DNA from: Kiritimatiellia bacterium
Lineage (GTDB): Bacteria > Verrucomicrobiota > Kiritimatiellia > RFP12 > JAAYLN01
NCBI GenBank assembly: GCA_017962605.1
Contig: JAGCUY010000198.1
Span: 1 to 64,000 of the forward strand
Direction of reading: 5' to 3'
Length of the DNA: 64,000 bases
Shown: positions 1 through 64,000 of the stretch, piece after piece
How the letters are laid out: each line of letters starts with the position of its first letter
How positions within the stretch are numbered: the first letter of the stretch is position 1
Program-made: the position numbers and the translations under genes
The notes under the pieces: generated by a model
The model's input: the letters and a program-made list of their open reading frames with translations, nothing else
Databases searched by the model: none
Told to the model about the DNA's origin: nothing

Positions 1-154
1 CAATGCCGCCATCGGCTCTATCCCTATAAAGTCCTCAGCATGCGCCGGCTCTTCAACTGCGGAGCGCAAATCGCCGCTCTCTGCCCCGCATCAAGGCCGC
101 AGCTGCCAATCTGCGCATGACAAATTTTGGTTGCACCCGTTGCGCTAGACATGG

Positions 155-183
155 TTGCGTCTCCCTCCCTTTTGCGCTATACT
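155..183 (+). promoter_or_regulatory. Sigma-70-type promoter with very short leader
   Basis: TTGCGT (155-160) and TATACT (178-183) are separated by exactly 17 bases. The predicted start of transcription falls about 3 bases before the ATG at 193, so the mRNA would have almost no leader. Bases 1-154 hold nothing else I can support. Confidence 0.6.
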
Positions 184-192
184 GTTTCCCGC

Positions 193-564
193 ATGAAGAA
201 AACCGAAACAGACGTGGAATGGGTGGCAAGCTACATGCGCGCCTCGATAATCTTGTCGACAGTCATGGCGGTGGCGGGCCCATGCATCTATTTCGTATTC
301 GACTCGTGCGACAGCATCGTCAACGCCGAGGACTATAGGAACACGAGCAGAAACGAGCGGATCGCCGAATTGGAAAACGCCGAATGGCGCGACCGATACG
401 CAAAGCGCGAGGCAGACAAGGCGTGGAAGTTGGATCCGGACAGCCTTCCGCGCATCCGCCAACTCTGGGGAATCGCATACACGAACGCGCTCGAGGAGTG
501 CGACGCGGAACTTGCGCGACTCTACGAGGAGCGGGCTGAATTTGCGAAGAGGCAGGGTCATTGA
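193..564 (+). CDS. Small single-span membrane protein with charged helical tail
   Basis: I do not recognise a family. The 123-residue product has one hydrophobic span at about residues 17-40 and then a long, highly charged helical part rich in Arg, Glu and Ala, probably cytoplasmic coiled coil. I chose the ATG at 193 rather than the in-frame ATG at 127 because a good promoter (155-183) lies between them and would exclude the upstream start. It is the only plus-strand gene at the left edge and converges with the tape measure gene, overlapping it by 7 bases. It could be a host gene next to a truncated prophage or a phage accessory gene (moron); the independent promoter fits either. Confidence 0.6.
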   Translation: MKKTETDVEWVASYMRASIILSTVMAVAGPCIYFVFDSCDSIVNAEDYRNTSRNERIAELENAEWRDRYAKREADKAWKLDPDSLPRIRQLWGIAYTNALEECDAELARLYEERAEFAKRQGH

Positions 565-2132
565 ACGGTTAGAAGGGTTGTGAGTTTGTCCTTTAGCGCC
601 GCCACGTCGTCGGCGCAGCGTTTGAGGTTGGCGTCGGCGGCATCCTGGCGCGCCTTCTCCCGCGCGGCGAGCGCCGCCTGGTCTTTCGCCATCCTCGCCT
701 GGGCTTGCTGGATTTCGCGCCTGGCCGCGAGCCATTCGGCGTCTTTTTTTGAGAGTATGACCCCGCGCGCCGCGTCGTCTTCCAGCCTCGCGGCCTTCCT
801 TTCCTCCTTGGCGGCGGCCTTTTCCGCGTCCCGCGCGGCCTTGCGGCGCGCAATGTTGTCATCCACCGTGAGGCCGGCGATTTCGCGCGCGGAATCAAGC
901 CGCCTTTTGATGGCCTCCTCCTCGCGGCGGGCTTCAGCCTCCTTGGCGCGGGCCAGTTCCTGCTCCTTGCGGGCGAGTTCGTCCGCCGCCTTCTTGCGCG
1001 CCTCCTCGGCGTCGGCAAGGCGCTTCGCTGCCGCCTCCTGCTCCTCGGCGGCGTCCGTGGCGCGGCTTTCAAGTTCCAGAAGTTCGCGGCGCGCGTCGAG
1101 TTCCGCCTGCGCGGCGGCGACCTTGGCGTCGCCTACTTCAAGCGCCTTCTGCTCGACGCCGATGTCCTCCGCCTTCGCGGCATTGGATTCGATGGCCTTG
1201 CGCACGTCCCCGGCGGCCTTGTCGAGTTTTTCGATCTCGCCCTGCACGCGCTTCTCGAAGTCCTCCCACTTCTCGACGGAGCCAGAGGTCTGCATACCGA
1301 GGGCGTCCATGACGCGGTCAAGCCAGCGGCCGCGGTCGTTGTTCCCCTCGCCCTCGGCCTTCCGTTGTTCCGTACCCTCCGCAAGGGCGTTCGACCACTT
1401 CTTGCGCTCTGCGGCAATCGCTGCCTCCTGTTCCAGCAGCCTTGCCGCCTGTTCCTCGGCCTTCGCCCTGCGATCGGCGAGTTCCGCCGCCTTGACAGCC
1501 TGTTGGTCGCGTTCGCGTTCGATTGCCGCCTGTTTCTGGTCGAGTTCCAGAACGGCTTTCTTGCGGTCGTATTCCTTGTTTATGGCGTCGCGGGCCTCCT
1601 TGTCGGGGGCGGCGGCTAGCGCCTTCTGCCGCTCCCTCTCAAGCGCAAGCGAGTCGGCCTTGTCGGAGCCGGCCGCCACGGTGTCCTCAAGCTTGAAGAA
1701 AACGTCGTTGAGCTTGGAGATGCGGCGCAGCGTGGCCTCGACCTCGGCGTAGGCTTCGGCGGTTTTCTTCGCGGATTCGGCAAGCGGGTCTGTGCGGGCG
1801 TCTGACAGCTTCTGAAGCTCCTCCTGGGCCTTTTTCGCCTTTTCGGCCAGCCATTCCAGCCCAAACTTGACGGCAACGAGGCCAATGCCGGCGAAGGCCA
1901 GCGCCCCTGCGGAAACGAGCTTCATGTTCTCCGCAAGCTTCATGGCCTGGGTCGCAGCGTCGGTGAAGTTGCCCTTCAGGGTGAGCGTCGCCACGGAAAC
2001 AGCGTTCATCGCCTGACTGGACTTTGTGATGGAGGCGGACATGCCGTTTCCGAGGCTGTCCGCCGCGTTCCGCGCCTCCACGAATGCCTTGCCGTCGAAA
2101 CGGCTTTTGAGTGTCAGAAGGACGTCAGCCAT
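558..2132 (-). CDS. Phage tail tape measure-like protein
   Basis: The 524-residue product begins with a conserved-looking N-terminal head, has a hydrophobic stretch at about residues 88-115 (ALAFAGIGLVAVKFGLEWLA), and is then almost entirely Ala/Glu/Lys/Arg coiled coil to the end. This architecture and the position, downstream of the major tail and chaperone-position genes, identify a tape measure protein, which sets tail length and passes through the tail tube. It is short for the family, so the tail would be short or the gene is curtailed. Its start overlaps the preceding gene by 8 bases, the pattern expected for translational coupling. No tail-tip or receptor-binding genes follow it; the next gene is on the opposite strand. 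Function is inferred from composition and order, not from a catalytic motif. Confidence 0.75.
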   Translation of the reverse strand: MADVLLTLKSRFDGKAFVEARNAADSLGNGMSASITKSSQAMNAVSVATLTLKGNFTDAATQAMKLAENMKLVSAGALAFAGIGLVAVKFGLEWLAEKAKKAQEELQKLSDARTDPLAESAKKTAEAYAEVEATLRRISKLNDVFFKLEDTVAAGSDKADSLALERERQKALAAAPDKEARDAINKEYDRKKAVLELDQKQAAIERERDQQAVKAAELADRRAKAEEQAARLLEQEAAIAAERKKWSNALAEGTEQRKAEGEGNNDRGRWLDRVMDALGMQTSGSVEKWEDFEKRVQGEIEKLDKAAGDVRKAIESNAAKAEDIGVEQKALEVGDAKVAAAQAELDARRELLELESRATDAAEEQEAAAKRLADAEEARKKAADELARKEQELARAKEAEARREEEAIKRRLDSAREIAGLTVDDNIARRKAARDAEKAAAKEERKAARLEDDAARGVILSKKDAEWLAARREIQQAQARMAKDQAALAAREKARQDAADANLKRCADDVAALKDKLTTLLTVQ

Positions 2133-2844
2133 TGGCGGCCCCCGTTTCCGTTCCGGCGTCCGCCTTGGCGCGGGCGCGGATTTCCTCGACTTTCAGGCCA
2201 AGCCGCCGGAGCGCGTCAACGCGGGGGTGGTTCGCGGGGTCGTCGCCGGCGGCCAGCGACTGGCGCGCGTGCTGCCTGAGCAAGTCCACGACGGTTTGGA
2301 TGGACATCTGGTATTCGTATGCCCTGAGGTCTCCGCCAATCGCGCAGAACGCGGCGCGGGCCAGCTTGGCGACCGATTCCCTTTCCTCGTCGTCTGCGTC
2401 GGGGTCTTCGACGTGCGGCGGCATGTCGGCGTATGGCGTCATAACCGCCTCCAGCAACCGCGCCGGGGTGCATGTCAGCGTCCGGGCGAACGCCTTGACG
2501 GAACGGAGTGCGTCGCGCCCGCGCTCGGCCATTCTCGCCTCATCGCGCCCGTATGCCATCGCGTAGGCGAACACATGCGTCTCGGCGCGGTGGTTCCCCG
2601 CAAGCGGGGCGACATCGGAGACGAACACGGAACCGGCGACGGTGAGCGGCCAGAGCCACCTGCCGCCGACCTTCACGGGCGTCCCGCTGGAAAGTGCCGA
2701 ATCGTCGCAGTCGGCGTCCAGCGCGTCAATGGACAGCGCCTGGATGTCGAGCGCGTCCTGGGGCGTGAGCGCAACGCCGTCGGCGGCGAGGCGCTTCAAT
2801 TCGTTCCAGGCGAGGTCGGTCAGTTTCCAGCGGGGGAGGGACAA
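2125..2844 (-). CDS. Putative tail assembly chaperone-position protein
   Basis: The reading frame ends inside the start of the tape measure gene. The frame stays open upstream into the major tail gene, but the sensible start is the TTG at 2844, giving 239 residues; no ATG lies between it and the end of the tail gene at 2862, and the ribosome site is poor. The product is acidic and helical, with a PPHVEDPDADDEERES segment and no membrane span. In lambda-like and Mu-like phages the gene between major tail protein and tape measure encodes the assembly chaperone, often with a frameshifted longer form. I see no obvious slippery heptamer here, so the role is by position only. Confidence 0.6.
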   Translation of the reverse strand: MSLPRWKLTDLAWNELKRLAADGVALTPQDALDIQALSIDALDADCDDSALSSGTPVKVGGRWLWPLTVAGSVFVSDVAPLAGNHRAETHVFAYAMAYGRDEARMAERGRDALRSVKAFARTLTCTPARLLEAVMTPYADMPPHVEDPDADDEERESVAKLARAAFCAIGGDLRAYEYQMSIQTVVDLLRQHARQSLAAGDDPANHPRVDALRRLGLKVEEIRARAKADAGTETGAANG

Positions 2845-2861
2845 GGGGAACGGAGGGGCCG

Positions 2862-3560
2862 CTAGGTGTTGGAGTTCGATGCGACAACGGCGGCCACGTA
2901 GCCGGAACCCTTGGCGCTGGACGTGCCGTAGGCGGTGTTGGACTCTGAAAGCCCGCCGAACTCCTCGACGGCCGCCGGGGATGTGAAGGTGAACGACGGA
3001 TCGGCCGTGACGGCCACGGCGTCGGCCGTGACTTCCAGCGTCCCGTGCGAGTAGGCGGTGGCGCAGAGGGCGCCGTGGTCGTCCTGAAGCTCCGCCCGGT
3101 CGCACTTGAAGGTGATGGATGAACCCGTGAGCTTCGCGCCCGTGCCGACGGAAACCATGAGCGGCTGCGCCACCTTCAGGGCCTCGATTTCGGGGAAGGC
3201 TAGTTCGAAATCGTCGCCGGTGACCGTAACGCCGTTGGCGGAAGTCTCGCCGTCATGGTAGGTGACTTCGATGGTTGGCCACGCGCCGTTCGAGGTCGTG
3301 ACCTTGACGCTTTCCACCAGGTTGGTCTTGCCGATGGTGATCTTGTTTGACGAGCCGCCGAACGTCCCGCTCTTGAGGGCGTAGGTGACGGTGACTGTCT
3401 TGATGTCGTCGTCGCCGCCGTAGAGCGTCCGGGCGGCGGTGTTGCCGCGCTCGTCAAGCGCCTCGGCCAGGGAGTGGTTGCGCGGCTGCGTCGATGCGGA
3501 CTGCAGCACCCCGCCCGTGACCGTTATCGGGCAGCCTGTCAGATTTACGCCAAATGCCAT
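2862..3560 (-). CDS. Putative major tail tube protein
   Basis: The 232-residue product is rich in Thr, Ser, Gly and Val with repeated beta-type segments (TVTVTYALKSGTFGG, IEVTYHDGETS), which fits the beta-sandwich fold of tail tube subunits. It follows head-tail completion genes and precedes the chaperone-position and tape measure genes, the canonical site for the major tail protein. The start has a purine-rich site (AAAGGAAC) a few bases upstream. A Ser-rich C-terminal end (about residues 195-232) could be a surface-exposed decoration. No sequence signature allows a firmer family name. Confidence 0.65.
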   Translation of the reverse strand: MAFGVNLTGCPITVTGGVLQSASTQPRNHSLAEALDERGNTAARTLYGGDDDIKTVTVTYALKSGTFGGSSNKITIGKTNLVESVKVTTSNGAWPTIEVTYHDGETSANGVTVTGDDFELAFPEIEALKVAQPLMVSVGTGAKLTGSSITFKCDRAELQDDHGALCATAYSHGTLEVTADAVAVTADPSFTFTSPAAVEEFGGLSESNTAYGTSSAKGSGYVAAVVASNSNT

Positions 3561-3583
3561 TTTTTGTTGTTCCTTTCTGTTGG

Positions 3584-4075
3584 TTAGTCTCCGTCTATGG
3601 AGAAGTGGATGGTGGTCGAGAATGGTGCGGCGGCGACTACGCCCTCCGCGACTGAATGGGGCTCGCCGCCCTTGACGGTGAAGCCGCCCAGATGGAAGCG
3701 CGGCTCGTCGATGGCCATGCGCTCGACAAAGGCGGCGGACTCCTCGTTGGGCGTCTTAAAGGAGCGGAACTCCGCGAGGCGCATGAAGAAAGTCTCAGCC
3801 GCGCCGTAGAGGCGGGAGCGGACGCGGAAGCCGGGGTCGTCCTCGGCCCAGGTGGCGCAAACGGCGTCGATGTCGCAGGCCCAGGTCGCGCCCTCGCTTT
3901 CGGGGTAGGGCGACGAGCAGCGCAGAAGGACTTGCGGGAACATCTGCGAGGCGGTGGGGTTGCGGCGGTCGGCCTGGTCCTGCTCGCAGCGGAGCCATGC
4001 CTTGTTGAACTCCGCCGGCGCGAACGCCGCGAACGTGTCCCTCAGCGCCTTTTCGATTGTTTCGGGCCAGTTCAT
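3584..4075 (-). CDS. Putative tail completion/terminator protein
   Basis: The product is 163 residues beginning MNWPETIEKALRD. I chose the ATG at 4075 because it overlaps the stop of the preceding small gene as ATGA, the coupling style used throughout this phage; an in-frame ATG lies further upstream inside that gene. The sequence is a mixed alpha/beta protein of about the size of tail terminator proteins, which cap the tail tube and join it to the head. Placement just before the major tail gene supports this, but no diagnostic motif is visible. A minor capsid-associated protein is the main alternative. Confidence 0.55.
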   Translation of the reverse strand: MNWPETIEKALRDTFAAFAPAEFNKAWLRCEQDQADRRNPTASQMFPQVLLRCSSPYPESEGATWACDIDAVCATWAEDDPGFRVRSRLYGAAETFFMRLAEFRSFKTPNEESAAFVERMAIDEPRFHLGGFTVKGGEPHSVAEGVVAAAPFSTTIHFSIDGD

Positions 4076-4245
4076 GACGCAACCTTCAGGCCGCACTTCG
4101 CGGCGTCCTTTTTCAAAACGTGCTCGATGCGCCCCTCAATGCCGCGCGCGGCCTTGACCTTGTAGTAGTTCAACGGCTGGCGCAGGGCCTGGGTGGCATA
4201 GCGCAGAACGCTTCGCATCGTGATCTTACCCTCTGCCTGTGACAT
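4072..4245 (-). CDS. Small basic phage protein
   Basis: This 57-residue product (starting MSQAEGKITMRSV) is helical and basic. Its ATG follows the TAA of the upstream gene with no gap (stop 4246-4248, start 4245), and its TGA overlaps the next ATG, so it sits in a translationally coupled chain. I do not recognise it. The position among head-tail connector genes suggests a minor structural or assembly factor. Confidence 0.55.
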   Translation of the reverse strand: MSQAEGKITMRSVLRYATQALRQPLNYYKVKAARGIEGRIEHVLKKDAAKCGLKVAS

Positions 4246-4812
4246 TTAGGCGGAGGCGACATGGTGGGCGACCATGTGCGCGTCGGGGTTCTCAACGGTG
4301 TCGGGCGTCGGGGCCGCGCCATGCACCCACTGGTTGAGTTCGGCAAGCGCCTTGAACCAGACGAAACGGGCAGCGCCCCAATACTTGCGGCGGTGAATCC
4401 AACGTATCTTGTCAGACGGCCAATCGAAGGAGTAGGATACCGGGGACTTGTTGGCGCCTTTCGGCCAGAGACCGTTGTACCAGAGCCACAACTTGACGCG
4501 CTTCGGGGCATTTTTGCGAGTGAGCCAGCCGCCCCGTATGTCGTCTTTGACGAACCATGCCATCGGCGTTCCGCGCATGAAGTTTTCCTCCGCGCTTCCC
4601 CGTAGCCGCTTGGCGTCGGCGCGCCGCAGCTCCACCTTCGGGAACTTCTTCGCGACGCGCGTCCCCTTTCGCAGGGACATCGCAAGGGATTTTGCGCAGT
4701 CGAGGAGCTGGTCTTTCGGCGCGCGTCTCGTCAGCGCCTCGTATTTGGCGACGGCCTCGCGGAGCGCCTGGTCGGCGAACATCATTTCGAGTTCGGTGAC
4801 TGGCCGCGCCAT
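4246..4812 (-). CDS. Phage head-tail region protein, unknown
   Basis: The 188-residue product starts MARPVTELEMMFAD at the ATG at 4812, one base after the previous stop, so the longer open frame upstream is not used. It is basic and rich in Trp (WLWYNGLWPKG, KIRWIHRRKYWGAARFVW), with an N-terminal helical part. The family is not recognised. The location between the head-tail joining gene and tail completion genes points to a connector or neck role; the many Trp and Arg residues would fit a protein or nucleic-acid contact surface. Confidence 0.55.
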   Translation of the reverse strand: MARPVTELEMMFADQALREAVAKYEALTRRAPKDQLLDCAKSLAMSLRKGTRVAKKFPKVELRRADAKRLRGSAEENFMRGTPMAWFVKDDIRGGWLTRKNAPKRVKLWLWYNGLWPKGANKSPVSYSFDWPSDKIRWIHRRKYWGAARFVWFKALAELNQWVHGAAPTPDTVENPDAHMVAHHVASA

Positions 4813-4813
4813 G

Positions 4814-5131
4814 CTACGCCTCCTCCCCCAGCCGGAGAACCGCGCCTCCGCCGACATCCGAATGCTCCAGGACGCGCCGGACGGACGTAGCCCCGGAGCA
4901 TTCGACGATTTCCAGGCGGCCGCCCTCCGGGACACGGAAGGGTTCGGAGACGTAGATGACGCCGCCGGGGTAGCGCTCGACGCCGTATTCCCCCGCCTGC
5001 CGGCGAATTGACTCCGGCGCGTGGATGGCGTCGTGCCAGTCGCCGCCGGCGTCCCGCACCCTGCAACGGATGTCCGGGACGGCGGCGGCGATCTTGCCGA
5101 GCGCCTTGCGGTAGTTTTCGGCGAGTCCCAT
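4814..5131 (-). CDS. Putative head-tail joining protein
   Basis: The 105-residue product (MGLAENYRKALGKI start) has an amphipathic first helix and then a compact beta-rich region with RLEIVECSGA near the middle. Size and order after the capsid decoration gene match head-tail joining or head-completion proteins that sit under the portal. No catalytic or metal motif is present. It is followed one base later by the next gene. Confidence 0.5.
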   Translation of the reverse strand: MGLAENYRKALGKIAAAVPDIRCRVRDAGGDWHDAIHAPESIRRQAGEYGVERYPGGVIYVSEPFRVPEGGRLEIVECSGATSVRRVLEHSDVGGGAVLRLGEEA

Positions 5132-5163
5132 TCGAGCGCACCCCGTGTGGTAGCGGCTGGCCG

Positions 5164-5514
5164 TTAGGCGCAGACGACTTCAAACGTCAGGTCGGTCGAG
5201 CCGACGGCGGCGCGGGTGTATCCCAGGAGCGTCGCGTTCGTCGATGTCTTGCTGACAAGCCCGGTCGCGTCCACGATGTAGATCGCGACACCGGCGTTGG
5301 TCGAGCCGAGGGCGTCGTCGGTCGTCACCTCGATCACCTCGCCACGGTGGAGGACCTTCAGCGCGGAGGCCTCGTTCGCGGCAATGTCGTGAAGAGCCAG
5401 GCCGAAAAGCCCGCCGACCTTGACGATGCTTCCGGCGGCGGTCGCGCTGCCGGGCTTGTAGTCGATGGTGTCGCCAGTCTTGCGGAACTTGGCGAGATTG
5501 GATGAGATGGCCAT
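5164..5514 (-). CDS. DUF2190-like capsid decoration protein
   Basis: The 116-residue protein has the Gly/Ala/Val-rich pattern of DUF2190 proteins, with segments such as GDTIDYKPGSATAAGSIVKV and VGGLFGLALHDIAANE. In phages this family sits next to the major capsid gene and is thought to act as a cement or decoration protein on the capsid surface. It has a good ribosome site (AAAGGAACC) before the ATG and is separated from the capsid gene by a 90-base gap holding a hairpin, so its dosage may be set independently of the capsid gene. Confidence 0.7.
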   Translation of the reverse strand: MAISSNLAKFRKTGDTIDYKPGSATAAGSIVKVGGLFGLALHDIAANEASALKVLHRGEVIEVTTDDALGSTNAGVAIYIVDATGLVSKTSTNATLLGYTRAAVGSTDLTFEVVCA

Positions 5515-5544
5515 TTCAGGTTCCTTTCGCTAGGATGGTTTCGG

Positions 5545-5565
5545 AAAATCCCCGGCGCGGCGGGG
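5545..5565 (-). terminator. GC hairpin with short T-run between capsid and decoration genes
   Basis: Read on the minus strand, CCCCG (5561-5565) pairs with CGGGG (5550-5554), followed by ATTTT. A second GC palindrome lies just upstream near 5575-5600. The T-run is short, so a partial terminator or attenuator is more likely than full termination. Confidence 0.35.
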
Positions 5566-5604
5566 GTAGGGACAACCAGGGCCCCCGGCGCGCCGGGCGC
5601 GGGA

Positions 5605-6906
5605 TTAGGCGCCGGTCGAATAGACGGCGGCCTTCAGCTCGCCGGCGGAGGCGCCGTAGTCGAAGTAGCAGCGCATCTCGATGCCGAGCTGGTGGAAGTC
5701 GGCGTTCGCGGTCTCGACGACGGGGGCCTGGTTGCCGTTGAGGAACGCCACGTCCACAAGCGGGAAGGCGTCGTTGAACAGCCAGTATTTCGTGCCGGAG
5801 AGGAACGGCGAGGTGATTGCCTCGAGCAGCCCGCGCATCTCGTTGTTCGCGGGCGTCTTGCCTGACGCGCCGGAGACGACGAACTCGGACTGGTAGATGT
5901 TGCGCGCCGTGACGTAGTTGGACGGCGAGCAGAGGATGCGGTTCGGGATCGCGCCGATGGGGTCGCCGTTGTCGTCCTTGATCGCGAGGGCGAGGCCGTA
6001 GGCGGTCGCGAGGGTGCCGACGGCGAGGGCGCCGCTGGTGTTTGCGCCGTAGTCGCTGCCCGTGGTGGAAAGCGAGCCGAAGACGTCCTTGTTGATGGTG
6101 CGGCCGGCCATCTGGCCGAAGCGCTCCGGGATGAGGGCGAGGACGCCGAGGTCGTCGTTGATCAGGTCTTCGCGGGTGATGCCCACGATGGAGCCCTTCG
6201 TCGCGGCCTGGACGCTGCGGGCCTCGTCGGAGAGGTCCACGTGCTGGAGTTCGCCGCCTTTGGAGAGGGACTTCAGCAGCCCGCCCATGACGAGGCGGAC
6301 GCCCTTGACGGCCTTGAAGTCCACGACAGGGACGGCGCGTGAAATCCTGCGCCACTCGTCGCCGACGGCGCCGAAGCCCGCGAGGACGAACTTGTGCGCG
6401 ACGTTGGAGAGGACGTTCGGGATGTCGGCGGACGAGAAGGCGGCCCTGATGGCCTTCTCCATTCCGGCGATGTCGCCGGGGCGGTAGTCGAACCCGAAGG
6501 CGGCGAAGATGTCGCTCATGCGGGTGATGCCGAGGTCATGCGCGGCGTCGAGGTCGACGCCCTTGCAGGTCGCCTCGACCTTGGCTTCGGGCATTGCCGC
6601 GCCCATGCATGCGGCGGCGACGACGGTCTTCGCGTCCCTCGGCGCGGCGGCGCGGAGGTCGATGACGGACGGCGCGCGGCCGGCCTCGATCTTCGCCTTT
6701 TCGGCCTCGGCCTTCTCGGCCCTCAGGCAGGCGAGTTCCGCCTTCTCGGCGGTCCAGCCCTCCTTGACGGCCTGGGCCATGATGTCCTCGTGCCCCTTGC
6801 ACGCGGCGATGACGGAAGCGACGCGCTCGCGCTCGGCTGTCTGCGCCGCCTCCATGGTTGCGGTGTCGGCGTTCGCCTCTACCGATGTGTTTTTCTTTTC
6901 AGGCAT
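5605..6906 (-). CDS. Nested start producing scaffold-capsid protein alone
   Basis: Inside the fusion gene, an in-frame ATG at 6906 (MPEKKNTSVEAN) is preceded by AAGGAAAGGAAGGCACA, the best ribosome site in the neighbourhood. Initiation here yields 433 residues lacking the protease. It falls exactly at the junction between the protease-like end and the scaffold-like region, as in lambda C/Nu3. This would let the phage make hundreds of capsid subunits per protease. It is inferred from the ribosome site and domain boundary. Confidence 0.55.
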   Translation of the reverse strand: MPEKKNTSVEANADTATMEAAQTAERERVASVIAACKGHEDIMAQAVKEGWTAEKAELACLRAEKAEAEKAKIEAGRAPSVIDLRAAAPRDAKTVVAAACMGAAMPEAKVEATCKGVDLDAAHDLGITRMSDIFAAFGFDYRPGDIAGMEKAIRAAFSSADIPNVLSNVAHKFVLAGFGAVGDEWRRISRAVPVVDFKAVKGVRLVMGGLLKSLSKGGELQHVDLSDEARSVQAATKGSIVGITREDLINDDLGVLALIPERFGQMAGRTINKDVFGSLSTTGSDYGANTSGALAVGTLATAYGLALAIKDDNGDPIGAIPNRILCSPSNYVTARNIYQSEFVVSGASGKTPANNEMRGLLEAITSPFLSGTKYWLFNDAFPLVDVAFLNGNQAPVVETANADFHQLGIEMRCYFDYGASAGELKAAVYSTGA

Positions 6907-7482
6907 TGTGCCTTCCTTTCCTTGGTTTGCGGCGGCTGCGATGGCCGTCTGGGTTGAACCATCGGCCCCCAGTGGCACGATGGAGACTTCGTGAAGCGTT
7001 CCGGCCCGGACGATGTAGCATTCGCCCTTGACCTCCGCCCCGTTGAGATTGTATGACTCCTTCTTCCCGACATACAGGACATCGGACGGCGAAACGCCGA
7101 CGGACGCCTGGAACTTGAACCCGGCCTTTGCCAGTTCATGCACCTTTTTCGCGTCTTCCGAAACCGGCATGAAGTCCGCGTCGATGGTCAGCGTCTTGCC
7201 GTTGTGCGCGATCTTGGTCGCCTGCCCGCAAATGGCGTCGATGGTGTATGTCTTGTGGAGGCACATGATCGGGATGGCGGCGTCGTCGCGCCATTTCAGG
7301 CCGGCGAGGTCTATGCCGACGGGCATTCCCCAACCGACGTCCATCAGCCCGCCGTTGTAGGCGGTGATCGTCATCTTCTTGTTTCCGTTCGCGGCGGCCC
7401 CGTCGCCCTGCGCGGCAACAAGCGCAACCGTTCCAGTTGCGGTGATGGACTTCTTGAGAAGTTCGGCGATTGATTCAGGCAT
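5605..7482 (-). CDS. Fused prohead protease and major capsid protein
   Basis: The 625-residue product has two parts. Residues 1 to about 190 resemble phage prohead proteases: a hydrophobic core with MCLHKTYTIDAI near residue 75 and the characteristic LHEVSIVPLGADGSTQTAI end that normally closes the protease domain. Residues about 195-290 are Ala/Glu/Lys-rich and scaffold-like. Residues 290-625 are capsid-like, with a typical late segment (NRILCSPSNYVTARNIYQSE and TKYWLFNDAFPLVDVAFLNG). Such fusions of maturation protease, scaffold and capsid protein are known in Mu-like and related phages. An internal start at 6906 probably makes scaffold-capsid protein without the protease. It follows the portal gene by 56 bases. 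Confidence 0.8.
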   Translation of the reverse strand: MPESIAELLKKSITATGTVALVAAQGDGAAANGNKKMTITAYNGGLMDVGWGMPVGIDLAGLKWRDDAAIPIMCLHKTYTIDAICGQATKIAHNGKTLTIDADFMPVSEDAKKVHELAKAGFKFQASVGVSPSDVLYVGKKESYNLNGAEVKGECYIVRAGTLHEVSIVPLGADGSTQTAIAAAANQGKEGTMPEKKNTSVEANADTATMEAAQTAERERVASVIAACKGHEDIMAQAVKEGWTAEKAELACLRAEKAEAEKAKIEAGRAPSVIDLRAAAPRDAKTVVAAACMGAAMPEAKVEATCKGVDLDAAHDLGITRMSDIFAAFGFDYRPGDIAGMEKAIRAAFSSADIPNVLSNVAHKFVLAGFGAVGDEWRRISRAVPVVDFKAVKGVRLVMGGLLKSLSKGGELQHVDLSDEARSVQAATKGSIVGITREDLINDDLGVLALIPERFGQMAGRTINKDVFGSLSTTGSDYGANTSGALAVGTLATAYGLALAIKDDNGDPIGAIPNRILCSPSNYVTARNIYQSEFVVSGASGKTPANNEMRGLLEAITSPFLSGTKYWLFNDAFPLVDVAFLNGNQAPVVETANADFHQLGIEMRCYFDYGASAGELKAAVYSTGA

Positions 7483-7538
7483 GTTCCCCCCCTTGTTGCA
7501 GTTTGAGTTTTCCTGATATTGGCGTTGCGGTCAAACCG

Positions 7539-9074
7539 CTACGCCTTTTTGCCCGGATTCCTCTGGGCTTCGTGTTCGAGTTGGTCTTCGGTCGGCGCGG
7601 CTGGTGTCGCCCCGCCATTGGCGAAGAACGGGCATGGCGTGTCTTCCGGCAAGCCGTTCTCCCTGCACGTCTCGCGCCAATGGACGAGAATGTGGACTTT
7701 CTCCTCGATGGCCTGGTCTGTCTCGCGCTTCCAGTCCTTGCCGTCCTTCGCGTATAGCGCGGCAAGGTTCGTCGTGGCGTTGCCTAGCCGCGTGTTGTCC
7801 GCGCTGGCGTCCTTCATCACGTCCGTGTTGCCCCTCTCGGCGAAAAGCCACTCGGTGCGGCGCAACGCCGCCTTCACCGCCGGCGTCTGCGGCTTGCGGA
7901 TGGCGTATTCCTCCAGCCACTTCGCGAAGATGCGGTCAAGCACCTTCGTGACAAGCGTCGAGCGGACGGTCTGAATCTTCTTGCCGTAGGTGGCGTGGTC
8001 CAGTTTCGCGCTTGCGAAGTTATGCTGGCTGCTGTCGCACATTGCGATATTTACAGGCATGGACAGGCAACGCGCCATTTCCGCAATGAGCGAGCGGACG
8101 AAATCGTTGTAGAGGGACGTCGGCTGCTGCGCCTGCAGCTGCGTCACTTGCCAGCCTTCTGGCAAAGACACGAACGAGCCGCGTTGCATCTGGAATACGG
8201 TGTTCGGCTTCACCTCCATCGCGCATTTTCCGAGGCTTTCGTCGTTTTCGTCGAAGCATTCCGGCACATTGTCCGTCGAAAGGACGCCGGAAACGGACGC
8301 GGCGTTCGTCGCAGTCGTCGTCACAGCTGCGCGGTATGCCTTTTGCTCGGCCGGGATGTCAAGAATCGAGACGAAATCGGAAACGCCCCGCACCTGCTCC
8401 GGCCGCAACACCTCGAAATAGTGTATGACGTTCTCCGCCTTGATCCACTCGCCGGCGCGGCTCCTGATGTTCTTTATGGCGCGGTAGTCGCCGGGGTGGT
8501 ATTTGAGAACGCGGTATTCGGTCGGGTGGCGGTATGCGTCAAAGCGGATTCCGTCGGTTTCGTTCTCGCGCGTCACCATTTCCGTCCAGGATTCCACGCG
8601 GTCGCACTCCACCAGCGCCAGGTTCAATGTGACTGCGTTCGCGTCGTCAACGATTGTCGAGTCGGTGTAGAACGTGGCGAACGCCTCGCCATCCGTCGTC
8701 TTGGCGCGGACGAGGGTTTTCAGCTTCTCCCAAAGTTCGACCTTCAGCGCCCATTCGTCGAAGGCGTTTGTTATCTCGTCGCGCACATTTTCCGGAATCT
8801 GGCCACGCGGGAACGAAACGGACAGCCACGGCCCAACGATGTCCGTCGCGTATGTGTCCAACATGCCCCAGGCATACGGGCAGTTGTAAACGATGTAGCG
8901 GGCGCGGTCGCGCACGATCCGGCGAACGGACGGAGACAGGGCGGCAACCATCGCAAGCGAATCCGCCTCTCGGAACAGGGTGGCCGTTTCCGGCGTGATC
9001 CTCGCGTTGTCGAAGCGGGCGCGAACGGTCGCGCCGTCGAATGCTTCCCTTCGGTGTTTCGGATGTTTCGCCAT
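7539..9074 (-). CDS. Phage portal protein, lambda-type
   Basis: The 511-residue protein matches the lambda-type portal family in length, order and composition. The N-terminus is basic (MAKHPKHRREAFDG), followed by the typical region with IVRDRARYIVYNCPYAWGML, and a later segment with SMPVNIAMCDSSQHNFASAK close to the conserved portal stretch in which a Met/Ile core precedes an Asn-rich loop. Portals form the dodecameric ring at one capsid vertex through which DNA is packaged. It lies between the gpW-position gene and the protease-capsid fusion. The C-terminal 35 residues are polar and probably disordered. Confidence 0.85.
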   Translation of the reverse strand: MAKHPKHRREAFDGATVRARFDNARITPETATLFREADSLAMVAALSPSVRRIVRDRARYIVYNCPYAWGMLDTYATDIVGPWLSVSFPRGQIPENVRDEITNAFDEWALKVELWEKLKTLVRAKTTDGEAFATFYTDSTIVDDANAVTLNLALVECDRVESWTEMVTRENETDGIRFDAYRHPTEYRVLKYHPGDYRAIKNIRSRAGEWIKAENVIHYFEVLRPEQVRGVSDFVSILDIPAEQKAYRAAVTTTATNAASVSGVLSTDNVPECFDENDESLGKCAMEVKPNTVFQMQRGSFVSLPEGWQVTQLQAQQPTSLYNDFVRSLIAEMARCLSMPVNIAMCDSSQHNFASAKLDHATYGKKIQTVRSTLVTKVLDRIFAKWLEEYAIRKPQTPAVKAALRRTEWLFAERGNTDVMKDASADNTRLGNATTNLAALYAKDGKDWKRETDQAIEEKVHILVHWRETCRENGLPEDTPCPFFANGGATPAAPTEDQLEHEAQRNPGKKA

Positions 9075-9083
9075 TTTCGCCTC

Positions 9084-9332
9084 CTATGGCCCCGGCGGCA
9101 CGACCTGTGTTATGCCGATGCCGGCAAGCGGGTGACGACGACAAGCGGCGCGGTTGCGCTTGCGCAGATACTTGTCGGCGGCTATGAGTTCGGAGAGAGA
9201 GCGGTTCGACTGGCTCAATCCCTCGACCGAGAAGGAATTGGGCGACGCAACCGCCTCCGCGAAATCGGAGTCGGATACGCCTGGGGGCGTTGCCTCGCTA
9301 GCCGTGGTTGCCGTATCGTCTGCCATGTCCAT
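9084..9332 (-). CDS. Small gpW-position head completion protein
   Basis: The 82-residue product starts at the ATG at 9332, which has AGGAAAGGA directly upstream. It has a polar N-terminus and a C-terminal half with RSLSELIAADKYLRKRNRA, reminiscent of the small head-tail proteins encoded between large terminase and portal in lambda-like phages. Homology to gpW is not proven. The intergenic motif at 9347-9363 lies just upstream. Confidence 0.5.
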   Translation of the reverse strand: MDMADDTATTASEATPPGVSDSDFAEAVASPNSFSVEGLSQSNRSLSELIAADKYLRKRNRAACRRHPLAGIGITQVVPPGP

Positions 9333-9378
9333 TCCTTTCCTGGACTTGGCGCTACGGTCAAAACCCACTTGAGGTTTT

Positions 9379-9555
9379 TCAGGTGGCGGCGATAACCGCG
9401 CCGCAATTCCTACAGATGCGCTTGCGCACCTTCCCCGTCTCGGCGTCCTTTTCGTAGGCGTCGAAGTGGCGGCAGCCGCAAACGGCGCACGGCCTGACAT
9501 CCGCGCCGCGATCCGTTTCCTCCTCGCCGTAAACCTTGCGTTTGTTTTTAGCCAT
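9379..9555 (-). CDS. Small zinc-ribbon phage protein
   Basis: This 58-residue protein starts in the stop of the large terminase gene (ATGGCTAA, 8-base overlap). It contains CAVCGC and CRNCG, two Cys pairs about 23 residues apart, a typical zinc-ribbon arrangement, in an otherwise basic chain. HNH endonucleases near terminases also carry such ribbons, but the HNH core is missing. A role in packaging or as a nucleic-acid-binding accessory is possible; none is shown. Confidence 0.55.
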   Translation of the reverse strand: MAKNKRKVYGEEETDRGADVRPCAVCGCRHFDAYEKDAETGKVRKRICRNCGAVIAAT

Positions 9556-11848
9556 CGTAAACCTTCCTTCTGTTCCTGGTGCTTCGTGTCGTCACGCCGT
9601 CTTCGCCCGTGATGTTGTCGGCTCCGGCCAGCGCATAGCACATGGCAACGCAATCGCCGTAGTCGTGCGGGTTGCGCGTCTGCCACTTGTAGGCGTAGCA
9701 CTCGCGCCCGTTCCTGTCCCGCGTCTTCGTCTTCGCCTTGAGTTTTTCGTTCGCGATCTGCACCGCGAATTTGTAGTGGTTCTCGCCGCCGTCGTAGATG
9801 GACAGGCCGCCGGCGCCGCCGGTTTCGGTGTCCCATGCCCGTTGGGCCTTCTCCTTGTATTCGTCGGCGTTGAACGCCAGCCACTTTCTACGCTGCGGGT
9901 CGCGGCAAAGCACGGTTTCGTTCCGGGCCTCGCGTATTCGGCTGCGGACGTTCGGGTTCCAGTTCAACCTGGCGCGGCCAAGCATTGCGACGGCCTCGAT
10001 TTCGTATTCGGCGCGGGCCATTGGCGCGAACTTCGTCACCGTCTTGAACTGCCGCCCGCCGGCGTCTATGCCCCACTTGTCGATGTGGATTCCCAGCGCG
10101 GCGATTTCCCCGGCGTGGGCTTTCAGGGCGGCGGTCAGCCGCCTGTCGAACTCGGTGTCGTTCAGGCGGTCGGAAATCTTGACGGGCATGACGCGGTAGG
10201 CGGTCACGAACGCGGTCAGCTGGATGTCAAACGCGATGACGGCGGTCGTCAGGGCGTAGCCGGGGTTTATGTCCGTCGCGGCAACGGTCAGCACGGTGTC
10301 GGCCGGGATCGTCCTCGCCGGAACTCCATGCCGTATGCGCTGGAGAATCGTCTTCGCCGTGAGTTCAAACGCGAACGCGTTGCGCGGCGGGTTCATCTGG
10401 TATTCGCTCATGAACGTGTCCTCGCCGTCGCGGAAAAGGATGTTCATGGCGTGTTGGATTCCCGAAAGTTCGGTGGCCGGGTCGAAGTTCCTTGGATTCA
10501 GAACCTCCGCGCCGGCGTCCATCGCCTTTCGGTTTTTTCTGTAGAACTTATTCGCGGCGATGTGCGGTTCGCGGCCTGCGGCTTTCTCGGCGTTGAAGAT
10601 GTCCCAATACTCCGCCCAAAGGTCTCGGACGCCCTTGCGCTCCTCCGTCGTCGCCTCCGGGTTGTGGCATGTCGGCCAGGCCAGCACCATCTTGTAGGTC
10701 TTCGTCTTCCAGCCGGGGTCGGCGGCGAACGTCTCGGATAGGTCGTCGGCCTCGATTGGCGTCGAGGTCATTATTGCCGCGATCTTCTTTCGGTGTCCGG
10801 CCAGCCCCATGAAGGTCTTTTTGATCTTGGCCGCCATTTTGGCAACCTGCCCTTCGCTCTGCGCCCGCTCGTCGTTTTGAAGGTCGTCGAAAATCAGGAA
10901 GTCGGGTCGGAGAATGCCCTTTGCCTTGCCTCGCGCCCCGGCGTTGAAGCCGACGGACTCCAAGATCACGCCGGACGACGGAAACGGTCGCCCTGTCGCC
11001 GGGTTCTCGACGGTTGGAAACACGATGCGGTCGGCCGCCTTGCGCGGGTTTGTGAGTTTCCCGTGGAACTTCTGCGTCTTCGCCCGCTGGTATGCGCCTT
11101 GCAGTTTCTGGAACGGCACGGATATTTCGGGGAAGTCCTGAACGAAAGCCGGATTCGTTGTCGCTGCGGCAAAGACATCCTCGATGATGTTTGTCGCGTT
11201 GTCGTCGTTTGACCCTACGGCAATAACGTAGCGGCGGCGGCCCGTGGCGGCAACCCACAGCACCGCGCCTTTGGTGTATGCGGTCTTGCCGTGGCCTCTC
11301 GCGACCCGGATGTGGTAGGGAATGGAAGCGTTGCCGATGGCCTGCTCCATGTCGCGGATGATCGAATAGAGTCCTCTATCGGGTGGGATTTCCAGAAACG
11401 CGCCGTCGGTTGGGTCGTCGCTTGTGCAGTATGTCCGCAGAAAATACAGGAAGTCGCGCTCGGCCCTGTGTCTCCGCTTCCAGTCAATTCCGGCAATGGC
11501 CGCGTCAAGGTCGGCCGCGATGTCGCCGTGTGACGACATGGCGCGGCTCTTGGCTTGCCGCTCGGCGTAGGTCAAGGCGCGCGGGCGTGCCTTCTCCGGC
11601 ACGATCCTGTCGAATAGGGCCGCCGCGCCTTTCAATCCCGGCGCGTTTCGCTTGGCCGTCCGCCGCAGAAAACCTGCAACCTCCGTGAGGTCAACCTTGA
11701 AGTCGGCGCGGGCGGGTGCGCCCGGTTGCTGCATGAGCCAGCGCAAGGTTCTGGCGGTCGCGTGTGACGATCCGCCTCGCCTCAACACCGCCGCCGCTTC
11801 ATCCTCTGACAACAGGCGGACGGGCTTTTTCTCCGTTCGTTCGCTCAT
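9548..11848 (-). CDS. Large terminase subunit
   Basis: The 766-residue protein is the packaging motor. A Walker A variant (RVARGHGKTAY, about residues 181-191) and a Walker B site (DFLIFDDLQNDE, about 310-320) define the ATPase, followed by a motif III-like IMTSTP. The C-terminal part (from about 500) has acidic clusters such as VAATDINPG and HIDKWGIDAGG that fit the RNase H-fold nuclease. The first 110 residues form a basic extension beyond the usual terminase start. It is coupled to the upstream gene by ATGA overlap and to the downstream ribbon gene by an 8-base overlap. It works with the portal to translocate DNA into proheads. Confidence 0.88.
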   Translation of the reverse strand: MSERTEKKPVRLLSEDEAAAVLRRGGSSHATARTLRWLMQQPGAPARADFKVDLTEVAGFLRRTAKRNAPGLKGAAALFDRIVPEKARPRALTYAERQAKSRAMSSHGDIAADLDAAIAGIDWKRRHRAERDFLYFLRTYCTSDDPTDGAFLEIPPDRGLYSIIRDMEQAIGNASIPYHIRVARGHGKTAYTKGAVLWVAATGRRRYVIAVGSNDDNATNIIEDVFAAATTNPAFVQDFPEISVPFQKLQGAYQRAKTQKFHGKLTNPRKAADRIVFPTVENPATGRPFPSSGVILESVGFNAGARGKAKGILRPDFLIFDDLQNDERAQSEGQVAKMAAKIKKTFMGLAGHRKKIAAIMTSTPIEADDLSETFAADPGWKTKTYKMVLAWPTCHNPEATTEERKGVRDLWAEYWDIFNAEKAAGREPHIAANKFYRKNRKAMDAGAEVLNPRNFDPATELSGIQHAMNILFRDGEDTFMSEYQMNPPRNAFAFELTAKTILQRIRHGVPARTIPADTVLTVAATDINPGYALTTAVIAFDIQLTAFVTAYRVMPVKISDRLNDTEFDRRLTAALKAHAGEIAALGIHIDKWGIDAGGRQFKTVTKFAPMARAEYEIEAVAMLGRARLNWNPNVRSRIREARNETVLCRDPQRRKWLAFNADEYKEKAQRAWDTETGGAGGLSIYDGGENHYKFAVQIANEKLKAKTKTRDRNGRECYAYKWQTRNPHDYGDCVAMCYALAGADNITGEDGVTTRSTRNRRKVYDG

Positions 11849-12168
11849 ATCCCGTCAAATTCGCCGCCGCTTTCCCCGTCCGCGTCCCCTGCCGTCGTCG
11901 GCAAGTCGGCTGCGGAATTGCCGGAAACGAAATCCAGATAAATCTTGACCATTTGAGGCACACCCTCCCGCGCCATCTTCACGACGCTCTGCCTGATTGC
12001 GAGTTTCGTGCGCAACTGCCCTATGCGGTATCGCTTCACGGCCTCGGCGTTTTCAAAAAACTCATCCTCGGTCGTTTCCGCAATCATGCACGTTTCAGGA
12101 ATCGGCATCTCTGCCGCGCCGCAATCCTCAAACACTTGCAACGGGTCTGGCTGTTCCTCCTGGCTCAT
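11845..12168 (-). CDS. Putative small terminase subunit
   Basis: The 107-residue acidic helical protein lies immediately before the large terminase, overlapping it by ATGA, which is the usual site of the small terminase that recognises the packaging site. It has a helical core (AVKRYRIGQLRTKLAIRQSV) and an acidic Gly/Asp-rich end. A clear helix-turn-helix is not obvious, so the call rests mainly on position and size. Its start also overlaps the preceding PLD-kinase gene. Confidence 0.5.
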   Translation of the reverse strand: MSQEEQPDPLQVFEDCGAAEMPIPETCMIAETTEDEFFENAEAVKRYRIGQLRTKLAIRQSVVKMAREGVPQMVKIYLDFVSGNSAADLPTTAGDADGESGGEFDGI

Positions 12169-13187
12169 AGTTTCACCCCATAGTTCTGGCGCATGGCGGC
12201 AAGCTGCGCGGCGGTTACGCCGTGACGGTTCCGTCCGCCGTGCCGGTTCTCGACGGTCACGACGTGGACGCGGTAGCCGTGAAGGGCCGCAAGCCGCTGG
12301 TATGGTGCCATGTCCCGTTCATCGACAAACGTATTGGCAACGCAAATCAGCGGCTTGCGTTCCTCCATCGCGTTTTTCGTGTTCTGCAGGCATGACGCGA
12401 CAGCCTGGTGCATCCGTTTCGCGTCGAAAAGATACTGGTCGCCAACGGTAAAATATGCGTCGTTCTCGAACACTTCCCCGCACAAACTCCGCGCCAGATC
12501 CGATTTTCCCGCGCCAGGAAGCCCGCGGAGCAACAGCAAAACGCCGTTTTGCTCCGTCCGCGTCCCTTTTTCGCGTCCTTTCGTGCCGTCCAGCCCCGTG
12601 AAAGCCTCGTCGAGATTTGCCCCGTTTTCATGGATTGCGTCAATCCATTTTCGGTTCTGCTCCCAGACTTCGGGGCTTGTCGAGATAATTCCGCCCTCAA
12701 TGGCAGGGTTGTTGGTGTAGTTCGCCGATGAAATGCACGAAACGCGCCAGTTGTCGTTGCAAAGAATAAAGCCCTTCGCGTGGATGTGCGACAAATGAAG
12801 CCGCTCGGTGTGCGCTTTCAGCATTTGCGTCGCCGCCGCGCTCCATTTCTTCATCATCATGTGCGCGATAAACGAAAAACGCTGAATCTGCCCGCGTTCG
12901 AGGAGGTTTATGATCTGCGTCGCGCCGGGAATCGAAATGCTCCAGGTGAACACATCGACATCGGCCGGGCCGGTCTGCATCAGGACATAGCGCAAGAGGT
13001 CGTGCAACGCCCATGAGCCGGCGGAAATGAAAACAATCGACTTCCCCTGCTCAATCGTTCCGATGGCGTCCCGCATGAGGGCGAAACGGCTGGAAAGCAT
13101 TGCGACCTCGTTTTGGTTTGGCACGGAAACGCCGCCGCTCTTGCTTTGGTAGTCGAAATTGTCAGCCGTTGTGTTGAATAGTGCCAT
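12165..13187 (-). CDS. PLD-like domain fused to P-loop polynucleotide kinase-like domain
   Basis: The 340-residue protein has two recognisable parts. Residues about 25-180 look like a phospholipase-D-type phosphodiesterase unit: HIHAKGFIL (His136, Lys138), an Asn in CNDNWR, and ISSANYT supply the HxK-type signature. Residues about 214-340 form a P-loop kinase domain: GLPGAGKS (222-229), a FVDERD segment and a C-terminal NRHGVTAAQL typical of polynucleotide-kinase-like AAA_33 proteins. Together they suggest end-processing of nucleic acids, for example cutting or remodelling ends and phosphorylating 5' hydroxyls. It is coupled to the terminase genes, so it would be made late. Only one PLD half is present, so an active enzyme would need to dimerise. 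Confidence 0.75.
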   Translation of the reverse strand: MALFNTTADNFDYQSKSGGVSVPNQNEVAMLSSRFALMRDAIGTIEQGKSIVFISAGSWALHDLLRYVLMQTGPADVDVFTWSISIPGATQIINLLERGQIQRFSFIAHMMMKKWSAAATQMLKAHTERLHLSHIHAKGFILCNDNWRVSCISSANYTNNPAIEGGIISTSPEVWEQNRKWIDAIHENGANLDEAFTGLDGTKGREKGTRTEQNGVLLLLRGLPGAGKSDLARSLCGEVFENDAYFTVGDQYLFDAKRMHQAVASCLQNTKNAMEERKPLICVANTFVDERDMAPYQRLAALHGYRVHVVTVENRHGGRNRHGVTAAQLAAMRQNYGVKL

Positions 13188-13328
13188 TCCCTTTCAATCC
13201 GTCATTATGCCCCTAAAAGTGTGACGCAAAAACGACCCATAGCCCCGGGCCAAGCAGAGCGGAAGGCACCCCCTCTTCGGGAGTACCTACCCCACCCCCT
13301 GTTAATAACTGCCTGTTAATAACTTCCA
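13188..13328 (-). promoter_or_regulatory. Possible late promoter region with tandem 13-base repeat
   Basis: This is the largest gap in the late half of the phage. On the minus strand it carries AGTTATTAACAGG twice (13312-13324 and 13298-13310), a GC-rich stretch, and CATAAT (13204-13209) 17 bases after TTTTTG. It lies between the HTH regulator gene and the late genes, so it is a natural late control region. The -35 is poor, which fits a promoter needing an activator. Confidence 0.35.
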
Positions 13329-13916
13329 TCACCCCTCCATGATGCCGAAAAAGTCCTCTTGGTGGTATTCTCGCGGTGTTGCTTGGCGGCCGCCCTTGCC
13401 CTGGAGCAGCCCGCCGTTGGCGATGGCTCTGAATATTGGGTGCGTCTTGAAGAGGGTCTTTATCCGGGCAAACGCCGTTTGCTTGGTGAGGCCGTGCGCT
13501 TCGGCGTAGCCAATCATCGTGCCGCCATTCAGCAGATGCGCGACGATCTCGAACTCCGGGCGGGTCAAGGTCTTGAAGATGTCGGCAACCTGGGCAAGCC
13601 GTGCGACGTGTTCGTATGGCAGTTCGGCAACGCAAGCCAGCAGGGTTTGCAGCGTTTCCCGCGTCTTCGTTTCCGGGTCTGGTTCCTGTGGCTGTTCGCC
13701 AATCTCGCCGGGGTCGAAGGTGTAATAGTCTGAGTAGCCCGGCGCAACCTTTAGAATGCGGTTGGCTGTCCCCTCTTTGATATGGTCAAGTGATATACTG
13801 CCATCCCCAGCGACACCCTCGCCGAGTGTGCATTTAGAGCAGATTTCACGCAACCGCTCCTCTTCCTGGAGCAGTCGCGTGATCTCCCGTTTATGTTTGC
13901 ATTTCGTGCAAGTCAT
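13329..13916 (-). CDS. Zinc-finger/sigma-region-4-like phage transcription regulator
   Basis: The 195-residue protein opens with MTCTKCKHKREI and, about 25 residues on, CSKC, giving a four-Cys zinc site. A helical middle follows, then a C-terminal segment (LTRPEFEIVAHLLNGGTM to LTKQTAFARIKTLF) with the spacing of a sigma-70 region 4 or LuxR-type helix-turn-helix. It is encoded directly before the gap upstream of the packaging operon, the place where many phages keep the late-gene activator. Specific DNA targets are unknown; the tandem repeats at 13298-13324 are candidates. A small terminase with HTH is a weaker alternative. Confidence 0.6.
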   Translation of the reverse strand: MTCTKCKHKREITRLLQEEERLREICSKCTLGEGVAGDGSISLDHIKEGTANRILKVAPGYSDYYTFDPGEIGEQPQEPDPETKTRETLQTLLACVAELPYEHVARLAQVADIFKTLTRPEFEIVAHLLNGGTMIGYAEAHGLTKQTAFARIKTLFKTHPIFRAIANGGLLQGKGGRQATPREYHQEDFFGIMEG

Positions 13917-13948
13917 GTCATGGCACCTTTGGCGGTTCAGTCAAAAGC

Positions 13949-14338
13949 CTATTTGCCGCCCGCGCGCATGGCCGTCTGGAACGCCCGGAAGATGGCCATC
14001 ATGTCGCCGCGCTGTTCAAGCGGGCAATCTGGCATTGCGGAGTAGTCCGCCTCGATCCTCGCCCTCGAGCCGTGTGTCGGCTGGCACTTGATGTCGATGT
14101 GCCAGAGGTGGCGCCATTCCCGCTCTTCCGGCCATCCCTCGATTATCGTTCCCGGCTCGTTGCCGCAGATCCGGTTCAGTATCTGCCTTGCGAAGTTCGC
14201 GCACTTGACGGAAGTGAACCGCCCGTCCTCGACGTCCAGGTCCCTGCAGTATGCGAAGTGGACGACCTCCCTGGTCGTGCCCTTGCCGGCGATCTCCACG
14301 ACTGCGCCGATGGTTATCTTGATGTCCTTGCCCCTCAT
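13949..14338 (-). CDS. Conserved-looking phage protein, unknown
   Basis: The 129-residue protein (start MRGKDIKITIG) overlaps the subtilase stop by ATGA. It is mixed alpha/beta with a beta start, a Cys-bearing helix (VKCANFARQILNRICG) and a WRHLWHIDIKC stretch with His and Cys residues that could bind metal. I do not recognise a family. Being coupled to the subtilase, it could be a substrate, inhibitor or partner of it, but nothing in the sequence proves this. Confidence 0.5.
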   Translation of the reverse strand: MRGKDIKITIGAVVEIAGKGTTREVVHFAYCRDLDVEDGRFTSVKCANFARQILNRICGNEPGTIIEGWPEEREWRHLWHIDIKCQPTHGSRARIEADYSAMPDCPLEQRGDMMAIFRAFQTAMRAGGK

Positions 14339-15096
14339 GCGCCGGCCCTCCTCCCGACGATCCCGAACACCGCCTCCCTTGCGTCCATGGAGTCGAGTCC
14401 GGCCGACATGGCCAGTGCCAGAAGTCCGGTCGCCGCGGCTGCCGCCAGACTAGTCCCGCTCGATATCCTGAGGCTGCCCCGAAGCCAGTGGACTCTGATA
14501 TCCACGCCGGGCATGATGATGTCCGCGCCCGGTGCCGAGAAGTCCGCAACCTCGCCCTTGCGATTGGATGCGCCGACCGCGACGACCTCATCCCATCTGG
14601 CGGGGTAGGCCGTGCCCTTCGCCGGGTCGTTGCCTGTGCCGGCCACTACAACCGAGCCGCCTGCCACGAGGTCCTGGATTGGTTCGTGCAGCCTGCTCGC
14701 CCCCCGATACGCCGCAAGCGAGAGATTTACGACTGCGGGCCGCAGCAACGCCGCCGCCCTGAGAGCCGCAAGGACATTCATGCAGCCGTCGGAATGGCCG
14801 GACTTGTCCATGGCCTTGTAGCAGACGATGTCGCAACTCGGCGCCCAGTCCCTGATGATGCCGCAAACAGCCGTGGCGTGTCCGTTGCTGTCGTCGATGG
14901 ACTCGTTCCAGACGAAGTTCCTGTCCTCGGCGATGTATGGAGTCAGTCCGCCATGGAGGAAAGGCACGCCCGAATCGATCACGAGTACCGTGACGCCCTT
15001 GCCCCTGGCCTTGCGCCATTTTGCGGGCACCTTGACGGCCTCCGGCCCCCAGTCCTCGCCGAACAGATGCCGCCTGATGTTCTTCAGCAGCTTCAT
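14335..15096 (-). CDS. Compact subtilisin-like (S8) serine protease encoded by the phage
   Basis: The 253-residue protein has the full subtilase triad in order: Asp41 in VLVIDSG, His73 in NGHATAV, and Ser216 in SSGTSLAAA, plus the oxyanion Asn156 in AGTGND. It is essentially a bare catalytic domain: there is only a 30-residue lead and no recognisable prodomain or signal peptide, so it should act in the cytoplasm. I chose the ATG at 15096 because it overlaps the preceding stop (ATGA); the upstream open frame is antisense-like noise. Phage subtilases are uncommon. Roles could be processing of head proteins, cleaving a host protein, or self-cleaving regulation. It lies between early and late blocks. 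Confidence 0.8.
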   Translation of the reverse strand: MKLLKNIRRHLFGEDWGPEAVKVPAKWRKARGKGVTVLVIDSGVPFLHGGLTPYIAEDRNFVWNESIDDSNGHATAVCGIIRDWAPSCDIVCYKAMDKSGHSDGCMNVLAALRAAALLRPAVVNLSLAAYRGASRLHEPIQDLVAGGSVVVAGTGNDPAKGTAYPARWDEVVAVGASNRKGEVADFSAPGADIIMPGVDIRVHWLRGSLRISSGTSLAAAAATGLLALAMSAGLDSMDAREAVFGIVGRRAGA

Positions 15097-15512
15097 CGTG
15101 CGCCTCCCTCCTGTCCGCCGACGGGCCGATTCATCGGCGCGCCGTCTTCCGCCTTGTCGAAGAGCCATTTTTCGAAGGCGTCGTCCAGGAATTCCGGTTC
15201 TGTTGGACCGAAGTAGATCTGGTAGAAGGCGTTTCGCGCCTCGTTCAGATTGGCGAACCTGTCGCAGTTGCGCGCCGCCGCCGTGTTTAGCGGCTCCGGC
15301 TCGCAGAATCTGTGTATCGCGTCCACTATGCTCGCGACCTTGAGTGTTTCCCTGCAAACCTCCTTTGCATCCCGCTTTATCGCCGCTCCGATGCGGTCGG
15401 CGTAGTCGCGCAACAATGCGGCCCAGTTGGGGCAAGTCATGCCCGCATCTACGCGCCGCGCGTCTTCTCGCATCTTCGCCTCAATGTCCTCTAGTGTCTC
15501 GTTGTTGTCCAT
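15093..15512 (-). CDS. Phage protein with C-terminal palindrome-coded tail
   Basis: The 139-residue acidic helical protein (MDNNETLEDIEAKM start) is not recognised. Its last 15 residues (APMNRPVGGQEGGAR) are coded by DNA that contains a 14-base palindrome of the same type found in two other phage genes, so the tail may derive from an inserted element. It begins one base from the ASCH gene stop and is coupled to the subtilase gene by ATGA. Confidence 0.55.
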   Translation of the reverse strand: MDNNETLEDIEAKMREDARRVDAGMTCPNWAALLRDYADRIGAAIKRDAKEVCRETLKVASIVDAIHRFCEPEPLNTAAARNCDRFANLNEARNAFYQIYFGPTEPEFLDDAFEKWLFDKAEDGAPMNRPVGGQEGGAR

Positions 15513-15513
15513 G

Positions 15514-15849
15514 TCAATCCTCCAGTTCTACTCGCTCTTCAAGCGGGATGAAATAATGCAATTCAGGCCACTCCCCCCATTCGGGGTAATAGCAGCCGTC
15601 CCGTTCATAGAAGCCGCTAGAGATGAAGGCCATGTGCGGCGCACTGCTCGCATAGCCAAGCCGAAACTCCACAACCGGATGTAGCTTGTGGAACTTGCTG
15701 TTATCGGCCCATCGACTCATGCGCCTCGTCCAGTAGTCCTTTTTGTCGCGGTATTCCTCCCTTTTCCTGTTGCATGCTATCATGTCATACCACTTGCGCT
15801 TCAGGACAAGCGGCAGAATTGCGCAGTCTTTGCGTTTCAGGGTCAGCAT
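15514..15849 (-). CDS. ASCH/PUA-fold-like phage protein
   Basis: The 111-residue protein has the opening typical of phage ASCH-type proteins: ILPLVLKRKWYDMIACNRKREEYRD-type sequence (residues about 11-35), where a conserved Lys/Arg-Trp-Tyr and Glu-Tyr-Arg form the RNA-binding-like PUA fold. Such small proteins are frequent in phage early operons; roles in RNA metabolism or nucleotide chemistry have been proposed. The start ATG overlaps the upstream stop by several bases. Confidence 0.65.
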   Translation of the reverse strand: MLTLKRKDCAILPLVLKRKWYDMIACNRKREEYRDKKDYWTRRMSRWADNSKFHKLHPVVEFRLGYASSAPHMAFISSGFYERDGCYYPEWGEWPELHYFIPLEERVELED

Positions 15850-16184
15850 GGAACACCCACCCTTCTCAGCACGGATTCGGCTTCGCTTAGTATATGCTCG
15901 GTTTTCTCATTGTCCTCGTCGCCGCCGTCTGCGTAGGCGAGTAGTTGGCCATACATGCGCTTCACAAGATACGGGAAGTCGATGGATGGGTCGTTGCAGA
16001 TTTCAAGGAAGTCTGGCTTGACCTTCTCGTGGAGTTCGAGGTGGAAGGCCGTGTTGCTTGATGCCATTTCGTGCGTCCAGACTGGTCGGCCCATCTTCTC
16101 CTGAACATACTTCTGGACTTCCGAGAAGTCGCACATGAGGTAGCCCGTGTAGGCAGACACGATTACTTTTTCACGCAGGGTCAT
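15843..16184 (-). CDS. Small phage protein, unknown
   Basis: The ATG at 16184 starts a 113-residue product (MTLREKVIVSAYTGYL) two bases after the preceding stop. Many phages carry small proteins with this opening, in which a helical N-terminus with a Tyr-Thr-Gly motif is followed by an acidic body. It has a patch of acidic residues near the C-terminus (DGGDEDNEKTEHIL). Function unknown; it belongs to a chain of small early-middle genes. Confidence 0.55.
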   Translation of the reverse strand: MTLREKVIVSAYTGYLMCDFSEVQKYVQEKMGRPVWTHEMASSNTAFHLELHEKVKPDFLEICNDPSIDFPYLVKRMYGQLLAYADGGDEDNEKTEHILSEAESVLRRVGVPC

Positions 16185-16186
16185 TT

Positions 16187-16408
16187 TCAGCGGCTCCCTT
16201 CTTGTCCTCTTCCGGCTGCGGCGTGAGGCATTGGAGAGATCAGCCCCGGCACCAACTCGCGGAACTTGCCGACGTCTATGAGCGCACCCGTGTAGGAGCG
16301 GGGCAGCGTCGCGACAGCCGTTATCTCCACCGATGGATAGTTGTCGCTCCAGTCGGCGTGATGCCTGATGTCTGAATGCTGGATGTAGCACCACTTCTCA
16401 CTTGCCAT
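16187..16408 (-). CDS. Small phage protein, unknown
   Basis: The 73-residue product (MASEKWCYIQHSDIRHHADW start) begins inside the stop of the preceding Cys-rich gene. It is His- and Trp-rich at the start, consistent with metal binding, and ends in a low-complexity Arg/Gly tail. I do not recognise it. Its tight packing with both neighbours supports translation. Confidence 0.5.
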   Translation of the reverse strand: MASEKWCYIQHSDIRHHADWSDNYPSVEITAVATLPRSYTGALIDVGKFRELVPGLISPMPHAAAGRGQEGSR

Positions 16409-16505
16409 CTTGCACCTCCCTCTTGTGCCCCATGCAGCCACGGCGACAACGGAAGTTTTCGCAGTTGTCGCCAATTCTGGTTTTCATGCGTTCCAGTTCG
16501 TTCAC
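16398..16505 (-). CDS. Tiny Cys-rich phage protein, GTG start
   Basis: A 35-residue product starts with GTG in GTGA, overlapping the preceding stop. It contains CENFRCRRGC, three Cys within ten residues, and is strongly basic, so a small metal-binding or nucleic-acid-binding peptide is plausible. An ATG six codons in (MKTRIGDN) is an alternative start. Confidence 0.45.
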   Translation of the reverse strand: MNELERMKTRIGDNCENFRCRRGCMGHKREVQDGK

Positions 16506-16708
16506 AGCAGTTCCTCCTGTCTGGGCACATAGCCCAATTTCACGGCCTTGGCCGCAGTGTCTAATGATTCGTCGAACTCGCGTTCGGCCGACTTGCTCGC
16601 CTTGAGCGCGTCCGCCGACCTCGTCCTGAAATACTCCTTCTGGCGTTCCCGCATGACGCGCCCCTTGTGAAGCGCGTCGAAAACGCAAGCCTGGACTTCG
16701 TCGTTCAT
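16502..16708 (-). CDS. Small helical phage protein, unknown
   Basis: The 68-residue product (MNDEVQACVFDALHKG start) begins with an ATGA overlap on the RusA gene. It is predicted to be almost entirely helical and highly charged (MRERQKEYFRTRSADALKAS). No family is recognised. Coupling to RusA suggests joint expression in the replication-recombination phase. Confidence 0.5.
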   Translation of the reverse strand: MNDEVQACVFDALHKGRVMRERQKEYFRTRSADALKASKSAEREFDESLDTAAKAVKLGYVPRQEELL

Positions 16709-17379
16709 GCCTGGCCTCCAATCTCCGTGACCGTGATCAGGATTCCCGGGGGGCCCCAGAGCTTCGACACATGCTCGCAGCACACCTGCGCGTCGTCGAG
16801 CCAGAACCTCGTCCGCGTCATGCAGTCCTTGAGAAGCTTCTGCAGGTTGTCCGTGTCCGGCTTCGTGTCGCGCCATCCTGTCCTTCCGTCGCGGCGTCGC
16901 CACATCCACGTGACGATCAGCTCGACCGGCCCCTCGAGAGGCGCGTCGGGCTGGTGCCGTTCCAGTTCGGCGCAGATGGCGGCCCTCGCCTTTTTGAGTC
17001 CGTCGGGATCGTAGTAGCGGGGCTTGCCGTTCTTCCCGACGGCGACCTTCTTCTCCTGGGCGGTGACCGTCGGCGGGTTGCGTCCATCGAATATCTTGAA
17101 GGCCATCGAGAAGTCGAGGCCGGCGGCTTTTGCATTACTCTCGATAAAGGAGTGTGTATGTCTGTCTCTAAAGACATACACATCTCTCTCTTTAGAGAGA
17201 GTGTTTTTATCCCGGAAAACAGAAGTTTCCCCTACGCGGTTTTTTATCTCTGGTTGAGATATTTTCCCCGCTATGTCGGTTTTTTGTCTCGTTGAGACAA
17301 TTTCCCCGCTATGTGGGTTTTTTATCTCTGGTTGGGATATTTTCACCCCTACGCGGTTTTTTATCCCGGTTTTCATCAT
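16705..17379 (-). CDS. RusA-like Holliday junction resolvase with repeat-coded N-terminal extension
   Basis: Residues about 92-224 form a RusA-type resolvase: the conserved KPDTDNLQKLLKD followed by WLDDAQV holds the acidic residues that bind the catalytic metal at four-way junctions. RusA proteins are normally about 120-140 residues, matching this part alone. The first 91 residues are extra and contain the peptide ISQPEIKN twice, coded by the hairpin repeats at 17229-17370. Translation from 17379 is favoured because GGGAGG lies 5-6 bases upstream and the ATGA overlaps the primase-helicase stop; an internal ATG at 17106 would give the standard-length enzyme but has no good ribosome site. Confidence 0.8.
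   Translation of the reverse strand: MMKTGIKNRVGVKISQPEIKNPHSGEIVSTRQKTDIAGKISQPEIKNRVGETSVFRDKNTLSKERDVYVFRDRHTHSFIESNAKAAGLDFSMAFKIFDGRNPPTVTAQEKKVAVGKNGKPRYYDPDGLKKARAAICAELERHQPDAPLEGPVELIVTWMWRRRDGRTGWRDTKPDTDNLQKLLKDCMTRTRFWLDDAQVCCEHVSKLWGPPGILITVTEIGGQA
17153..17208. repeat. Two strong hairpins, the second followed by a T-run on the plus strand
   Basis: GTGTATGTCT (17154-17163) pairs perfectly with AGACATACAC (17172-17181). CTCTCTC (17184-17190) pairs with GAGAGAG (17195-17201), and the plus strand then runs into GTTTTTA. The second could terminate plus-strand transcription entering the array at 17229-17370. Confidence 0.5.
17229..17370. repeat. Array of ~38-base iteron-like repeats with internal hairpins
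   Basis: Four units begin near 17229, 17266, 17304 and 17346. Each has CCCC, then (T)ACGCGG or TATGTNGG, a run of six T, and (units 1-3) a short palindrome such as ATCTC-tggtt-GAGAT or GTCTC-gtt-GAGAC. Arms vary but pairing is kept in units 1 and 2. The array abuts the primase-helicase gene and codes the RusA extension. It may be a replication origin or regulatory array. Confidence 0.6.
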
Positions 17380-19634
17380 TGTGCCCTCCCCTTGTAAATA
17401 ACGCCCTTGACGCAGTGGTATTTTGACGAGTTGTTAACAGCCGTCTTGACGGTCGAGGCTGAACATTTGCCGCCACGGCACCGCTTTGCGACCTCGTCCG
17501 CGACCTCCTGCAGGTTGGCCGTCTCGCGCTCCCCGTCCTGGAACAGTTCGTCGAGGACGTTCTCGACCGTCGCGCCCGCGTCGGGCTTCCTTTCGCCCTG
17601 CGGCTTCTTCGTCCATTGCTCGTCGCCCTTCGCCCTGCAGTCGGCCAGCAGCTTCTCGTGGTCGGGCGCGTGGGCGGGATACTGGAACCAGCAGTCCGCC
17701 GGGCCGAATGACGGAAACTCCCTCAGCGTGCCCTCGATGCGCCAGGCCGTGGCGCCCTTCCAACGCTCCACGACAGGCAGCCTCGCGGCCCTCGCCTCGT
17801 CGCCCAGCCCGGCCCTGTCCAGAACCGCGAACACCTCGTCCGGAGAGGCGTCCGGCGCCAGCGTGTGCGCATCCTTCGGGCAGCGGTCGTGGAGCAGCCG
17901 CCACAGGACTTCCGACTCCACGTTGCGCTGCGCCTGCTTGCGGGCGTTGTCCGCGTCCAGCTCGATCATGTCCAGCAGCGCGTCGGGGTCGCGGGCGAAC
18001 ACTCCGGAACCGCTCGCGCGGTCCATCGAGCGCTTGCCCGCCTGCGCCCCCTTGCTGTGGTGGTGGCAGTCGATGACCGCGCACCCGCACTCCATCGCGA
18101 TCCTGTCGAAGAGGTTGCAAAACCGCGCCATGTCCGCGGCCGCGTTCTCGTCGCCTGTCAATACCTTGTAAATAGGGTCCACGATGACTGCCCGCAGGTG
18201 CATGTCGCGGCAACGCCTGATGATGATCGGCGCAAGCTTGTCCAGCGGCGTCGCCCTGCCGCGCATCTGCCATACAAATAGGCTTCTCGCGTGCTTCGGC
18301 CTAACGCCGAGCGCCGCGTAGATCGCCTTCAGGCGGTGCGCCAGGCTCGCCTCGTCCAGTTCCATGTTCACGTACAGCACGTTGCCCGGATTGGGGCAGG
18401 GGAACCGCCCCAGCCAGTTCGTGCCCTCGGTCAGGGCCACGGCAAGCTCAAGCAGGGCGAACGACTTGCCGGCCTTGCTCGGCCCGGTCAGGCGCATCTT
18501 GTGCCCCTCGCGCAGAACGCCTCCGATGATCTCCGGCCGAAGTTGCAGCCTGCCGTCGTCGAGCCGGCTCATCTGGTCCGCCGCGCTCTGGAATGCCGGC
18601 AGGTCGTCCGCAGTCTTCTCGAGGAAGTCGATCCAGGCCTGCCACGACGACAACCCCACGTCCTCGGCGATGATGAACTGCTTCCTGCCGTTCCGCGTCG
18701 CGCCCGGAAGCCGCGACAGCCGCGACGGGTTGCCCGTCTTGTCGGCGTTCAGTCCGCGCTCCCGGCATATCTTGTAAAGGAACTCCACCCGTCGGCGGTA
18801 TTCGGCCGCGTCGCTTCCGGCGTCGATGTGCACCAGGGCGTGCGCCGAGTGGCCGCCCGAGTGCACGATGAACTTGCACGGCAGGTTCAAGGCCCTTATC
18901 TGCGCCACCTGCTCGCCCACGCTCCCCTCGTCGCACTCGACCAGCGCGTAGCGGAAGTCCGTCACGTCGGCATCCGACACGCCGCGCCCCTCGGCCAGCG
19001 GGTTGAACCGCGCCCACATGCCTGCCCTGGGTTCGTAGTCCGCCATCGCGAACCCGAGTTCCGTGCCGTGCTCGAGGTCGGAAATCAGCTGCCCCGCCTC
19101 CAGCTTGAATCCACGGTTCGCGGGCGTCCACTTGCCGTCGCGCTCGATTGCCTCGCTCACGATGCCCACGTATTCCCCAGGTTTGAACAGCCCCCTTATC
19201 CAGCGCAGGGCCTCCTCCTCGGGCTTCCATTGCTCGTCGTCGGGATCCTCCACGACCTCCTCGCCCTGCCATCCTGCGGCGGGCAGCAGTCGCGTTCCCG
19301 CCTCCGCGAGTGAAAGCGGCTCGTCCCAGCCCAGCGGGCGGTCTGGCTCGTTGTCGCCCCGCGCGTCCAGCGTCTCGGGCAGGCGCTCCGCCGGATGCGC
19401 CATGCCGTGCTGCACGCCCCTGACCCACTCGCGTTCGAACTCCCTGCCTCCGCCGGCGAGCTGAAGGGCGAAGACGCCCAGCGCGTCCGCGTCCGTCTGC
19501 GACAGCCTCCCGCTTGCGACGCACCCGCCGGCCAGCCTCGATGCGTCACGGATGCAGTTGTGGCGGTTACCCTCGTAAACGCCGTTCTTCAGCATCCCCT
19601 CGATTGTCTCGTATGAGTCCTTCATGGTTTCCAT
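17376..19634 (-). CDS. Primase-helicase (RepA-like AAA ATPase)
   Basis: The 752-residue protein combines two replication activities. Residues about 190-320 resemble an archaeo-eukaryotic primase region: FRYALVECDE, HSGGHSAHALVHID and PSRLSRLPGATRNG are typical of phage and plasmid primase-polymerase domains. Residues about 370-560 are a RecA/RepA-type ATPase with Walker A GPSKAGKSFALLE and Walker B-type AVIVDPIYKV, followed by DCHHHSKG. It would unwind and prime phage DNA. A second ATG at 19625 lies in ATGA over the previous stop and may be the real start. The iteron-like array lies directly downstream, a common place for the origin such proteins act on. Confidence 0.8.
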   Translation of the reverse strand: METMKDSYETIEGMLKNGVYEGNRHNCIRDASRLAGGCVASGRLSQTDADALGVFALQLAGGGREFEREWVRGVQHGMAHPAERLPETLDARGDNEPDRPLGWDEPLSLAEAGTRLLPAAGWQGEEVVEDPDDEQWKPEEEALRWIRGLFKPGEYVGIVSEAIERDGKWTPANRGFKLEAGQLISDLEHGTELGFAMADYEPRAGMWARFNPLAEGRGVSDADVTDFRYALVECDEGSVGEQVAQIRALNLPCKFIVHSGGHSAHALVHIDAGSDAAEYRRRVEFLYKICRERGLNADKTGNPSRLSRLPGATRNGRKQFIIAEDVGLSSWQAWIDFLEKTADDLPAFQSAADQMSRLDDGRLQLRPEIIGGVLREGHKMRLTGPSKAGKSFALLELAVALTEGTNWLGRFPCPNPGNVLYVNMELDEASLAHRLKAIYAALGVRPKHARSLFVWQMRGRATPLDKLAPIIIRRCRDMHLRAVIVDPIYKVLTGDENAAADMARFCNLFDRIAMECGCAVIDCHHHSKGAQAGKRSMDRASGSGVFARDPDALLDMIELDADNARKQAQRNVESEVLWRLLHDRCPKDAHTLAPDASPDEVFAVLDRAGLGDEARAARLPVVERWKGATAWRIEGTLREFPSFGPADCWFQYPAHAPDHEKLLADCRAKGDEQWTKKPQGERKPDAGATVENVLDELFQDGERETANLQEVADEVAKRCRGGKCSASTVKTAVNNSSKYHCVKGVIYKGRAQ

Positions 19635-19831
19635 CCCTTAAGTGCGGACTCCACCTGTTCGGCGTAGCTGTCCGCCATTGCCTTGTTGTCAAGCCTCGTT
19701 GATTTCCAGTGTAGGTAAAGCAGGGGCGCCGCCAGCAGCCTCGCGACGCTCTCGTTCGAGCATGCCGCGACGAACTCCCCGTGGTAGTCTCGGACGGTTT
19801 CGCCGTCCGCCGTGAAAGGCCACTTAGCCAT
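19622..19831 (-). CDS. Small acidic phage protein, unknown
   Basis: The 69-residue product (MAKWPFTADGETVRDYHG) starts in the stop of the helicase gene (ATGGCTAA, 8-base overlap). It is a helical protein with a YLHWKSTRLDN stretch. Not recognised. Encoded between helicase and primase-helicase, it may be an accessory of the replication proteins. Confidence 0.5.
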   Translation of the reverse strand: MAKWPFTADGETVRDYHGEFVAACSNESVARLLAAPLLYLHWKSTRLDNKAMADSYAEQVESALKGWKP

Positions 19832-21470
19832 GCAGCCCTCCCTGTGGCGTGTAGGTCGCGGGGTCGATGCCGCGCGGCGTCTTCCATCCGCAAACGGCGA
19901 AACGGTCAATCATCCGCTTCGCGTCCGCGAACAGCCACTTGCCGACATTCCGGAACCCCCGCCTCTCGAGGAAGCGAATCTGCTTCGGCGTGGTGAGGCC
20001 GCGCTCCTGGCGGTCTGTCGCCACGTCGATCAGCCGCTGCGCCTCGGCCCTCGTCGCCGGCGCGCCGAATCCCAGGCGCTCCAGCGCCTCGACCTGCTGC
20101 GCCGTCACCTCCTGCCCATCTGTCCGCCGATCCCCCGATTCATCGGGGGTGGCCGCGCCAGCGGCCATCGAGGTCAGCTCCTCGCTTCCGATGGAGTAGG
20201 CGTATTGCAGCGGATCCACAAGTTTGCCATCCCTGCGGCGCATCTCCTCGAGCTTCTTGGCGAGCGCGTCCTCGCGCTTCTTGACGGTGTCGTTCTCGGC
20301 CTTGTCCAGCAGCTCCTCCGTCAAGTCGTAGTCCTCGGGCTTCCCGGAGTTCTGCGCGGCGGCGCTTGCGCCGTCGTTGATGGTCTCGCACACCTCGCCG
20401 CTAGGCGACAGCAGCGACGCCGGACGGCACAGCTCGTGCTGGCTCGTCAGCCAGAGGAAGTCGAGAATCAGCAGATCCTCCTTCCCCGGGGCAAGTCGCG
20501 TTCCGCGACCGACCATCTGGCAGAACAGGGCGCGCACCTTCGTCGCCCGAAGGACGCACACGCAGTCCACATCCGGGCAGTCCCAGCCCTCGGTGAGCAG
20601 CATCGAATTCAGGACGACCGTGCCCTTACCCGCTGCGGCGAACCGCTGTAGCTTCTCGCGGCGGTCGGGCGACTGCCCGTTCACCTCGATTGCCGTCAGG
20701 CCAGCCGCCTCGATGTGCGGCTTCAGGTGCTCGCTCGTCGCGATCAGCGGCGTGAAAATCACCGTCTTCCTGTCCTTCGGGATGGCCTTCGCGATCTCCG
20801 GCAGGTAGGGTTCGAGCGCGCGCGCCACGCCCCCCGCCTGGAAGTCGCCGTTCTGGGTGGCCACTCCGCGCATGTCGATCTTCAGCGGCACCGTCCGCGC
20901 CCGCATCTTGCACAGCCAGCCGTCGCGCACGGCGTCCACGATGGAGTAGTCGAACGCCACCGTCTCGAACACCTCGCACAGGCCGCGCATGTCGCCCCTG
21001 TCCGGAGTCGCCGTCACGCCCAGCAAGTTCGCCTCCGGGAAGTGGTCGAGAATCGTGCGGTAGGTGTTGCTAAGCGCGTGGTGGCACTCGTCGATGACTA
21101 TGAAGTCGAACTCGTCGCGCCTGAACCTCGCCAGGCGCGCGGGGCGGCACATCGACTGCACCGAACCGACGGTCACCATGTAGGGCAGAATCCCGTCGAT
21201 GCCGCCGCGCGTGTCCTCCTCCGCCTTCTCAAGCCCGGCCTCCATGCCCGTCGCCTTCCTTATCTTGTCGCGGGCCTGTTCGAGCAGCTCGCCGCGGTGC
21301 GCGAGGATAAGCACCCTCTCGCCGCGCATCACGGCCCGCTGGGCGAGGGCCGCGAAAAGCACCGTCTTGCCGGTGCCCGTCGGCAGGCAGGCCAGCGCCG
21401 AACGGAAGCCGCGCCGGAACGCGGCCTCCACGGCGTCGGCCGCCGCCCTCTGGTATGGCCTCAGCTCCAT
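19824..21470 (-). CDS. Superfamily 2 DEAD/DEAH-box helicase
   Basis: The 548-residue protein has the core SF2 motifs: MELRPYQRAAADAVE (Q-like), PTGTGKTVLF (motif I), DECHH (motif II, DECH), TATPDRGD (motif III) and QMVGRGTRLAPGKED (motif VI). These define a UvrB/RecG-type DNA helicase or translocase as found in phage replication modules. The C-terminal about 180 residues lack helicase motifs and contain a linker coded partly by a perfect 18-base palindrome (20132-20149) and a repeat of segments such as ERLGFGAPATRAEAQ and ERRGFRNVGKWLF that look like duplicated small domains. It starts one base after the DUF669 gene. Confidence 0.85.
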   Translation of the reverse strand: MELRPYQRAAADAVEAAFRRGFRSALACLPTGTGKTVLFAALAQRAVMRGERVLILAHRGELLEQARDKIRKATGMEAGLEKAEEDTRGGIDGILPYMVTVGSVQSMCRPARLARFRRDEFDFIVIDECHHALSNTYRTILDHFPEANLLGVTATPDRGDMRGLCEVFETVAFDYSIVDAVRDGWLCKMRARTVPLKIDMRGVATQNGDFQAGGVARALEPYLPEIAKAIPKDRKTVIFTPLIATSEHLKPHIEAAGLTAIEVNGQSPDRREKLQRFAAAGKGTVVLNSMLLTEGWDCPDVDCVCVLRATKVRALFCQMVGRGTRLAPGKEDLLILDFLWLTSQHELCRPASLLSPSGEVCETINDGASAAAQNSGKPEDYDLTEELLDKAENDTVKKREDALAKKLEEMRRRDGKLVDPLQYAYSIGSEELTSMAAGAATPDESGDRRTDGQEVTAQQVEALERLGFGAPATRAEAQRLIDVATDRQERGLTTPKQIRFLERRGFRNVGKWLFADAKRMIDRFAVCGWKTPRGIDPATYTPQGGLHG

Positions 21471-21471
21471 G

Positions 21472-21981
21472 CTACACCTCGTCGGGCAGGTCGAAGCCCG
21501 CGTCTTCCTTCGGGGGTTCGGGGGCCTTGCCCCCGTCGTTCGCGGGCGGAAGGAACCTCAGGATGTCCTGGTATTTCTTCCCCTTGTATTCGCGGGTCGA
21601 AACCTTCACGCGCACGGACGATCCCTTGAGTTCGTCCCAGGGCATGCGCCGGCCCTTGCCCTCGCCCTTCTTCCAGAAGCCGCAGCTGATGGCGAGCTGG
21701 TCGATCTTCCAGGCCAGTTTCTGGTTGAGGATTATCTTGGACTGGGCGAATCCGCGCCCCAGGTCGCCGCCGTCGATGTCGATGTAGAGGACGGCCATCG
21801 GGCTCGCCGCCAGCGATTCGCTCCCGGCGAACTGGCCGCGCGTCCAGTTCTTGATTACGGCGTCGTAGTCTCCGTCGGGCAATATCACGTCGTCGTTCTC
21901 GGCGCCGCCCTTCGTGTCCTCCTCCGTCAGCGTGTAGTCCCAGCTGATCCGCACGTTGTCGTCGTTGTTGTCGTTGCTCAT
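21472..21981 (-). CDS. DUF669-like phage recombination-associated protein
   Basis: The 169-residue protein resembles the DUF669 family: SWDYTLTEED, LPDGDYDAVI, and a region with RGFAQSKIILNQ and DQLAISCGFWKKGE. These proteins occur next to Sak4-like ATPases and helicases in phages and are thought to work in replication or single-strand-DNA handling, perhaps as SSB-like factors. The last residues are DAGFDLPDEV, which match the end of the SMC-like ATPase gene nearby. The start has AAGGAAAGGAACC upstream. GC content matches neighbours. Confidence 0.7.
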   Translation of the reverse strand: MSNDNNDDNVRISWDYTLTEEDTKGGAENDDVILPDGDYDAVIKNWTRGQFAGSESLAASPMAVLYIDIDGGDLGRGFAQSKIILNQKLAWKIDQLAISCGFWKKGEGKGRRMPWDELKGSSVRVKVSTREYKGKKYQDILRFLPPANDGGKAPEPPKEDAGFDLPDEV

Positions 21982-22025
21982 TTGTAGGTTCCTTTCCTTG
22001 TTGTTGTCCGCTTGTTGTCATTCCG

Positions 22026-23219
22026 TCAGAATGGCGGAACCCAGTTTTCCTTGATTTTCCTTGCGATCGCGTCCATCCGCGCAATCAGCCACTCGGCGAA
22101 TTTTGCGGGGATGTCGTCCACCGGCCACACCTCGTTGTTGCCGCACACGCCCTTGCTCCTGATGTATTCGCGTATCTCCCCGTCGGAGATCCCGAAGTCG
22201 TCAAGCGCCTTGCGCAGCGCGGCGTTCCTGCCCTGCGGCGCGGGCTTGGCTGGCGCCGTGGTTGTTGCAGATTTTGCAACAACTGGCGCGGGCTGCTCCT
22301 TCGGCTTCTCGGCATTCGCCTCTTGCTGTTGTCCGCTTGCTGTCGGCTGCGTCTTCGGTGCGGCCTTCTCCGTCCTTTGCTTCACCTCTGTCCGCTGATC
22401 CCGCGATTCATCGCGGGCGGGCGCAGTCGCGGCCGTGCCGGCGGTCGTTCCCCGTTCCCCGTTCCCCGGTCCCTGGGCTGCGCCCAGCACCGCCCTCAGC
22501 ACCTTGTCCGCCTCGTCCAGGGGGAACTCGTCGGGCATCTCGATGCCCGCGCGGTGCTTGGCGTCGTAGTAGGGCGTGTGCGCCGCATGGCACATGCGCC
22601 GTCCGCCCTCGGCCTTGTTCACGACCTTTCCGAAGTCGCGCGTGCTTGGAATCACGCTCATCTTGTAGTTCACGAACAGCAGGATTTCGGGCCATTCGCG
22701 CGTCTTCGGCGCGGAACGCCGGGAAAGGTTCAGTTCCCAATGGTCGTAGCTGTCCGTCTGCTCCGGCAGTTCCACGCGCCGCTGCTGCGCGTGGCCAATC
22801 AGCACCACGTCCATGCCCGCGTCGGCCAGGTCGCCCAGACGGTCGAGGACGGTGCAGTAGCGCTCCGCCGTCTCTATCCAGCCGTCGCCGTATTTGCCGT
22901 AGCCCACGAGCGACTGCGCCCCCTTCTCGTGCAAATAGTCGCGCACGATCATGTCCTCCATCCTGTCGGCCGAGTCGATGACGAGGGTGCGGTAGCCGTG
23001 GCGGTCGCGCTTCAGGGACTCGATCATCCCCAGCATCCCCTGCCACGTGTCCGGCACGTCCTCGACCCTTGCCACGTCCAATCCGAAGCTCCCCTTCTCG
23101 AAGTCCACGAAAAGCGGCTTCTCCAACTTCGAGGCGAGGGTGGTTTTCCCGATGCCCTCGACTCCGTAAATGACGGCGCGCAAACCGCGCGGCGTCTGCC
23201 TTCCACTGCTGATGTTCAT
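22026..23219 (-). CDS. Sak4-like RecA-family ATPase
   Basis: The 397-residue protein has Walker A GVEGIGKTTLASKL near residue 20, Walker B-type TLVIDSADRMEDM, and VVLIGHAQQRR, the arrangement of phage Sak4/AAA_24 ATPases that promote single-strand annealing recombination with an SSB. Residues about 245-330 form a low-complexity Ala/Pro/Gln linker containing a GTTCCCC repeat and a palindrome. The last 60 residues form a small basic domain ending NWVPPF. Start at 23219 is chosen because AAGGAAGGGAC lies upstream; an upstream in-frame ATG lacks one. It is between DUF669 and SMC-like genes. Confidence 0.8.
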   Translation of the reverse strand: MNISSGRQTPRGLRAVIYGVEGIGKTTLASKLEKPLFVDFEKGSFGLDVARVEDVPDTWQGMLGMIESLKRDRHGYRTLVIDSADRMEDMIVRDYLHEKGAQSLVGYGKYGDGWIETAERYCTVLDRLGDLADAGMDVVLIGHAQQRRVELPEQTDSYDHWELNLSRRSAPKTREWPEILLFVNYKMSVIPSTRDFGKVVNKAEGGRRMCHAAHTPYYDAKHRAGIEMPDEFPLDEADKVLRAVLGAAQGPGNGERGTTAGTAATAPARDESRDQRTEVKQRTEKAAPKTQPTASGQQQEANAEKPKEQPAPVVAKSATTTAPAKPAPQGRNAALRKALDDFGISDGEIREYIRSKGVCGNNEVWPVDDIPAKFAEWLIARMDAIARKIKENWVPPF

Positions 23220-23298
23220 TCTGGTGTTGTCCCTTCCTTGGTTCTTGTTTGTTGTTCCGTGCCGCGCCGTTCTCGGCGCGGGTTCCCTTCGCTCCGGC

Positions 23299-24618
23299 TC
23301 ACACTTCGTCCGGAAGCGTGAAATCGTCATCCCCTTCGGGGGTTCGGGGGTCTTCCTTGTTCCCCGTTCCCCGTTCCCCGTTCCCCGTTAGTGCCATGCC
23401 GTCCTCTATCACGATGCTGCACTCCCCGCCGGTGCTCACCCGCGTGCCGATGCACTGCAGGCCGCGCTCCTTCAGGAAGGCGTCGTATTCGGCCAGGGTG
23501 TCAAGGTCGAGCATTTCAAGCTTGTCGGCCAGCACGAACTTGCAGTCGGGGGCGAGTCGCGCGGCAATCGCCGTCGCCACGATCAGCTGCTTTGAACTGC
23601 TCATGCAGTCCCACGCCTTGCCGTCGAGGGTGAGTTTGCCGTCCTGGACCGAAAGGCCGGGGAAGGGGAGGTCTGCGCCCTCAAGCAGCTTCGTCTTTCT
23701 GGCGCGCAATTCCTCGATCTCCCTTGTCAGCCCCTCGTATTGCTGGCGGATGTCCTCCGCGTCGGCAAGCACCTCGCGGCGCCGCTGGTTCTCGCGCACC
23801 TTGGCGTTCGTCTCCTCGATGGCGGCGATGCTCGCCTCGACCTCCGCCGTGGACTCGTCCTTGAGTTCTGCGACGGTCTTCTCGCCCACGAACACCTTGC
23901 GCGTCAGGGTCTCTTCCTGGGCCTTCAGGCGCGCCGTCTCGGCCGCGAGCTCGAACAGGCGCTTCCCCACCGCGTCCAGCTCGCGCTTGTTGGCGGCCAG
24001 CTCGTCGCGCAGCCGCTGGTGCGCGCCGTTCTCGGCAAGAATGGTCTGCTGCCGCCTGATCAGCTCGGCGGCGCTCACCTCCTCCTCCGGCGCGCCCTCG
24101 TGCCAGGGCAGCTCCGCCGCCGCCTTCTCCTTCTGGTCGGCCATTCGGCCCGTCGCCGTGCGGAGGTCGTATTTCGCCTTCTCCTCCTTCTCCAGGCGCT
24201 CCAGCTCGTCGCCCACGCCGAGGATCTTGAGCAGGATGTCGGCCTTCCACTTGTCGTTCGCGTTCAGGAACGAGGGCAGGTCTATGCTCATGCGGCCCAC
24301 GACCGCGTCAAGCAGCTTCTGGCCGCCCCTGCGCCCCGTGGAGTCCGTCACCGTCAGGGCGGCGTTCTTGCCCTTTCGCTCGATGATGAGGCCGTCGTCC
24401 GTCTCCACGCGGATGCGGCTCTCCGCCGCGGCGCCCTCGCGCCGGTAGTTCGTCGGCGCGAGCCTCTCGCCGCCCAGGGCGTAGGCGATTGCGTCCAGGA
24501 CGCTCGTCTTGCCCTGCCCGTTCCGGCCGCCCACTACGGTCAGCCCCTCCGGCGACGGCTCCAGCGCCACCGCCTTCACTCGCTTCACGTTCTGCACTTC
24601 AAGTGCCGTGATCTTCAT
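23299..24618 (-). CDS. SMC/RecF-like ATPase of the recombination module
   Basis: The 439-residue protein starts MKITALEVQNVKRVKAV at 24618; the longer frame upstream lies over another gene and is rejected. Walker A is GGRNGQGKTSVLDAI. Long coiled-coil segments occupy about residues 140-320, and the C-terminal part returns to an ABC-like lobe (KLTLDGKAWDCMSSSKQLIVATAIA signature-like region). Phage versions are SbcC/RecN-like ATPases that work with nucleases in recombination. Near the end four tandem GGGGAAC units code GNGERGTGNK, and the protein ends DDDFTLPDEV, the same terminal peptide as the DUF669 protein. The catalytic role of the tail is unknown. Confidence 0.75.
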   Translation of the reverse strand: MKITALEVQNVKRVKAVALEPSPEGLTVVGGRNGQGKTSVLDAIAYALGGERLAPTNYRREGAAAESRIRVETDDGLIIERKGKNAALTVTDSTGRRGGQKLLDAVVGRMSIDLPSFLNANDKWKADILLKILGVGDELERLEKEEKAKYDLRTATGRMADQKEKAAAELPWHEGAPEEEVSAAELIRRQQTILAENGAHQRLRDELAANKRELDAVGKRLFELAAETARLKAQEETLTRKVFVGEKTVAELKDESTAEVEASIAAIEETNAKVRENQRRREVLADAEDIRQQYEGLTREIEELRARKTKLLEGADLPFPGLSVQDGKLTLDGKAWDCMSSSKQLIVATAIAARLAPDCKFVLADKLEMLDLDTLAEYDAFLKERGLQCIGTRVSTGGECSIVIEDGMALTGNGERGTGNKEDPRTPEGDDDFTLPDEV

Positions 24619-24713
24619 TTGGTGTGTCCCTTTCTTGGTTCTTGTTTGTTGCGCCCGTCGTGCCAACGGCGGGTCTTCGTTGCTCCTGCCGTGCCAACGG
24701 CAGGTTCTGGTTG

Positions 24714-24995
24714 CTACGCGGCACCCGCCGCGGCATTCTGCCTGCGCCTGGCCTTGCGCTCCGCCCTGCGGCGTATGCGCTCCTCGCCGGGAGACTCCTC
24801 GTTCTCCTCGATCAGGCGCTCCACGTCCTCGACGCGGAAATAGACCCCGCCCCCCTGCGCCTTCACGGGCTTGGAGCGGCGCACCTTGCCCTCCTCCCAT
24901 GCGGCGTTGAGGAAGTTTATGTCCATTCCCGGATACAGGCCCTTGAAGTAAGAGGCCCTCGCCCACACGGGCTTTGGTTCGTTCGGCTTGTTCAT
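24714..24995 (-). CDS. MerR/excisionase-like small DNA-binding protein
   Basis: The 93-residue product (MNKPNEPKPVWARASYFKGL) has a region PGMDINFLNAAWEEGKVRRS followed by GGGVYFRVEDVERLIEENE, the pattern of excisionase-type winged-helix proteins (a helix followed by a beta hairpin and VEDVERLI end). The C-terminus is very basic (ERIRRRAERKARRRQ). The start at 24995 has AGGAGG at the proper distance; an alternative ATG at 25076 overlaps the previous stop. A DNA-binding role fits both neighbours and composition. Confidence 0.55.
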   Translation of the reverse strand: MNKPNEPKPVWARASYFKGLYPGMDINFLNAAWEEGKVRRSKPVKAQGGGVYFRVEDVERLIEENEESPGEERIRRRAERKARRRQNAAAGAA

Positions 24996-25072
24996 GTTTT
25001 GTATCCTCCTAAGGTTGGTGAGAAATGCCCGTCTTTCCGGGCCGCCAGGCTTTCGCCGTCGCAGGTTGTCTG

Positions 25073-25234
25073 TCATGCCCCGACGCGCATCCGCATGCGC
25101 TCGGTCCTGCGGCGCATCCACTCGGCGTCCTCCTCCGAGATTGCGTCCTCGCCGCCGTCGGCCATTTCGCCCTCGACGCGCATCTCGCGCAACGACGGGA
25201 AAAGCCACTCCACGATCTTGCTTAAAAAGTTCAT
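25073..25234 (-). CDS. Small acidic phage protein, unknown
   Basis: The 53-residue product (MNFLSKIVEWLFPSLREMRV) begins in an ATGA overlap with PcfJ. An amphipathic start is followed by an acidic middle (GGEDAISEEDAEW) and a basic end. Not recognised; probably an accessory of the early operon. Confidence 0.45.
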   Translation of the reverse strand: MNFLSKIVEWLFPSLREMRVEGEMADGGEDAISEEDAEWMRRRTERMRMRVGA

Positions 25235-26562
25235 GCGACCCTCCTGTGCTCCTTCTTTGCCTTGCGGGCCTTCCTCTGCGCCGCCTTCGTCAGCGCCTCT
25301 GCTATGGCCGTCGCGGCCGCCTTCGCCGCCTCTGGCGCGGTATGGTTCAGCCTCGCGTAGCATTGCGTGACCCACCACTTTCCGCCGTCCAGCTTCAGCT
25401 CCACGTCAACCCACGGCGCGTCGGGGTTCGCCGCCTCGCGCAGAAACACGATGGCGCCCTCCCCCTCGGCCACCTGGCGGTAATAGAGGCCGTTGCCGAT
25501 GCAGTTCCCCATTGCCTTGCCCTCGGTAGCAAGGTCCGAAGGCGCTTGCGGGAACACCGCCACGACGCCCGCGACATCGGGGCAGGACTTCGCGGCCTCG
25601 GCCTCCATCTCGGCGAAGCGCCTCAGCCTCTTGCGGTTCTCCGCTGCGAGCCGTGCGCGCTCCTTCTCCCGCCGTTCCGCTTCGAATCGGGCGAAGTCCT
25701 GCTCGACCCGCTCCGCCACGATTCGGTAGTTCTTTGGCGACGGCATGTATGCGCCTGCGTCGAGCCCCAGCTTCCTGCAGCGGTCGCAGTGTCTGGCATA
25801 TTCCCATGTCGAGATGTTCAGCTTCTTGAAGAAGTGCCAGATGTCGAGGATGTCGGCGCCTGGCGCCCTCGCGATTGAGCGGAGTTCCAGCGCCGCCTCC
25901 TTCCGCATGTGGGCTTCCTTTATGGAAATGCCCCTGCGCCACGCCTGGAGCACCGTGGCCGCGCCCGCCTGCAGCCGCTCTATCTCCGTGCGGTTCCTTG
26001 CGATGAACGGCCCCAGTTCGCGCGCATGGCGCAGGATGGACGGCATTATCAGCTGTTCCAGTCCGGCCTTGTATAGCAGTTCCGCGCCGGGATTGCCGTG
26101 CAGGGCGCGCAGGTATGTCGCCGGGCGTATTGGCGACTGCTCGTCCATGGCCGCGTGACGGTAGCGGGGTGCCGCGGCTGAAAGCGCGTCGGGGTTCGCG
26201 ACCGGGCCGCAGGGCTCTCCCCTGCCGCTGACCGAGACATGCGACTCGCCCCAGTTCGTTCCGTTCATGGGCGCAGTCCAGTCGTGGACGGCGTAGCCGC
26301 CGCAGGGTGTGAAGCGGAGGTTGCGGTAGTAGATCGTGTTGCCGTCCGACGCCGTGCAGGCAGTCGCCATCACCTCAATGCGTGGCGCGGCGCTCTTCTG
26401 CCTCACCTTGCGGGAGAAGCAGTAGATGACCTCCACCTCTCCGTCGGCGCGGACGCGCAGCACGACATGGCAGTGCTGGCGTTCGTCGGGGAAAAGCCGT
26501 GCCCTCTGGGCGCGCACCATTGCCCTCTCCTCCTCGGTGAGGTATATTTTCACGCTCTTCAT
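25231..26562 (-). CDS. PcfJ-like protein
   Basis: The 443-residue protein shows the PcfJ C-terminal pattern: an LATEGKAMGNCIGNGLYYRQ segment with Cys, then IVFLREAANPD and a QCYARLNH stretch. PcfJ proteins were first named on conjugative plasmids and also occur in phages with PcfK; the biochemical role is not firmly known. The N-terminal half has a ADGEVEVIYCFSRK segment and a long helical middle. Its ATG overlaps the PcfK stop by ATGA, so the two are co-translated. Confidence 0.7.
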   Translation of the reverse strand: MKSVKIYLTEEERAMVRAQRARLFPDERQHCHVVLRVRADGEVEVIYCFSRKVRQKSAAPRIEVMATACTASDGNTIYYRNLRFTPCGGYAVHDWTAPMNGTNWGESHVSVSGRGEPCGPVANPDALSAAAPRYRHAAMDEQSPIRPATYLRALHGNPGAELLYKAGLEQLIMPSILRHARELGPFIARNRTEIERLQAGAATVLQAWRRGISIKEAHMRKEAALELRSIARAPGADILDIWHFFKKLNISTWEYARHCDRCRKLGLDAGAYMPSPKNYRIVAERVEQDFARFEAERREKERARLAAENRKRLRRFAEMEAEAAKSCPDVAGVVAVFPQAPSDLATEGKAMGNCIGNGLYYRQVAEGEGAIVFLREAANPDAPWVDVELKLDGGKWWVTQCYARLNHTAPEAAKAAATAIAEALTKAAQRKARKAKKEHRRVA

Positions 26563-27167
26563 TCCGCCTTCTCCTCCTTCCCGGGGGCGTCCATCGTCTC
26601 CTCGAAGAAGCCGAAGAACATCTGGCTCTCGTCGGCCTTGGCCTTCTTGCTCTCCTTCTTCGCCGGCTTCTTCTCCTCCTTGGGGGCCTTCCTTGCCTTC
26701 GGCTGCCGTCCGCTTGCCTCGGGGGCGCGGGGGCCTCCCCCGTCCTTTGCCTTCCCTGGGGTCGTCGCGCTGGCGTCCACGCCCGCTCCCGCCTCCACGC
26801 CGCTCGGCGTGTCGCCGTCAAGGAAGAAGTGCGCGGCAAGGCCGAACACCTCGTCGTCGGCCATGACCACGCAGTTGCTGCCCTTCGCCCGCTTGCGCGC
26901 CTCGCCGGCGATGTATTTGAGGCAGTCTTTTATGGAGCGCTGGTGTTGCACGATTGCGGCCTCGATGGCCTCGTCGCGCCGTGCGCGGATGTGCTCGGCG
27001 ATGGCGCGCTCGTAGGCGTTCGCGGGCTTCAGCAGCTCTTCGAGAGTCTGCGGCTTCTTCTCCGCCTTGGGCTTCCCGGCCCCTTGCTGTTGTCCGCTTG
27101 CCGTCGCGTCCTTCTTTGTCTTCTGGTGGCGGGGCGGCGCCCCGTCTGCCTTTTTCTTAGTAGCCAT
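26559..27167 (-). CDS. PcfK-like protein with low-complexity arms
   Basis: The 202-residue protein has a central PcfK-like core (about residues 40-120): YERAIAEHIRARRDE, a QRSIKDCLKYIAGEARKRAK segment and DDEVFGLAAHFFLDGD, close to the Cys-Tyr-Ile and Glu-Xaa-Xaa-Gly-Leu-Ala-Xaa-His-Xaa-Xaa pattern of the family. Flanking arms are Lys/Ala/Pro low-complexity, including an ATASGQQQGAG stretch that also appears in the Sak4-like protein. The arms suggest DNA binding. It is followed immediately by PcfJ, a pairing conserved in other elements. Confidence 0.7.
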   Translation of the reverse strand: MATKKKADGAPPRHQKTKKDATASGQQQGAGKPKAEKKPQTLEELLKPANAYERAIAEHIRARRDEAIEAAIVQHQRSIKDCLKYIAGEARKRAKGSNCVVMADDEVFGLAAHFFLDGDTPSGVEAGAGVDASATTPGKAKDGGGPRAPEASGRQPKARKAPKEEKKPAKKESKKAKADESQMFFGFFEETMDAPGKEEKAE

Positions 27168-27197
27168 TTGGTTTCTCCTTGTTTTGTTCTAGTTCAG

Positions 27198-27644
27198 TTA
27201 GGTGCGGTCTGTCCCGCCGCCAAGCGTCTTTCCGCTTTGCCATCCTACGCGCCCCTCGCTGGGTGTGCGTTTGCAAGTAGGTGCGCCTTTGGGGCCGGAT
27301 GGCGCTCGTCCGTTCCGAAGTCTTGCTTTCCCCTCCCCGGTTTCGTCAGAGGTCGCGGGCCGGGTCGCCCGCCAAGCGCAGTTAGCCGGTTTCTGCAGTC
27401 CCTGCGCGGACCGCCCGCTTGCGCCGTTCCCCGGAACCCCGGTTTTATCCCGCTTGCGCGGCACGGCTTGCGCCGTGGTGGAGTTTATGCCTAAGTGGCC
27501 GGAGGTTGGCTTAACCGGCGTCGCGGTCGCCGTGCGCGGCGGAGTCTTTTCGCCGAGGATGAGGGGCGGCCGCCCCGTCAAGCCGACCGGGGCCGTCGCC
27601 CCGTCGCCGCGCAGAAGATGTCTTGTTGTCGCGGTGGCCGTCAT
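27198..27644 (-). CDS. Low-complexity basic phage protein, uncertain
   Basis: A 148-residue frame starts in an ATGA overlap with the methylase gene. It is rich in Gly, Ala, Thr, Arg and Pro with no recognised domain, so it would be disordered and basic. Translational coupling and an open frame of this length favour coding, but G+C-rich DNA gives long chance frames and the opposite strand is also open here. It may instead be noncoding spacer. Confidence 0.35.
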   Translation of the reverse strand: MTATATTRHLLRGDGATAPVGLTGRPPLILGEKTPPRTATATPVKPTSGHLGINSTTAQAVPRKRDKTGVPGNGASGRSAQGLQKPANCAWRATRPATSDETGEGKARLRNGRAPSGPKGAPTCKRTPSEGRVGWQSGKTLGGGTDRT

Positions 27645-28303
27645 GCCTCTATCCCCCGCAACGGAAAGCCATGCAGGAACCAGCCGGGCGTGTAGCGCGG
27701 CTCGTCGAACTGCTCCTTGCTTATCGCGTCCATGTGGCGCACGACGCCGGCGTAGCCCAGGAGTGACAGCTGGACGTAGCACATGTCGCACGCCCTGCCG
27801 TCGATGTCGCCCGCGACGACGCAGATGTCGCCCTGCCGCCAGCCGCCCTCCATGAAGGCGTTCGCGCCCTCGATCACCAGGACGCCCGCGCCGCAGCACG
27901 GGTCGTGCAGCCTGACAACGCCGCCGTCCGGCTTGCCCGAAAGCATCCGGCCCATCATGTGGGAGATGTGCGTCGGCGTTAAAAATTGCCCGTTGCCCCT
28001 GTTGGTCGCCTCGAAGCACCGCTCAAGGCAGTGCCCCAGGAACTCCGTGCGGTCCTCCTCCAGAGCCTCGACGAGGAGGCCGCACGCGGCGGCGATGTGG
28101 GCGATCTCGCCCGCGTCGTATCTCCCCGCCGTGCGTGCGTAGTCCTCCTCGGCCTTCGCGCGGCTGGGGGCGAGCGGCGCCCAGATTGCGCACGCCATCA
28201 TGTGGCAGGCGTCGACGAAGACGTCCGCCGCGCGGTGCCGTCCCGCCGCGGCCTCAATCTCGCGGACGAACGGCCTGTGCCTCTCTGAACCATTGTTTTT
28301 CAT
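27641..28303 (-). CDS. N-6 adenine methylase-like phage protein
   Basis: The 220-residue protein fits a short phage family of N-6 DNA methylase-like proteins: NGQFLTPTHISHMMGRML, then DPCCGAGVLVIEGA (motif I, SAM-binding) and DIDGRACDMCYVQLSLLGYAG. The catalytic NPPY motif of true N-6 methylases is not seen; in its place is YTPGWFLHG, as I recall is common in this phage family. It may therefore be an inactive methylase acting in immunity or replication, or use a variant site. Its start overlaps the 66-residue gene by ATGA. Confidence 0.7.
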   Translation of the reverse strand: MKNNGSERHRPFVREIEAAAGRHRAADVFVDACHMMACAIWAPLAPSRAKAEEDYARTAGRYDAGEIAHIAAACGLLVEALEEDRTEFLGHCLERCFEATNRGNGQFLTPTHISHMMGRMLSGKPDGGVVRLHDPCCGAGVLVIEGANAFMEGGWRQGDICVVAGDIDGRACDMCYVQLSLLGYAGVVRHMDAISKEQFDEPRYTPGWFLHGFPLRGIEA

Positions 28304-28500
28304 TCCGCGCCCCCTTCCTTCCTCGGCGGGCGGTTGTAGGCGCCCTCAAGCCGGGAGGCGAAGCCGTCAAGCATCAGCGCGACGGCGTATTCGCCCATGC
28401 GCCGGCCCTTCCAGCACTTCAGCTCCATGCGCCGCATGTCGGCGGCGACGCTCCGCGCAACGTCGGCGACAGCGCTTTCTTCGGGTGTGGGCTTTCCCAT
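28300..28500 (-). CDS. Small phage protein, unknown
   Basis: The 66-residue product (MGKPTPEESAVADVARSVAA) has AGGAGG 5 bases before its ATG and ends in ATGA overlap with the methylase. It is helical, with an RRMELKCWKGRRMGEYAV stretch and a Pro/Arg-rich end. Not recognised. Confidence 0.5.
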   Translation of the reverse strand: MGKPTPEESAVADVARSVAADMRRMELKCWKGRRMGEYAVALMLDGFASRLEGAYNRPPRKEGGAE

Positions 28501-28518
28501 GGTTTCCTCCTGGTTGGC

Positions 28519-28926
28519 TTATTGCCTTTTTCCGTTTGCCGGCCCCGCCTTGGCCCGCAGCCGTTTCAGCGCACGTTTGGCGGATTGCAGCTTCGAACGG
28601 AGTTCTTCTACTTTCGCGGTTACCTTGAATAATTCGTCTGTTGTAGTTTTATTGTGTATGTCTCCTGCGCACCACCTTTCCCTGCTGTCGTTTGCCTTGT
28701 GGGCCTCCCAAGTCGCGGCCGCATAGACGAGGCACATGTTCCTGTTCCATGCAGGCAGGTTGTAGTTGCCGGCTTCGTATTCCTTCTCCTCTTCATCGTC
28801 CTTTTCCGAGATTGCTTCTGCGTAGCTTCTGATTAGGTCGCAGTAATCCCAAAAGTCAGTAAAGTCCCGCTCCCTGAAAGTCCCGAGCCTGTTGTAGTTT
28901 TCAATTTCTGAATAAGTCTTCATCAT
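28519..28926 (-). CDS. Helical phage protein flanked by a direct repeat
   Basis: The 135-residue product (MMKTYSEIENYNRLGTF) has AGGAGG four bases before the first ATG. It is acidic in the first half and ends in a basic coiled-coil tail (RSKLQSAKRALKRLRAK) followed by AGPANGKRQ. DNA coding that end is duplicated exactly, 24 bases, just upstream of the gene (28950-28973). Function unknown; the two-part charge pattern suggests a small assembly or regulatory protein. Confidence 0.55.
   Translation of the reverse strand: MMKTYSEIENYNRLGTFRERDFTDFWDYCDLIRSYAEAISEKDDEEEKEYEAGNYNLPAWNRNMCLVYAAATWEAHKANDSRERWCAGDIHNKTTTDELFKVTAKVEELRSKLQSAKRALKRLRAKAGPANGKRQ
28525..28548. repeat. 24-base direct repeat, copy 1
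   Basis: Identical to 28950-28973. This copy is in the 3' end of the 135-residue gene; the pair flanks that gene. Confidence 0.75.
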
Positions 28927-28949
28927 CGTTCCTCCTAGATTCCAAGTTT

Positions 28950-28973
28950 CCTTTTTCCGTTTGCCGGCCCCGC
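28950..28973. repeat. 24-base direct repeat, copy 2
   Basis: Identical to 28525-28548 and immediately left of the palindromic operator at 28975-28989. Confidence 0.75.
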
Positions 28974-28974
28974 G

Positions 28975-28989
28975 GGGTGTGAACCACCC
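28975..28989. promoter_or_regulatory. Palindromic operator, copy O3
   Basis: GGGTG-TGAAC-CACCC, arms of 5 bases around TGAAC. Same core as O1 (29415-29429) with changed outer bases that still pair. Confidence 0.6.
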
Positions 28990-29019
28990 TTGGGCAAAAA
29001 AAACAAAGATCGAAGACGC

Positions 29020-29154
29020 CTATGAGGTGTGAACCACCTCTCGCCAAATTAAAAACATCGCGACCTCCTCAATGGAAGCCTCCATTTTGTCGGCGAGCGC
29101 TTGAAGCGCTTCCAAGTCAAAAGAGGCAAGCCGAACATCGAGTTCTTTTTTCAT
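29020..29154 (-). CDS. Short second ribbon-helix-helix-like protein
   Basis: The 44-residue product (MKKELDVRLASFDLEALQAL) starts in ATGA overlap with the upstream RHH gene. A beta-type start (LDVRLASF) followed by helix-turn-helix-like AL-ADKMEASIEEVAMFL fits a ribbon-helix-helix fold. The end of its coding DNA contains operator O2, which encodes EVVHTS. It may form heterodimers with the upstream protein at these operators. Confidence 0.55.
   Translation of the reverse strand: MKKELDVRLASFDLEALQALADKMEASIEEVAMFLIWREVVHTS
29025..29039. promoter_or_regulatory. Palindromic operator, copy O2
   Basis: AGGTG-TGAAC-CACCT, identical in all 15 bases to O1. It lies at the 3' end of the small RHH gene, upstream of the next early gene. 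Confidence 0.65.
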
Positions 29155-29378
29155 TTTTCCCCCCGTATCTTTGCCCAGTTCTCGGCAATCAGCCGCTTGA
29201 TTTCGGCCTTGTCTGCATCTGTGAGTTCAACATCCATCAGCGCGTCGCCGAGGATGTGCCTTGCCCGCGTTGCTGGCGGCTCCGCATGTTGTGCGGCATC
29301 TTTCACCAGCTGCTGGAACATTGGCATCGGTATTCGCAGTTTTAGCTGCTTGATGGCTCCATTTTCTTGGTTGCTCAT
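29151..29378 (-). CDS. Ribbon-helix-helix (Arc-like) repressor of the early operon
   Basis: The 75-residue protein has a KQLKLRIPMPMFQQL strand-helix start and an acidic-to-basic helical second half, an Arc/MetJ-type dimeric DNA-binding pattern. It has AGGAGG upstream and is driven by a consensus promoter whose spacer is exactly filled by operator O1, so autorepression is very likely. It is the first gene of the phage's minus-strand operon. I infer a lysogeny or early-gene switch; target binding is not shown. Confidence 0.7.
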   Translation of the reverse strand: MSNQENGAIKQLKLRIPMPMFQQLVKDAAQHAEPPATRARHILGDALMDVELTDADKAEIKRLIAENWAKIRGEK

Positions 29379-29406
29379 GGTTTCCTCCTCGAAAAATTAT
29401 GCAACC

Positions 29407-29435
29407 ATTATAGCAGGTGTGAACCACCTTGTCAA
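29407..29435 (-). promoter_or_regulatory. Consensus early promoter with operator in the spacer
   Basis: On the minus strand TTGACA (29430-29435) and TATAAT (29407-29412) are 17 bases apart, a perfect sigma-70 consensus. The palindrome AGGTGGTTCACACCT (29415-29429) lies wholly in the spacer, so a bound repressor would exclude RNA polymerase. Confidence 0.85.
29415..29429. promoter_or_regulatory. Palindromic operator, copy O1
   Basis: AGGTG-TGAAC-CACCT between -35 and -10 of the early promoter; identical copies or near-copies at 29025-29039 and 28975-28989. Confidence 0.75.
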
Positions 29436-29559
29436 GAAAAATCTTTGAAGGATTTGAAAAAATTTTAGGAAAGTATGGTATAATTGAGGTGAACTAAGGT
29501 TGCCACGGCTAATGCCCCAATTGCTTCAAATCCTACATAAAATACAGGCCCGCAGGGTT

Positions 29560-29582
29560 TTCGACTCCCCTTACCTCCACCA
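29560..29582 (+). other. tRNA-like 3' end, probable prophage attachment site
   Basis: TTCGACT (T-loop), CCCCT (T-stem), TACCTCC (acceptor strand) and ACCA read as the 3' end of a tRNA, Ser-type by the acceptor, or of tmRNA. The matching 5' half is absent and bases left of 29560 no longer pair, as expected where a phage integrated into a tRNA gene. Bases 29436-29559 hold a TATAAT but no gene. Confidence 0.55.
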
Positions 29583-29588
29583 TTCTGG

Positions 29589-29617
29589 AAACCGCGCGGC
29601 GCGCGGTTTTATTTTTT
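29589..29617 (+). terminator. Strong intrinsic terminator after the tRNA-like end
   Basis: AAACCGCGC pairs with GCGCGGTTT around a 3-base loop, followed by TTTTATTTTTT. It would have ended the host tRNA transcript. Confidence 0.85.
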
Positions 29618-29727
29618 GCCCTTGATAAGGGACAGTGTTCAGGAATTGTCTAATCCGCTAGAAAACCGGACGATTTTTGCAGCATTTGTTGAACTGGCGG
29701 GGCATGGTGGGGCTGTGGCGCGGTTTT

Positions 29728-29736
29728 TGCTATAAT
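29728..29736 (+). promoter_or_regulatory. Extended -10 promoter of the ligase gene
   Basis: TGC-TATAAT forms an extended -10; there is no good -35. The predicted +1 is about 4 bases before the ATG at 29747. Confidence 0.55.
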
Positions 29737-29746
29737 AATTCCCGGT

Positions 29747-31408
29747 ATGACCATACGTGACTACATTGACAGAGCCGTGCGCACTCGGGCCAACGCGCCG
29801 GCGCAGAAGTTTTACCAGGGCGGCAAGCCCGTCGTCCGCACCTATGCCGAACTCCGCAGCCGCATCGTGCGCGTCTCGGCAATGGTCCACAACCTCCGCC
29901 TGGAGCCGGGGCGCGACAACGTCGCCCTGATGCTGGAGAACTGCCCTGAGTGGGAGGAAATCTATCTTGGGCTCTCATCGGTCGGCTTCACGGTAGTGCC
30001 GATCGACCCCAAGCTCAAGGACGCGGAAGTGCGCCACATCCTCACGGACTCCGAGGCGGCGGCTATATTCGTAGGCGCGAGGCAGCGCGAAATCATCGCC
30101 TCGCTTGCGGACAGCCTGCAGTCGCTGAGGATCTGCATCTCGGTCTTCGGCGGGGAAGGGGACGGCAAGGGCGGGAAGTGCCTCTTCTTCGACTACAGGG
30201 CGCTCTTCGCGAAGTCGCACGACGACGCGCTGGCGCGCGCCTGGTATGAGGCCAACTCTCCGACGTCCGAGACGGTAGCTTCGCTCATATACACTTCGGG
30301 AACCACCGGAGCGCCCAAGGGAGCGATGCTCACGCACGGCAACATCACCTCCAACGTAAACTCCGCCGTCGAGGTGGAGCGTTTCAAGACGGACGACGTC
30401 TTCCTCGTGGCGCTGCCGCTCTTCCACGCGTTCTCATTTGCCTTCAGCTTCATGCTTGCCATTGCCAGCGGCGGCTGCGGCTGCTTCATCAGGTCGCTCA
30501 AGACCATCTCGGAGGACATCAAGATCTACCGTCCGACGACGATCCTCGCGGTGCCGCTGATGGCGGAGAAGATGTTCTCGAAAATCGAGGAGAAGATTTC
30601 AGCAAGCGGCGTGGCGCGCTTCCTCCAGAGCGTAGGCCTCGGCTTCGTGGTGGCGCGGTCCGTGCGCGCGGCCCTGGGCGGCCGCGTCAGGCGCATGGCC
30701 ATTGGCGGCGCGCCGACATCGACGCGCGTCCTCGAGGGCTACGCGAAATACGGCGTCCCCGCAAAGGAGGGCTACGGTCTCACGGAGTGCTCCCCGCTTG
30801 TCGCATGGCCGGCGGTGGGCGTCCACTACCGCCTTGGCACGGTCGGCCCCGTGCTTCCCTGCATGCAGTACCGCATCGCCGACCCGGACGCCACTGGCGC
30901 GGGCGAGCTTTGCGTCAAGGGCCCGAACGTCACCTCCGGCTACTACAAGAACCCGGAGGCCACGGCTGCGGCCTTCGACAAGGACGGATACTTCCTCACC
31001 GGGGACATCGTGCGCAAGGATGACGCCGGCAACATATCGATTTGCGGCCGCTGCAAGGCGCTCATCGTGAACCGCGAGGGCAAGAACATCTACCCCGAGG
31101 AGATCGAGCAGACGCTTTGCCGCAGCGAGTTCGTCGCAGAGTAGCTGGCCCTGGGCTACAAGGTCAAGGGCACGGCCGGGGAGCACGTCGGGCTAATCGT
31201 CCAGCCGGATGACGAAGCCTGCGCCCCGCTTGGCAAGACTCCTGCGGAGCGCGATGCCGTGCTGCGCGAGATCGTCCTAAACCTCTGTCGCAAGGGGCTT
31301 GCCGACTACAAGATGCCGCGCAAGGTCGTCTTCCGCCATGAGCCATTTGCGCTCACCTCAACGATGAAGGTACGCCGCGCCGAATACGCCGGATCGCTTG
31401 ACGAATAA
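29747..31408 (+). pseudogene. AMP-forming acyl-CoA synthetase interrupted by an in-frame TAG
   Basis: The protein is an AMP-dependent ligase of the long-chain fatty acid-CoA type, which activates fatty acids as acyl-AMP then acyl-CoA. Motifs: YTSGTTGAPKGAMLTH (P-loop), YGLTECSPL, TGDIVRKDDAGN and GRCKALIVNREGKNIYPEEIE. At 31142-31144 a TAG interrupts the frame after residue 465, but the same frame continues for 87 more codons with clear C-terminal ligase sequence, including the STMKVRR segment holding the catalytic A10 lysine, and then stops at TAA (31406-31408). The truncated product would lack that lysine. Neighbouring genes use TAG as a normal stop, so reassignment is unlikely: recent nonsense mutation, assembly error or read-through are the options. 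Confidence 0.8.
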
Positions 31409-31414
31409 TAGCGC

Positions 31415-31443
31415 TTGCATTCGGGGCTAGTCTTTGCTAGCAT
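31415..31443 (+). promoter_or_regulatory. Promoter giving a leaderless alpha-2-macroglobulin mRNA
   Basis: TTGCAT (31415-31420), 17 bases, TAGCAT (31438-31443) with upstream TGC. The expected +1 coincides with the ATG at 31450. Confidence 0.6.
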
Positions 31444-31449
31444 GGGGGC

Positions 31450-34400
31450 ATGAATACTAATAAATCCCCCTTTAATATTCCCGCTATTGTCTCCACCATC
31501 ATCGCCATCGCCTTGGCTGCGGCGAACATGCACCTTTTAGGTGCCTTGCGCGAGGCGCGCAGGGCCGCGGTGCGCGAAGCGCCGAAGGAAGACGCCGCCG
31601 CGTCACAGGTCAAAGAGGAGGCACGCATTGCCTCTGCGGCGACAGCGGCCGCTACTGACGCGGCCATCGAGGCGGAGAAGAAGGCTCCGCTCCGTGCCCT
31701 CGCCGCAGATTGGGATGAAGACTCGTCCTGTGTCCAAGTCTCCTTTTCGGAAGGTTACTGGTTCGGCGCACCGGTGAACGGCGAGCCCTACTCCTTCGTC
31801 CCGCCAGTGAAGAACGCGAACTGGGGCAACTCCTGGTTCGGCGGCCATGACACGATCAAGATCAGGGCTGATTTCGAGCCTGAGACTCTCTACACCATTA
31901 CACTCGCGCCAGGATGGCGCACCGGAGAAAAGACCCTGGACAAGCCAGTGCGCCTCTCCTTCAAATCGGGGCGCGCGAGTCCGAGCTTCACACTGGCGGC
32001 ATCCGGCAAATACTATCCGGCATCGCGGGAGCACCTGCGCCTCCCCTACACGGCAGGTGGCGTGACCAACCTGCACGTGACCGTAGGCCGCGTCTATGAC
32101 AACGACGTCCCCCTCTTCGGCATGGTGCGCAGTACGCAGTCCGGCAACACCCGCAAGATTGCGGAGGTCGATATTCCGATTTCCGGGGTTGACATGGCCA
32201 GGGCCACGAAAAAGAACGGCTTCATCGACCTCGGAGCCATGCTGAAGGATCCGACGCCGGGCATCTACTTCATCAACATTGAAACGTCGCCCGAAACGGA
32301 GCGGAACGGCTCATGGGACTGGGAGGCGGACGAATACGTCAGCGAGTCACACGAAGTGATGTTCGCGCTGACCGACCTGGCGATTCAGTTCGCCGCGCCG
32401 GCGGCTGGCGGCGCAGGCCGCGCGGCGGCCTTTGTTACCGCATTTGGCACCGGCCTGCCCGTGGCCGGCGCAGAGGTCACGGTGATGACGCGCAAGCACC
32501 AGGTCGCGGGCAAGGCCGTTACCGACGAATCTGGCCTCGCCTACATCGACCTCGCCTTCGACGAAGGCGACTCGCCGTCAATTGTCACCGCCGCTGCGGC
32601 TGGCGACTTCGCCGCAATAGACCTTGGCGACAACGCCAACCTTACGCATGAGGGCAACGGGGTCGCGCTGTCGGCGGCGAAGAACGTGAACGCCCTGGTA
32701 TTCTCCGAGCGCGAGCTATGCCGCCCCGGCGAGAAGTTCGAGTCGGCCGTCTTCGCCCGCACCTCGTTGGCCGACGGCGCGACGGCCATCGCGGGCGCGC
32801 CGGCGGACCTCAAGCTCATCGACCCTTCAGGCGAGACGGCCGGCAGCCAGCGCGTGACTACCGATGCCTTCGGCTTCGCGCGCGCCGAATGGCTCGTACC
32901 GAAGAGCGCCTCCCTTGGCGTCTGGCGCGTCGTGTGCGAGATTGGCGGCGAAAGCGTTGGAACGCTCAAGATGCGTGTGGCCACCTACCGCCCCGACCGC
33001 GTCAAGGCCGAGATCCGCCTGGACACGCATGAAATGGTGGGATTGGCCTCGCCGCTGAAGATCTCCGGCAGCGCCAAATACTACTTTGGCGAACCGCTCA
33101 CCGACGGCAGCTGCGGATTGATGGCCGCCGCCGAGCCCGCCGAGCAGCCCAGGCGCTGGAAGGGATGGCATGTCGGCACCGACGGCCTCAAGGACCGCAA
33201 GATTTGGAGCGACGACGTGAACGTGGCTCCCGATGGCTCCTTCTCGGCTTTTTACCCCGGCCCCACCGCAAACGACGTCAATGAGGCGTTCGCCCCGGTG
33301 GAGGTCCAGATACTGGCGACCGCGCAGGAGCCGAGCGGCTCGGGCATAGCGGTAGGCGACACTCTCCTCTATCACCCTACGCCAGACTACATCGGCGTCC
33401 GCGAGGCCAACGATGAATGCAGCGCATTTGACTTTGCCGTCTTCCCCGCGCTTGCCACGGACAAGGTGACCAATGCCGCCCCGCTAGACATCGGCGTGAC
33501 GCTGACGCGCCACTACTGGGAACGCCATCTTGAAAAGGGCGGTGACGGCCGCCTGCTGATGCGCTGGGAAGAGCGCCACGAGAAGGTGGATTCGCTCGCG
33601 CGGACGCTCACCGTCCCCGCCGGCGAGGCCGCCAGCTGGACAGGCCGTCTCGACTACGCCGAGGCGTCAATGCAGGAGGGCCACTACACGATGGAGGCCG
33701 TATGCGGCGACTTCCGCAAGACCGTCTTCGATTTCTGGTACTGGGCGGGCGAGGCCGGGTCGCGCTCGTCAAGCCCCAGCGCCATCACAATCGAAGCCGG
33801 GGCGCCGTCGTACGCGCCTGGCGACAAGGCCGTCCTCGTCTTCCGCTCCCCGTTTGACGGCACCGCCTGCATTGTCGCGGGCGCCACCGGCGTCGAGTCG
33901 GCATCGTCGGTAGCCGTGACACAGGGCGTGAACAAGGTGGAGATTGAAATCCCCGCGACGGTTCTCGTTTCTCGCTACCATGCCTCCGTGACGCTCGTGG
34001 CGGACGAGGCGCGCGAATCCCCGCGCCTTTCGGGCATGGCCGCCATCACGATCGACAACTCCCGCACGCGCCGCCTCGACGCGGCGATAGAGCTGCCCGA
34101 ATCGGCGCGTCCGAACGCGACAATCCCCGTCACCGTGAAGCTGCGCGACGGCGCGGGCAATCCGGCTGCGGGCATGGTGAGGCTGGCTGCGCTCGACGAG
34201 GGCGTCGCGGCGCTGACGGACTTCCACGTGGCCGACGCCTACGCGTACTTCTTCAAGCGGAAGTTCGACGCACCCTTCTCCAACTACGACTGCTTCGGGT
34301 CAATCTTCCCCGATCTCCGCATCCTGCCCGACGGCACCTTCGGCGGCGACGGGATCTCGGCCGCGAACAAGTTCGCCTCGATGATCAAGGAGAAGGAGAC

Positions 34401-36387
34401 GGTGCGCATCGTCATGCCGCCGATTGAGGTGGGCGAGGATGGCGTGGCGAAGGTGGACGTCGCCATTCCGGACCACCTTGGTGCGCTGCGCTTCATGGCC
34501 ATCGCCGCTGGGCGCGAGGCTGTCGGCTCCTGCGAAGACAGCCTTGTCGTGCGCGACAAGGTGTCCGTGCTGCCGACTGCGCCGCGCTTCGCGGCGGCCG
34601 GCGACCGCTTCACGCTCACGGCGCAGGTGTTTAACCACGACGCCGACGAAGGCGACTGGACCCTTGCCGTGGCTCTGCCGGAAGGCCTGAAAGCCGCTGA
34701 TGGCGCGGGCGCCGTGACGCGCACTGGCCATCTGGCCAAGGGGCAGAGCAAGGTCGTGACCGTCGAATTGGCGATTGCTGAGAACGCCAATGGCGCCATG
34801 GACATCCCGCTCACCCTTACGCTGGGCGACGAGAAGGTGTCCTCGACCGCAATTGTCAACGTGCGGCCGCCTCGCCCGGCAGTCACGCGCATCGAGTACA
34901 TCGCCGTCACAAACGGCGCGACGACCATCAATCCCGATGCCGCGGACTGGATCGGCAAGGCGAAATCGACAATCACGCTGCACGCCTCGCCGGCATTCGC
35001 CATCTCCGACTCGCTCTCATGGCTCGCCAACTATCCATACGGTTGCCTGGAGCAGACGGTTTCAGGAGCCTTCCCGTTCGTCGTGGCTGCCGACCTGGAG
35101 AAGATCGGCGCAATCGACGAGGGTGGGCGCGCCGCCGCCGAGGTCAATGTCAAAGTGGCATACGCCGAAATCCTCGGGATGCGCTTCCGCGACGGAGGCT
35201 TCGGGATGTGGCCATGGTGGAAGGACGCCTGGTCCGATGGCTCCCTCTACGCCAACCACTTCATCTTCGAGGCGCGCAAGGCTGGCATGATTTCACCGCC
35301 GAAGGAACTCATCGACATCCAGCGCAGGTGGCTCCGCAACATCGCCGCCGACGCCTCGCCGGGCAACCGCTGGCGCGCCGCATACGCCGCCTACATCCTC
35401 TCGCTGGCGGACGACCTCTTCTTCGCGACGACCGCCCGCAACATCCTGGGAGAGAACTCTGACGACTATCCGGCCTTCCTGGCGGCTGCTGCGCTCATCC
35501 GCGGCGGCTTCGCCTCCGAGGGAGTGGCCGCCTTCGACCGCGCCATTGCGGCGCGCGTCTGGGAAAACTGCGCCGAATGGGAGAGGGCGAAGGCCGCCGG
35601 CATGGCTCTCTTCATCGCCTGCAGGACAGGCCACGGCGACGTTACGGCGCTAACCCCGGCCGCTCTGCGCCTGAACGCAATGCTTCGCTCCGATGGATCG
35701 GCGTGGGGCACGACCCGCGACAACGCCTGGGCGACGCTTGGCCTCGCGCCATTCGCCGCCCGCGTCGGCGCTGGGTTCGGCACAGGAACTTTTTCGGCCG
35801 GCAGTGGCAACCTCGAATCGTTCGACGCCTCTGAAAAGCCAGTTAAGGTCAAGCGCGACCCGGCCGCCCCTGTCGAGATCAAGTCGGAGGGCGTAATCTT
35901 CGCCAGTGTCTCCACCGTTGGCGTTCCGGCCGCCCCGCCTGCGGACTCCGGCCCCGTCGCCATCACAAGGCGATATGTCGATCCCAAGGGCAATGCAGTT
36001 AAGTCCGTCAAGCGGGGTGACCTTGTCACAGCCGTCATTGAGATACGTTCGCCGAGGACAATTGAGAATGCCGTCATCGCCGACCTAATCCCAGGTGGCT
36101 TCGAGGTGGAGGACGCCTCCTTCTCGACCCGCTCGACATTGGGCGGCTACACGCTTCCGGCGGGAACGCCGTCTCCGGGCGGGTTCCGTGAAATCCGCAA
36201 CGACCGCTGGCTCTGGTATGGCGACATCTCCACGCCAGGCGCCGATGGACGCCCGCAGACGCTCACCTACCATCTGCGCGCTGCCGTTCCCGGCTCATAC
36301 GCGATTCCTGCCGGCACCGTCGAGGCGATGTATGACCCGGACCTCTTTGGCCGCTGCGGCGCAACTGGACGCATCGAGGTGAAGTAA
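31450..36387 (+). CDS. Bacterial alpha-2-macroglobulin with thioester motif
   Basis: The 1,645-residue protein has the order of the bacterial YfhM type: an N-terminal membrane anchor (about residues 9-32), repeated immunoglobulin-like macroglobulin domains, a central bait-like stretch, and the thioester GCLEQ (Cys1199) in the TED domain, followed by a C-terminal receptor-like domain. Bacterial A2Ms sit in the periplasm and trap proteases entangled via the thioester. The anchor here is a signal-anchor helix rather than a lipobox. Unlike the common arrangement, no pbpC neighbour is present; instead era follows 5 bases downstream, so the two are co-transcribed. The mRNA appears leaderless. Confidence 0.9.
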   Translation: MNTNKSPFNIPAIVSTIIAIALAAANMHLLGALREARRAAVREAPKEDAAASQVKEEARIASAATAAATDAAIEAEKKAPLRALAADWDEDSSCVQVSFSEGYWFGAPVNGEPYSFVPPVKNANWGNSWFGGHDTIKIRADFEPETLYTITLAPGWRTGEKTLDKPVRLSFKSGRASPSFTLAASGKYYPASREHLRLPYTAGGVTNLHVTVGRVYDNDVPLFGMVRSTQSGNTRKIAEVDIPISGVDMARATKKNGFIDLGAMLKDPTPGIYFINIETSPETERNGSWDWEADEYVSESHEVMFALTDLAIQFAAPAAGGAGRAAAFVTAFGTGLPVAGAEVTVMTRKHQVAGKAVTDESGLAYIDLAFDEGDSPSIVTAAAAGDFAAIDLGDNANLTHEGNGVALSAAKNVNALVFSERELCRPGEKFESAVFARTSLADGATAIAGAPADLKLIDPSGETAGSQRVTTDAFGFARAEWLVPKSASLGVWRVVCEIGGESVGTLKMRVATYRPDRVKAEIRLDTHEMVGLASPLKISGSAKYYFGEPLTDGSCGLMAAAEPAEQPRRWKGWHVGTDGLKDRKIWSDDVNVAPDGSFSAFYPGPTANDVNEAFAPVEVQILATAQEPSGSGIAVGDTLLYHPTPDYIGVREANDECSAFDFAVFPALATDKVTNAAPLDIGVTLTRHYWERHLEKGGDGRLLMRWEERHEKVDSLARTLTVPAGEAASWTGRLDYAEASMQEGHYTMEAVCGDFRKTVFDFWYWAGEAGSRSSSPSAITIEAGAPSYAPGDKAVLVFRSPFDGTACIVAGATGVESASSVAVTQGVNKVEIEIPATVLVSRYHASVTLVADEARESPRLSGMAAITIDNSRTRRLDAAIELPESARPNATIPVTVKLRDGAGNPAAGMVRLAALDEGVAALTDFHVADAYAYFFKRKFDAPFSNYDCFGSIFPDLRILPDGTFGGDGISAANKFASMIKEKETVRIVMPPIEVGEDGVAKVDVAIPDHLGALRFMAIAAGREAVGSCEDSLVVRDKVSVLPTAPRFAAAGDRFTLTAQVFNHDADEGDWTLAVALPEGLKAADGAGAVTRTGHLAKGQSKVVTVELAIAENANGAMDIPLTLTLGDEKVSSTAIVNVRPPRPAVTRIEYIAVTNGATTINPDAADWIGKAKSTITLHASPAFAISDSLSWLANYPYGCLEQTVSGAFPFVVAADLEKIGAIDEGGRAAAEVNVKVAYAEILGMRFRDGGFGMWPWWKDAWSDGSLYANHFIFEARKAGMISPPKELIDIQRRWLRNIAADASPGNRWRAAYAAYILSLADDLFFATTARNILGENSDDYPAFLAAAALIRGGFASEGVAAFDRAIAARVWENCAEWERAKAAGMALFIACRTGHGDVTALTPAALRLNAMLRSDGSAWGTTRDNAWATLGLAPFAARVGAGFGTGTFSAGSGNLESFDASEKPVKVKRDPAAPVEIKSEGVIFASVSTVGVPAAPPADSGPVAITRRYVDPKGNAVKSVKRGDLVTAVIEIRSPRTIENAVIADLIPGGFEVEDASFSTRSTLGGYTLPAGTPSPGGFREIRNDRWLWYGDISTPGADGRPQTLTYHLRAAVPGSYAIPAGTVEAMYDPDLFGRCGATGRIEVK

Positions 36388-36392
36388 AAACA

Positions 36393-37322
36393 ATGGGCGA
36401 AGAAAAGACATTGGCGCATGTGGCGACGGTCGGCATCGTCGGCCGCACAAACGCGGGGAAGTCCACGCTCCTGAACAAGATTGTCGGCGAGAAGGTCTCG
36501 ATCGTCTCGCCGGTGGTCCAGACGACGCGCAACTCCATCCGCGCCATCCTCGACGAGCGGCGCGGTCAACTGGTGTTCGTGGACACGCCCGGGCTGCACA
36601 AGGCCGAGTCTAAACTTGGCAACCTTATCAACAAGATGGCGAGGCACGCCGCGGCGAACGTAGAGATCCTGCTTGTCGTCTTCGACGCCTCAGACGAACC
36701 GAGGCTTGAGGATGACGGCTGGATGCGCCGCATCCTTGGCGCGGAGGAAGACGAGCGCCCGGTTTTCTTCTTCCTCAACAAGTGCGACAGGGAAGGGGCG
36801 AAGCCGGAGGCATTTGAGGAATACTGGGCGGGGCTGAAGCGTGAACTTGGCTCGAACCGCAAGGCCCGCATCTTCAAAGGGTCGGCGGAGACTGGCGACG
36901 GCGTGGAGAAACTCGTCTCGTCGCTCTTCGACACCGCGCCCGTCGGGGAGCGTCTCTACCCGCCGGACATCCTCAGCGACTATCCGAGGCAGCTGGCCAT
37001 AGCGGACATCATCCGCGAGAAGGCATTCCTGTCGCTGAGGGATGAAGTCCCGCACAGCGTCGGCGTTCGCATCGACCGCTTTTCCGGCGATGGGCCGAAG
37101 TGGGCGGTCGAGGCGACGCTGCTTGTGGCGCGGCCATCGCAGAAGCCAATAGTCATCGGCCCCGCCGGCAAGACGGTGAAGCGCATCCGCCAGGAGGCTC
37201 AGCGCGACATCGAGGAGCAGTATGGCGTGAAGGTGGCGCTGGACATCTGGGTGAAGGTTGACAAGGACTGGACGACGAATCCGCTAGTTCTCCGTCAGAT
37301 GGGATATCTTGGGGATTACTAG
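36393..37322 (+). CDS. era: GTPase Era
   Basis: The 309-residue protein matches Era, the GTPase that binds the 3' end of 16S rRNA in 30S assembly. G1 is GRTNAGKST, G3 DTPG, G4 NKCD, with the Era-specific SIVSPVVQTTRNSIRAIL switch I region. The C-terminal KH domain has a GPAGKTVKRIRQEAQ core (GxxG-type loop). Length and motif order are standard. It begins 5 bases after the alpha-2-macroglobulin stop with a weak ribosome site. Its end converges on the C10 peptidase gene 13 bases later; I see no clear terminator between them. Confidence 0.95.
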   Translation: MGEEKTLAHVATVGIVGRTNAGKSTLLNKIVGEKVSIVSPVVQTTRNSIRAILDERRGQLVFVDTPGLHKAESKLGNLINKMARHAAANVEILLVVFDASDEPRLEDDGWMRRILGAEEDERPVFFFLNKCDREGAKPEAFEEYWAGLKRELGSNRKARIFKGSAETGDGVEKLVSSLFDTAPVGERLYPPDILSDYPRQLAIADIIREKAFLSLRDEVPHSVGVRIDRFSGDGPKWAVEATLLVARPSQKPIVIGPAGKTVKRIRQEAQRDIEEQYGVKVALDIWVKVDKDWTTNPLVLRQMGYLGDY

Positions 37323-37335
37323 CCTATCCCCGCCG

Positions 37336-38937
37336 CTACTGAATGTAGAAGACGGTTACGGGCGATGGCTCTTCAGCGCGTATGGTTATTGTCAGGTTAT
37401 TGCCCCAGGAGTTGCCAATCACTGTGCCGGTGGGGGGATAATATACTCCAGCTCTCCAGTCCATGTCGTATGGCGAGACGCTTTTTTTAATCGTAGTGGA
37501 CTTGGTGTCGGATGAGTCCTGGCCGTATGAGGCCGTTAGGGTGACGGATCGGCTTTTGCGACTAGACATTGGAATCCTGACGGAGTAAACGCCGGTAGCG
37601 GAGGTCGTGACGTTTGTTCGAAAAGAACTCATCCCAGACGTGGATGTGGCCGAGACCCTTGCGCCTTCAATTGGGTTGCCATTCTGGTCGGTGACGCGAC
37701 CGGTCACGAGCTGCCCGGTTCCCGTTGGAAATACGTTGTATGTGATTGAGTCAAGAAAGTTGAAGTTGTAGCTGCCAGCAGGAATGTATGGCAGGGCATA
37801 CCAAAGGTCATACTGACCGCCCCAGCCCATGTTGACGTGACACCAGAGAGTATTGTCCTCATACCCGTAGCCATCGGCAAGGATGGCGTGGCCTGGGTCT
37901 CCGATTCCAAGCAGGACAGGATAGCCGGCATCGAGATTTGTGAGAATCGCGTTCTCAAGATCATTTGTCACCAACGGCCAGTTCATTATATGGCTTTCAG
38001 CGTTGGCATAGCCAAAGACATTAACAAAGGGGTCATGTGAAAAAGGCGCGAATGCTCCTGAACCGCCGCTGCCGTATTGCATGCGCACCGACACCCCTGC
38101 ATCATAGCAGAGACGTCCGATCATTTCGCGTTCGGCATCCGATGTTGAAGCGTCTGGGACATATGGCATCAGGTTCCAGTCATAAGTCCCGCCAATCATG
38201 GTCAGTGAGACGGGGTTGTTCGTGCTGGAAATGTAGCATGTGAATGTCTGCGGCGTTACGGATGCGGTTGGGAACTTGTGGAAGCGCATCAACTGCGCCA
38301 TTGCCGTCGCGACACACCCGCAATACCAGTGGTTTGTCGTATGATAGTTATAGGTGTATTTGCCGCCGGCGGACATCTGATCCCATTTTGATTCGACCAG
38401 CGGGGCCACTCGGACATCAGAAATGGACGAGAGTTTTGACGATGCGGTGGAGCGTTGAACCTTGCCTGCGGCGCGGGCGGCGGGCGAGGCCTGGTGTTCG
38501 CGCATGGAGAGGCGGCGTCGCGAATGGTGCTTGCGCCGATGGGACTTGCCTCCCCTGTCGCCTTTCCCCGCTGCCGCGTCAACGGCGGCCGCGCCGTCGG
38601 CGGCGAGCATTGCCCAGAACGGTCCGCCGTCGTCCTCCTCGGGGAGTTCGCCCGAAGGCGAGAAGGCCATTACGGGCGGGCGCGAATCGTCGGCGGCGAC
38701 CGCGACGAAGCCTCCGCCCTCTAATTCGACCAGGTGGAAGAGGTTGGTGCCATCTTCGGAAAAGGTGCGCATCCGGCCCGTAGGTGCGCCGGCAGGCTTG
38801 CCGAGATGGTGGCGGGCGCCGCCGCGCCAGTTCTCCGCGGCGCGGAAGGCTCCGTCGGGCGTAATAGGCACCGCCAACGCCACGCAGCAAACGAGCGGCG
38901 CCAGCAGGGAAACCAAAGCTTTCAATCTAAAAATCAT
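37336..38937 (-). CDS. Secreted C10 (streptopain-like) cysteine peptidase
   Basis: The 533-residue protein from 38937 begins MIFRLKALVSLL with a signal peptide. An N-terminal propeptide-like domain carries a GGARHHLGKPAG and FVAVAADDSRPP pattern typical of streptopain pro-regions, then a basic linker (KSHRRKHHSRRRLS). The catalytic domain has the Cys in WYCGCVATAMAQLM and the His in DPGHAILADGYG, with VNMGWGGQYD near the oxyanion site. A C-terminal carboxypeptidase-regulatory-like Ig domain (GRVTDQNGNPIEGARV) follows. These enzymes are exported and degrade proteins outside the cell. An upstream ATG at 39006 would hide the signal peptide, so I prefer 38937. Confidence 0.85.
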   Translation of the reverse strand: MIFRLKALVSLLAPLVCCVALAVPITPDGAFRAAENWRGGARHHLGKPAGAPTGRMRTFSEDGTNLFHLVELEGGGFVAVAADDSRPPVMAFSPSGELPEEDDGGPFWAMLAADGAAAVDAAAGKGDRGGKSHRRKHHSRRRLSMREHQASPAARAAGKVQRSTASSKLSSISDVRVAPLVESKWDQMSAGGKYTYNYHTTNHWYCGCVATAMAQLMRFHKFPTASVTPQTFTCYISSTNNPVSLTMIGGTYDWNLMPYVPDASTSDAEREMIGRLCYDAGVSVRMQYGSGGSGAFAPFSHDPFVNVFGYANAESHIMNWPLVTNDLENAILTNLDAGYPVLLGIGDPGHAILADGYGYEDNTLWCHVNMGWGGQYDLWYALPYIPAGSYNFNFLDSITYNVFPTGTGQLVTGRVTDQNGNPIEGARVSATSTSGMSSFRTNVTTSATGVYSVRIPMSSRKSRSVTLTASYGQDSSDTKSTTIKKSVSPYDMDWRAGVYYPPTGTVIGNSWGNNLTITIRAEEPSPVTVFYIQ

Positions 38938-39066
38938 TTTAGATATTCTACCAAAAGTTGACTTTTCATGCGGACTTTGATAGAGTTCTATAGTTCTATT
39001 GTTCATTCGCGGGCCGACTTGGCGGTTCGGGAAAACAAGTTAAACATCAATTAGGAAAAGTCCACC

Positions 39067-40848
39067 ATGGCAAGTTCAAAGTTGTTCGCGGCCTTCGCCG
39101 CAGCGGCTGCGCTGGCGGTCGCCGGCCCCGCATTCGCACAGGATCAGTCAACAGGCGATCCACAAGCCGACGGCGCGGCCGTCCAGGCTGAGCAGGTTGC
39201 GGAGGAGGCTGCTCCCGCAGACCTCACCGACCATGACGCGGCAAAGGACTACATCGACAACTACGCCGACAACGTCCAGGCTGACGCCGACTTCAAGGCC
39301 AACATCGCCAAGGCGTTGGAAACCGTCCGCAAGGACATCCCCGCATACGGAACCTTCTGGGCCATCTTCCCGCCCCTGCTTGCCATCCTCCTCGCCCTTA
39401 TCACCAAGGAGGTCTATTCCTCCCTGTTCATCGGCATCGTCTCCGGTGGCCTGATCTACTCCAAGTTCTCCTTTGAGGGAACGTTTGTCCATGTCGTGAC
39501 CGACGGCTTCGTAGCCTCGATAGCCGACAGCTACAACGTGGGCATCCTTTTCTTCCTCTTCCTTCTCGGCGCACTTGTCGCTATGATGAACAAGACCGGC
39601 GCCTCGGCCGCATTCGGCCGCTGGGCCGCCACGAACATCAAGAGCCGCATTGGCGCCCAGATTGCGACAATCGTCCTCGGCATGCTCATCTTCGTCGACG
39701 ACTACTTCAACTGCCTGACCGTCGGTTCGGTGATGAAGCCCGTCACGAGCGCGAAGAAGGTCTCCAGCGCCAAGCTGGCCTACCTCATCGACGCCACGGC
39801 GGCCCCGATCTGCATCATCGCCCCGATTTCCTCCTGGGCGGCGGCAGTCGCCGCATTCGCCGCCGGCGCCGGCGCCGAGAGCGGATTCAAGCTGTTCCTC
39901 AACGCCATCCCCTACAATTTCTACGCCATCCTCACCATCGTGATGATGTTCTTCCTCGCCATCACCAAATTCGACTTCGGCCCGATGAAGAAGCATGAGG
40001 CGGCCGCCCTTGACGGCAACGACCTCGCCGCCCTCGAAGATGCCGCCGGAACTCTCCGTCAGAACGACCGCGGCCGCGTCTATGACCTGATCATTCCCGT
40101 CATCGTCCTCGTCGCCGCGTGCGTCGTCGGCATGATCTACTCCGGCGGCTACTTCGGCGAAGACAAGCCCGACTTCATCCAGGCATTCTCTGATTCCGAC
40201 GCCTCCGTCGGCCTCGTCTATGGCTCGATCTTCGCGATGATCTTCGCCGTGATCTTCTACCTCTGCCGCCGCGTCATCTCCTTCAAGGACTGCATGGACG
40301 CCTTCCCGGAAGGCTTCAAGGCGATGGTCCCCGCCATCATGATCCTCTGCTGCGCCTGGACGCTCAAGGCCATGACCGACTCCCTCGGCGCAAAGGTCTT
40401 CATCTCCGGCCTCATCAACAACTCGGCCGCTGGCCTGAAGCTCTTCCTCCCGGCGATCATCTTCCTCGTCGCGTGCTTCCTGGCCTTCGCCTCCGGCACC
40501 TCGTGGGGCACCTTCGGCATCCTCATACCGATCGTCCTGGCCGCCATCCCCGGCGACCCGCTGATGATTGTCGCGGTCTCCGCCTGCATGGCCGGCGCCG
40601 TCTGCGGCGACCACTGCTCGCCCATCTCCGATACGACCATCATGGCCTCGGCCGGCGCCCAGTGCAACCATGTCGAACACGTGAACACGCAGCTGCCCTA
40701 CGCGATTACGGTGGCGATCGTCTCGTTCGTGTCCTACATCGTCGCGGCCTTCGTGGTGAAATGGCAGATTGCCCTGCCGATCGCCATCATCCTGATGCTC
40801 GCGACCCTCGCCGTCCTTCGCGCCCTCCTCGGCTGCAAGGACAAATAG
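39067..40848 (+). CDS. NhaC-family Na+/H+ antiporter with N-terminal signal peptide
   Basis: The 593-residue protein is a polytopic exchanger of the NhaC/YuaF type: many hydrophobic spans, VDDYFNCLTVGSVMKPV and a late HCSPISDTTIMASAGAQC, conserved in that family. They exchange Na+ or malate-type substrates for protons in the inner membrane. The odd part is the start: a cleavable-type signal peptide (residues 1-24, ending AFAQ) and an acidic periplasmic-looking segment of about 70 residues precede the first span. A weak AGGAAAA site precedes the ATG. A strong terminator follows. Confidence 0.85.
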   Translation: MASSKLFAAFAAAAALAVAGPAFAQDQSTGDPQADGAAVQAEQVAEEAAPADLTDHDAAKDYIDNYADNVQADADFKANIAKALETVRKDIPAYGTFWAIFPPLLAILLALITKEVYSSLFIGIVSGGLIYSKFSFEGTFVHVVTDGFVASIADSYNVGILFFLFLLGALVAMMNKTGASAAFGRWAATNIKSRIGAQIATIVLGMLIFVDDYFNCLTVGSVMKPVTSAKKVSSAKLAYLIDATAAPICIIAPISSWAAAVAAFAAGAGAESGFKLFLNAIPYNFYAILTIVMMFFLAITKFDFGPMKKHEAAALDGNDLAALEDAAGTLRQNDRGRVYDLIIPVIVLVAACVVGMIYSGGYFGEDKPDFIQAFSDSDASVGLVYGSIFAMIFAVIFYLCRRVISFKDCMDAFPEGFKAMVPAIMILCCAWTLKAMTDSLGAKVFISGLINNSAAGLKLFLPAIIFLVACFLAFASGTSWGTFGILIPIVLAAIPGDPLMIVAVSACMAGAVCGDHCSPISDTTIMASAGAQCNHVEHVNTQLPYAITVAIVSFVSYIVAAFVVKWQIALPIAIILMLATLAVLRALLGCKDK

Positions 40849-40852
40849 CAAC

Positions 40853-40867
40853 CCGTCAAATTGACGG
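40853..40867 (+). other. Perfect 6-base-pair hairpin after the antiporter gene
   Basis: CCGTCA pairs with TGACGG around AAT just before the terminator at 40877-40913. It has no T-run and may help stabilise the transcript end. Confidence 0.5.
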
Positions 40868-40876
40868 AGCAATAAC

Positions 40877-40913
40877 TGGCGGTCTTCCCTTCCGGAAGGC
40901 CGCCAAGTTTTTT
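40877..40913 (+). terminator. Intrinsic terminator of the antiporter gene
   Basis: TGGCGG-T-CTTCC pairs with GGAAG-G-CCGCCA and is followed by AG and TTTTTT. Confidence 0.85.
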
Positions 40914-40961
40914 GCCCTTCTCCAATGAGCGTCTTTTGCCCCACATAGGCGCGTTGGGCAG

Positions 40962-40990
40962 TTGATATTATGAGGCTGAATTGGCATAAT
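40962..40990 (+). promoter_or_regulatory. Promoter of the CxxCxxCC-glycosylase gene
   Basis: TTGATA (40962-40967), 17 bases, CATAAT (40985-40990); about 20 bases of leader before the ATG at 41017, with GGAAGGTGGAA as ribosome site. Confidence 0.6.
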
Positions 40991-41016
40991 GATGAACTTG
41001 GAAGGTGGAATAGGCA

Positions 41017-41880
41017 ATGAAGTTCAAGTGCAGGATGTGCGGGAACTGCTGCCGCATCAGGAACGGCATCGTGCGGGTCTCCAATGAGGAAATCGCGCGG
41101 ATCGCCGCCTATTTGGGCAGAGGCGAGGCGGACTTCATCGAGCGTGAAACGGAACTGGCGCCTGACCGCAGGGGCCTCATGCTCAAAAGCAGCCCCGACG
41201 GCGCGTGCGCCTGGCTCACCCCCGACAACCTCTGCCGCATCAACCCAGTAAAGCCCGACAAATGCCGCACCTTCCCGCTTGAATGGACGAACCAGGGCTC
41301 TTTGGAAATATGCCCGGCGCTGCGGGCGCAGGAAGCGACGACTGGCGAAGGGCGCGGCCTCCGCAGGCTGGCGGAAGAGGACTATAGCCCGGATGCCGTG
41401 ACGGTGGCTAAGGCGCTGGTCGGCGCGTGGCTCTGCCGCAGGCTTGAGGACGGGACAATCCTGCGGCGGCGCATTACCGAGACAGAGGCCTATTGCGGCG
41501 AGGAGGACACCGCCTGTCACGCCCACAAGGGGCGGACGGCGCGGACGGACGTCATGTTCGCGGCCGGCGGCCGGGCCTACATCTACCTCTGCTACGGAAT
41601 GCACGAAATGCTGAATGTCGTCACTGGCCATGAGGGGCATCCGGAGGCGGTGCTCGTTCGCGGTGTCGAAGGTGCGGAAGGGCCAGGCAAACTGACGAAG
41701 CTTTTCAAAATCGACCGCTCACTGAATCGCGAGGACCTTGTCACGTCGGACCGCCTCTGGCTGGAAAGCGATGGCTCGCGCGCGGGCTTCACCGCATCCC
41801 CGCGCATCGGCATAGCATACGCCTCGCCTCGTGACCAAAAGCGCAAATGGCGCTTCACCCTCAAACCTCCCCGCCGCTGA
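41017..41880 (+). CDS. CxxCxxCC metal-binding domain fused to 3-methyladenine DNA glycosylase
   Basis: The 287-residue protein has two domains. Residues 1-105 are a YkgJ-type CxxCxxCC domain (KCRMCGNCCRI, later GACAWLTPDNLCRI and KPDKCRTFPLEW), proposed to bind zinc or iron. Residues about 118-287 are an alkyladenine DNA glycosylase of the human AAG type: ITETEAYCGEEDTACHAHKG with the catalytic Glu in TETEAY, then AYIYLCYGMHEMLNVVTG and AVLVRGVEG, and GPGKLTKLF. AAG removes alkylated adenines to start base excision repair. I know no established role for the fused metal domain; it could sense metal or oxidants. It is monocistronic with its own promoter. Confidence 0.85.
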   Translation: MKFKCRMCGNCCRIRNGIVRVSNEEIARIAAYLGRGEADFIERETELAPDRRGLMLKSSPDGACAWLTPDNLCRINPVKPDKCRTFPLEWTNQGSLEICPALRAQEATTGEGRGLRRLAEEDYSPDAVTVAKALVGAWLCRRLEDGTILRRRITETEAYCGEEDTACHAHKGRTARTDVMFAAGGRAYIYLCYGMHEMLNVVTGHEGHPEAVLVRGVEGAEGPGKLTKLFKIDRSLNREDLVTSDRLWLESDGSRAGFTASPRIGIAYASPRDQKRKWRFTLKPPRR

Positions 41881-41892
41881 TTACAACCACTG

Positions 41893-42353
41893 CTCACACA
41901 GAGCCACAGAGACACAGAGTTTTCAACGATTGGCGCTACCGCGCCGAGACCGGAAAACTGCCGGGGATGCGCACGCGCATTCTGCGCCGTGTCTGCCGCC
42001 GCATCAAAGCAAGCTTCATGCGTCATCACCCTCGTCGCATGGCTTATCGCCATCTACCGGCAGATTGGAAAAGCTGCTCCGCAGCATGGGAAAGCCAGGA
42101 AAGTCGAAGGTCGAAAGTCGAAAGTTGAAGGTCGGGAGGGACGCGCTTTGTCGCGTCCGCAGTGGCCCGGACGAAGCCGGGCCCTCCCTAGCCCCAATTT
42201 CCACATTGATAATTGGCAACATTGGCATTGGCTGTTTCCACATTTTCACATTTTCACATTACCCAGGGCCGATGGCTCGCGCAGCGAGGTGGCGTACCAG
42301 TTTCCCAACTTCGGCGCGGTAGCGCCCTCTGTGCCTCTGTGTCTCTGTGTGAG
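41893..42353. mobile_element. MITE-like element with two-part inverted repeats
   Basis: Outer arms of 27 bases at 41893-41919 and 42327-42353 match as inverted repeats at 25 of 27 positions. Inner 16-base arms (GGCGCTACCGCGCCGA at 41932-41947 and its exact complement at 42311-42326) extend them. The 360-base interior has no convincing gene and carries CGAAAGTCGAAAGT-type simple repeats. It fills the gap between the glycosylase and nitroreductase genes. Confidence 0.6.
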
Positions 42354-42375
42354 AAAAATAAAACCGTTCAAGCTG

Positions 42376-42404
42376 ATGACAGGGGGCTTGGAATTTGGTA
42401 TGAT
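42376..42404 (+). promoter_or_regulatory. Promoter of the nitroreductase gene
   Basis: ATGACA (42376-42381), 17 bases, TATGAT (42399-42404). It lies just outside the right arm of the MITE-like element. Confidence 0.55.
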
Positions 42405-42443
42405 GGTGGCCTGACAATGGACTTCATACGCTAGGAGACAAAC

Positions 42444-42971
42444 ATGCAGAACCAGATTATCGAAGCAATGAAACTGCGGCGCAGCTGCCGCTCGTTCAAG
42501 CCGGATCCAGTTCCGCGCGAATTGGTCGAACAGGTCGCCGAGGCCGGCCTCTGGGCCGCCAGCGGCATGGGCAGGCAGGCCGCGAAGATTGTCGTCATCA
42601 CCGACAAGGCCCTGCGCGACCGCATCGCCGACCAGAACCGCAGGATTGGCGGCTGGCCCGAAGGGTTCGACCCCTTCTACGGCGCGCCTGTAATCCTTGC
42701 CGTCCTCTTTGACAAGAAGGCCTTCACCGGCATCTACGATGGCTCGCTCGTCATGGGCAACCTCATGCTCGCCGCGCACTCGCTCGGCCTCGCCTCGATC
42801 TGGATTCACCGCGCCAAGGAGGAGTTCGAGAGCGAAGAGGGCAGGGCGCTGCTGAAGTCGCTGGGAGTCGAGGGCGAATGGGAAGGCGTCGGCCACTGCG
42901 CGCTTGGCTACGCCGCCGCGCCGCTGCCCGCCGGGGCCCCGCGCCTGCCCGGCCGCATCATCTGGGCATAA
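42444..42971 (+). CDS. Nitroreductase-family flavoprotein
   Basis: The 175-residue protein has the family pattern: MKLRRSCRSFKPDPVP at the N-terminus (Arg and Ser FMN contacts), AGLWAASGMGRQ, a central GFDPFYGAPVILAVLFD, and AAHSLGLASIWIHRAKEEF. These FMN enzymes reduce nitro compounds, quinones or other substrates with NAD(P)H. It ends LPGRIIWA and is compact, as in the small nitroreductase group. AGGAGACAAAC provides the ribosome site. The physiological substrate is unknown. Confidence 0.88.
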   Translation: MQNQIIEAMKLRRSCRSFKPDPVPRELVEQVAEAGLWAASGMGRQAAKIVVITDKALRDRIADQNRRIGGWPEGFDPFYGAPVILAVLFDKKAFTGIYDGSLVMGNLMLAAHSLGLASIWIHRAKEEFESEEGRALLKSLGVEGEWEGVGHCALGYAAAPLPAGAPRLPGRIIWA

Positions 42972-43074
42972 GGCTTGACCCTCTTTCGGAAAACATGCAC
43001 GCCATGGATGAGGGCGGAGCATTTCTAATTATACTGCTCGCTACGCTCACGACGATGGTGGGCGATCTTTGCGC

Positions 43075-43286
43075 GAAGCGGCTGGAAGCGGTCTTCGCCC
43101 AGTGGGCCGGATTGTCGCTGCGCGACACCCACAGGGCGCAAAACCTTGCTTCCTTCCAGCCGCTCCGCGCTATGCGCGTAATCCATGTCCAAGGCGAGGC
43201 TTCCGCAGGAGACAGATGGCTGCGAGGCGCGGGCGCCGCAGGCGATCCGGCCCGCGACGAGAGCCATCCCTGCGGATGCCTCGCCT
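43075..43286. repeat. REP-like structured intergenic region
   Basis: In the 392-base gap between nitroreductase and GNAT genes two inverted pairs occur: 43077-43088 with 43153-43164 (12 bases perfect) and 43192-43209 with 43269-43286 (18 bases, one mismatch). Between them is GC-rich DNA with further short pairings. I see no gene in the gap. The structure suggests REP/BIME-type elements; a REP-type transposase lies at 58104. Confidence 0.5.
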
Positions 43287-43363
43287 AAAAAACCGTTCCA
43301 ATCGTCGTGCCGTAAGGCACAGTAAAACTATCTTGCCCGCACAACATGGAGAAGATACTGTAA

Positions 43364-44086
43364 ATGAACATCAGACTTGAGCAGCAACGGGACTACCGCG
43401 AAGTTGAGAACCTGACGCGGGAGGCCTTCTGGAATGTTTATCGTCCGGGATGCGTGGAGCACTATGTCCTTCACCGCTACCGCGAGAATCCGGCCTTTAT
43501 ACCGGAACTGGACTTCGTGATGGAGGAAGGAGGCCGCATCATCGGCCACGTGATGTTCTCCAAGGCGGAAATAGCCATCATGGGCGGCGGCGTCCTCCCA
43601 TCGTGGACCTTCGGCCCCATCAGCATCCACCCCGACTTCAAGCGCAAGGGCTACGGCCTGGCGCTCCTGAACCACGCGCTTGAAAAGGCGAAGGCGCTCG
43701 GCGTGGGCTTCATCTGCATGGAAGGGAACATCGCGTTCTACGGCCATGCGGGCTTTGACTTGGCCAGCAAGTTCAGGATCCACTACCATGACGAACCGCC
43801 AGAGGCGGAAGTCCCATATTTCTTGGCGCAGGAGCTGTTGCCAGGCTACTTGCACGGCATAGAGGGCACCTACCACCCGCCAAAAGGGTATTTCGTGGCA
43901 GACGAGAATCCGGAGGACTTCGCCGCTTACGAGGCGACCTTCCCGGCGAAGACAAAGGCCTTTCAGGCGGGCCAGCTCCCGCAGTTCTGCAAGAGCTGCG
44001 GCCGGCTGCTTTCATGCGAGGCGGATTGCGCCGTCGGCGCAGACGGCACCATCGACTTCACCCGCTGCAAATCCTGCCAGCCGTAG
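43364..44086 (+). CDS. GNAT acetyltransferase with C-terminal zinc ribbon
   Basis: The 240-residue protein starts like many GNATs (MNIRLEQQRDYREVENLTRE) and has the acetyl-CoA site FGPISIHPDFKRKGYGLALL (V/I-x-P-x-x-[RK]-G-x-G-x-[AG]) and YGHAGFDLASKF. Its C-terminal about 50 residues form an extra zinc ribbon: FCKSCGRLLSCEADC and TRCKSC supply Cys pairs. The fusion suggests a protein or RNA-bound substrate. A long gap with REP-like repeats precedes it and no clear promoter is seen there. The acceptor substrate is unknown. Confidence 0.85.
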   Translation: MNIRLEQQRDYREVENLTREAFWNVYRPGCVEHYVLHRYRENPAFIPELDFVMEEGGRIIGHVMFSKAEIAIMGGGVLPSWTFGPISIHPDFKRKGYGLALLNHALEKAKALGVGFICMEGNIAFYGHAGFDLASKFRIHYHDEPPEAEVPYFLAQELLPGYLHGIEGTYHPPKGYFVADENPEDFAAYEATFPAKTKAFQAGQLPQFCKSCGRLLSCEADCAVGADGTIDFTRCKSCQP

Positions 44087-44195
44087 CGAAAATCTCCCGA
44101 CATCCCAGGCGCGCCAGCGCCAAACTTCTCAACTTTTCAACTTTTCAACCTTTCAACTTTTCAACCTTTCAACTTCCAAACTTCCAAACCTCCCC

Positions 44196-44224
44196 TTGAC
44201 ACCCACACCGCCCTTTGCTAGACT
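44196..44224 (+). promoter_or_regulatory. Promoter of the Rpn gene with long leader
   Basis: TTGACA (44196-44201), 17 bases, TAGACT (44219-44224), preceded by TGC. The ATG is 239 bases further on; the leader begins with the repeat at 44239. Confidence 0.6.
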
Positions 44225-44238
44225 ATTCACAATAATTT

Positions 44239-44454
44239 GGCGCGGGTGCGCCGGAAACGAACCAACGACTAACGACTTGCCTATAACTTGAACCACGAAA
44301 TACACGAAACACACGAAAGTTATCCTCATTTACATCCCCGCGCAAAGCGCGGGCGGGCGGCTAACGACTAGCGACTAACCGCTAAGGACTTTTGACTTTC
44401 GACTTTTGACTTTCGACTTTTGACTTTCGACTTTTGACTTTCGACTTTTGACTT
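44239..44454 (+). repeat. Partial copy of the leader repeat, with hairpins and 14-base tandem array
   Basis: It opens with the hairpin GGCGC-GGGT-GCGCC shared with 45394 and 46222. It also holds an ACCACGAAATACACGAA-type repeat (44291-44319), CCCGCGC-AAA-GCGCGGG (44337-44353), and GACTTTTGACTTTC repeated nearly five times (44387-44454). Confidence 0.7.
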
Positions 44455-44462
44455 AACCTGAC

Positions 44463-45371
44463 ATGGCAAAGTATCTTGACCCCAAAGCGGACGTGACCTT
44501 CAAGAAGGTTTTCGGCGAGCACAAGAACCTCGTCATAAGCCTCCTAAACGCCCTGCTGCCACTTGACGAGGGCAAGAAGGTGGAGTCAATCGAATACCTC
44601 CCGCCTGAACTCGTGCCGCGCACCCCGATAGACAAGGACACCTCCGTTGACGTGCGTTGCGAGGAGACAGGCGGGCGCAAGTTCATCGTCGAGATGCAGA
44701 TGAACTGGACGACGAACTTCAAGCAGCGCGTCCTTTTCAACGCCTCGAAGGCATACATCCGGCAGATTGGGGTAGGCGACGACTACGAGTCGCTGCAGCC
44801 CGTCTATTCGCTCAACCTGGTCAACGACACGTTTGAACCTGACATCGAAGACTACTACCACTACTACCGCCTTGTCCACTACCTCCACTCCGACAAGTTG
44901 CTGGAAGGGCTGCACCTTGTCTTTGTGGAGCTTCCGAAGTTCAAGGCGAGGAACCTCACCGAGAAGAAGATGCAGGTTCTGTGGCTTCGCTTCCACACCG
45001 AGATAGGCGAGACGACAAAGGAGGCCCCGGCGGCGCTCATCGAGAACCCGCAGACGAGCCAGGCGCTGGGGATTCTGGAGGAATCCGCCTTCAACGAGGC
45101 GGAGTTGTACCAGTATGAGAGGTTCTGGGATGTCATCAGCAGCCAGAAGACCCTGTTTGGCGATATAAGGAGAGAGGCGCAGAAGCGGATTGACGCGGCA
45201 ATCGCAGAGCGTAACGCGGCGACGGCAGAGCGCGACGCGGCGACGGCAGAGCGCGACGCGGCGACGGAAAGATTAAGGCAGACTGCTTTGAACTTGAAGA
45301 GAATGGGGCTAACTGTCGAACAGATTTCGGCGGCGACCGGTCTGTCCGCCGACGAAATCACCTCACTTTAA
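44463..45371 (+). CDS. Rpn-family PD-(D/E)XK nuclease/transposase
   Basis: The 302-residue protein is a recombination-promoting nuclease of the Rpn type: DPKADVTFKKVFGEHKN at the start and the catalytic D-xn-ExQ as SVDVRCE...FIVEMQMN in the centre. E. coli Rpn proteins cut DNA and raise recombination. The C-terminus carries AAxAERDA repeats (about residues 250-275; DNA 45200-45268), which vary in number and probably extend a coiled coil, then a GLTVEQISAATGLSADEI HTH-like end. The gene sits in repeated leader DNA, so it likely moves or duplicates with it. Confidence 0.82.
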   Translation: MAKYLDPKADVTFKKVFGEHKNLVISLLNALLPLDEGKKVESIEYLPPELVPRTPIDKDTSVDVRCEETGGRKFIVEMQMNWTTNFKQRVLFNASKAYIRQIGVGDDYESLQPVYSLNLVNDTFEPDIEDYYHYYRLVHYLHSDKLLEGLHLVFVELPKFKARNLTEKKMQVLWLRFHTEIGETTKEAPAALIENPQTSQALGILEESAFNEAELYQYERFWDVISSQKTLFGDIRREAQKRIDAAIAERNAATAERDAATAERDAATERLRQTALNLKRMGLTVEQISAATGLSADEITSL

Positions 45372-45393
45372 CATCAATCCTTTTTTCAAACAC

Positions 45394-45502
45394 GGCGCGG
45401 GTGCGCCGGAACGAACCACCAAGGACGAACAACTAAGGACTTTTGACTTTCGACTTTTGACTTGACTTGACAATTTAACCAACGCTGCAAAGCGGTCGTC
45501 GA
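45394..45502 (+). repeat. 110-base leader repeat, copy 1
   Basis: Matches 46222-46331 at about 106 of 110 positions; together they flank the ORF6N gene. Starts with the GGCGC-GGGT-GCGCC hairpin and ends CAAAGCGGTCGTCGA. Confidence 0.8.
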
Positions 45503-45534
45503 GAGAAAGGTCATATACGGGAAGACGGGGAAAC

Positions 45535-46170
45535 ATGCCGAAGAATCCAATCGACAAAATCAACACTTCAGCAGGGGCAAATCCGGCAGCTGTTCAGACT
45601 GGCATTGTGCCATTTTCCGAAGTAAAACGGAGAATTGTGGTCATCCGCGAACAGTCCGTAATTTTGGATGCTGACGTAGCGGAACTGTATGGCGTGGCAA
45701 CACGTCAGATTAACGAAGCGGTGCGAAACAATCCCGACAAATTTCCCTCAGACTACAGATTCGAGTTGTCGGAGAGGGAATTGTCGGATTTGCGGTCGAA
45801 ATTTTCGACCGCAAATGTCTCACCCAAAAGTCGTGTCCCTCCCAAAGCGTTTACCGAAAAAGGCCTCTACATGCTTGCGACCATACTGAAAAGCAAGAGA
45901 GCCACCGCCGCCACGTTCGCCATAATCGAGACCTTCGCCAAAGTCCGCGCACTGAAGCGCGAACTCTTGGAGTTGCACGAGGAGACGGACAAGAAACGCC
46001 AGACGCAACGCCTGAATAGATTTGGTGAAATGCTCACGGACATCGTCATGCCCGATTTGGATGCGGTGGAAACCGAATCATCACTTGAACTCAACTTCTT
46101 CATCGGCAAAATCAAGCATACAGTCCGTCGCATCAAACGGGCTGACAACACGCCGAAGAGTGCACTATGA
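45535..46170 (+). CDS. ORF6N-domain protein
   Basis: The 211-residue protein has the ORF6N DNA-binding domain at about residues 28-115 (RRIVVIREQSVILDADVAEL, then YGVATRQINEAVRNNPDKFP), known from phage antirepressor-like proteins. Residues 115-211 form a helical C-terminal region without a partner domain. In many genomes ORF6N proteins sit near restriction or phage-defence genes; a role in phage response is a hypothesis. It has no promoter of its own that I recognise and is flanked by the 110-base repeats. Confidence 0.8.
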   Translation: MPKNPIDKINTSAGANPAAVQTGIVPFSEVKRRIVVIREQSVILDADVAELYGVATRQINEAVRNNPDKFPSDYRFELSERELSDLRSKFSTANVSPKSRVPPKAFTEKGLYMLATILKSKRATAATFAIIETFAKVRALKRELLELHEETDKKRQTQRLNRFGEMLTDIVMPDLDAVETESSLELNFFIGKIKHTVRRIKRADNTPKSAL

Positions 46171-46171
46171 T

Positions 46172-46200
46172 TTGACTCCCACCCCGCCATTTGCTATTAT
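46172..46200 (+). promoter_or_regulatory. Promoter of a structured leader
   Basis: TTGACT (46172-46177), 17 bases, TATTAT (46195-46200). A TATAAT also begins at 46198. Sequence around it resembles the Rpn promoter at 44196. Confidence 0.6.
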
Positions 46201-46221
46201 AATCACACAATTTCCAACTCT

Positions 46222-46331
46222 GGCGCGGGTGCGCCGGAAACGAACTACCAAGGACGAACAACTAAGGGCTTTTGACTTTCGACTTTTGACTTGACTTGAC
46301 AATTTATCCAACGCTGCAAAGCGGTCGTCGA
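46222..46331 (+). repeat. 110-base leader repeat, copy 2
   Basis: Near-identical to 45394-45502. It leads directly into the long hairpin at 46328-46436. Confidence 0.8.
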
Positions 46332-46462
46332 ACGAAACCTGAGAAATTTCATTGTGGACGATACCTTGCAGAGGGAGCGCATGGCGCTTGCCTCTCTCCG
46401 TATTTCCACAAAGGCAAATCTCAGGGCCTCGTTCGAGATATGAAGCGAGGCATTCTTTTTTT
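46328..46462 (+). promoter_or_regulatory. Candidate attenuator: 109-base hairpin and overlapping terminator
   Basis: TCGAACGA (46328-46335) pairs with TCGTTCGA (46429-46436); inside, CCTGAGA, TTGTGG and AGCGC find partners, closing on an ATG loop. A competing hairpin GCCTCG (46426-46431) with CGAGGC (46446-46451) precedes CATTCTTTTTTT, an intrinsic terminator. The 5' arm of the terminator is shared with the big hairpin, so only one can form. Bases 46463-46559 show nothing else. Confidence 0.5.
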
Positions 46463-46559
46463 GTCCTTGATTCGTGTCTGGCCGCAAGCGGCAAAAGGGC
46501 ATGCCACTTTTCCCGCGTCCGGGTACATGCCCATGGCAAGGGGCACGGGGGAGAATGCT

Positions 46560-46587
46560 TTGTCAGATAGCCCGACTTGCTACGTAT
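46560..46587 (+). promoter_or_regulatory. Shared promoter-like motif, copy 1
   Basis: TTGTCAGAT, 16-base spacing from TTGTCA, ACGTAT (46582-46587). Heads the five-gene envelope operon starting at 46636. Confidence 0.55.
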
Positions 46588-46635
46588 TATTTGTAAGAAG
46601 GTAACTCTGCAAACTCAACAAGAAAGGAACAACAA

Positions 46636-47109
46636 ATGAACAAGAAACGAAAACGATGCTTGCTGATTATATCGGCATTTGCAGTATTGATGTTGGCATC
46701 GGCTGGCGCATTTTTCGTGTTCCACAATGACACGGATAACGAACAAAAACAAACTACGCAAAAAGGCGAAGAAATCCAACCTCCTGTGGAGTTGCAAGTT
46801 CATCTGCCTTTTGACTGGTTTACGGAAACGCAAAAAGAAGGACTTGCCATTCATCTTAGCGAAGTGGATGCAATTGTGCGAAAGGACGATGGTTTTGAGG
46901 TGTCCCTAATGGGAACGGCAGCCCTTGCTCCAAATGGAGAAACATACACAATTGAGTTGCGTGTCAAAGTGGATGGCGACGGCATGGGTTATTATGTTTC
47001 CGACATCATTTCATGTTATTGCAACGATAATCCCAAAATACACAATGAATTTGAGACTGTGAAAAGGGACTGTCTGTCATTCATGGAAAAGAGGCTTGTC
47101 GGTCCATGA
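46636..47109 (+). CDS. Single-span secreted-side protein, envelope operon gene 1
   Basis: The 157-residue protein has a basic start (MNKKRKRCL) and one hydrophobic span (residues about 8-30), then an exported domain of about 120 residues with no recognised family (LEGDGFEV-type acidic, beta-rich). It has AAAGGAAC upstream. It ends in ATGA overlap with the next gene. The operon it opens encodes a signal-peptide protein with a membrane hairpin, a lipoprotein, a two-span helical protein and a polytopic protein, so I infer an inner-membrane or envelope complex. Confidence 0.7.
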   Translation: MNKKRKRCLLIISAFAVLMLASAGAFFVFHNDTDNEQKQTTQKGEEIQPPVELQVHLPFDWFTETQKEGLAIHLSEVDAIVRKDDGFEVSLMGTAALAPNGETYTIELRVKVDGDGMGYYVSDIISCYCNDNPKIHNEFETVKRDCLSFMEKRLVGP

Positions 47110-48785
47110 GAATATGTTTAGGCATATTTGCGATAGCCATGTCGATTATCGCGACATCGGCTTATGCTATGAGTTTTAATCAGACTTGGGAAAATCCAGG
47201 ACATCGACAATCCTTCGCCATGGTGATGGATGGTCTAGGTGGCGAGGGTTTTGCAGAGGCCTGCAAAGCCGTGTCTGACGCAGCCGATGCGAAGTGTATG
47301 GCATATTATCGCGAAATCGGAATGATGAAAGGCATTGAGAACCATAGATTCATGGGGCATTGGGGTTGGTCTGGGGATATTCCCAAAGATGTATTTGATC
47401 GCGGGGCAAAGATGAATCCTCCTGTATCGAAAGAGGCTATTATTTCCATTTGGCAGAGAGTCCACAACGAAACAGTTGAAATCGTCATGAAGAAAACCGG
47501 ATTGCCGCCCAAGGCCGCCGATGCCTTTGCGGGATTACTTTATGACACGCATCTTCTTCACGACTTCACGGGCGAATTCGCCGAGGCATTGCAGAATCCT
47601 AGCGCAATTCAAAAAGACGCTATCAAGAACCTTCATAGACTCCTTGGGAACCGCAGTATCTTTGTGCGTAATCTGGAAGCCGAAATCAAATCCGCATTGA
47701 ACGGCGTTCCTGCATCCGACCAGCCCCGTGTTCTATTGAGCGTATTGATAAGGAATGACTTAGGGAAGGAGGTTTATAAAGTGTATGGGGATCGTTTTTT
47801 GGCAACGAGAGGAATCACTTTTTCGGATGGGATTGCCAGCAAACTTGCGACTGGAACAAAAGGAGTCAACGAACAATTCTTCTCAAAATCTCTCTCCAGC
47901 GCCATTAAGGATTGCGGACAAAGAGTTGACGACATGAAAGTGGAAAAGGTTGTGAAGGGTGTTTACAGCGAAATCGAAAAGAACGGAAAGAAGGCATACC
48001 GTTTGCAAATTCCATTGCAGTTTTCGGCGGAAGAAAGAATCGCCTCGCAGTATGCGAAGGAGTGTCTGACCGCCTCAAATGGCAGTCTTTCAGAAGGGCA
48101 ACTGACAAGTCTCGTTGCTGAACGTCTGCGAGACTCAAGGGTTACGCAAATGTCAGAAGAGCATATTACCCGCACGGCATCAAATGCGGCCAAATGGGCG
48201 AAAATGAACAGCGACAAACTGGCAGTTGGCCTCAAAGCCGGGATTTTGACATTTTGCATAACTGAGGGCATAACCGTTGTCGCTTTCTCCGAAACAGACA
48301 TGGAGGAGGAAGAGTTTTGGCGGCAGACGGAAAAGAACCTTGGCGGGGCCATTCTTCAGGGAACGGCGACATACATTCTGGTAGCACTTGGCGCGAATCC
48401 GTTCACATGGCCAGGTGGACTCATTGTCCTCGGCGTCGGCATCGGCACGCAAATAGTTTATGATTTCGCATGGAATCGCCTTGAACGCTATCTGGACTCC
48501 CTATACTTTACGCTGGATGATTTCGTCGGCGATCTGCCTCAGGAGATAAGGGATAGAACAACGGTTCTGGACATTTTGGACTTTGAGCAATTCAGCCGAA
48601 TCAACAACGACCGGCGCTCGACAATTGACTATCTGCTCCAAGATGAAGCACGAAATACAACTTCTACATTTTTCCCAAGCGACCCAATGCATAGGACTTC
48701 AATTGATTATCATGGTCAGAGCAGTCCGATTGACGAACCTGTCCGCAAAGGCAATGCTGTCGATTTTTTAGAACAACAAAACTAA
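47106..48785 (+). CDS. Exported protein with membrane-insertion hairpin, possible zinc-hydrolase-like N-domain
   Basis: The 559-residue protein has a signal peptide ending near TSAYA. Residues about 60-200 contain ENHRFMGHWGW and later LLYDTHLLHDFTGE, a His-rich pattern loosely like zinc-dependent phospholipase C or S1-P1 folds; this is a weak resemblance. Residues about 380-450 hold two hydrophobic segments (VGLKAGILTFCITEGITVVAF and TYILVALGANPFTWPGGLIV) separated by an acidic loop, a hairpin that could insert in a membrane as in some toxins. Polar C-terminal 100 residues. No known family is claimed. Confidence 0.65.
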   Translation: MRICLGIFAIAMSIIATSAYAMSFNQTWENPGHRQSFAMVMDGLGGEGFAEACKAVSDAADAKCMAYYREIGMMKGIENHRFMGHWGWSGDIPKDVFDRGAKMNPPVSKEAIISIWQRVHNETVEIVMKKTGLPPKAADAFAGLLYDTHLLHDFTGEFAEALQNPSAIQKDAIKNLHRLLGNRSIFVRNLEAEIKSALNGVPASDQPRVLLSVLIRNDLGKEVYKVYGDRFLATRGITFSDGIASKLATGTKGVNEQFFSKSLSSAIKDCGQRVDDMKVEKVVKGVYSEIEKNGKKAYRLQIPLQFSAEERIASQYAKECLTASNGSLSEGQLTSLVAERLRDSRVTQMSEEHITRTASNAAKWAKMNSDKLAVGLKAGILTFCITEGITVVAFSETDMEEEEFWRQTEKNLGGAILQGTATYILVALGANPFTWPGGLIVLGVGIGTQIVYDFAWNRLERYLDSLYFTLDDFVGDLPQEIRDRTTVLDILDFEQFSRINNDRRSTIDYLLQDEARNTTSTFFPSDPMHRTSIDYHGQSSPIDEPVRKGNAVDFLEQQN

Positions 48786-48799
48786 GGAGTAAAAAACCA

Positions 48800-50173
48800 A
48801 TGAACAAGATGCTGACTCGCAAACTCATATCCTTGGCGATGCTTCTCGCCACAGGATGCGCCACAACGGGTTCTGACCCCGAAGGTCCCAAAACCGGGAA
48901 AGGAATTGACACGGATGATTCCGTTAAACCACCCATAACCGCAGTTTCCGTCAGCAATTCCATGTTAGGCGAACGCAGGGTGGAGGATTCCCGCATAAGA
49001 ATCACCTACAGGGACAGCGGCCTTGAAAACGTCACAATAGCGGATGACGCCGACATTAGGGACATCCAGGCCTTTGCGATAACCGCCTATCGAAAAGTCC
49101 TGAAAAACAAGTTGCAGAATGGCGATCCAATCACAAAGGGGGAAACGGAATTGCTGGGGTTCATTTGCTTCGTCCAGCATGTGGCCCTTGCAAGTTTTAC
49201 AGAGTATGGGTACCTCCATTTAACCGGTCGTGTTCGCTGTGACAAAAAGGAATCTCCCATTTTGAAAGACATTAAGGTAAATGGCGACCACCAACTCCCC
49301 CGCGAAGCGGAACTACTCAGGAGATCGGTTGTTAACTTCAACTCCAACAGCAATGTGTTGGCAAGGCTGATTGACTGCTGGTCGGGCGAGTCGCTGCGCG
49401 ATGACGCAAACCAGATTTTCTCTGAAATAGTCGCTCCTCAATATGGGAGGAAGAAGGATGCCGCTCTAGTTGCAAAGCCAGAGGAGTTTTTCTTGGCAAC
49501 CAATCCAATTCTCTTATGGTCGTATGTGCAATACACGGACGATTTGAATGCTTTGAAGAACAAGGACGGAGAGTACACGGGTCAAGAATACACAGGCATT
49601 TTCGACCCACCGAAAACCTCGAAGTTGAACAACAAGCAAAAAGCTCTTCTTTGGGGGCGTGTCGCAAACAGTCTTCGCTTTTATTCAGGGGATTGCGGCG
49701 AGTTGCACCGTGACATGGCTCGTAGCATCCAAATGACCTCGGACTCATATACGAAGCGGCAGATTGAGGACTTGCGAATAAAATACGCCCAATGGCTTGA
49801 AGATGATTTCTACAAGTTCAGGGAGGTCTATTACGCCTACCCGTTTATCTGCGAATGCAAGAAGCTTTTTGAGCGTATTCAAGATGCTCGTCACACACTT
49901 TTTAAAAGCAACAAGGAGCAGATGGAGGACGCTGCTATGATGTTCTGCGAGGCCACGTCCGTAAATGGGAATGAGATGATCAAGAATCTCAATTCACGGT
50001 ATGCGGCGAAAGTCTATGGCGACACCATACGTGAGCTGAAGAGACGGGCGGGGAGCAGGAAATTCAAGGAGATTCAGGAAAAATGCCGGTTGTGGAGTCT
50101 TGACGAGCCGGAGTTTGATATTTCGGATGACGAGTTCGGAATCCGCAAGGTGAAATACATGAAAAAAGATTAG
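48800..50173 (+). CDS. Lipoprotein, envelope operon gene 3
   Basis: The 457-residue protein starts with a lipoprotein signal (MLLATGC lipobox, Cys at about residue 20) and continues as a mainly helical exported protein with many Arg/Lys/Glu and few hydrophobic spans. A segment around 200-330 repeats motifs such as LWSYVQYTDDLNALKNKDGEY. No family recognised. AAGGAG (48783-48788) precedes the ATG. It is likely anchored in the inner or outer membrane and is co-transcribed with its neighbours. Confidence 0.75.
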   Translation: MNKMLTRKLISLAMLLATGCATTGSDPEGPKTGKGIDTDDSVKPPITAVSVSNSMLGERRVEDSRIRITYRDSGLENVTIADDADIRDIQAFAITAYRKVLKNKLQNGDPITKGETELLGFICFVQHVALASFTEYGYLHLTGRVRCDKKESPILKDIKVNGDHQLPREAELLRRSVVNFNSNSNVLARLIDCWSGESLRDDANQIFSEIVAPQYGRKKDAALVAKPEEFFLATNPILLWSYVQYTDDLNALKNKDGEYTGQEYTGIFDPPKTSKLNNKQKALLWGRVANSLRFYSGDCGELHRDMARSIQMTSDSYTKRQIEDLRIKYAQWLEDDFYKFREVYYAYPFICECKKLFERIQDARHTLFKSNKEQMEDAAMMFCEATSVNGNEMIKNLNSRYAAKVYGDTIRELKRRAGSRKFKEIQEKCRLWSLDEPEFDISDDEFGIRKVKYMKKD

Positions 50174-50180
50174 TTTTACC

Positions 50181-50882
50181 ATGAATGCCAATATCATAAG
50201 AACTTGGGCTGTTGCCCAAATCGTCATCGGGGTGGGGTTGGCCTGCTCCACTGCCTATTATGCGCCTTCGGCGTTTCACAAGATGAAGGAGGAATCCCAA
50301 AACGCCGGTGTCGGTCTTCGGGATGTCGCGGAAGCGCTGGCCGCCGTTCGCGTGACATACGCCGAAACGGCGACCAATCTTTTCGACACGGCAAGCGGAA
50401 TGTCAGATGTCGAGATCAAACTCCAAGACGCTGGTGGTGAGATTGGCGATGTCGGCCACCAGTTTGAAGAACGTGGGCGGAAATTCGAGAGGTCGGAACG
50501 TCACAACCGCGAGAGCAAGATATTCTGGGGCAAGATGGAGACGCCTTTTGCAAAATACATCGCGGACATCTACGGCGACTTGAAAGAATGGGCGCTCAAT
50601 GCCGGCACAAAGCTCTGCGATGTGGGGCGCGACTTGTCCCATGTCGCGGAGATAGTTGGAAAGCAGCGTGGGGCAATCGCAAAATACCAGAGCGAGGGGC
50701 ATCCCAAGACCCTGAAGGCCATGGAGAGTTCCGCTGAGACAATAGGCCATGTCGGGGCCCTGCTAACCGAAGGGGAGTCAATAGACATGCTTGCCCGCTC
50801 CGTTTACATCCTGTGCGGGATTGTCGCGCTTCTCTTCATTGGGAACGGTGTCGTCCTTCTTGTCGGCATGGGAAAGAAGTAG
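50181..50882 (+). CDS. Two-span coiled-coil membrane protein, paralog A
   Basis: The 233-residue protein has an N-terminal span (residues about 7-27, AVAQIVIGVGLACSTAYYA), a long helical region of about 170 residues with GDVGHQFEERGRKFERSERHN and LCDVGRDLSHVAEIVGKQ, and a C-terminal span (about 205-228). The repeat D-V-G spacing suggests tandem helices. A second copy at 57281-57991 is about 80% identical. Function unknown; the topology would place the helical region on one side of the membrane as a bundle. Confidence 0.75.
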   Translation: MNANIIRTWAVAQIVIGVGLACSTAYYAPSAFHKMKEESQNAGVGLRDVAEALAAVRVTYAETATNLFDTASGMSDVEIKLQDAGGEIGDVGHQFEERGRKFERSERHNRESKIFWGKMETPFAKYIADIYGDLKEWALNAGTKLCDVGRDLSHVAEIVGKQRGAIAKYQSEGHPKTLKAMESSAETIGHVGALLTEGESIDMLARSVYILCGIVALLFIGNGVVLLVGMGKK

Positions 50883-50885
50883 CGC

Positions 50886-51719
50886 ATGAACGAGCAATCA
50901 AACGATAAGGTTTTGCCGGAAGGGCAAAAGGCAGGCCCGCCATCAATTCAGGATGAAGCCTGTCAATCAGATCGAAAACGCAACGACGATCCAAAAAAGA
51001 AACGTGGTCGGGGAGGAGAAGAAATTTTTAATATACTAATATGCTGCATAATTTTCTATCTTTGGGCCTTTTCCTTCGCGCGAAATGGAGCCTCTGCGGA
51101 TTATCTCAATTCTCCTCCAGTAAAACTGTTGGCTTGGGGAAGTGTCGGCAATATAAATCGGTTGACATTGTTTTTCTGGTTCTTGCCATGCTTGGCAGCT
51201 TGTTTCGGTACGCGAATCTTCCAATGTGTTCGCTTCGTGGGAAGTGGCAAGTTCTTGCTGGACAAGACTCGGGTTACGCGGATACCATGGAGAATTCCTC
51301 TATTGAACATCTGCTTCGCTATTGTTATTTCAGGAATTCTTATTCTGCCGCTTCCATTATATTCATGGGGCGTCTTACTCGGACATTTCGCGTTTTCTGA
51401 ACAAGTATATTTAGTCTTTTGCCAAAGCACGAATGTGTCAATGTTCTCTTTGGGGGGCTATGCCCTTGCCACAATTGCAAGCGAAATCGCATACAACATC
51501 TGGATTGCAGCAAGAGGCCATGCCTTTTGCAAATTCAAATGGTTGCTATTCGGATTCTCAATCGTATTCTTGGTGGCATACTGGATTTGGTGCTATTCTC
51601 GAGAGGGATTTTGCACTGCCACATTGATGAGTGCGCTGATTGGTTCCCCTTGGCTTCTTGGGTTTGACGATGTGCCGTGGCTCCCTTTGTTCTTGTCAGG
51701 GATATTGGCCGCTGATTGA
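50886..51719 (+). CDS. Polytopic membrane protein, envelope operon gene 5
   Basis: The 277-residue protein starts three bases after the previous stop. A charged cytoplasmic tail of about 45 residues (with DDPKKKRGRGGEE) precedes about six hydrophobic spans. No transport or catalytic motif stands out. The tail could contact a cytoplasmic partner. It ends the five-gene operon; the next motif copy begins at 51743. Confidence 0.7.
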   Translation: MNEQSNDKVLPEGQKAGPPSIQDEACQSDRKRNDDPKKKRGRGGEEIFNILICCIIFYLWAFSFARNGASADYLNSPPVKLLAWGSVGNINRLTLFFWFLPCLAACFGTRIFQCVRFVGSGKFLLDKTRVTRIPWRIPLLNICFAIVISGILILPLPLYSWGVLLGHFAFSEQVYLVFCQSTNVSMFSLGGYALATIASEIAYNIWIAARGHAFCKFKWLLFGFSIVFLVAYWIWCYSREGFCTATLMSALIGSPWLLGFDDVPWLPLFLSGILAAD

Positions 51720-51742
51720 GGGATTAGTAATATGAAATAGCC

Positions 51743-51771
51743 TTGTCAGATTCCGCGTCTGAAATCCGTAT
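51743..51771 (+). promoter_or_regulatory. Shared promoter-like motif, copy 2
   Basis: TTGTCA (51743-51748), 17 bases, CCGTAT (51766-51771). Between them TCAGA-N7-TCTGA is a perfect inverted repeat. The downstream leader has a CTATTGAGAC stretch also seen, in variant form, at 54940. Confidence 0.6.
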
Positions 51772-51824
51772 AAGCTATTGAGACACAACTTTTATTCACC
51801 AAAACAAACCGAAGGGGATAAACC

Positions 51825-53618
51825 ATGACCAATACGATGAAAATGCTGTTGCCGCTCGTTGCAGTATGTGCGATGGCTGGCTGCGCAAGGAGCGAGAATG
51901 CCAATTGTGTCGCTGCGGCGGAAACGCCCGAAGGGGCGACGGTTTCGGAAGCAACTCGGCAAGCGGGAGAAAACTCGCAGATAGCCACACCCGCCTGGGT
52001 TGTGACAAGCCCGGAAGTCGCCAGGCGCGCGGAGGCTGGCGATGCCGATGCCATGTTTGAAATTGCCAACGGGTATATGGAACTCGCGGCATCTTCGCAG
52101 ATTGAGGCAGATGACCAAGAACGTCTAGCCATGCGGAAGGAGGCCATGAAATGGATACGACGGCGCGCAAAGGCCATGGCAGACCGCGAGGGGGATTTGG
52201 AAAGTGTCCGCAAGAGGGCGGAAGCCGGTGACGCCGCCGCGCAACGGAATCTGGGATTCCGCTACAGTCAGGGCATCGACGTGGAGAAAGACGAGAAACT
52301 TGCTTTCAAGTGGACAAAAAAAGCTGCGGAAGGGGGCGACGCGAAGGCGCAGTTCAATCTGGCCGGGGACTATGCCGGAGGGCGTTCCGTCGTAGCGCAG
52401 AATCCTAAGGCCGCGACGGAATGGTATCGGAAAGCCCTTCCTGGATTCCGGGAAATGGCGGAGCGGGGTGAGCCGGTCGATTGCAAGCCGCTTGTTTTTG
52501 CCGGGCAGCTTCTGCTTGAAGGCGGTGACGAGAGAGACCGGGTGGAGCGCGATTCGGAACTGGGGATGGGCTATCTTCGCCTAGCCGCAGATTTGGGCGA
52601 CGCCGAGGCGAAGGCGATTATTGAGAAAATGGATGGCATGGATGCCTATCTTCAGGAGCAAAAGGAGGCGTTTAGGTTGATTGATAGCGTTGAAGACGCA
52701 GCAAAAGCTGGCGATATGGACGCGAAGCGACGAAAAGCCCGAATCGACGCATGGAAGGAGAAGGGCAATGCAATCCATGCCAATGTGAAGGACAACGATG
52801 AGATGACGATCAAGCGTATGTTGTTCTACTGGACAACCATGCCAGCCGTTGAGGCCGGGTATGAGCCATGGTATTTTGAGGCGGGGAAGGAATTCGCAAT
52901 TGGGGAAATAGTCCCAAAGGACATGGAGGAAGCCTCAAAGTGGTTCCGCTTGGCCGCCGATCTTGGCGATGCAAGGGCCGAGTATTATCTGGGACTTGGA
53001 TATTTGCTAGGCATTGGCGTTCCGCAAGATGATTTCAAGGCACTTGACTTGCTGAGGCAGTCAGGGAACCAAGACTTTGGTCAGGCAAGGGAGACGCTGG
53101 ATTCGCTGGCCGGAAGATACCGCAAGGAAGCGGAGGAAGGAGATTCATCCGCCCAGTTCATCCTTGGTGCCGCCTACGAGCATGGCGATGGCGTTTCAAA
53201 GGATCCCGTTAAAGCCGTGAAGTGGTATCGCAAAGCAGCCGAGCAGGGGCATCCGGGCGCACAGGCGTTTTTAGGATGGTGTCTCCTTGAGGGGGACGGC
53301 GTCAAAAAGGATGAAAAGGTGGCAGTCGAATGGCTGCGGAAGGCGGCTGAACAGGGAAACTCCGAAGCCCAGTTGAACTATGGGCGCTGCCTGTTCTATG
53401 GCAACGGGGTTGAAAAGGATCAGGCATTTGCCGCCGCATGGTATCGAAAGGCAGCCGAGCAAGGTGAGTTGTCTGCCATATACAACCTCGGCCTTTGCTA
53501 TTTGCAAGGCACAGGAACCGTCCCAGACGAAAAGACTGCCATCGCATGGTTTGAAAAGGCGGCCAAGCGAGGGCATTCAGGCTCGATAAAGATTCTTGAA
53601 CAGCTCAAGGAGAAATAA
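51825..53618 (+). CDS. Sel1-repeat lipoprotein
   Basis: The 597-residue protein opens MTNTMKMLLPLVAVCAMAGC, a lipoprotein signal with Cys20. From about residue 120 to the end it consists of many Sel1-like tetratricopeptide units, for example AEAGDAAAQRNLGFRYSQG, AAEQGHPGAQAFLGWCLLEG and AAEQGNSEAQLNYGRC, with the GDG(V/I) turns typical of Sel1. Such proteins scaffold partners in the periplasm or outer membrane. The signal-peptide part is shared with two neighbouring cassettes whose bodies are unrelated. Motif copy 2 drives it; GGGGAT precedes the ATG. Confidence 0.82.
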   Translation: MTNTMKMLLPLVAVCAMAGCARSENANCVAAAETPEGATVSEATRQAGENSQIATPAWVVTSPEVARRAEAGDADAMFEIANGYMELAASSQIEADDQERLAMRKEAMKWIRRRAKAMADREGDLESVRKRAEAGDAAAQRNLGFRYSQGIDVEKDEKLAFKWTKKAAEGGDAKAQFNLAGDYAGGRSVVAQNPKAATEWYRKALPGFREMAERGEPVDCKPLVFAGQLLLEGGDERDRVERDSELGMGYLRLAADLGDAEAKAIIEKMDGMDAYLQEQKEAFRLIDSVEDAAKAGDMDAKRRKARIDAWKEKGNAIHANVKDNDEMTIKRMLFYWTTMPAVEAGYEPWYFEAGKEFAIGEIVPKDMEEASKWFRLAADLGDARAEYYLGLGYLLGIGVPQDDFKALDLLRQSGNQDFGQARETLDSLAGRYRKEAEEGDSSAQFILGAAYEHGDGVSKDPVKAVKWYRKAAEQGHPGAQAFLGWCLLEGDGVKKDEKVAVEWLRKAAEQGNSEAQLNYGRCLFYGNGVEKDQAFAAAWYRKAAEQGELSAIYNLGLCYLQGTGTVPDEKTAIAWFEKAAKRGHSGSIKILEQLKEK

Positions 53619-53648
53619 CGGGGCCGCCTTGTCCGACACTTGATCGAT

Positions 53649-53702
53649 CTTGGCCGCAGGGATGCGGAACGAGTGCTGCGGGATGAGAGGCTATTGCCTT
53701 GA
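53649..53702 (+). repeat. Orphan C-terminal tail R1
   Basis: Reads LGRRDAERVLRDERLLP then TGA. It belongs to the same decayed tail as R2-R5. The DNA also forms CCGCA-GGGA-TGCGG. Confidence 0.65.
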
Positions 53703-53728
53703 TTCCAATCTCTTTTCTGTCTAATTTA
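53700..53728 (+). promoter_or_regulatory. Promoter of the AT-rich gene
   Basis: TTGATT (53700-53705), 17 bases, TAATTT (53723-53728). CCTTGATTCC looks like a shortened version of the shared motif start CCTTGTCAGATTC. AAGGAGCAGCC is the ribosome site. Confidence 0.45.
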
Positions 53729-53748
53729 ATTACAAGGAGCAGCCAACA

Positions 53749-54837
53749 ATGAATGATTCCACGCTCAATATGAATGTCGAGCTTGTCAAGAAATCAATTC
53801 CAACCCTTCAATTGGCAACAAAGAAAGGAGATCAAACCGCTTTAGAACTTTTGGAGGCGTATTCTAAAATTCCTGGTGAAGTTGGAACTAATGCATTGTT
53901 AGCCTTAGGAGAACTATTTTGCGATCAATCATTACCTTTCGCAGATTTTGAAAAGGGCTTTGAAAGGTTGCGTGAAGCAGCAAGACAAGGGCAATACTGT
54001 GCCGTCAAAACACTTATTGGATTCCTTTTCTCAAATCCACCTAAAAGGCATCTCCAATCAAGTTGGGATATCGCTTCAATCAGAATTCATCAGCTTGATT
54101 TTTGGAAACCGCTTATTGAAACCTATATTGCGAATTGTACTGCTAAAAAAGAATTCTACTCCCTAATTGTAAATAAGGAACTTGCCATAAATTGTGACGA
54201 AGCTTTTTCAGGCATCATAAAAGCCTTTTTCGAGGAGACTGAACATAATCTGAAAGACTATTTGAAGTTCCTTATGGACAAGTCTTCAAATAAGGAAATC
54301 TTTACAGCATGTGCCAAAAAACTATGCGATATGGCTTGTAGTGGGGATGAATCGGCCCTGATTTTGCTTATGAGCTATTACAAAAGGTTAGATAAATGGG
54401 GTATTTCTCAATTAATTGACAAAAATATTATCTCGTTGAGCGAAGCGCAGCGCTATTTGGCTTTGGGATTAAAAACTGAGATTGTAAATGAAGCCCCTTG
54501 GGAGTATTATCAAAAAGGCGCATTTCTTGGTTCTGTAACATGCAAACTGAAAATAATACGTCTTCGTTTAACACAATCTCAAACAGACTTAGAAGCAGTT
54601 GAAAAATCTCTTTCGGAAATTACGAAAACACCATCCGAAGAATCGTTAATCGCCGAAGTAAAATCTTTAATCAAATTGTTTGTTATCAGGTGTAATGAAG
54701 CACGTGCTGTTGATGAGATGGTTATACGATCTTGTAATGACATTGCCTTCAAGGATAATGAAACAGCACAGTCGATAATATTTCACTACAACAAGTTAAG
54801 TAGCTGGATTGCTGCTTATGGCTCAAAAATGGCATAG
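53749..54837 (+). CDS. AT-rich Sel1-like helical protein
   Basis: The 362-residue protein has no signal peptide (MNDSTLNMNVELVKKS) and appears cytoplasmic. A LREAARQGQYCAVKTLIGFLF segment near residue 75 fits one or two Sel1-like helix pairs; the remainder is helical and unassigned. Codon use is strikingly A/T-rich compared with every neighbour (many AAA, ATT, TTT codons), which points to recent transfer. It sits between tail R1 and tail R2, as a cassette in the array. Confidence 0.65.
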   Translation: MNDSTLNMNVELVKKSIPTLQLATKKGDQTALELLEAYSKIPGEVGTNALLALGELFCDQSLPFADFEKGFERLREAARQGQYCAVKTLIGFLFSNPPKRHLQSSWDIASIRIHQLDFWKPLIETYIANCTAKKEFYSLIVNKELAINCDEAFSGIIKAFFEETEHNLKDYLKFLMDKSSNKEIFTACAKKLCDMACSGDESALILLMSYYKRLDKWGISQLIDKNIISLSEAQRYLALGLKTEIVNEAPWEYYQKGAFLGSVTCKLKIIRLRLTQSQTDLEAVEKSLSEITKTPSEESLIAEVKSLIKLFVIRCNEARAVDEMVIRSCNDIAFKDNETAQSIIFHYNKLSSWIAAYGSKMA

Positions 54838-54838
54838 G

Positions 54839-54898
54839 CTTGAACTCGGCCGCAGGGATGCGGAGAGGAAGCTTCGGGAAGAAGGGTTGATTGAGTAG
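54839..54898 (+). repeat. Orphan C-terminal tail R2
   Basis: Reads LELGRRDAERKLREEGLIE then TAG; begins at the stop of the AT-rich gene in another frame. Confidence 0.7.
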
Positions 54899-54911
54899 TT
54901 TCTAAACGGCC

Positions 54912-54940
54912 TTGTCAGATTCCCGGCCTGTAGGACGTAT
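54912..54940 (+). promoter_or_regulatory. Shared promoter-like motif, copy 3
   Basis: TTGTCA (54912-54917), 17 bases, ACGTAT (54935-54940). About 90 bases here nearly match copy 5 at 56437. Confidence 0.6.
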
Positions 54941-54992
54941 TTGTTATTGAGACAATACCTTTCATTCAACATCTGAACCAAGGAGACAAACA

Positions 54993-55145
54993 ATGAACAA
55001 GATCATGAAAATGCTGTTGCCGCTCGTCGCGGCACTCTGGCAGGCCATGGCGGAGAGGCGCATCGATTTTGTGACTCTTGTGCGTTGCATGGAGGAAGGC
55101 CGAATGACCCGCATCATGACACCATATATGGAGGCGCTATCATGA
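54993..55145 (+). CDS. Truncated signal-peptide cassette
   Basis: A 50-residue product starts MNKIMKMLLPLVA, the same export start as the genes at 51825 and 56518, then diverges into LWQAMAERRIDF and stops in ATGA overlap with the next frame. It looks like the 5' end of a lipoprotein gene joined to foreign DNA: no lipobox Cys remains. Promoter copy 3 and AAGGAGAC ribosome site are intact, so it may still be translated. Confidence 0.5.
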   Translation: MNKIMKMLLPLVAALWQAMAERRIDFVTLVRCMEEGRMTRIMTPYMEALS

Positions 55146-55423
55146 AAACGACATTCGCCCGCAGAAATACGACGCTCCCACCTGACATTCCAGCTGCTTT
55201 GACCTCCAGGTTTTCGGGAAACCCGACGAAGAAGGCGCAGAGGGTTGCTTTTCTAAGAAACGGGGGACTTCCAGGAGATGGCCTTGCCTTGCAGACAGTC
55301 ATTGAGCGAATTAGGCTGTTCCTGCTCCCTGTCGTCAATTCGCATAACCATTGCGGAGCGGCATGGGTAGCCGGTGTTGGCTGGTCGGCAGCAAGAAAGC
55401 GGAACGACGAGGAAGGAGACTGA
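55142..55423 (+). CDS. Uncertain small protein coupled to the truncated cassette
   Basis: A 93-residue frame (MKTTFARRNTTLPPDIPAAL) starts in ATGA overlap. Composition is basic with GGLPGDGLALQTV, and no family is recognised. The opposite strand is also open over this stretch, so coding status is doubtful. Confidence 0.3.
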   Translation: MKTTFARRNTTLPPDIPAALTSRFSGNPTKKAQRVAFLRNGGLPGDGLALQTVIERIRLFLLPVVNSHNHCGAAWVAGVGWSAARKRNDEEGD

Positions 55424-55444
55424 TTCTGTCTGTGGCACGTAGCT

Positions 55445-55473
55445 TTGTCAGAATCCGGCATTGAACCCCGTAC
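55445..55473 (+). promoter_or_regulatory. Shared promoter-like motif, copy 4 (diverged)
   Basis: TTGTCA (55445-55450), 17 bases, CCGTAC (55468-55473); GAATCC replaces GATTCC. Leader CAACCCAAGGAG leads to the ATG at 55523. Confidence 0.5.
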
Positions 55474-55522
55474 ATATTGTCGAGGTGCCACTTCATTTAC
55501 AAAGCAACCCAAGGAGTAAACA

Positions 55523-56227
55523 ATGACCAAGACTACGAATCGCCTGTTATCTGGACTTAGGATTGCCGGAACCGTTTTCTCGCTCTCTATTGCGTTTAGC
55601 GCTGGCGCGTGGATGGATGAGTGGGCACCGGATTTTGAATCGACGCCGATTGCTGTCCGGGAGTTGCCAAAAGAGAGCGTGAGCGATTTTGTCAACACCG
55701 TTGAGGATGATTCAGGTATCGCTTTCGGTGTAACCCGTGGGCGAGGAATCGTTTCGTATTGCAAGGCGTATGACATAAGTCAGGGGTATGGACTCGACCT
55801 GAATGGAGACGACTTTGAAGACCATGTATTCCTTATTCCGTCAAATGCGTGTGGGCTGGGTGCCCTCTTGTGTGAAGTGCATTTCATCGTTTCCAACGGG
55901 GCAAAGGGCTGGAAGCATACAGTCATGGATGGATTTGGGGTTAATGCATCCGACCTTGTGAAAGTGGCGGGGAAAACTTATTTCCGTCATTCATATTTCT
56001 TCCGTAGTTTTGAAAAGAGCGACCACAATCACTGGGTCTTCCAGGTCTTTTCGTTTAAGGCGGACGGCTCCGTGGAATGCGGCAACGATGACTTTGGCGA
56101 GTTTTTCCCAGCCGCGACAATATTTTACGAAAGGCCAAGATTCAAGCGGATTGAACTCACCGAGATGGATTTGAAGGAAATCGCCGACGAAACAAAACCA
56201 CGCTCATCGCACGCCAACGAAGAGTGA
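55523..56227 (+). CDS. Exported protein of the array, unknown
   Basis: The 234-residue protein has a hydrophobic start (RIAGTVFSLSIAFSAGAWM) that is probably a signal peptide, then an exported beta-rich domain with GIAFGVTRGRGIVSYCKAYD and DLNGDDFEDHVFLIPSNACG. The DLNGDDFED segment resembles a Ca-binding DxDGxxD loop, as in FG-GAP or dockerin-type repeats, once only. No family is assigned. AAGGAG precedes the ATG. A weak terminator follows at 56227. Confidence 0.65.
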   Translation: MTKTTNRLLSGLRIAGTVFSLSIAFSAGAWMDEWAPDFESTPIAVRELPKESVSDFVNTVEDDSGIAFGVTRGRGIVSYCKAYDISQGYGLDLNGDDFEDHVFLIPSNACGLGALLCEVHFIVSNGAKGWKHTVMDGFGVNASDLVKVAGKTYFRHSYFFRSFEKSDHNHWVFQVFSFKADGSVECGNDDFGEFFPAATIFYERPRFKRIELTEMDLKEIADETKPRSSHANEE

Positions 56228-56248
56228 GGGAAATTCCCCTCCCTTTTT
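56227..56248 (+). terminator. Weak intrinsic terminator
   Basis: AGGGA pairs with TCCCT across an 8-base loop, followed by TTTT. Confidence 0.45.
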
Positions 56249-56350
56249 ATTCCCGTCCTTCGCCCGAAGGGAAGTGACGATTAGGAATCGATGACTATGG
56301 AGGGCATGTCTCACGCGGAGTCGCGGCGGGGCGGAGGACGCGGTGGAGAC

Positions 56351-56423
56351 TGAACCACGGAATACACGGAATTCACGAAAGGACGCGGAGAGGAAGCTTC
56401 GGGAAAAAGGGTTGATTGAGTAG
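56351..56423 (+). repeat. ACCACGGAATACACGG repeat joined to orphan tail R3
   Basis: TGAACCACGGAATACACGGA (56351-56370) is related to 44289-44319. Tail R3 (56382-56423) reads DAERKLREKGLIE then TAG. The two are abutted without a spacer, which marks a recombination junction. Confidence 0.6.
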
Positions 56424-56436
56424 TTTCAAAATGGCC

Positions 56437-56465
56437 TTGTCAGATTCCCGGCCTGTAGGACGTAT
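56437..56465 (+). promoter_or_regulatory. Shared promoter-like motif, copy 5
   Basis: TTGTCA (56437-56442), 17 bases, ACGTAT (56460-56465). Leader and ribosome site closely match copy 3. Confidence 0.6.
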
Positions 56466-56517
56466 TTGTTATTGAGACAATACCTTTCATTCGACATCTG
56501 AACAAAGGAGACAAACA

Positions 56518-57111
56518 ATGAACAAGACCAAGAAAAAGCTGTTGCCGCTCGTTGCAGTGGGCGTGACGCTTGGCGCGATTGTAGCAGGGTGCGCGAACAA
56601 GGCTGATGATGCAAACTCCCGAAGAGACGAAGCGAAGCGTCTGGCGTCTGCCTCGCTGGGTGTTCTCGGCGACGCGGCGGAAAAGGAGAACGCCTTGACA
56701 TGCCGGGTGCATCTTCGTGATGCCCAGACAGGGGAATCTCTCGCAGCGGATGGCTTTTGGGGCGATTTGATACTCTCTATTGCTCGCATTGACCCTTGGA
56801 ACAACTTGTTCTTTGGCGGCATTGACGAATTGCCCAAACTGTCTGAAATCTTTTTGCCCGATGACTATGGCCGCTCCTATGGTGGGTTTTATCGAACTGT
56901 GGCCAAAAGTTCATTCCCCACGAATGCCCCTCGCTTTGATGTGGAAGTCGTTCTGGTAATCCCGAAGCATGCAGAAGACAAAGAACAAAAGCCTGAAACA
57001 ACCGCTGAGGATGTCCTTCCGAAAATCCTTGAGGCAATGGCTGAGGAAGAAGTCAATCCGATGGAAGACGTTCTGGAGTTCTTGAGGAACAGGAAGCGGG
57101 CGGAACCATAG
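56518..57111 (+). CDS. Small lipoprotein of the array
   Basis: The 197-residue protein starts MNKTKKKLLPLVAVGVTLGA and has a lipobox IVAGC (Cys at about residue 25). It shares its export signal start with the genes at 51825 and 54993. The exported domain is beta-rich, with KLSEIFLPDDYGRSYGGFYR and an acidic C-terminal end (AMAEEEVNPMEDVLEFL). Not recognised. AAGGAGACAAAC precedes the ATG. Confidence 0.7.
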   Translation: MNKTKKKLLPLVAVGVTLGAIVAGCANKADDANSRRDEAKRLASASLGVLGDAAEKENALTCRVHLRDAQTGESLAADGFWGDLILSIARIDPWNNLFFGGIDELPKLSEIFLPDDYGRSYGGFYRTVAKSSFPTNAPRFDVEVVLVIPKHAEDKEQKPETTAEDVLPKILEAMAEEEVNPMEDVLEFLRNRKRAEP

Positions 57112-57160
57112 GCCATGCCAACTCCCCTCTTCGCCCAACACCGCCCGCCACTTGATGTAA

Positions 57161-57214
57161 CTTGGTCGCAGGGATGCGGAGCGGGTACTACGAGAAGAAA
57201 GGCTGATTGAGTAG
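57161..57214 (+). repeat. Orphan C-terminal tail R4
   Basis: Reads LGRRDAERVLREERLIE then TAG. Confidence 0.65.
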
Positions 57215-57227
57215 CTGATGAATAGCC

Positions 57228-57255
57228 TTGTCAGATTCTCAATCTAACTCCGTAT
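57228..57255 (+). promoter_or_regulatory. Shared promoter-like motif, copy 6
   Basis: TTGTCA (57228-57233), 16 bases, CCGTAT (57250-57255). It overlaps a potential ATG at 57254, which argues against that ATG as a start. Confidence 0.6.
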
Positions 57256-57280
57256 GTTTTTTGAGGAACAATATTCAAAC

Positions 57281-57991
57281 ATGAATGCAAAAGTCATAAA
57301 AACTTGGGCGGTTGCCCAAATCGTCATCGGGGTGGGGTTGGCCTGCTCTACTGCCTATTATGCGCCTTCGGCGTTTCACAAGATGAAGGAGGAGTCCCGA
57401 AACGCAGGTGCCGGCCTGCAGGATGTCGCGGAGGCGCTTGCCGCCGTCCGCATGACATACGCGGAGTCTGCGACCAACCTCTTCAACACGACAGGCGAAA
57501 TGGATGATGTAGCGGCCAAGCTTCAAGACGCCGGGGGGAAGATTGGCGATGTCGGCCACAAATTTGAGAAGCATGGCCGGAAATTCGAGAGATCGGAACG
57601 CCACAACCGCGAGAGCAAGATATTGGGCATCAAGACCCCTGGCGCAGAGTTCCTTGCCGACATATACGGCGACTTGAAGGAATGGTCGCTAAACGCCAGC
57701 GAGAACCTTTGCGATGCTGGCAGGGACTTGTCCCATGTCGCGGAAACAGTTGGGAAGCAGCGCGAGGCAATCGAAAAATACCAGCTTGAGGGGCATCCCA
57801 AGACCCTGAAGGCCATGGAGAGTTCCGCCAAGACAATAGGCCATGTCGGGGTCCTGCTAACCGAAGGGGCGTCAATAGGCATGCTTGCCCGCTCCGTTTA
57901 CATCCTGTGCGGGATTGTCGCGCTGCTCTTCATTGGGAATGGTGTCGTTCTCCTTGTCGTAATGCCTCGCCCAAAACCGCCAAGCGCCTGA
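57281..57991 (+). CDS. Two-span coiled-coil membrane protein, paralog B
   Basis: The 236-residue protein is about 80% identical to the one at 50181-50882: same N-terminal span, DVG-spaced helical region and C-terminal span, differing mainly in the segment after GDVGHKFEKHGRKFERSER and a longer basic/Pro end (MPRPKPPSA). I chose 57281 because the paralog starts at the equivalent codon and the upstream ATG lies in the promoter motif. Here it is monocistronic with its own motif copy, while paralog A is in the five-gene operon. Duplication of this component suggests dosage or partner differences. Confidence 0.78.
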   Translation: MNAKVIKTWAVAQIVIGVGLACSTAYYAPSAFHKMKEESRNAGAGLQDVAEALAAVRMTYAESATNLFNTTGEMDDVAAKLQDAGGKIGDVGHKFEKHGRKFERSERHNRESKILGIKTPGAEFLADIYGDLKEWSLNASENLCDAGRDLSHVAETVGKQREAIEKYQLEGHPKTLKAMESSAKTIGHVGVLLTEGASIGMLARSVYILCGIVALLFIGNGVVLLVVMPRPKPPSA

Positions 57992-57996
57992 TTGAA

Positions 57997-58062
57997 CTTG
58001 GCCGCAAGGATGCGGAGAGAGTGCTACGGGAAGAATGGATAATTGAATCTCCAACATATTAG
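57997..58062 (+). repeat. Orphan C-terminal tail R5
   Basis: Reads LGRKDAERVLREEWIIE, extended by SPTY before TAG. Confidence 0.65.
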
Positions 58063-58068
58063 CCGACC

Positions 58069-58097
58069 TTGTCAGTGACATGGCGTTTTGATAGACT
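58069..58097 (+). promoter_or_regulatory. TTGTCA promoter of the transposase gene (related to the shared motif)
   Basis: CCTTGTCAG, then 17 bases from TTGTCA to TAGACT (58092-58097), which has upstream TGA. The -10 is sigma-70-like rather than CCGTAT. Predicted +1 is at the ATG at 58104, so the mRNA would be leaderless. Confidence 0.6.
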
Positions 58098-58103
58098 GTC
58101 CAC

Positions 58104-59270
58104 ATGAAGTCCGAGACGGGAAACATACCTCCTGGCTGGCATATTGACGAAGCGTCGGGATGCCTTGTGCGCGACACCATCCACCACATGGGGCGCAGGT
58201 GCCGCAACTGGGACTATTGTGGCAAGGGCTGCTACCTCATAACCATGACACTGCGGGATCGCTCGCGGCCTGTGCTGGGGAGTGTGCGCCGAGCCATTGA
58301 TGGCTCGGCGGAGTTCACCCCATCTCCCCTAGGCGAGCGCATCGAAGCACACTTGCGGCGCATCCCCGAATTCTCGCCGGAAATGGAGGTGCTTGGCTCC
58401 CAGCTCATGCCTGATCACATGCACGTGGTTCTACGGGTGCGGCGGCGAATGGCCCGGCCGCTCGGCGAATGCCTTCGCGGCTTCAAGATTGGCGCCACCA
58501 AGATTGCCCGCGAAGAGGGGAACTCGCCCATGGATGGGCGAGCGCTGGGCGAGGCCGCCAGGGGGCATGGTCTTTTCGCCGATGGGTTCGTGGATACGAT
58601 TCTCTTTGACGAAGCGGCTCTTTCGCACGGGCTTGCCTATATGGCGGACAACCCGCGACGCCTCCTTGAAAAGCGCGAACACCCGGAACTGTTCCGCGTG
58701 GTTCGGGATTTGGAGTTCTCGCCCATCGATGGGCGAGAGCTGCGCTTTGCCGCCATTGGCAATCGACATCTCCTTGAAGCGCCAGCACTTTTGCAAGTCC
58801 AATGCTCTCGGCGCGATTTCGCATACGCGAAAGCCTCTGACGGCTCACTTGCCAAAGACGCGCCGCCTACAGTTTGCACACCATTCTTTGAAGAGAAAGC
58901 CGCTGAGTTCCTCGCCGCAGCCGCGCATGGCGCGGTGCTGGTTTCGCCGTGCATCTCGCATGGGGAGAGGGAAATCGCCCGCCGTGCGCTTCAAGTCGGC
59001 GCACGGCTCATCGCGCTTCAAAATAAGGGGTTCCCGCCACTCTTCAAGCCATCCGGGCTTTTCTTTGAGCGATGCGTTGAGGGGCGCCTCCTTCTCCTCG
59101 CCCCGGCGGGGTGGACATATCTGCCCGGCGAAAAGCGCATGACCCGCGAGGATGCATGCGTTCTCAACCGCATCGCGCAAATGCTTTGTGGGGCTGGAGC
59201 TGCCAAAATCAACTACCACGGACTGGTCCCGGAAGCGATTGACCGACTCGTCGAAAGATCCATGCCATGA
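58104..59270 (+). CDS. REP-associated (Y1/HUH) transposase with C-terminal Rossmann-like domain
   Basis: The 388-residue protein has a RAYT-type catalytic core: YLITMTLRDRSRPV strand, HUH-type DHMHVVLRV (His105, His107) and the nucleophile Tyr in LAYMADNPRR (Tyr179). REP-associated transposases move or copy palindromic REP elements. Typical members are about 150-230 residues; here about 160 extra residues follow, with HGAVLVSPCISHGEREIARRA and GRLLLLAPAGW, a pattern like a DprA/LOG-type Rossmann domain. Three long palindromes lie inside the coding DNA. Its stop overlaps the next start (ATGA). Confidence 0.75.
   Translation: MKSETGNIPPGWHIDEASGCLVRDTIHHMGRRCRNWDYCGKGCYLITMTLRDRSRPVLGSVRRAIDGSAEFTPSPLGERIEAHLRRIPEFSPEMEVLGSQLMPDHMHVVLRVRRRMARPLGECLRGFKIGATKIAREEGNSPMDGRALGEAARGHGLFADGFVDTILFDEAALSHGLAYMADNPRRLLEKREHPELFRVVRDLEFSPIDGRELRFAAIGNRHLLEAPALLQVQCSRRDFAYAKASDGSLAKDAPPTVCTPFFEEKAAEFLAAAAHGAVLVSPCISHGEREIARRALQVGARLIALQNKGFPPLFKPSGLFFERCVEGRLLLLAPAGWTYLPGEKRMTREDACVLNRIAQMLCGAGAAKINYHGLVPEAIDRLVERSMP
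58287..58310. repeat. Palindrome in the transposase gene, RP1
   Basis: Arms of 11 bases (CGCCGAGCCAT and its complement) around TG. Confidence 0.8.
58523..58542. repeat. Palindrome in the transposase gene, RP2
   Basis: CTCGCCCAT and its complement around GG; encodes SPMDGR. Confidence 0.8.
58717..58738. repeat. Palindrome in the transposase gene, RP3
   Basis: TCTCGCCCAT and its complement around CG; encodes SPIDGR. Near-identical to RP2. Confidence 0.8.
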
Positions 59271-60469
59271 ACCTTTTCATTACTGAACTTTTCAAGAATC
59301 CGTTTGTCTATTTTTCGACGGTAATAGCATTCATGGGGTCGATTTGCTTCCATGAATTCTGCCACGCCACTGTCGCACACCATCTTGGCGACGACACGGC
59401 AAGAAATCAAGGGTTCCAAACACTCAACCCCTTCAAGGTCATGGGCTGGAAATCCCTTCTTTGCCTTTTGCTGTTTGGTTTCAGCTGGGGAGCCGTGCCG
59501 GTATTGCCAGAAGACAAAAGCCGATTCCGCAGGTCGGCCATTTCACTTGCCGGCCCTCTTTCAAATTTACTTCTGCTGTGTCTTTCGTCGTTTGTCCTCC
59601 ATGTCCTTCGCGGAATGGGGGTTTGGGGAACGGGGAACTTTTCCTATCTTGGAACCTTTGTCATCTTGTTGCTTTACTCAAATGCAGTCCTCTTCCTGTT
59701 AAACATATTACCAATACCTCCGTTAGATGGCTGGGGCACTATTGAACCGTTCTTGCCCGCAACTCTTGTTCCGTCCCCGGAAAACAAGGGAAGGATTTTC
59801 ATGGTTTTCATTTATTTCATTTGCTTTCAAAGCGCTTCCTCTGGCCTTTTCGATAAAGGAGTCGAGGCACTTTTTGAAAGATTCCTCCCAAAGCCAAACG
59901 CTGTCGAATCCATGGTTGCACAGGGGAACGAATTCTACGAGGCGGGGGACTTCGGCGAAGCCTACAAAGCCTTTGCGCAAGCGGCTGAAGAAGGAAGCCC
60001 AGAAGGGAGGCTTCTACAAGGGATAATGTTGAGTAATGGGGAAGGGGTAGAGCAAGATTTAAATAAAGCATACAAGTTATTGGATGACGAAGAGGTTTTG
60101 AAGGCATTTCCAGTGGCTACCCACCATCTTGCGAGTTTACTGCTTTTGGGGGAGGGATGCGACAAGGATGCCAAACGGGCATTCTCGCTGTTGTCCGACC
60201 CTAAAGTGCTGGAAGTGTCTCCCGCCGCACAGTTTCTACTTGGAATTTGCTACTATAGCGGGGAGGGATGCGAACAGGATTTCAAGAAGGCCGCAGAACG
60301 CATCAAGGCCGCAGCTGATGCCGGGAATGTCGATGCGATGGAGTTTCTTGGCTATCAGAATGGCAAGTATGTCGATTGCGGAATGCCCCTTGACGAGCTG
60401 CTAAGGCAAATGTGGCTGGATTCCCAACAGTCGGATAATCCTGCTAGCGATGCCGAATTCGTCAAATAG
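59267..60469 (+). CDS. M50 site-2-type membrane protease fused to Sel1 repeats
   Basis: The 400-residue protein is a rhomboid-free zinc membrane protease of the M50 kind: HEFCH (His29, Glu30, His33) in a first span, the second metal ligand in NILPIPPLDGW (Asp near residue 155), and several hydrophobic segments, with LAGPLSNLLLL typical of the family. From about residue 210 it continues with Sel1-like helix pairs (FYEAGDFGEAYKAFAQAAEEG, LLQGIMLSNGEG, LLGICYYSGEG). M50 enzymes cut membrane-spanning regulators, often anti-sigma factors. The Sel1 part would recruit substrates. It is co-translated with the REP transposase upstream (ATGA overlap), an odd pairing. Confidence 0.78.
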   Translation: MNLFITELFKNPFVYFSTVIAFMGSICFHEFCHATVAHHLGDDTARNQGFQTLNPFKVMGWKSLLCLLLFGFSWGAVPVLPEDKSRFRRSAISLAGPLSNLLLLCLSSFVLHVLRGMGVWGTGNFSYLGTFVILLLYSNAVLFLLNILPIPPLDGWGTIEPFLPATLVPSPENKGRIFMVFIYFICFQSASSGLFDKGVEALFERFLPKPNAVESMVAQGNEFYEAGDFGEAYKAFAQAAEEGSPEGRLLQGIMLSNGEGVEQDLNKAYKLLDDEEVLKAFPVATHHLASLLLLGEGCDKDAKRAFSLLSDPKVLEVSPAAQFLLGICYYSGEGCEQDFKKAAERIKAAADAGNVDAMEFLGYQNGKYVDCGMPLDELLRQMWLDSQQSDNPASDAEFVK

Positions 60470-60471
60470 CC

Positions 60472-60500
60472 TTGTCAGATTCTCAGTCTGGAATCCGTAT
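60472..60500 (+). promoter_or_regulatory. Shared promoter-like motif, copy 7
   Basis: TTGTCA (60472-60477), 17 bases, CCGTAT (60495-60500), with TCAGA-N7-TCTGG in the spacer. Leads to the protease gene at 60548. Confidence 0.6.
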
Positions 60501-60547
60501 ATAAAGTAAAGGAACTTTTTTTAACAAAAACCATCAGGAGTTAGACA

Positions 60548-62029
60548 ATGAAACAAGCAACAATCACGGCAGCCCTCCTCGGCGCCGCACTCGCCACCAC
60601 GGCAACCACCGCCTCCGCCCAGGAGGATGTAATGGAACAGCAGGGGCCAGACCCACTTAACGCAGTCGTTAAACTGGAGGTCTCGACTTCAGAAATCAAC
60701 GAACTCGAACCATGGCGCACGGACCAGGGCGGCGGTGACGGCTCGGGCGTAATCATCGGCGACGGCCGCATCCTGACTTGCGCCCATTGCGTGTCTGACG
60801 CCGCGTTCATCCGCGTCCGCAAGTCCGATGTGGACACCATCTACCACGGCAAGGTCGAGTTCATCGACAACGACTGCGACCTGGCGCTCGTGCGCGTTGA
60901 GGACCCTTCCTTCATGGCCAACGTCGCGCCTATGGAAATCGGCGAGACTCCTAGAGTGCAGGCCGAGGTCGTGGCCGTCGGATACCCCAGGGGCGGGCGG
61001 CTAATCTCCTTCACCCGCGGAATCGTCTCCCGCATTGAAGACCAGCGCTACTCCCAGTCCTTCCAATTTCTTCTGGCAATCCAAATCGACGCGGCAATTA
61101 ATCCCGGCAACAGCGGCGGCCCCGTCCTCGACATGGGGACTGGGGAAATCTGCGGCATCGCCTTCCAAGGCCGCGATGACGGCGAATCACTGGGCTACAT
61201 GATCCCCCCGGACATGATCAGGCAGTTCTTCAACGATATCGCCGATGGCCGCATTGACGGCGTGGCGGAGCGGCGATTCAGCATCAGCGGCATGGAGAGC
61301 GAGGCAAGGCGCCGCGCATGCGGCATGAAACCCGAACACACGGGCGTATTCATCACCAACGTCGATCCGTCCATTGAGGACGATTCCGTGAAGACTGGCG
61401 ACATTCTTTTGGAAATCGGCGGGTTCAACATCGCCAACAACGGGAACATCCGCATCGAGGGGAATGAAATCCGCTCCGTGTTCTGGCCTCTCTACATCCG
61501 GCAGATTGGCGAAACCATCCCTGCAAAGGTCCTTCGCAAGGGCGTTGAGACCGATGTGTCGCTTCATGTCTCCAAACGGAACTGGAAAGTCAGGCCCTAC
61601 CTTCACGACTTGGAGCCGGACTGGTTCATCACTGGCGGGTTCGTCTTCACGACTTCCTCTTTCAACCTTCTTGAAAAGCGGGCGCACTACCGCGAAGACC
61701 CCGCAGACGAGCAAAGTTCTCCGGGCGAAATGCAGGTCATCCTCTGCTCCGTGTTCGCCGATGCCGCAATCGAGGGCTACATGGGGTCGGCGGGCCTTCG
61801 GCTCGACACGGTGAACGGGGTGAAGGTGCGCAATCTCCGCCACCTTGCGGAGCTGGTTGACGGGTGCGGTGATGAGTTCATACGTTTCGGCATGGACGAC
61901 GATGACCCATGGAACGAGGAAATCATCGTGGACAGGGCGCAGATGCGCGAGGCGACGCCGCGCGTGATGGAGCGCTACAAGATCCCCTTCGACAGAAGCG
62001 AAGACCTCCGCGCGGCGAAAAAACCATAA
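60548..62029 (+). CDS. DegP/HtrA-like periplasmic serine protease
   Basis: The 493-residue protein has a signal peptide (cleavage near ASA-QE). The chymotrypsin-like triad is His80 (TCAHCV), Asp111 (NDCDLALVRV) and Ser189 (NPGNSGGP). A PDZ-like domain follows (DPSIEDDSVKTGDILLEIGG) and a second C-terminal one (AAIEGYMGSAGLRLDTVNGV). HtrA-type proteases degrade or refold damaged periplasmic proteins and are classic envelope-stress products. Driven by motif copy 7, it is the best-understood member of the shared-motif set. CAGGAGTTAGAC precedes the ATG. Confidence 0.88.
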   Translation: MKQATITAALLGAALATTATTASAQEDVMEQQGPDPLNAVVKLEVSTSEINELEPWRTDQGGGDGSGVIIGDGRILTCAHCVSDAAFIRVRKSDVDTIYHGKVEFIDNDCDLALVRVEDPSFMANVAPMEIGETPRVQAEVVAVGYPRGGRLISFTRGIVSRIEDQRYSQSFQFLLAIQIDAAINPGNSGGPVLDMGTGEICGIAFQGRDDGESLGYMIPPDMIRQFFNDIADGRIDGVAERRFSISGMESEARRRACGMKPEHTGVFITNVDPSIEDDSVKTGDILLEIGGFNIANNGNIRIEGNEIRSVFWPLYIRQIGETIPAKVLRKGVETDVSLHVSKRNWKVRPYLHDLEPDWFITGGFVFTTSSFNLLEKRAHYREDPADEQSSPGEMQVILCSVFADAAIEGYMGSAGLRLDTVNGVKVRNLRHLAELVDGCGDEFIRFGMDDDDPWNEEIIVDRAQMREATPRVMERYKIPFDRSEDLRAAKKP

Positions 62030-62064
62030 ACTGGCAGAATGTGATACTATATCCCCGATGAGAA

Positions 62065-63897
62065 ATGGGTAAGTCATCGGAAATTGACACAGCGCCATAT
62101 AGGCGGCTGCGGGAAATAGGATGCGGCGCGTATGGGACGGTCTATCTGGCGACGGGGCCTGACGGCTTCGTCGCGCTCAAGCTCTGCATTCGCCCGGACG
62201 ACGGCGACGCGGCCCCCTATTCCCGCGAGCGGCGGGCCCTGGAGTCCTACGTCGCGATGCCGCCCATTGAGGGGATCGTGGCCATCCGCAAGCTCTTTGT
62301 CGCGCCGGACGGGAAATACTTCTACTATGTCATGGACCTCGCGGACGACGAACTTCGCGGCCGCGACATCCTGCCGGAGAGCTACCGCCCAAAAACTCTC
62401 GCGGAAATACTGGAGGCCGAGCGCGCGCTTTCGCTCAAGGCGTCCGTCGCGCTGGCGCTCCGGCTCACCCGGACGCTGGTGGCCCTCCAAAGACGCCATC
62501 TGGCGCACCGCGACATCAAGCCCGGCAACATCCTGGTGGTTCGGGGCCGCCCAGTTCTCGCAGACATAGGGCTTCTCACGGACATGCGGCGCGACGACCT
62601 CTCCGCAGTCGGCACGAAAGGCTACGCCCCGCCCGAACGGCACGGGCTTCCGTCGGGCGATGTCTTCAGCCTCGGCCAGACGCTTTACCGCGTCAGCACG
62701 GGGCGGGAGATTGACGAACACGGGTTCGCGCCCAGCAAGGAGTCGGATTACGAGGCGCCTTTTTTCGGCCGCTGGCTGGTCATTCTCGAAAAATCCTGCG
62801 CCCAGGACCCCATTCGCCGCTATCGCAGCGCGAAGGGCCTGCTCAAGGACTTGCGCGCCCTCCGCCGGGCAATGGTGTTCACGCCCTACTTCAAGGCTGC
62901 CGGGATATTCCTCGCCGCAGTGTCACTCATCGGCCTGGCAGTCTGGGGCACTCTCCGCGTGCGTCGCACCCATGCCCGCAGGGAGAATATCGAAAAACTG
63001 CTCCATGAAAAGACCTTCGTCCTCTCACGGACGGCCTTTGCGACATCTCTGGACGAAACTCTTGCGGGGAATGTCGATTCCGGGATTGTGGACAGGGTCG
63101 TGAATGGCTTCTGGAAGGGGGCGACCCTCTACAACGAGGCCATTGCCGATATCGCCTTCGCCCTCCAGGTGCCGGAGGACACCGATCTCGTCGGCGAGGC
63201 CGAGAGAATCATGCAAGTCCGCCTTGGCGCCGGGGTCGAGGCCGCCATCCGCGAGGAGGCGCGGCGCATCTGCCGCTATCGCGTCGAATTCACGCAGGAC
63301 GCCATCGACTCCTTCCGCCTGTACGGGAAGGAGGATGGCTGGGAGCGCTACATGCTTGCCGCCATCCTCGTCGATACTGTCCGTGGAGTGGACTTCAACC
63401 GCTGCTGCCTTGAGCTGGAGGCGGCGCTCTTCCTTGTGGACGAAGCCATGGCGAATGAAAAAGGGGGCTGGCGCAAGACGCTCCGCATGAATGCCGGCGA
63501 CATCCGCGAATACTGGCGCAGGTGCCGCTCAGTCCAGTTCGCCATTCTCGAAGAGCGCATGGCCGAGGCCGTGGTCCTGACAACGCGCGGTGCATACGCC
63601 GACATCGGCTCCACGGACTTCGCAGACCGGCTGGCGGGGGATATCTCGCGCGCCACGGAGATCAAGCGCGATGAGTTTTACAGCCGGTTCTCGAAGTTGC
63701 TGGACGAGGCACGCCTCCTGCTTGCCCAGAATCTGGCGCAAAGATATGGCCAGATGGCCAAAGCCAAGGGGCAGGCCAAAATGTGGCCGTGGCCGCTTCC
63801 AGAAGAGGACGTGGTGCGCATAGTCGAGACGATTGCCCGCCGGACGGGCATCGGGGAGGGGCAGATTCGCCTGGCTTTCGACAATGCCTGCCGCTAG
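62065..63897 (+). CDS. Membrane Ser/Thr protein kinase with degenerate DFG
   Basis: The 610-residue protein has an N-terminal kinase domain (about residues 12-260): GCGAYGTVYLA glycine loop, Lys39 in VALKLC, catalytic HRDIKPGN (Asp150), and DIG (167-169) in place of DFG, then GTKGYAPPER. A hydrophobic span follows (about 274-297), and about 310 residues of helical exported-side sequence with no known sensor family. This is the topology of Hanks-type kinases that sense outside signals. It starts 35 bases after the DegP gene, so it may be co-transcribed; no separate promoter was found. The stop is shared in a 4-base convergent overlap with the last gene. Confidence 0.85.
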   Translation: MGKSSEIDTAPYRRLREIGCGAYGTVYLATGPDGFVALKLCIRPDDGDAAPYSRERRALESYVAMPPIEGIVAIRKLFVAPDGKYFYYVMDLADDELRGRDILPESYRPKTLAEILEAERALSLKASVALALRLTRTLVALQRRHLAHRDIKPGNILVVRGRPVLADIGLLTDMRRDDLSAVGTKGYAPPERHGLPSGDVFSLGQTLYRVSTGREIDEHGFAPSKESDYEAPFFGRWLVILEKSCAQDPIRRYRSAKGLLKDLRALRRAMVFTPYFKAAGIFLAAVSLIGLAVWGTLRVRRTHARRENIEKLLHEKTFVLSRTAFATSLDETLAGNVDSGIVDRVVNGFWKGATLYNEAIADIAFALQVPEDTDLVGEAERIMQVRLGAGVEAAIREEARRICRYRVEFTQDAIDSFRLYGKEDGWERYMLAAILVDTVRGVDFNRCCLELEAALFLVDEAMANEKGGWRKTLRMNAGDIREYWRRCRSVQFAILEERMAEAVVLTTRGAYADIGSTDFADRLAGDISRATEIKRDEFYSRFSKLLDEARLLLAQNLAQRYGQMAKAKGQAKMWPWPLPEEDVVRIVETIARRTGIGEGQIRLAFDNACR

Positions 63898-64000
63898 TGT
63901 GCTGCCGCAAGCGCGGGCGGGTGCTCCATGTCTTGCGCTACGGTCTCGAAGAGGTCGGCGAAGCGACCCTTGATGCGTTTGCGGATCTGGTAGATGTTGT
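63894..64000 (-). CDS. C-terminal part of an unknown protein
   Basis: An open minus-strand frame runs from the window edge to a TAG at 63894-63896, giving at least 34 residues ending NIYQIRKRIKGRFADLFETV and MEHPPALAAAH. It overlaps the kinase stop by 4 bases. Too short to classify. Confidence 0.4.
   Translation of the reverse strand, partial: NIYQIRKRIKGRFADLFETVAQDMEHPPALAAAH

Follow-up and report, generated by a model that had tools for sequence, protein, structure and literature searches.

How did genes for unrelated secreted proteins come to begin with nearly the same promoter, leader and export signal? The question arises from a run of genes at about 46.5–60.5 kb of the window, the 64,000-nucleotide stretch analysed here, which covers positions 1–64,000 of a contig 82.7 kb long. 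The genes of this run lie on one strand (+) and many encode secreted proteins. The host is a gut bacterium; its 4.18-Mb genome in 231 contigs comes from a MAG that is 93% complete with 3.3% contamination. The array is known from this one MAG, and the export signals of its proteins were judged by eye. An earlier note had placed the array at 51743–58104 and proposed that bodies were repeatedly recombined behind one expression and export module. The genes in that interval are real, but the island is wider, covering about 46.56–60.5 kb, with a presumed regulator at 62066–64514:

46636–51719 (+): five-gene operon with adjoining or overlapping ORFs (unit 1); by-eye export signals give 46636 as membrane-anchored, 47106 as secreted, 48800 as a lipoprotein, and 50181 and 50886 as membrane proteins
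51825–53618 (+): lipoprotein with Sel1 repeats (Pfam Sel1, 2e-78); leader and signal alignable with those of 54993 and 56518
53749–54837 (+): 362-aa protein without known family or export signal
54993–55145 (+): cut-down signal-peptide ORF of 50 aa, from the ORF list
55523–56227 (+): secreted 234-aa protein
56518–57111 (+): lipoprotein without known family; leader and signal in common with 51825 and 54993
57281–57991 (+): membrane protein whose body aligns as a duplicate of 50181
58104–59270 (+): REP-associated-transposase-like gene (weak NF047646 match, below cutoff)
59267–60469 (+): M50 peptidase plus Sel1 repeats, from the family search
60548–62029 (+): HtrA/DegP-like secreted serine protease with a PDZ domain (Pfam Trypsin_2, PDZ_3)
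62066–63898 (+): Ser/Thr protein kinase (Pfam Pkinase, 2e-17)
63894–64000 (−), running off the window (63894–64514 on the contig): ECF sigma factor gene (Sigma70_r2, 1.2e-12)

Seven units share a promoter motif beside an ECF sigma factor gene

The units of the array are preceded by the motif TTGTCAGA-N15/16-CGTA, which we take to be a −35/−10 pair of ECF type. Seven sites occur in the window, all on the + strand and 26–54 nt ahead of an ATG, where 0.005 would be expected per 64 kb under a Markov null:

46560–46586 (+): unit 1, the operon 46636–51719; exact TTGTCAGA-N15-CGTA
51743–51770 (+): unit 2, motif scan
54912–54939 (+): unit 3, motif scan
55445–55472 (+): unit 4, motif scan
56437–56464 (+): unit 5, motif scan
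57228–57254 (+): unit 6, motif scan
60472–60499 (+): unit 7, motif scan

The whole genome holds nine sites, seven of them in the array, and a reversed-pattern control gave 0. The other two (on C150 and C181) lie on contigs other than that of the ECF gene. A similar promoter at 51825, 54993 and 56518, as first described, is thus present, but it is not confined to these three genes: seven transcription units have its core, and the products of most are lipoproteins, secreted proteins or membrane proteins, the HtrA-like protease among them. The spacers within the array are only modestly more alike than the spacers of other species, so that shared ancestry and convergence would account equally well for units 1, 4, 6 and 7.

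Two genes of the run count against reading it as a regulon: 53749 has no intact motif upstream, and the sequence upstream of 58104 is different and sigma70-like, with no site in the motif scan. The 58104 transposase-like gene is probably a passenger outside the regulon.

Just right of the 60548 protease sit the kinase gene and, convergent with it, the ECF gene, whose 3′ end at 63894 is within the window; this orientation differs from that of most relatives. The ECF protein has 206 residues and scores 60.9 bits against TIGR02937 (cutoff 42.9) over residues 28–184. It has the make-up of an ECF factor, with sigma2 and sigma4 domains only in about 200 aa. Matches were found in 19 of 59 relatives and at 33 named loci; the named relatives are Kiritimatiellae/Verrucomicrobiota MAGs, many from ruminant gut. 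The promoter motif is present at 25 of the 33 orthologous ECF loci, in Kiritimatiellae MAGs (Markov null 0.2 for the whole set), and a kinase motif is close by in 23. In G001 and G002, the orthologous genes of the 60548 protease have the same motif upstream, and at one locus (L136) a secreted Sel1-repeat protein is preceded by a site.

At 15 of the 33 loci the motif stands ahead of a 39–47-aa peptide; these peptides form one family (MTPNDIATDI...DDANTWD), and an ATP-grasp gene comes next. The ATP-grasp protein of G001 resembles MvdC/MvdD-type peptide maturases, below curated cutoffs. An ATP-grasp ligase of this kind is present in G001 and G002 and absent from the window's genome.

Because the motif adjoins the orthologous ECF gene at 25 of 33 loci, a shared promoter needs no recombination by itself. 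From this conservation and from the neighbourhood, we infer that the promoter is first of all a conserved target of the ECF sigma factor. With seven sites beside the ECF gene here and the motif kept at most orthologous loci, we read the array, at a probability of roughly 0.8, as a locally expanded regulon island of the adjacent kinase-paired ECF sigma factor, which grew by block duplication and body placement.

A duplicated module and patatin stubs at the joins

Three genes, 51825, 54993 and 56518, have in common not only the promoter but also the leader, ribosome-binding site, start and first ~13 codons (MxxxMKMLLPLVA / KKLLPLVAV). The remaining array proteins have their own N-termini, and the export signal is common to these three genes only. 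The near-identity of their export signals, as claimed before, holds for those ~13 codons; a complete lipoprotein signal is found only in 51825 and 56518. The 54993 copy is indeed shortened, a 50-aa stub ORF with no lipobox, and the mature parts are unrelated, as BLASTP finds no similarity between the bodies. The earlier note had also seen about 90 near-identical bases upstream of 54912 and 56437. The repeat is real but twice as long:

54851–55030 (+): duplicated module (stub, promoter, leader and first 13 codons), 93% identical to 56376–56555 over 180 nt

The copy at 51740–51862 has 75–76% identity to both others over ~120 nt. No copies were found elsewhere in the same genome, so the module is confined to the array locus (14 kb). 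Outside this locus, nothing beyond short leader matches was found among 95 genomes, and neither the module nor the bodies have a match in a genome of the same genus (G001). Duplication gave the three genes their common promoter, leader and lipoprotein signal.

This upstream repeat holds more than a promoter, because it also includes the 3′ end of a gene for a patatin-like phospholipase. Five junctions in the array each carry one such short coding tail, ...RLIELGRKDAERVLREEGLIE, placed by alignment:

53622–53702 (+): patatin C-terminal stub 1 (RHLIDLGRRDAERVLRDERLLP, then stop)
54833–54898 (+): patatin C-terminal stub 2
56376–56423 (+): patatin C-terminal stub 3
57128–57214 (+): patatin C-terminal stub 4, with an in-frame stop
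57961–58062 (+): patatin C-terminal stub 5 (PKTAKRLIELGRKDAERVLREE..), 82% aa identity to the G023 patatin; 84% DNA identity over 49 nt

In three relatives (G023, G050 and G053) a secreted patatin-like phospholipase has this tail as its C-terminus. The stub sequence is 82% identical to that of the G023 protein over 22 residues (E 1.5e-6), and the G023 protein is itself a Patatin match at 8e-21. In the array the catalytic domain is absent and 3′ stubs only are left, with no own-genome match at E ≤ 1e-20; no intact patatin of this kind was found in the same genome or in the genus and family members examined. Differences among the stubs fall at codon positions 1, 2 and 3 in the numbers 36, 12 and 52, mainly at third positions, which indicates that the stubs diverged while still coding. 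They begin at different points, and the junctions between body and stub therefore differ. After four of them comes a promoter unit, or promoter-like sequence, of the next gene; stub 1 is followed by 53749, where an intact motif no longer remains. The five stubs mark the joins between array units.

Unrelated bodies behind the copied blocks

The 54993 and 56518 modules match from the middle of the stub to codon 13 and are unrelated beyond it. The 57254 ORF, whose best start is most likely 57281, encodes a protein 81% identical to the 50181 product; likeness of the two genes at the DNA level starts precisely at the ATG and ends with the last codons, and the flanks are unlike. Contig C198 carries a paralogue of the 60548 protease, with 86% DNA identity in the mature part only, the signal and upstream sequence being different; as the array comes from one MAG with 3.3% contamination, this paralogue may stem from a related strain or a contaminant.

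Several bodies have relatives elsewhere without the array promoter. Homologues of 55523 are present in further genomes of the order and lack the motif in the ~1.5 kb examined on each side, and the 47106/48800 gene pair is also kept in G039. Sequence searches of the PDB gave no match for the 47106 or the 55523 protein. A structure model of 55523 from an eight-sequence alignment is of moderate quality (mean pLDDT 69.5), and a CarG-like assignment was rejected, as the best PDB structure match, CarG, has a non-significant E of 0.25.

The duplicated module, the stubs at the joins and the relatives of the bodies that lack this promoter support repeated recombination, in which bodies may have been recruited behind the promoter or promoter blocks set before existing genes. 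The original proposal thus survives in part. A module and sharp junctions in three pairs are found, but the shared promoter is largely a regulon signal.

We propose the following sequence of events. A signal from the envelope or the environment is presumably sensed by the kinase, which would control the ECF sigma factor; with this factor, RNA polymerase would start at TTGTCAGA-N15/16-CGTA ahead of the seven units. A block composed of the patatin 3′ end, the ECF promoter, the leader and the lipoprotein signal would have been copied locally, and bodies would have landed, or stayed, behind the copied promoters. Such block copying and body placement would leave common 5′ ends and common 3′ stubs around middles that are unrelated. 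A bolder version is tentative and, in our view, doubtful as a whole: the promoter, leader and lipoprotein signal would form a portable ECF block that is copied beside the sigma gene and captures envelope genes of unrelated kinds where a start codon or signal peptide forms the boundary. Cassette-like capture would in this way rebuild the regulon, and in many relatives the target next to the sigma gene would be a graspetide-like peptide cluster.

Alternative explanations

A dedicated system, integron-like or based on other site-specific recombination, that exchanged the bodies while one expression and export module stayed in front would account for repeated units between unrelated ORFs and for junctions that are sharp at start codons and within signal sequences. 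Integron cassette arrays likewise alternate unrelated ORFs with repeated intervening sequence. No integrase-like family is present among the array proteins, none of seven gaps (0/7) has an attC-like site or GTTRRRY core, and their folding is not unusual. Moreover, the positions of the 5′ junctions vary, each unit has its own promoter and the repeats are found at one locus only. We therefore regard cassette exchange by dedicated machinery as quite improbable. A REP-type transposase such as 58104, or a similar element, might instead have copied the module as a mobile promoter. There is a transposase-like gene inside the array, and copying of promoter-containing segments ahead of unrelated genes resembles known promoter propagation. 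But the copies lie within 14 kb rather than scattered, at one locus linked to a regulator gene; 58104 has a different upstream sequence; and no terminal repeats or mobile element were seen. This origin is very unlikely. The same holds for tandem duplication followed by ancient divergence, in which all bodies descend from one gene and only the 5′ ends stayed alike. The array is local and on one strand, and 50181/57254 is a real duplicate pair, but the bodies fall in different families (Sel1, M50, HtrA and the 55523 family), and the abrupt change beyond codon 13 between two modules 93% identical argues against it.

Some type VI lipase effectors pair with Sel1-like periplasmic immunity proteins. 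The array might accordingly be the remnant of an effector-immunity locus, with the patatin as a lost lipase effector and with lipoproteins and Sel1 proteins as retained immunity proteins. In its favour, the five stubs are interleaved with secreted and lipoprotein genes. No intact effector was found, however, the patatins of relatives stand in other contexts (beside M48 peptidase and GAP1/GTPase-like genes), and PADLOC and PHROGs gave nothing convincing for the array bodies; we consider this origin improbable. An anti-phage defence role was dropped because the PADLOC (anti-phage defence) matches of array proteins were weak, or of the generic sort that kinases and repeat proteins give. A phage origin was dropped as well, since PHROGs gave no match for seven array proteins.

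Relation to known systems

Kinase-linked ECF factors include ECF43 (EcfP/PknT of Vibrio, EcfK/PknS of Xanthomonas) and ECF59, ECF61, ECF62 and ECF217 of Planctomycetes. As in those groups, a Ser/Thr kinase gene is adjacent, no anti-sigma gene was noticed and the targets are few. In ECF43 the acidic DxxD of region 2.2 is replaced by uncharged residues with Thr (QTTA/STTA) (PMC8999054, PMC13147305), whereas other kinase-linked groups keep a DxxD-type motif and may work differently (PMC8999054). The window's ECF protein has DAKD and its relatives DADD or DADE; with the acidic motif kept, it is not an ECF43 member. It differs from the known kinase-linked groups also in its TTGTCAGA..CGTA promoter and in its apparent targets, a RiPP-like cluster or the array, and this ECF was seen here only in Kiritimatiellae.

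An ECF promoter ahead of an HtrA/DegP-like protease and other envelope proteins recalls RpoE-type envelope-stress regulons and would fit an envelope role. Unlike in those regulons, no RseA-like anti-sigma gene was noticed beside the ECF gene, which has a kinase instead, and the regulon is locally clustered. The 15 relatives with the motif, a short precursor and an MvdC/D-like ATP-grasp ligase resemble graspetide (microviridin-type) clusters, but the precursor core is different. In the open-access literature, we found no paper that joins ECF sigma factors with graspetides or reports such a regulon in Kiritimatiellae.

The analysis ties a previously unlabelled gene run to a candidate regulator and, for a kinase-linked ECF group of uncultured gut Kiritimatiellae, proposes a promoter that can be tested. 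It also points to a conserved, putatively ECF-controlled RiPP-like cluster in this group. The array itself would be a case of regulon growth by copied promoter and export-signal blocks, with the stubs of a lost gene left at the joins.

Left of the array

Window 1-29000 (minus strand) holds a gene block that is prophage-like by ORF content, its large ORFs presumably resembling terminase, portal and capsid proteins. Immediately left of the array, 14-nt tandem repeats (GACTTTCGACTTTT) lie within 44349-46337, and two 99-nt blocks, 95% identical to each other, lie at 45410 and 46239; these elements flank two genes, one transposase-like (PDDEXK_2) and the other encoding an ORF6N protein.

The ECF motif beyond the array

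Elsewhere in the genome (G000), the ECF motif was found at only two sites, C150:11665 (-) and C181:26087 (+), with downstream ORFs of 197 and 224 aa. Contig C198 encodes the HtrA-like protease a second time (L057 805-2261, minus strand); the leader there differs from that of the array copy, and no ECF motif was observed. The patatin of the related genome G023 has conflict-system-like surroundings (L048 8778-15247): an M48 peptidase, a lipoprotein, and weak GAP1-N2 and DO-GTPase2 matches.

In relatives, loci within L126-L152, and also L083, carry a conserved 39-47-aa precursor (MTPNDIATDI...DDANTWD) and an ATP-grasp ligase gene downstream of the motif.

Examples of precursor/ATP-grasp loci
L144 11833 (-)
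L136 5593 (-)
L083 3974 (+)

At some loci, an ABC-transporter-like protein of ~558 aa accompanies the pair, which likely represents a hitherto undescribed graspetide-like family.
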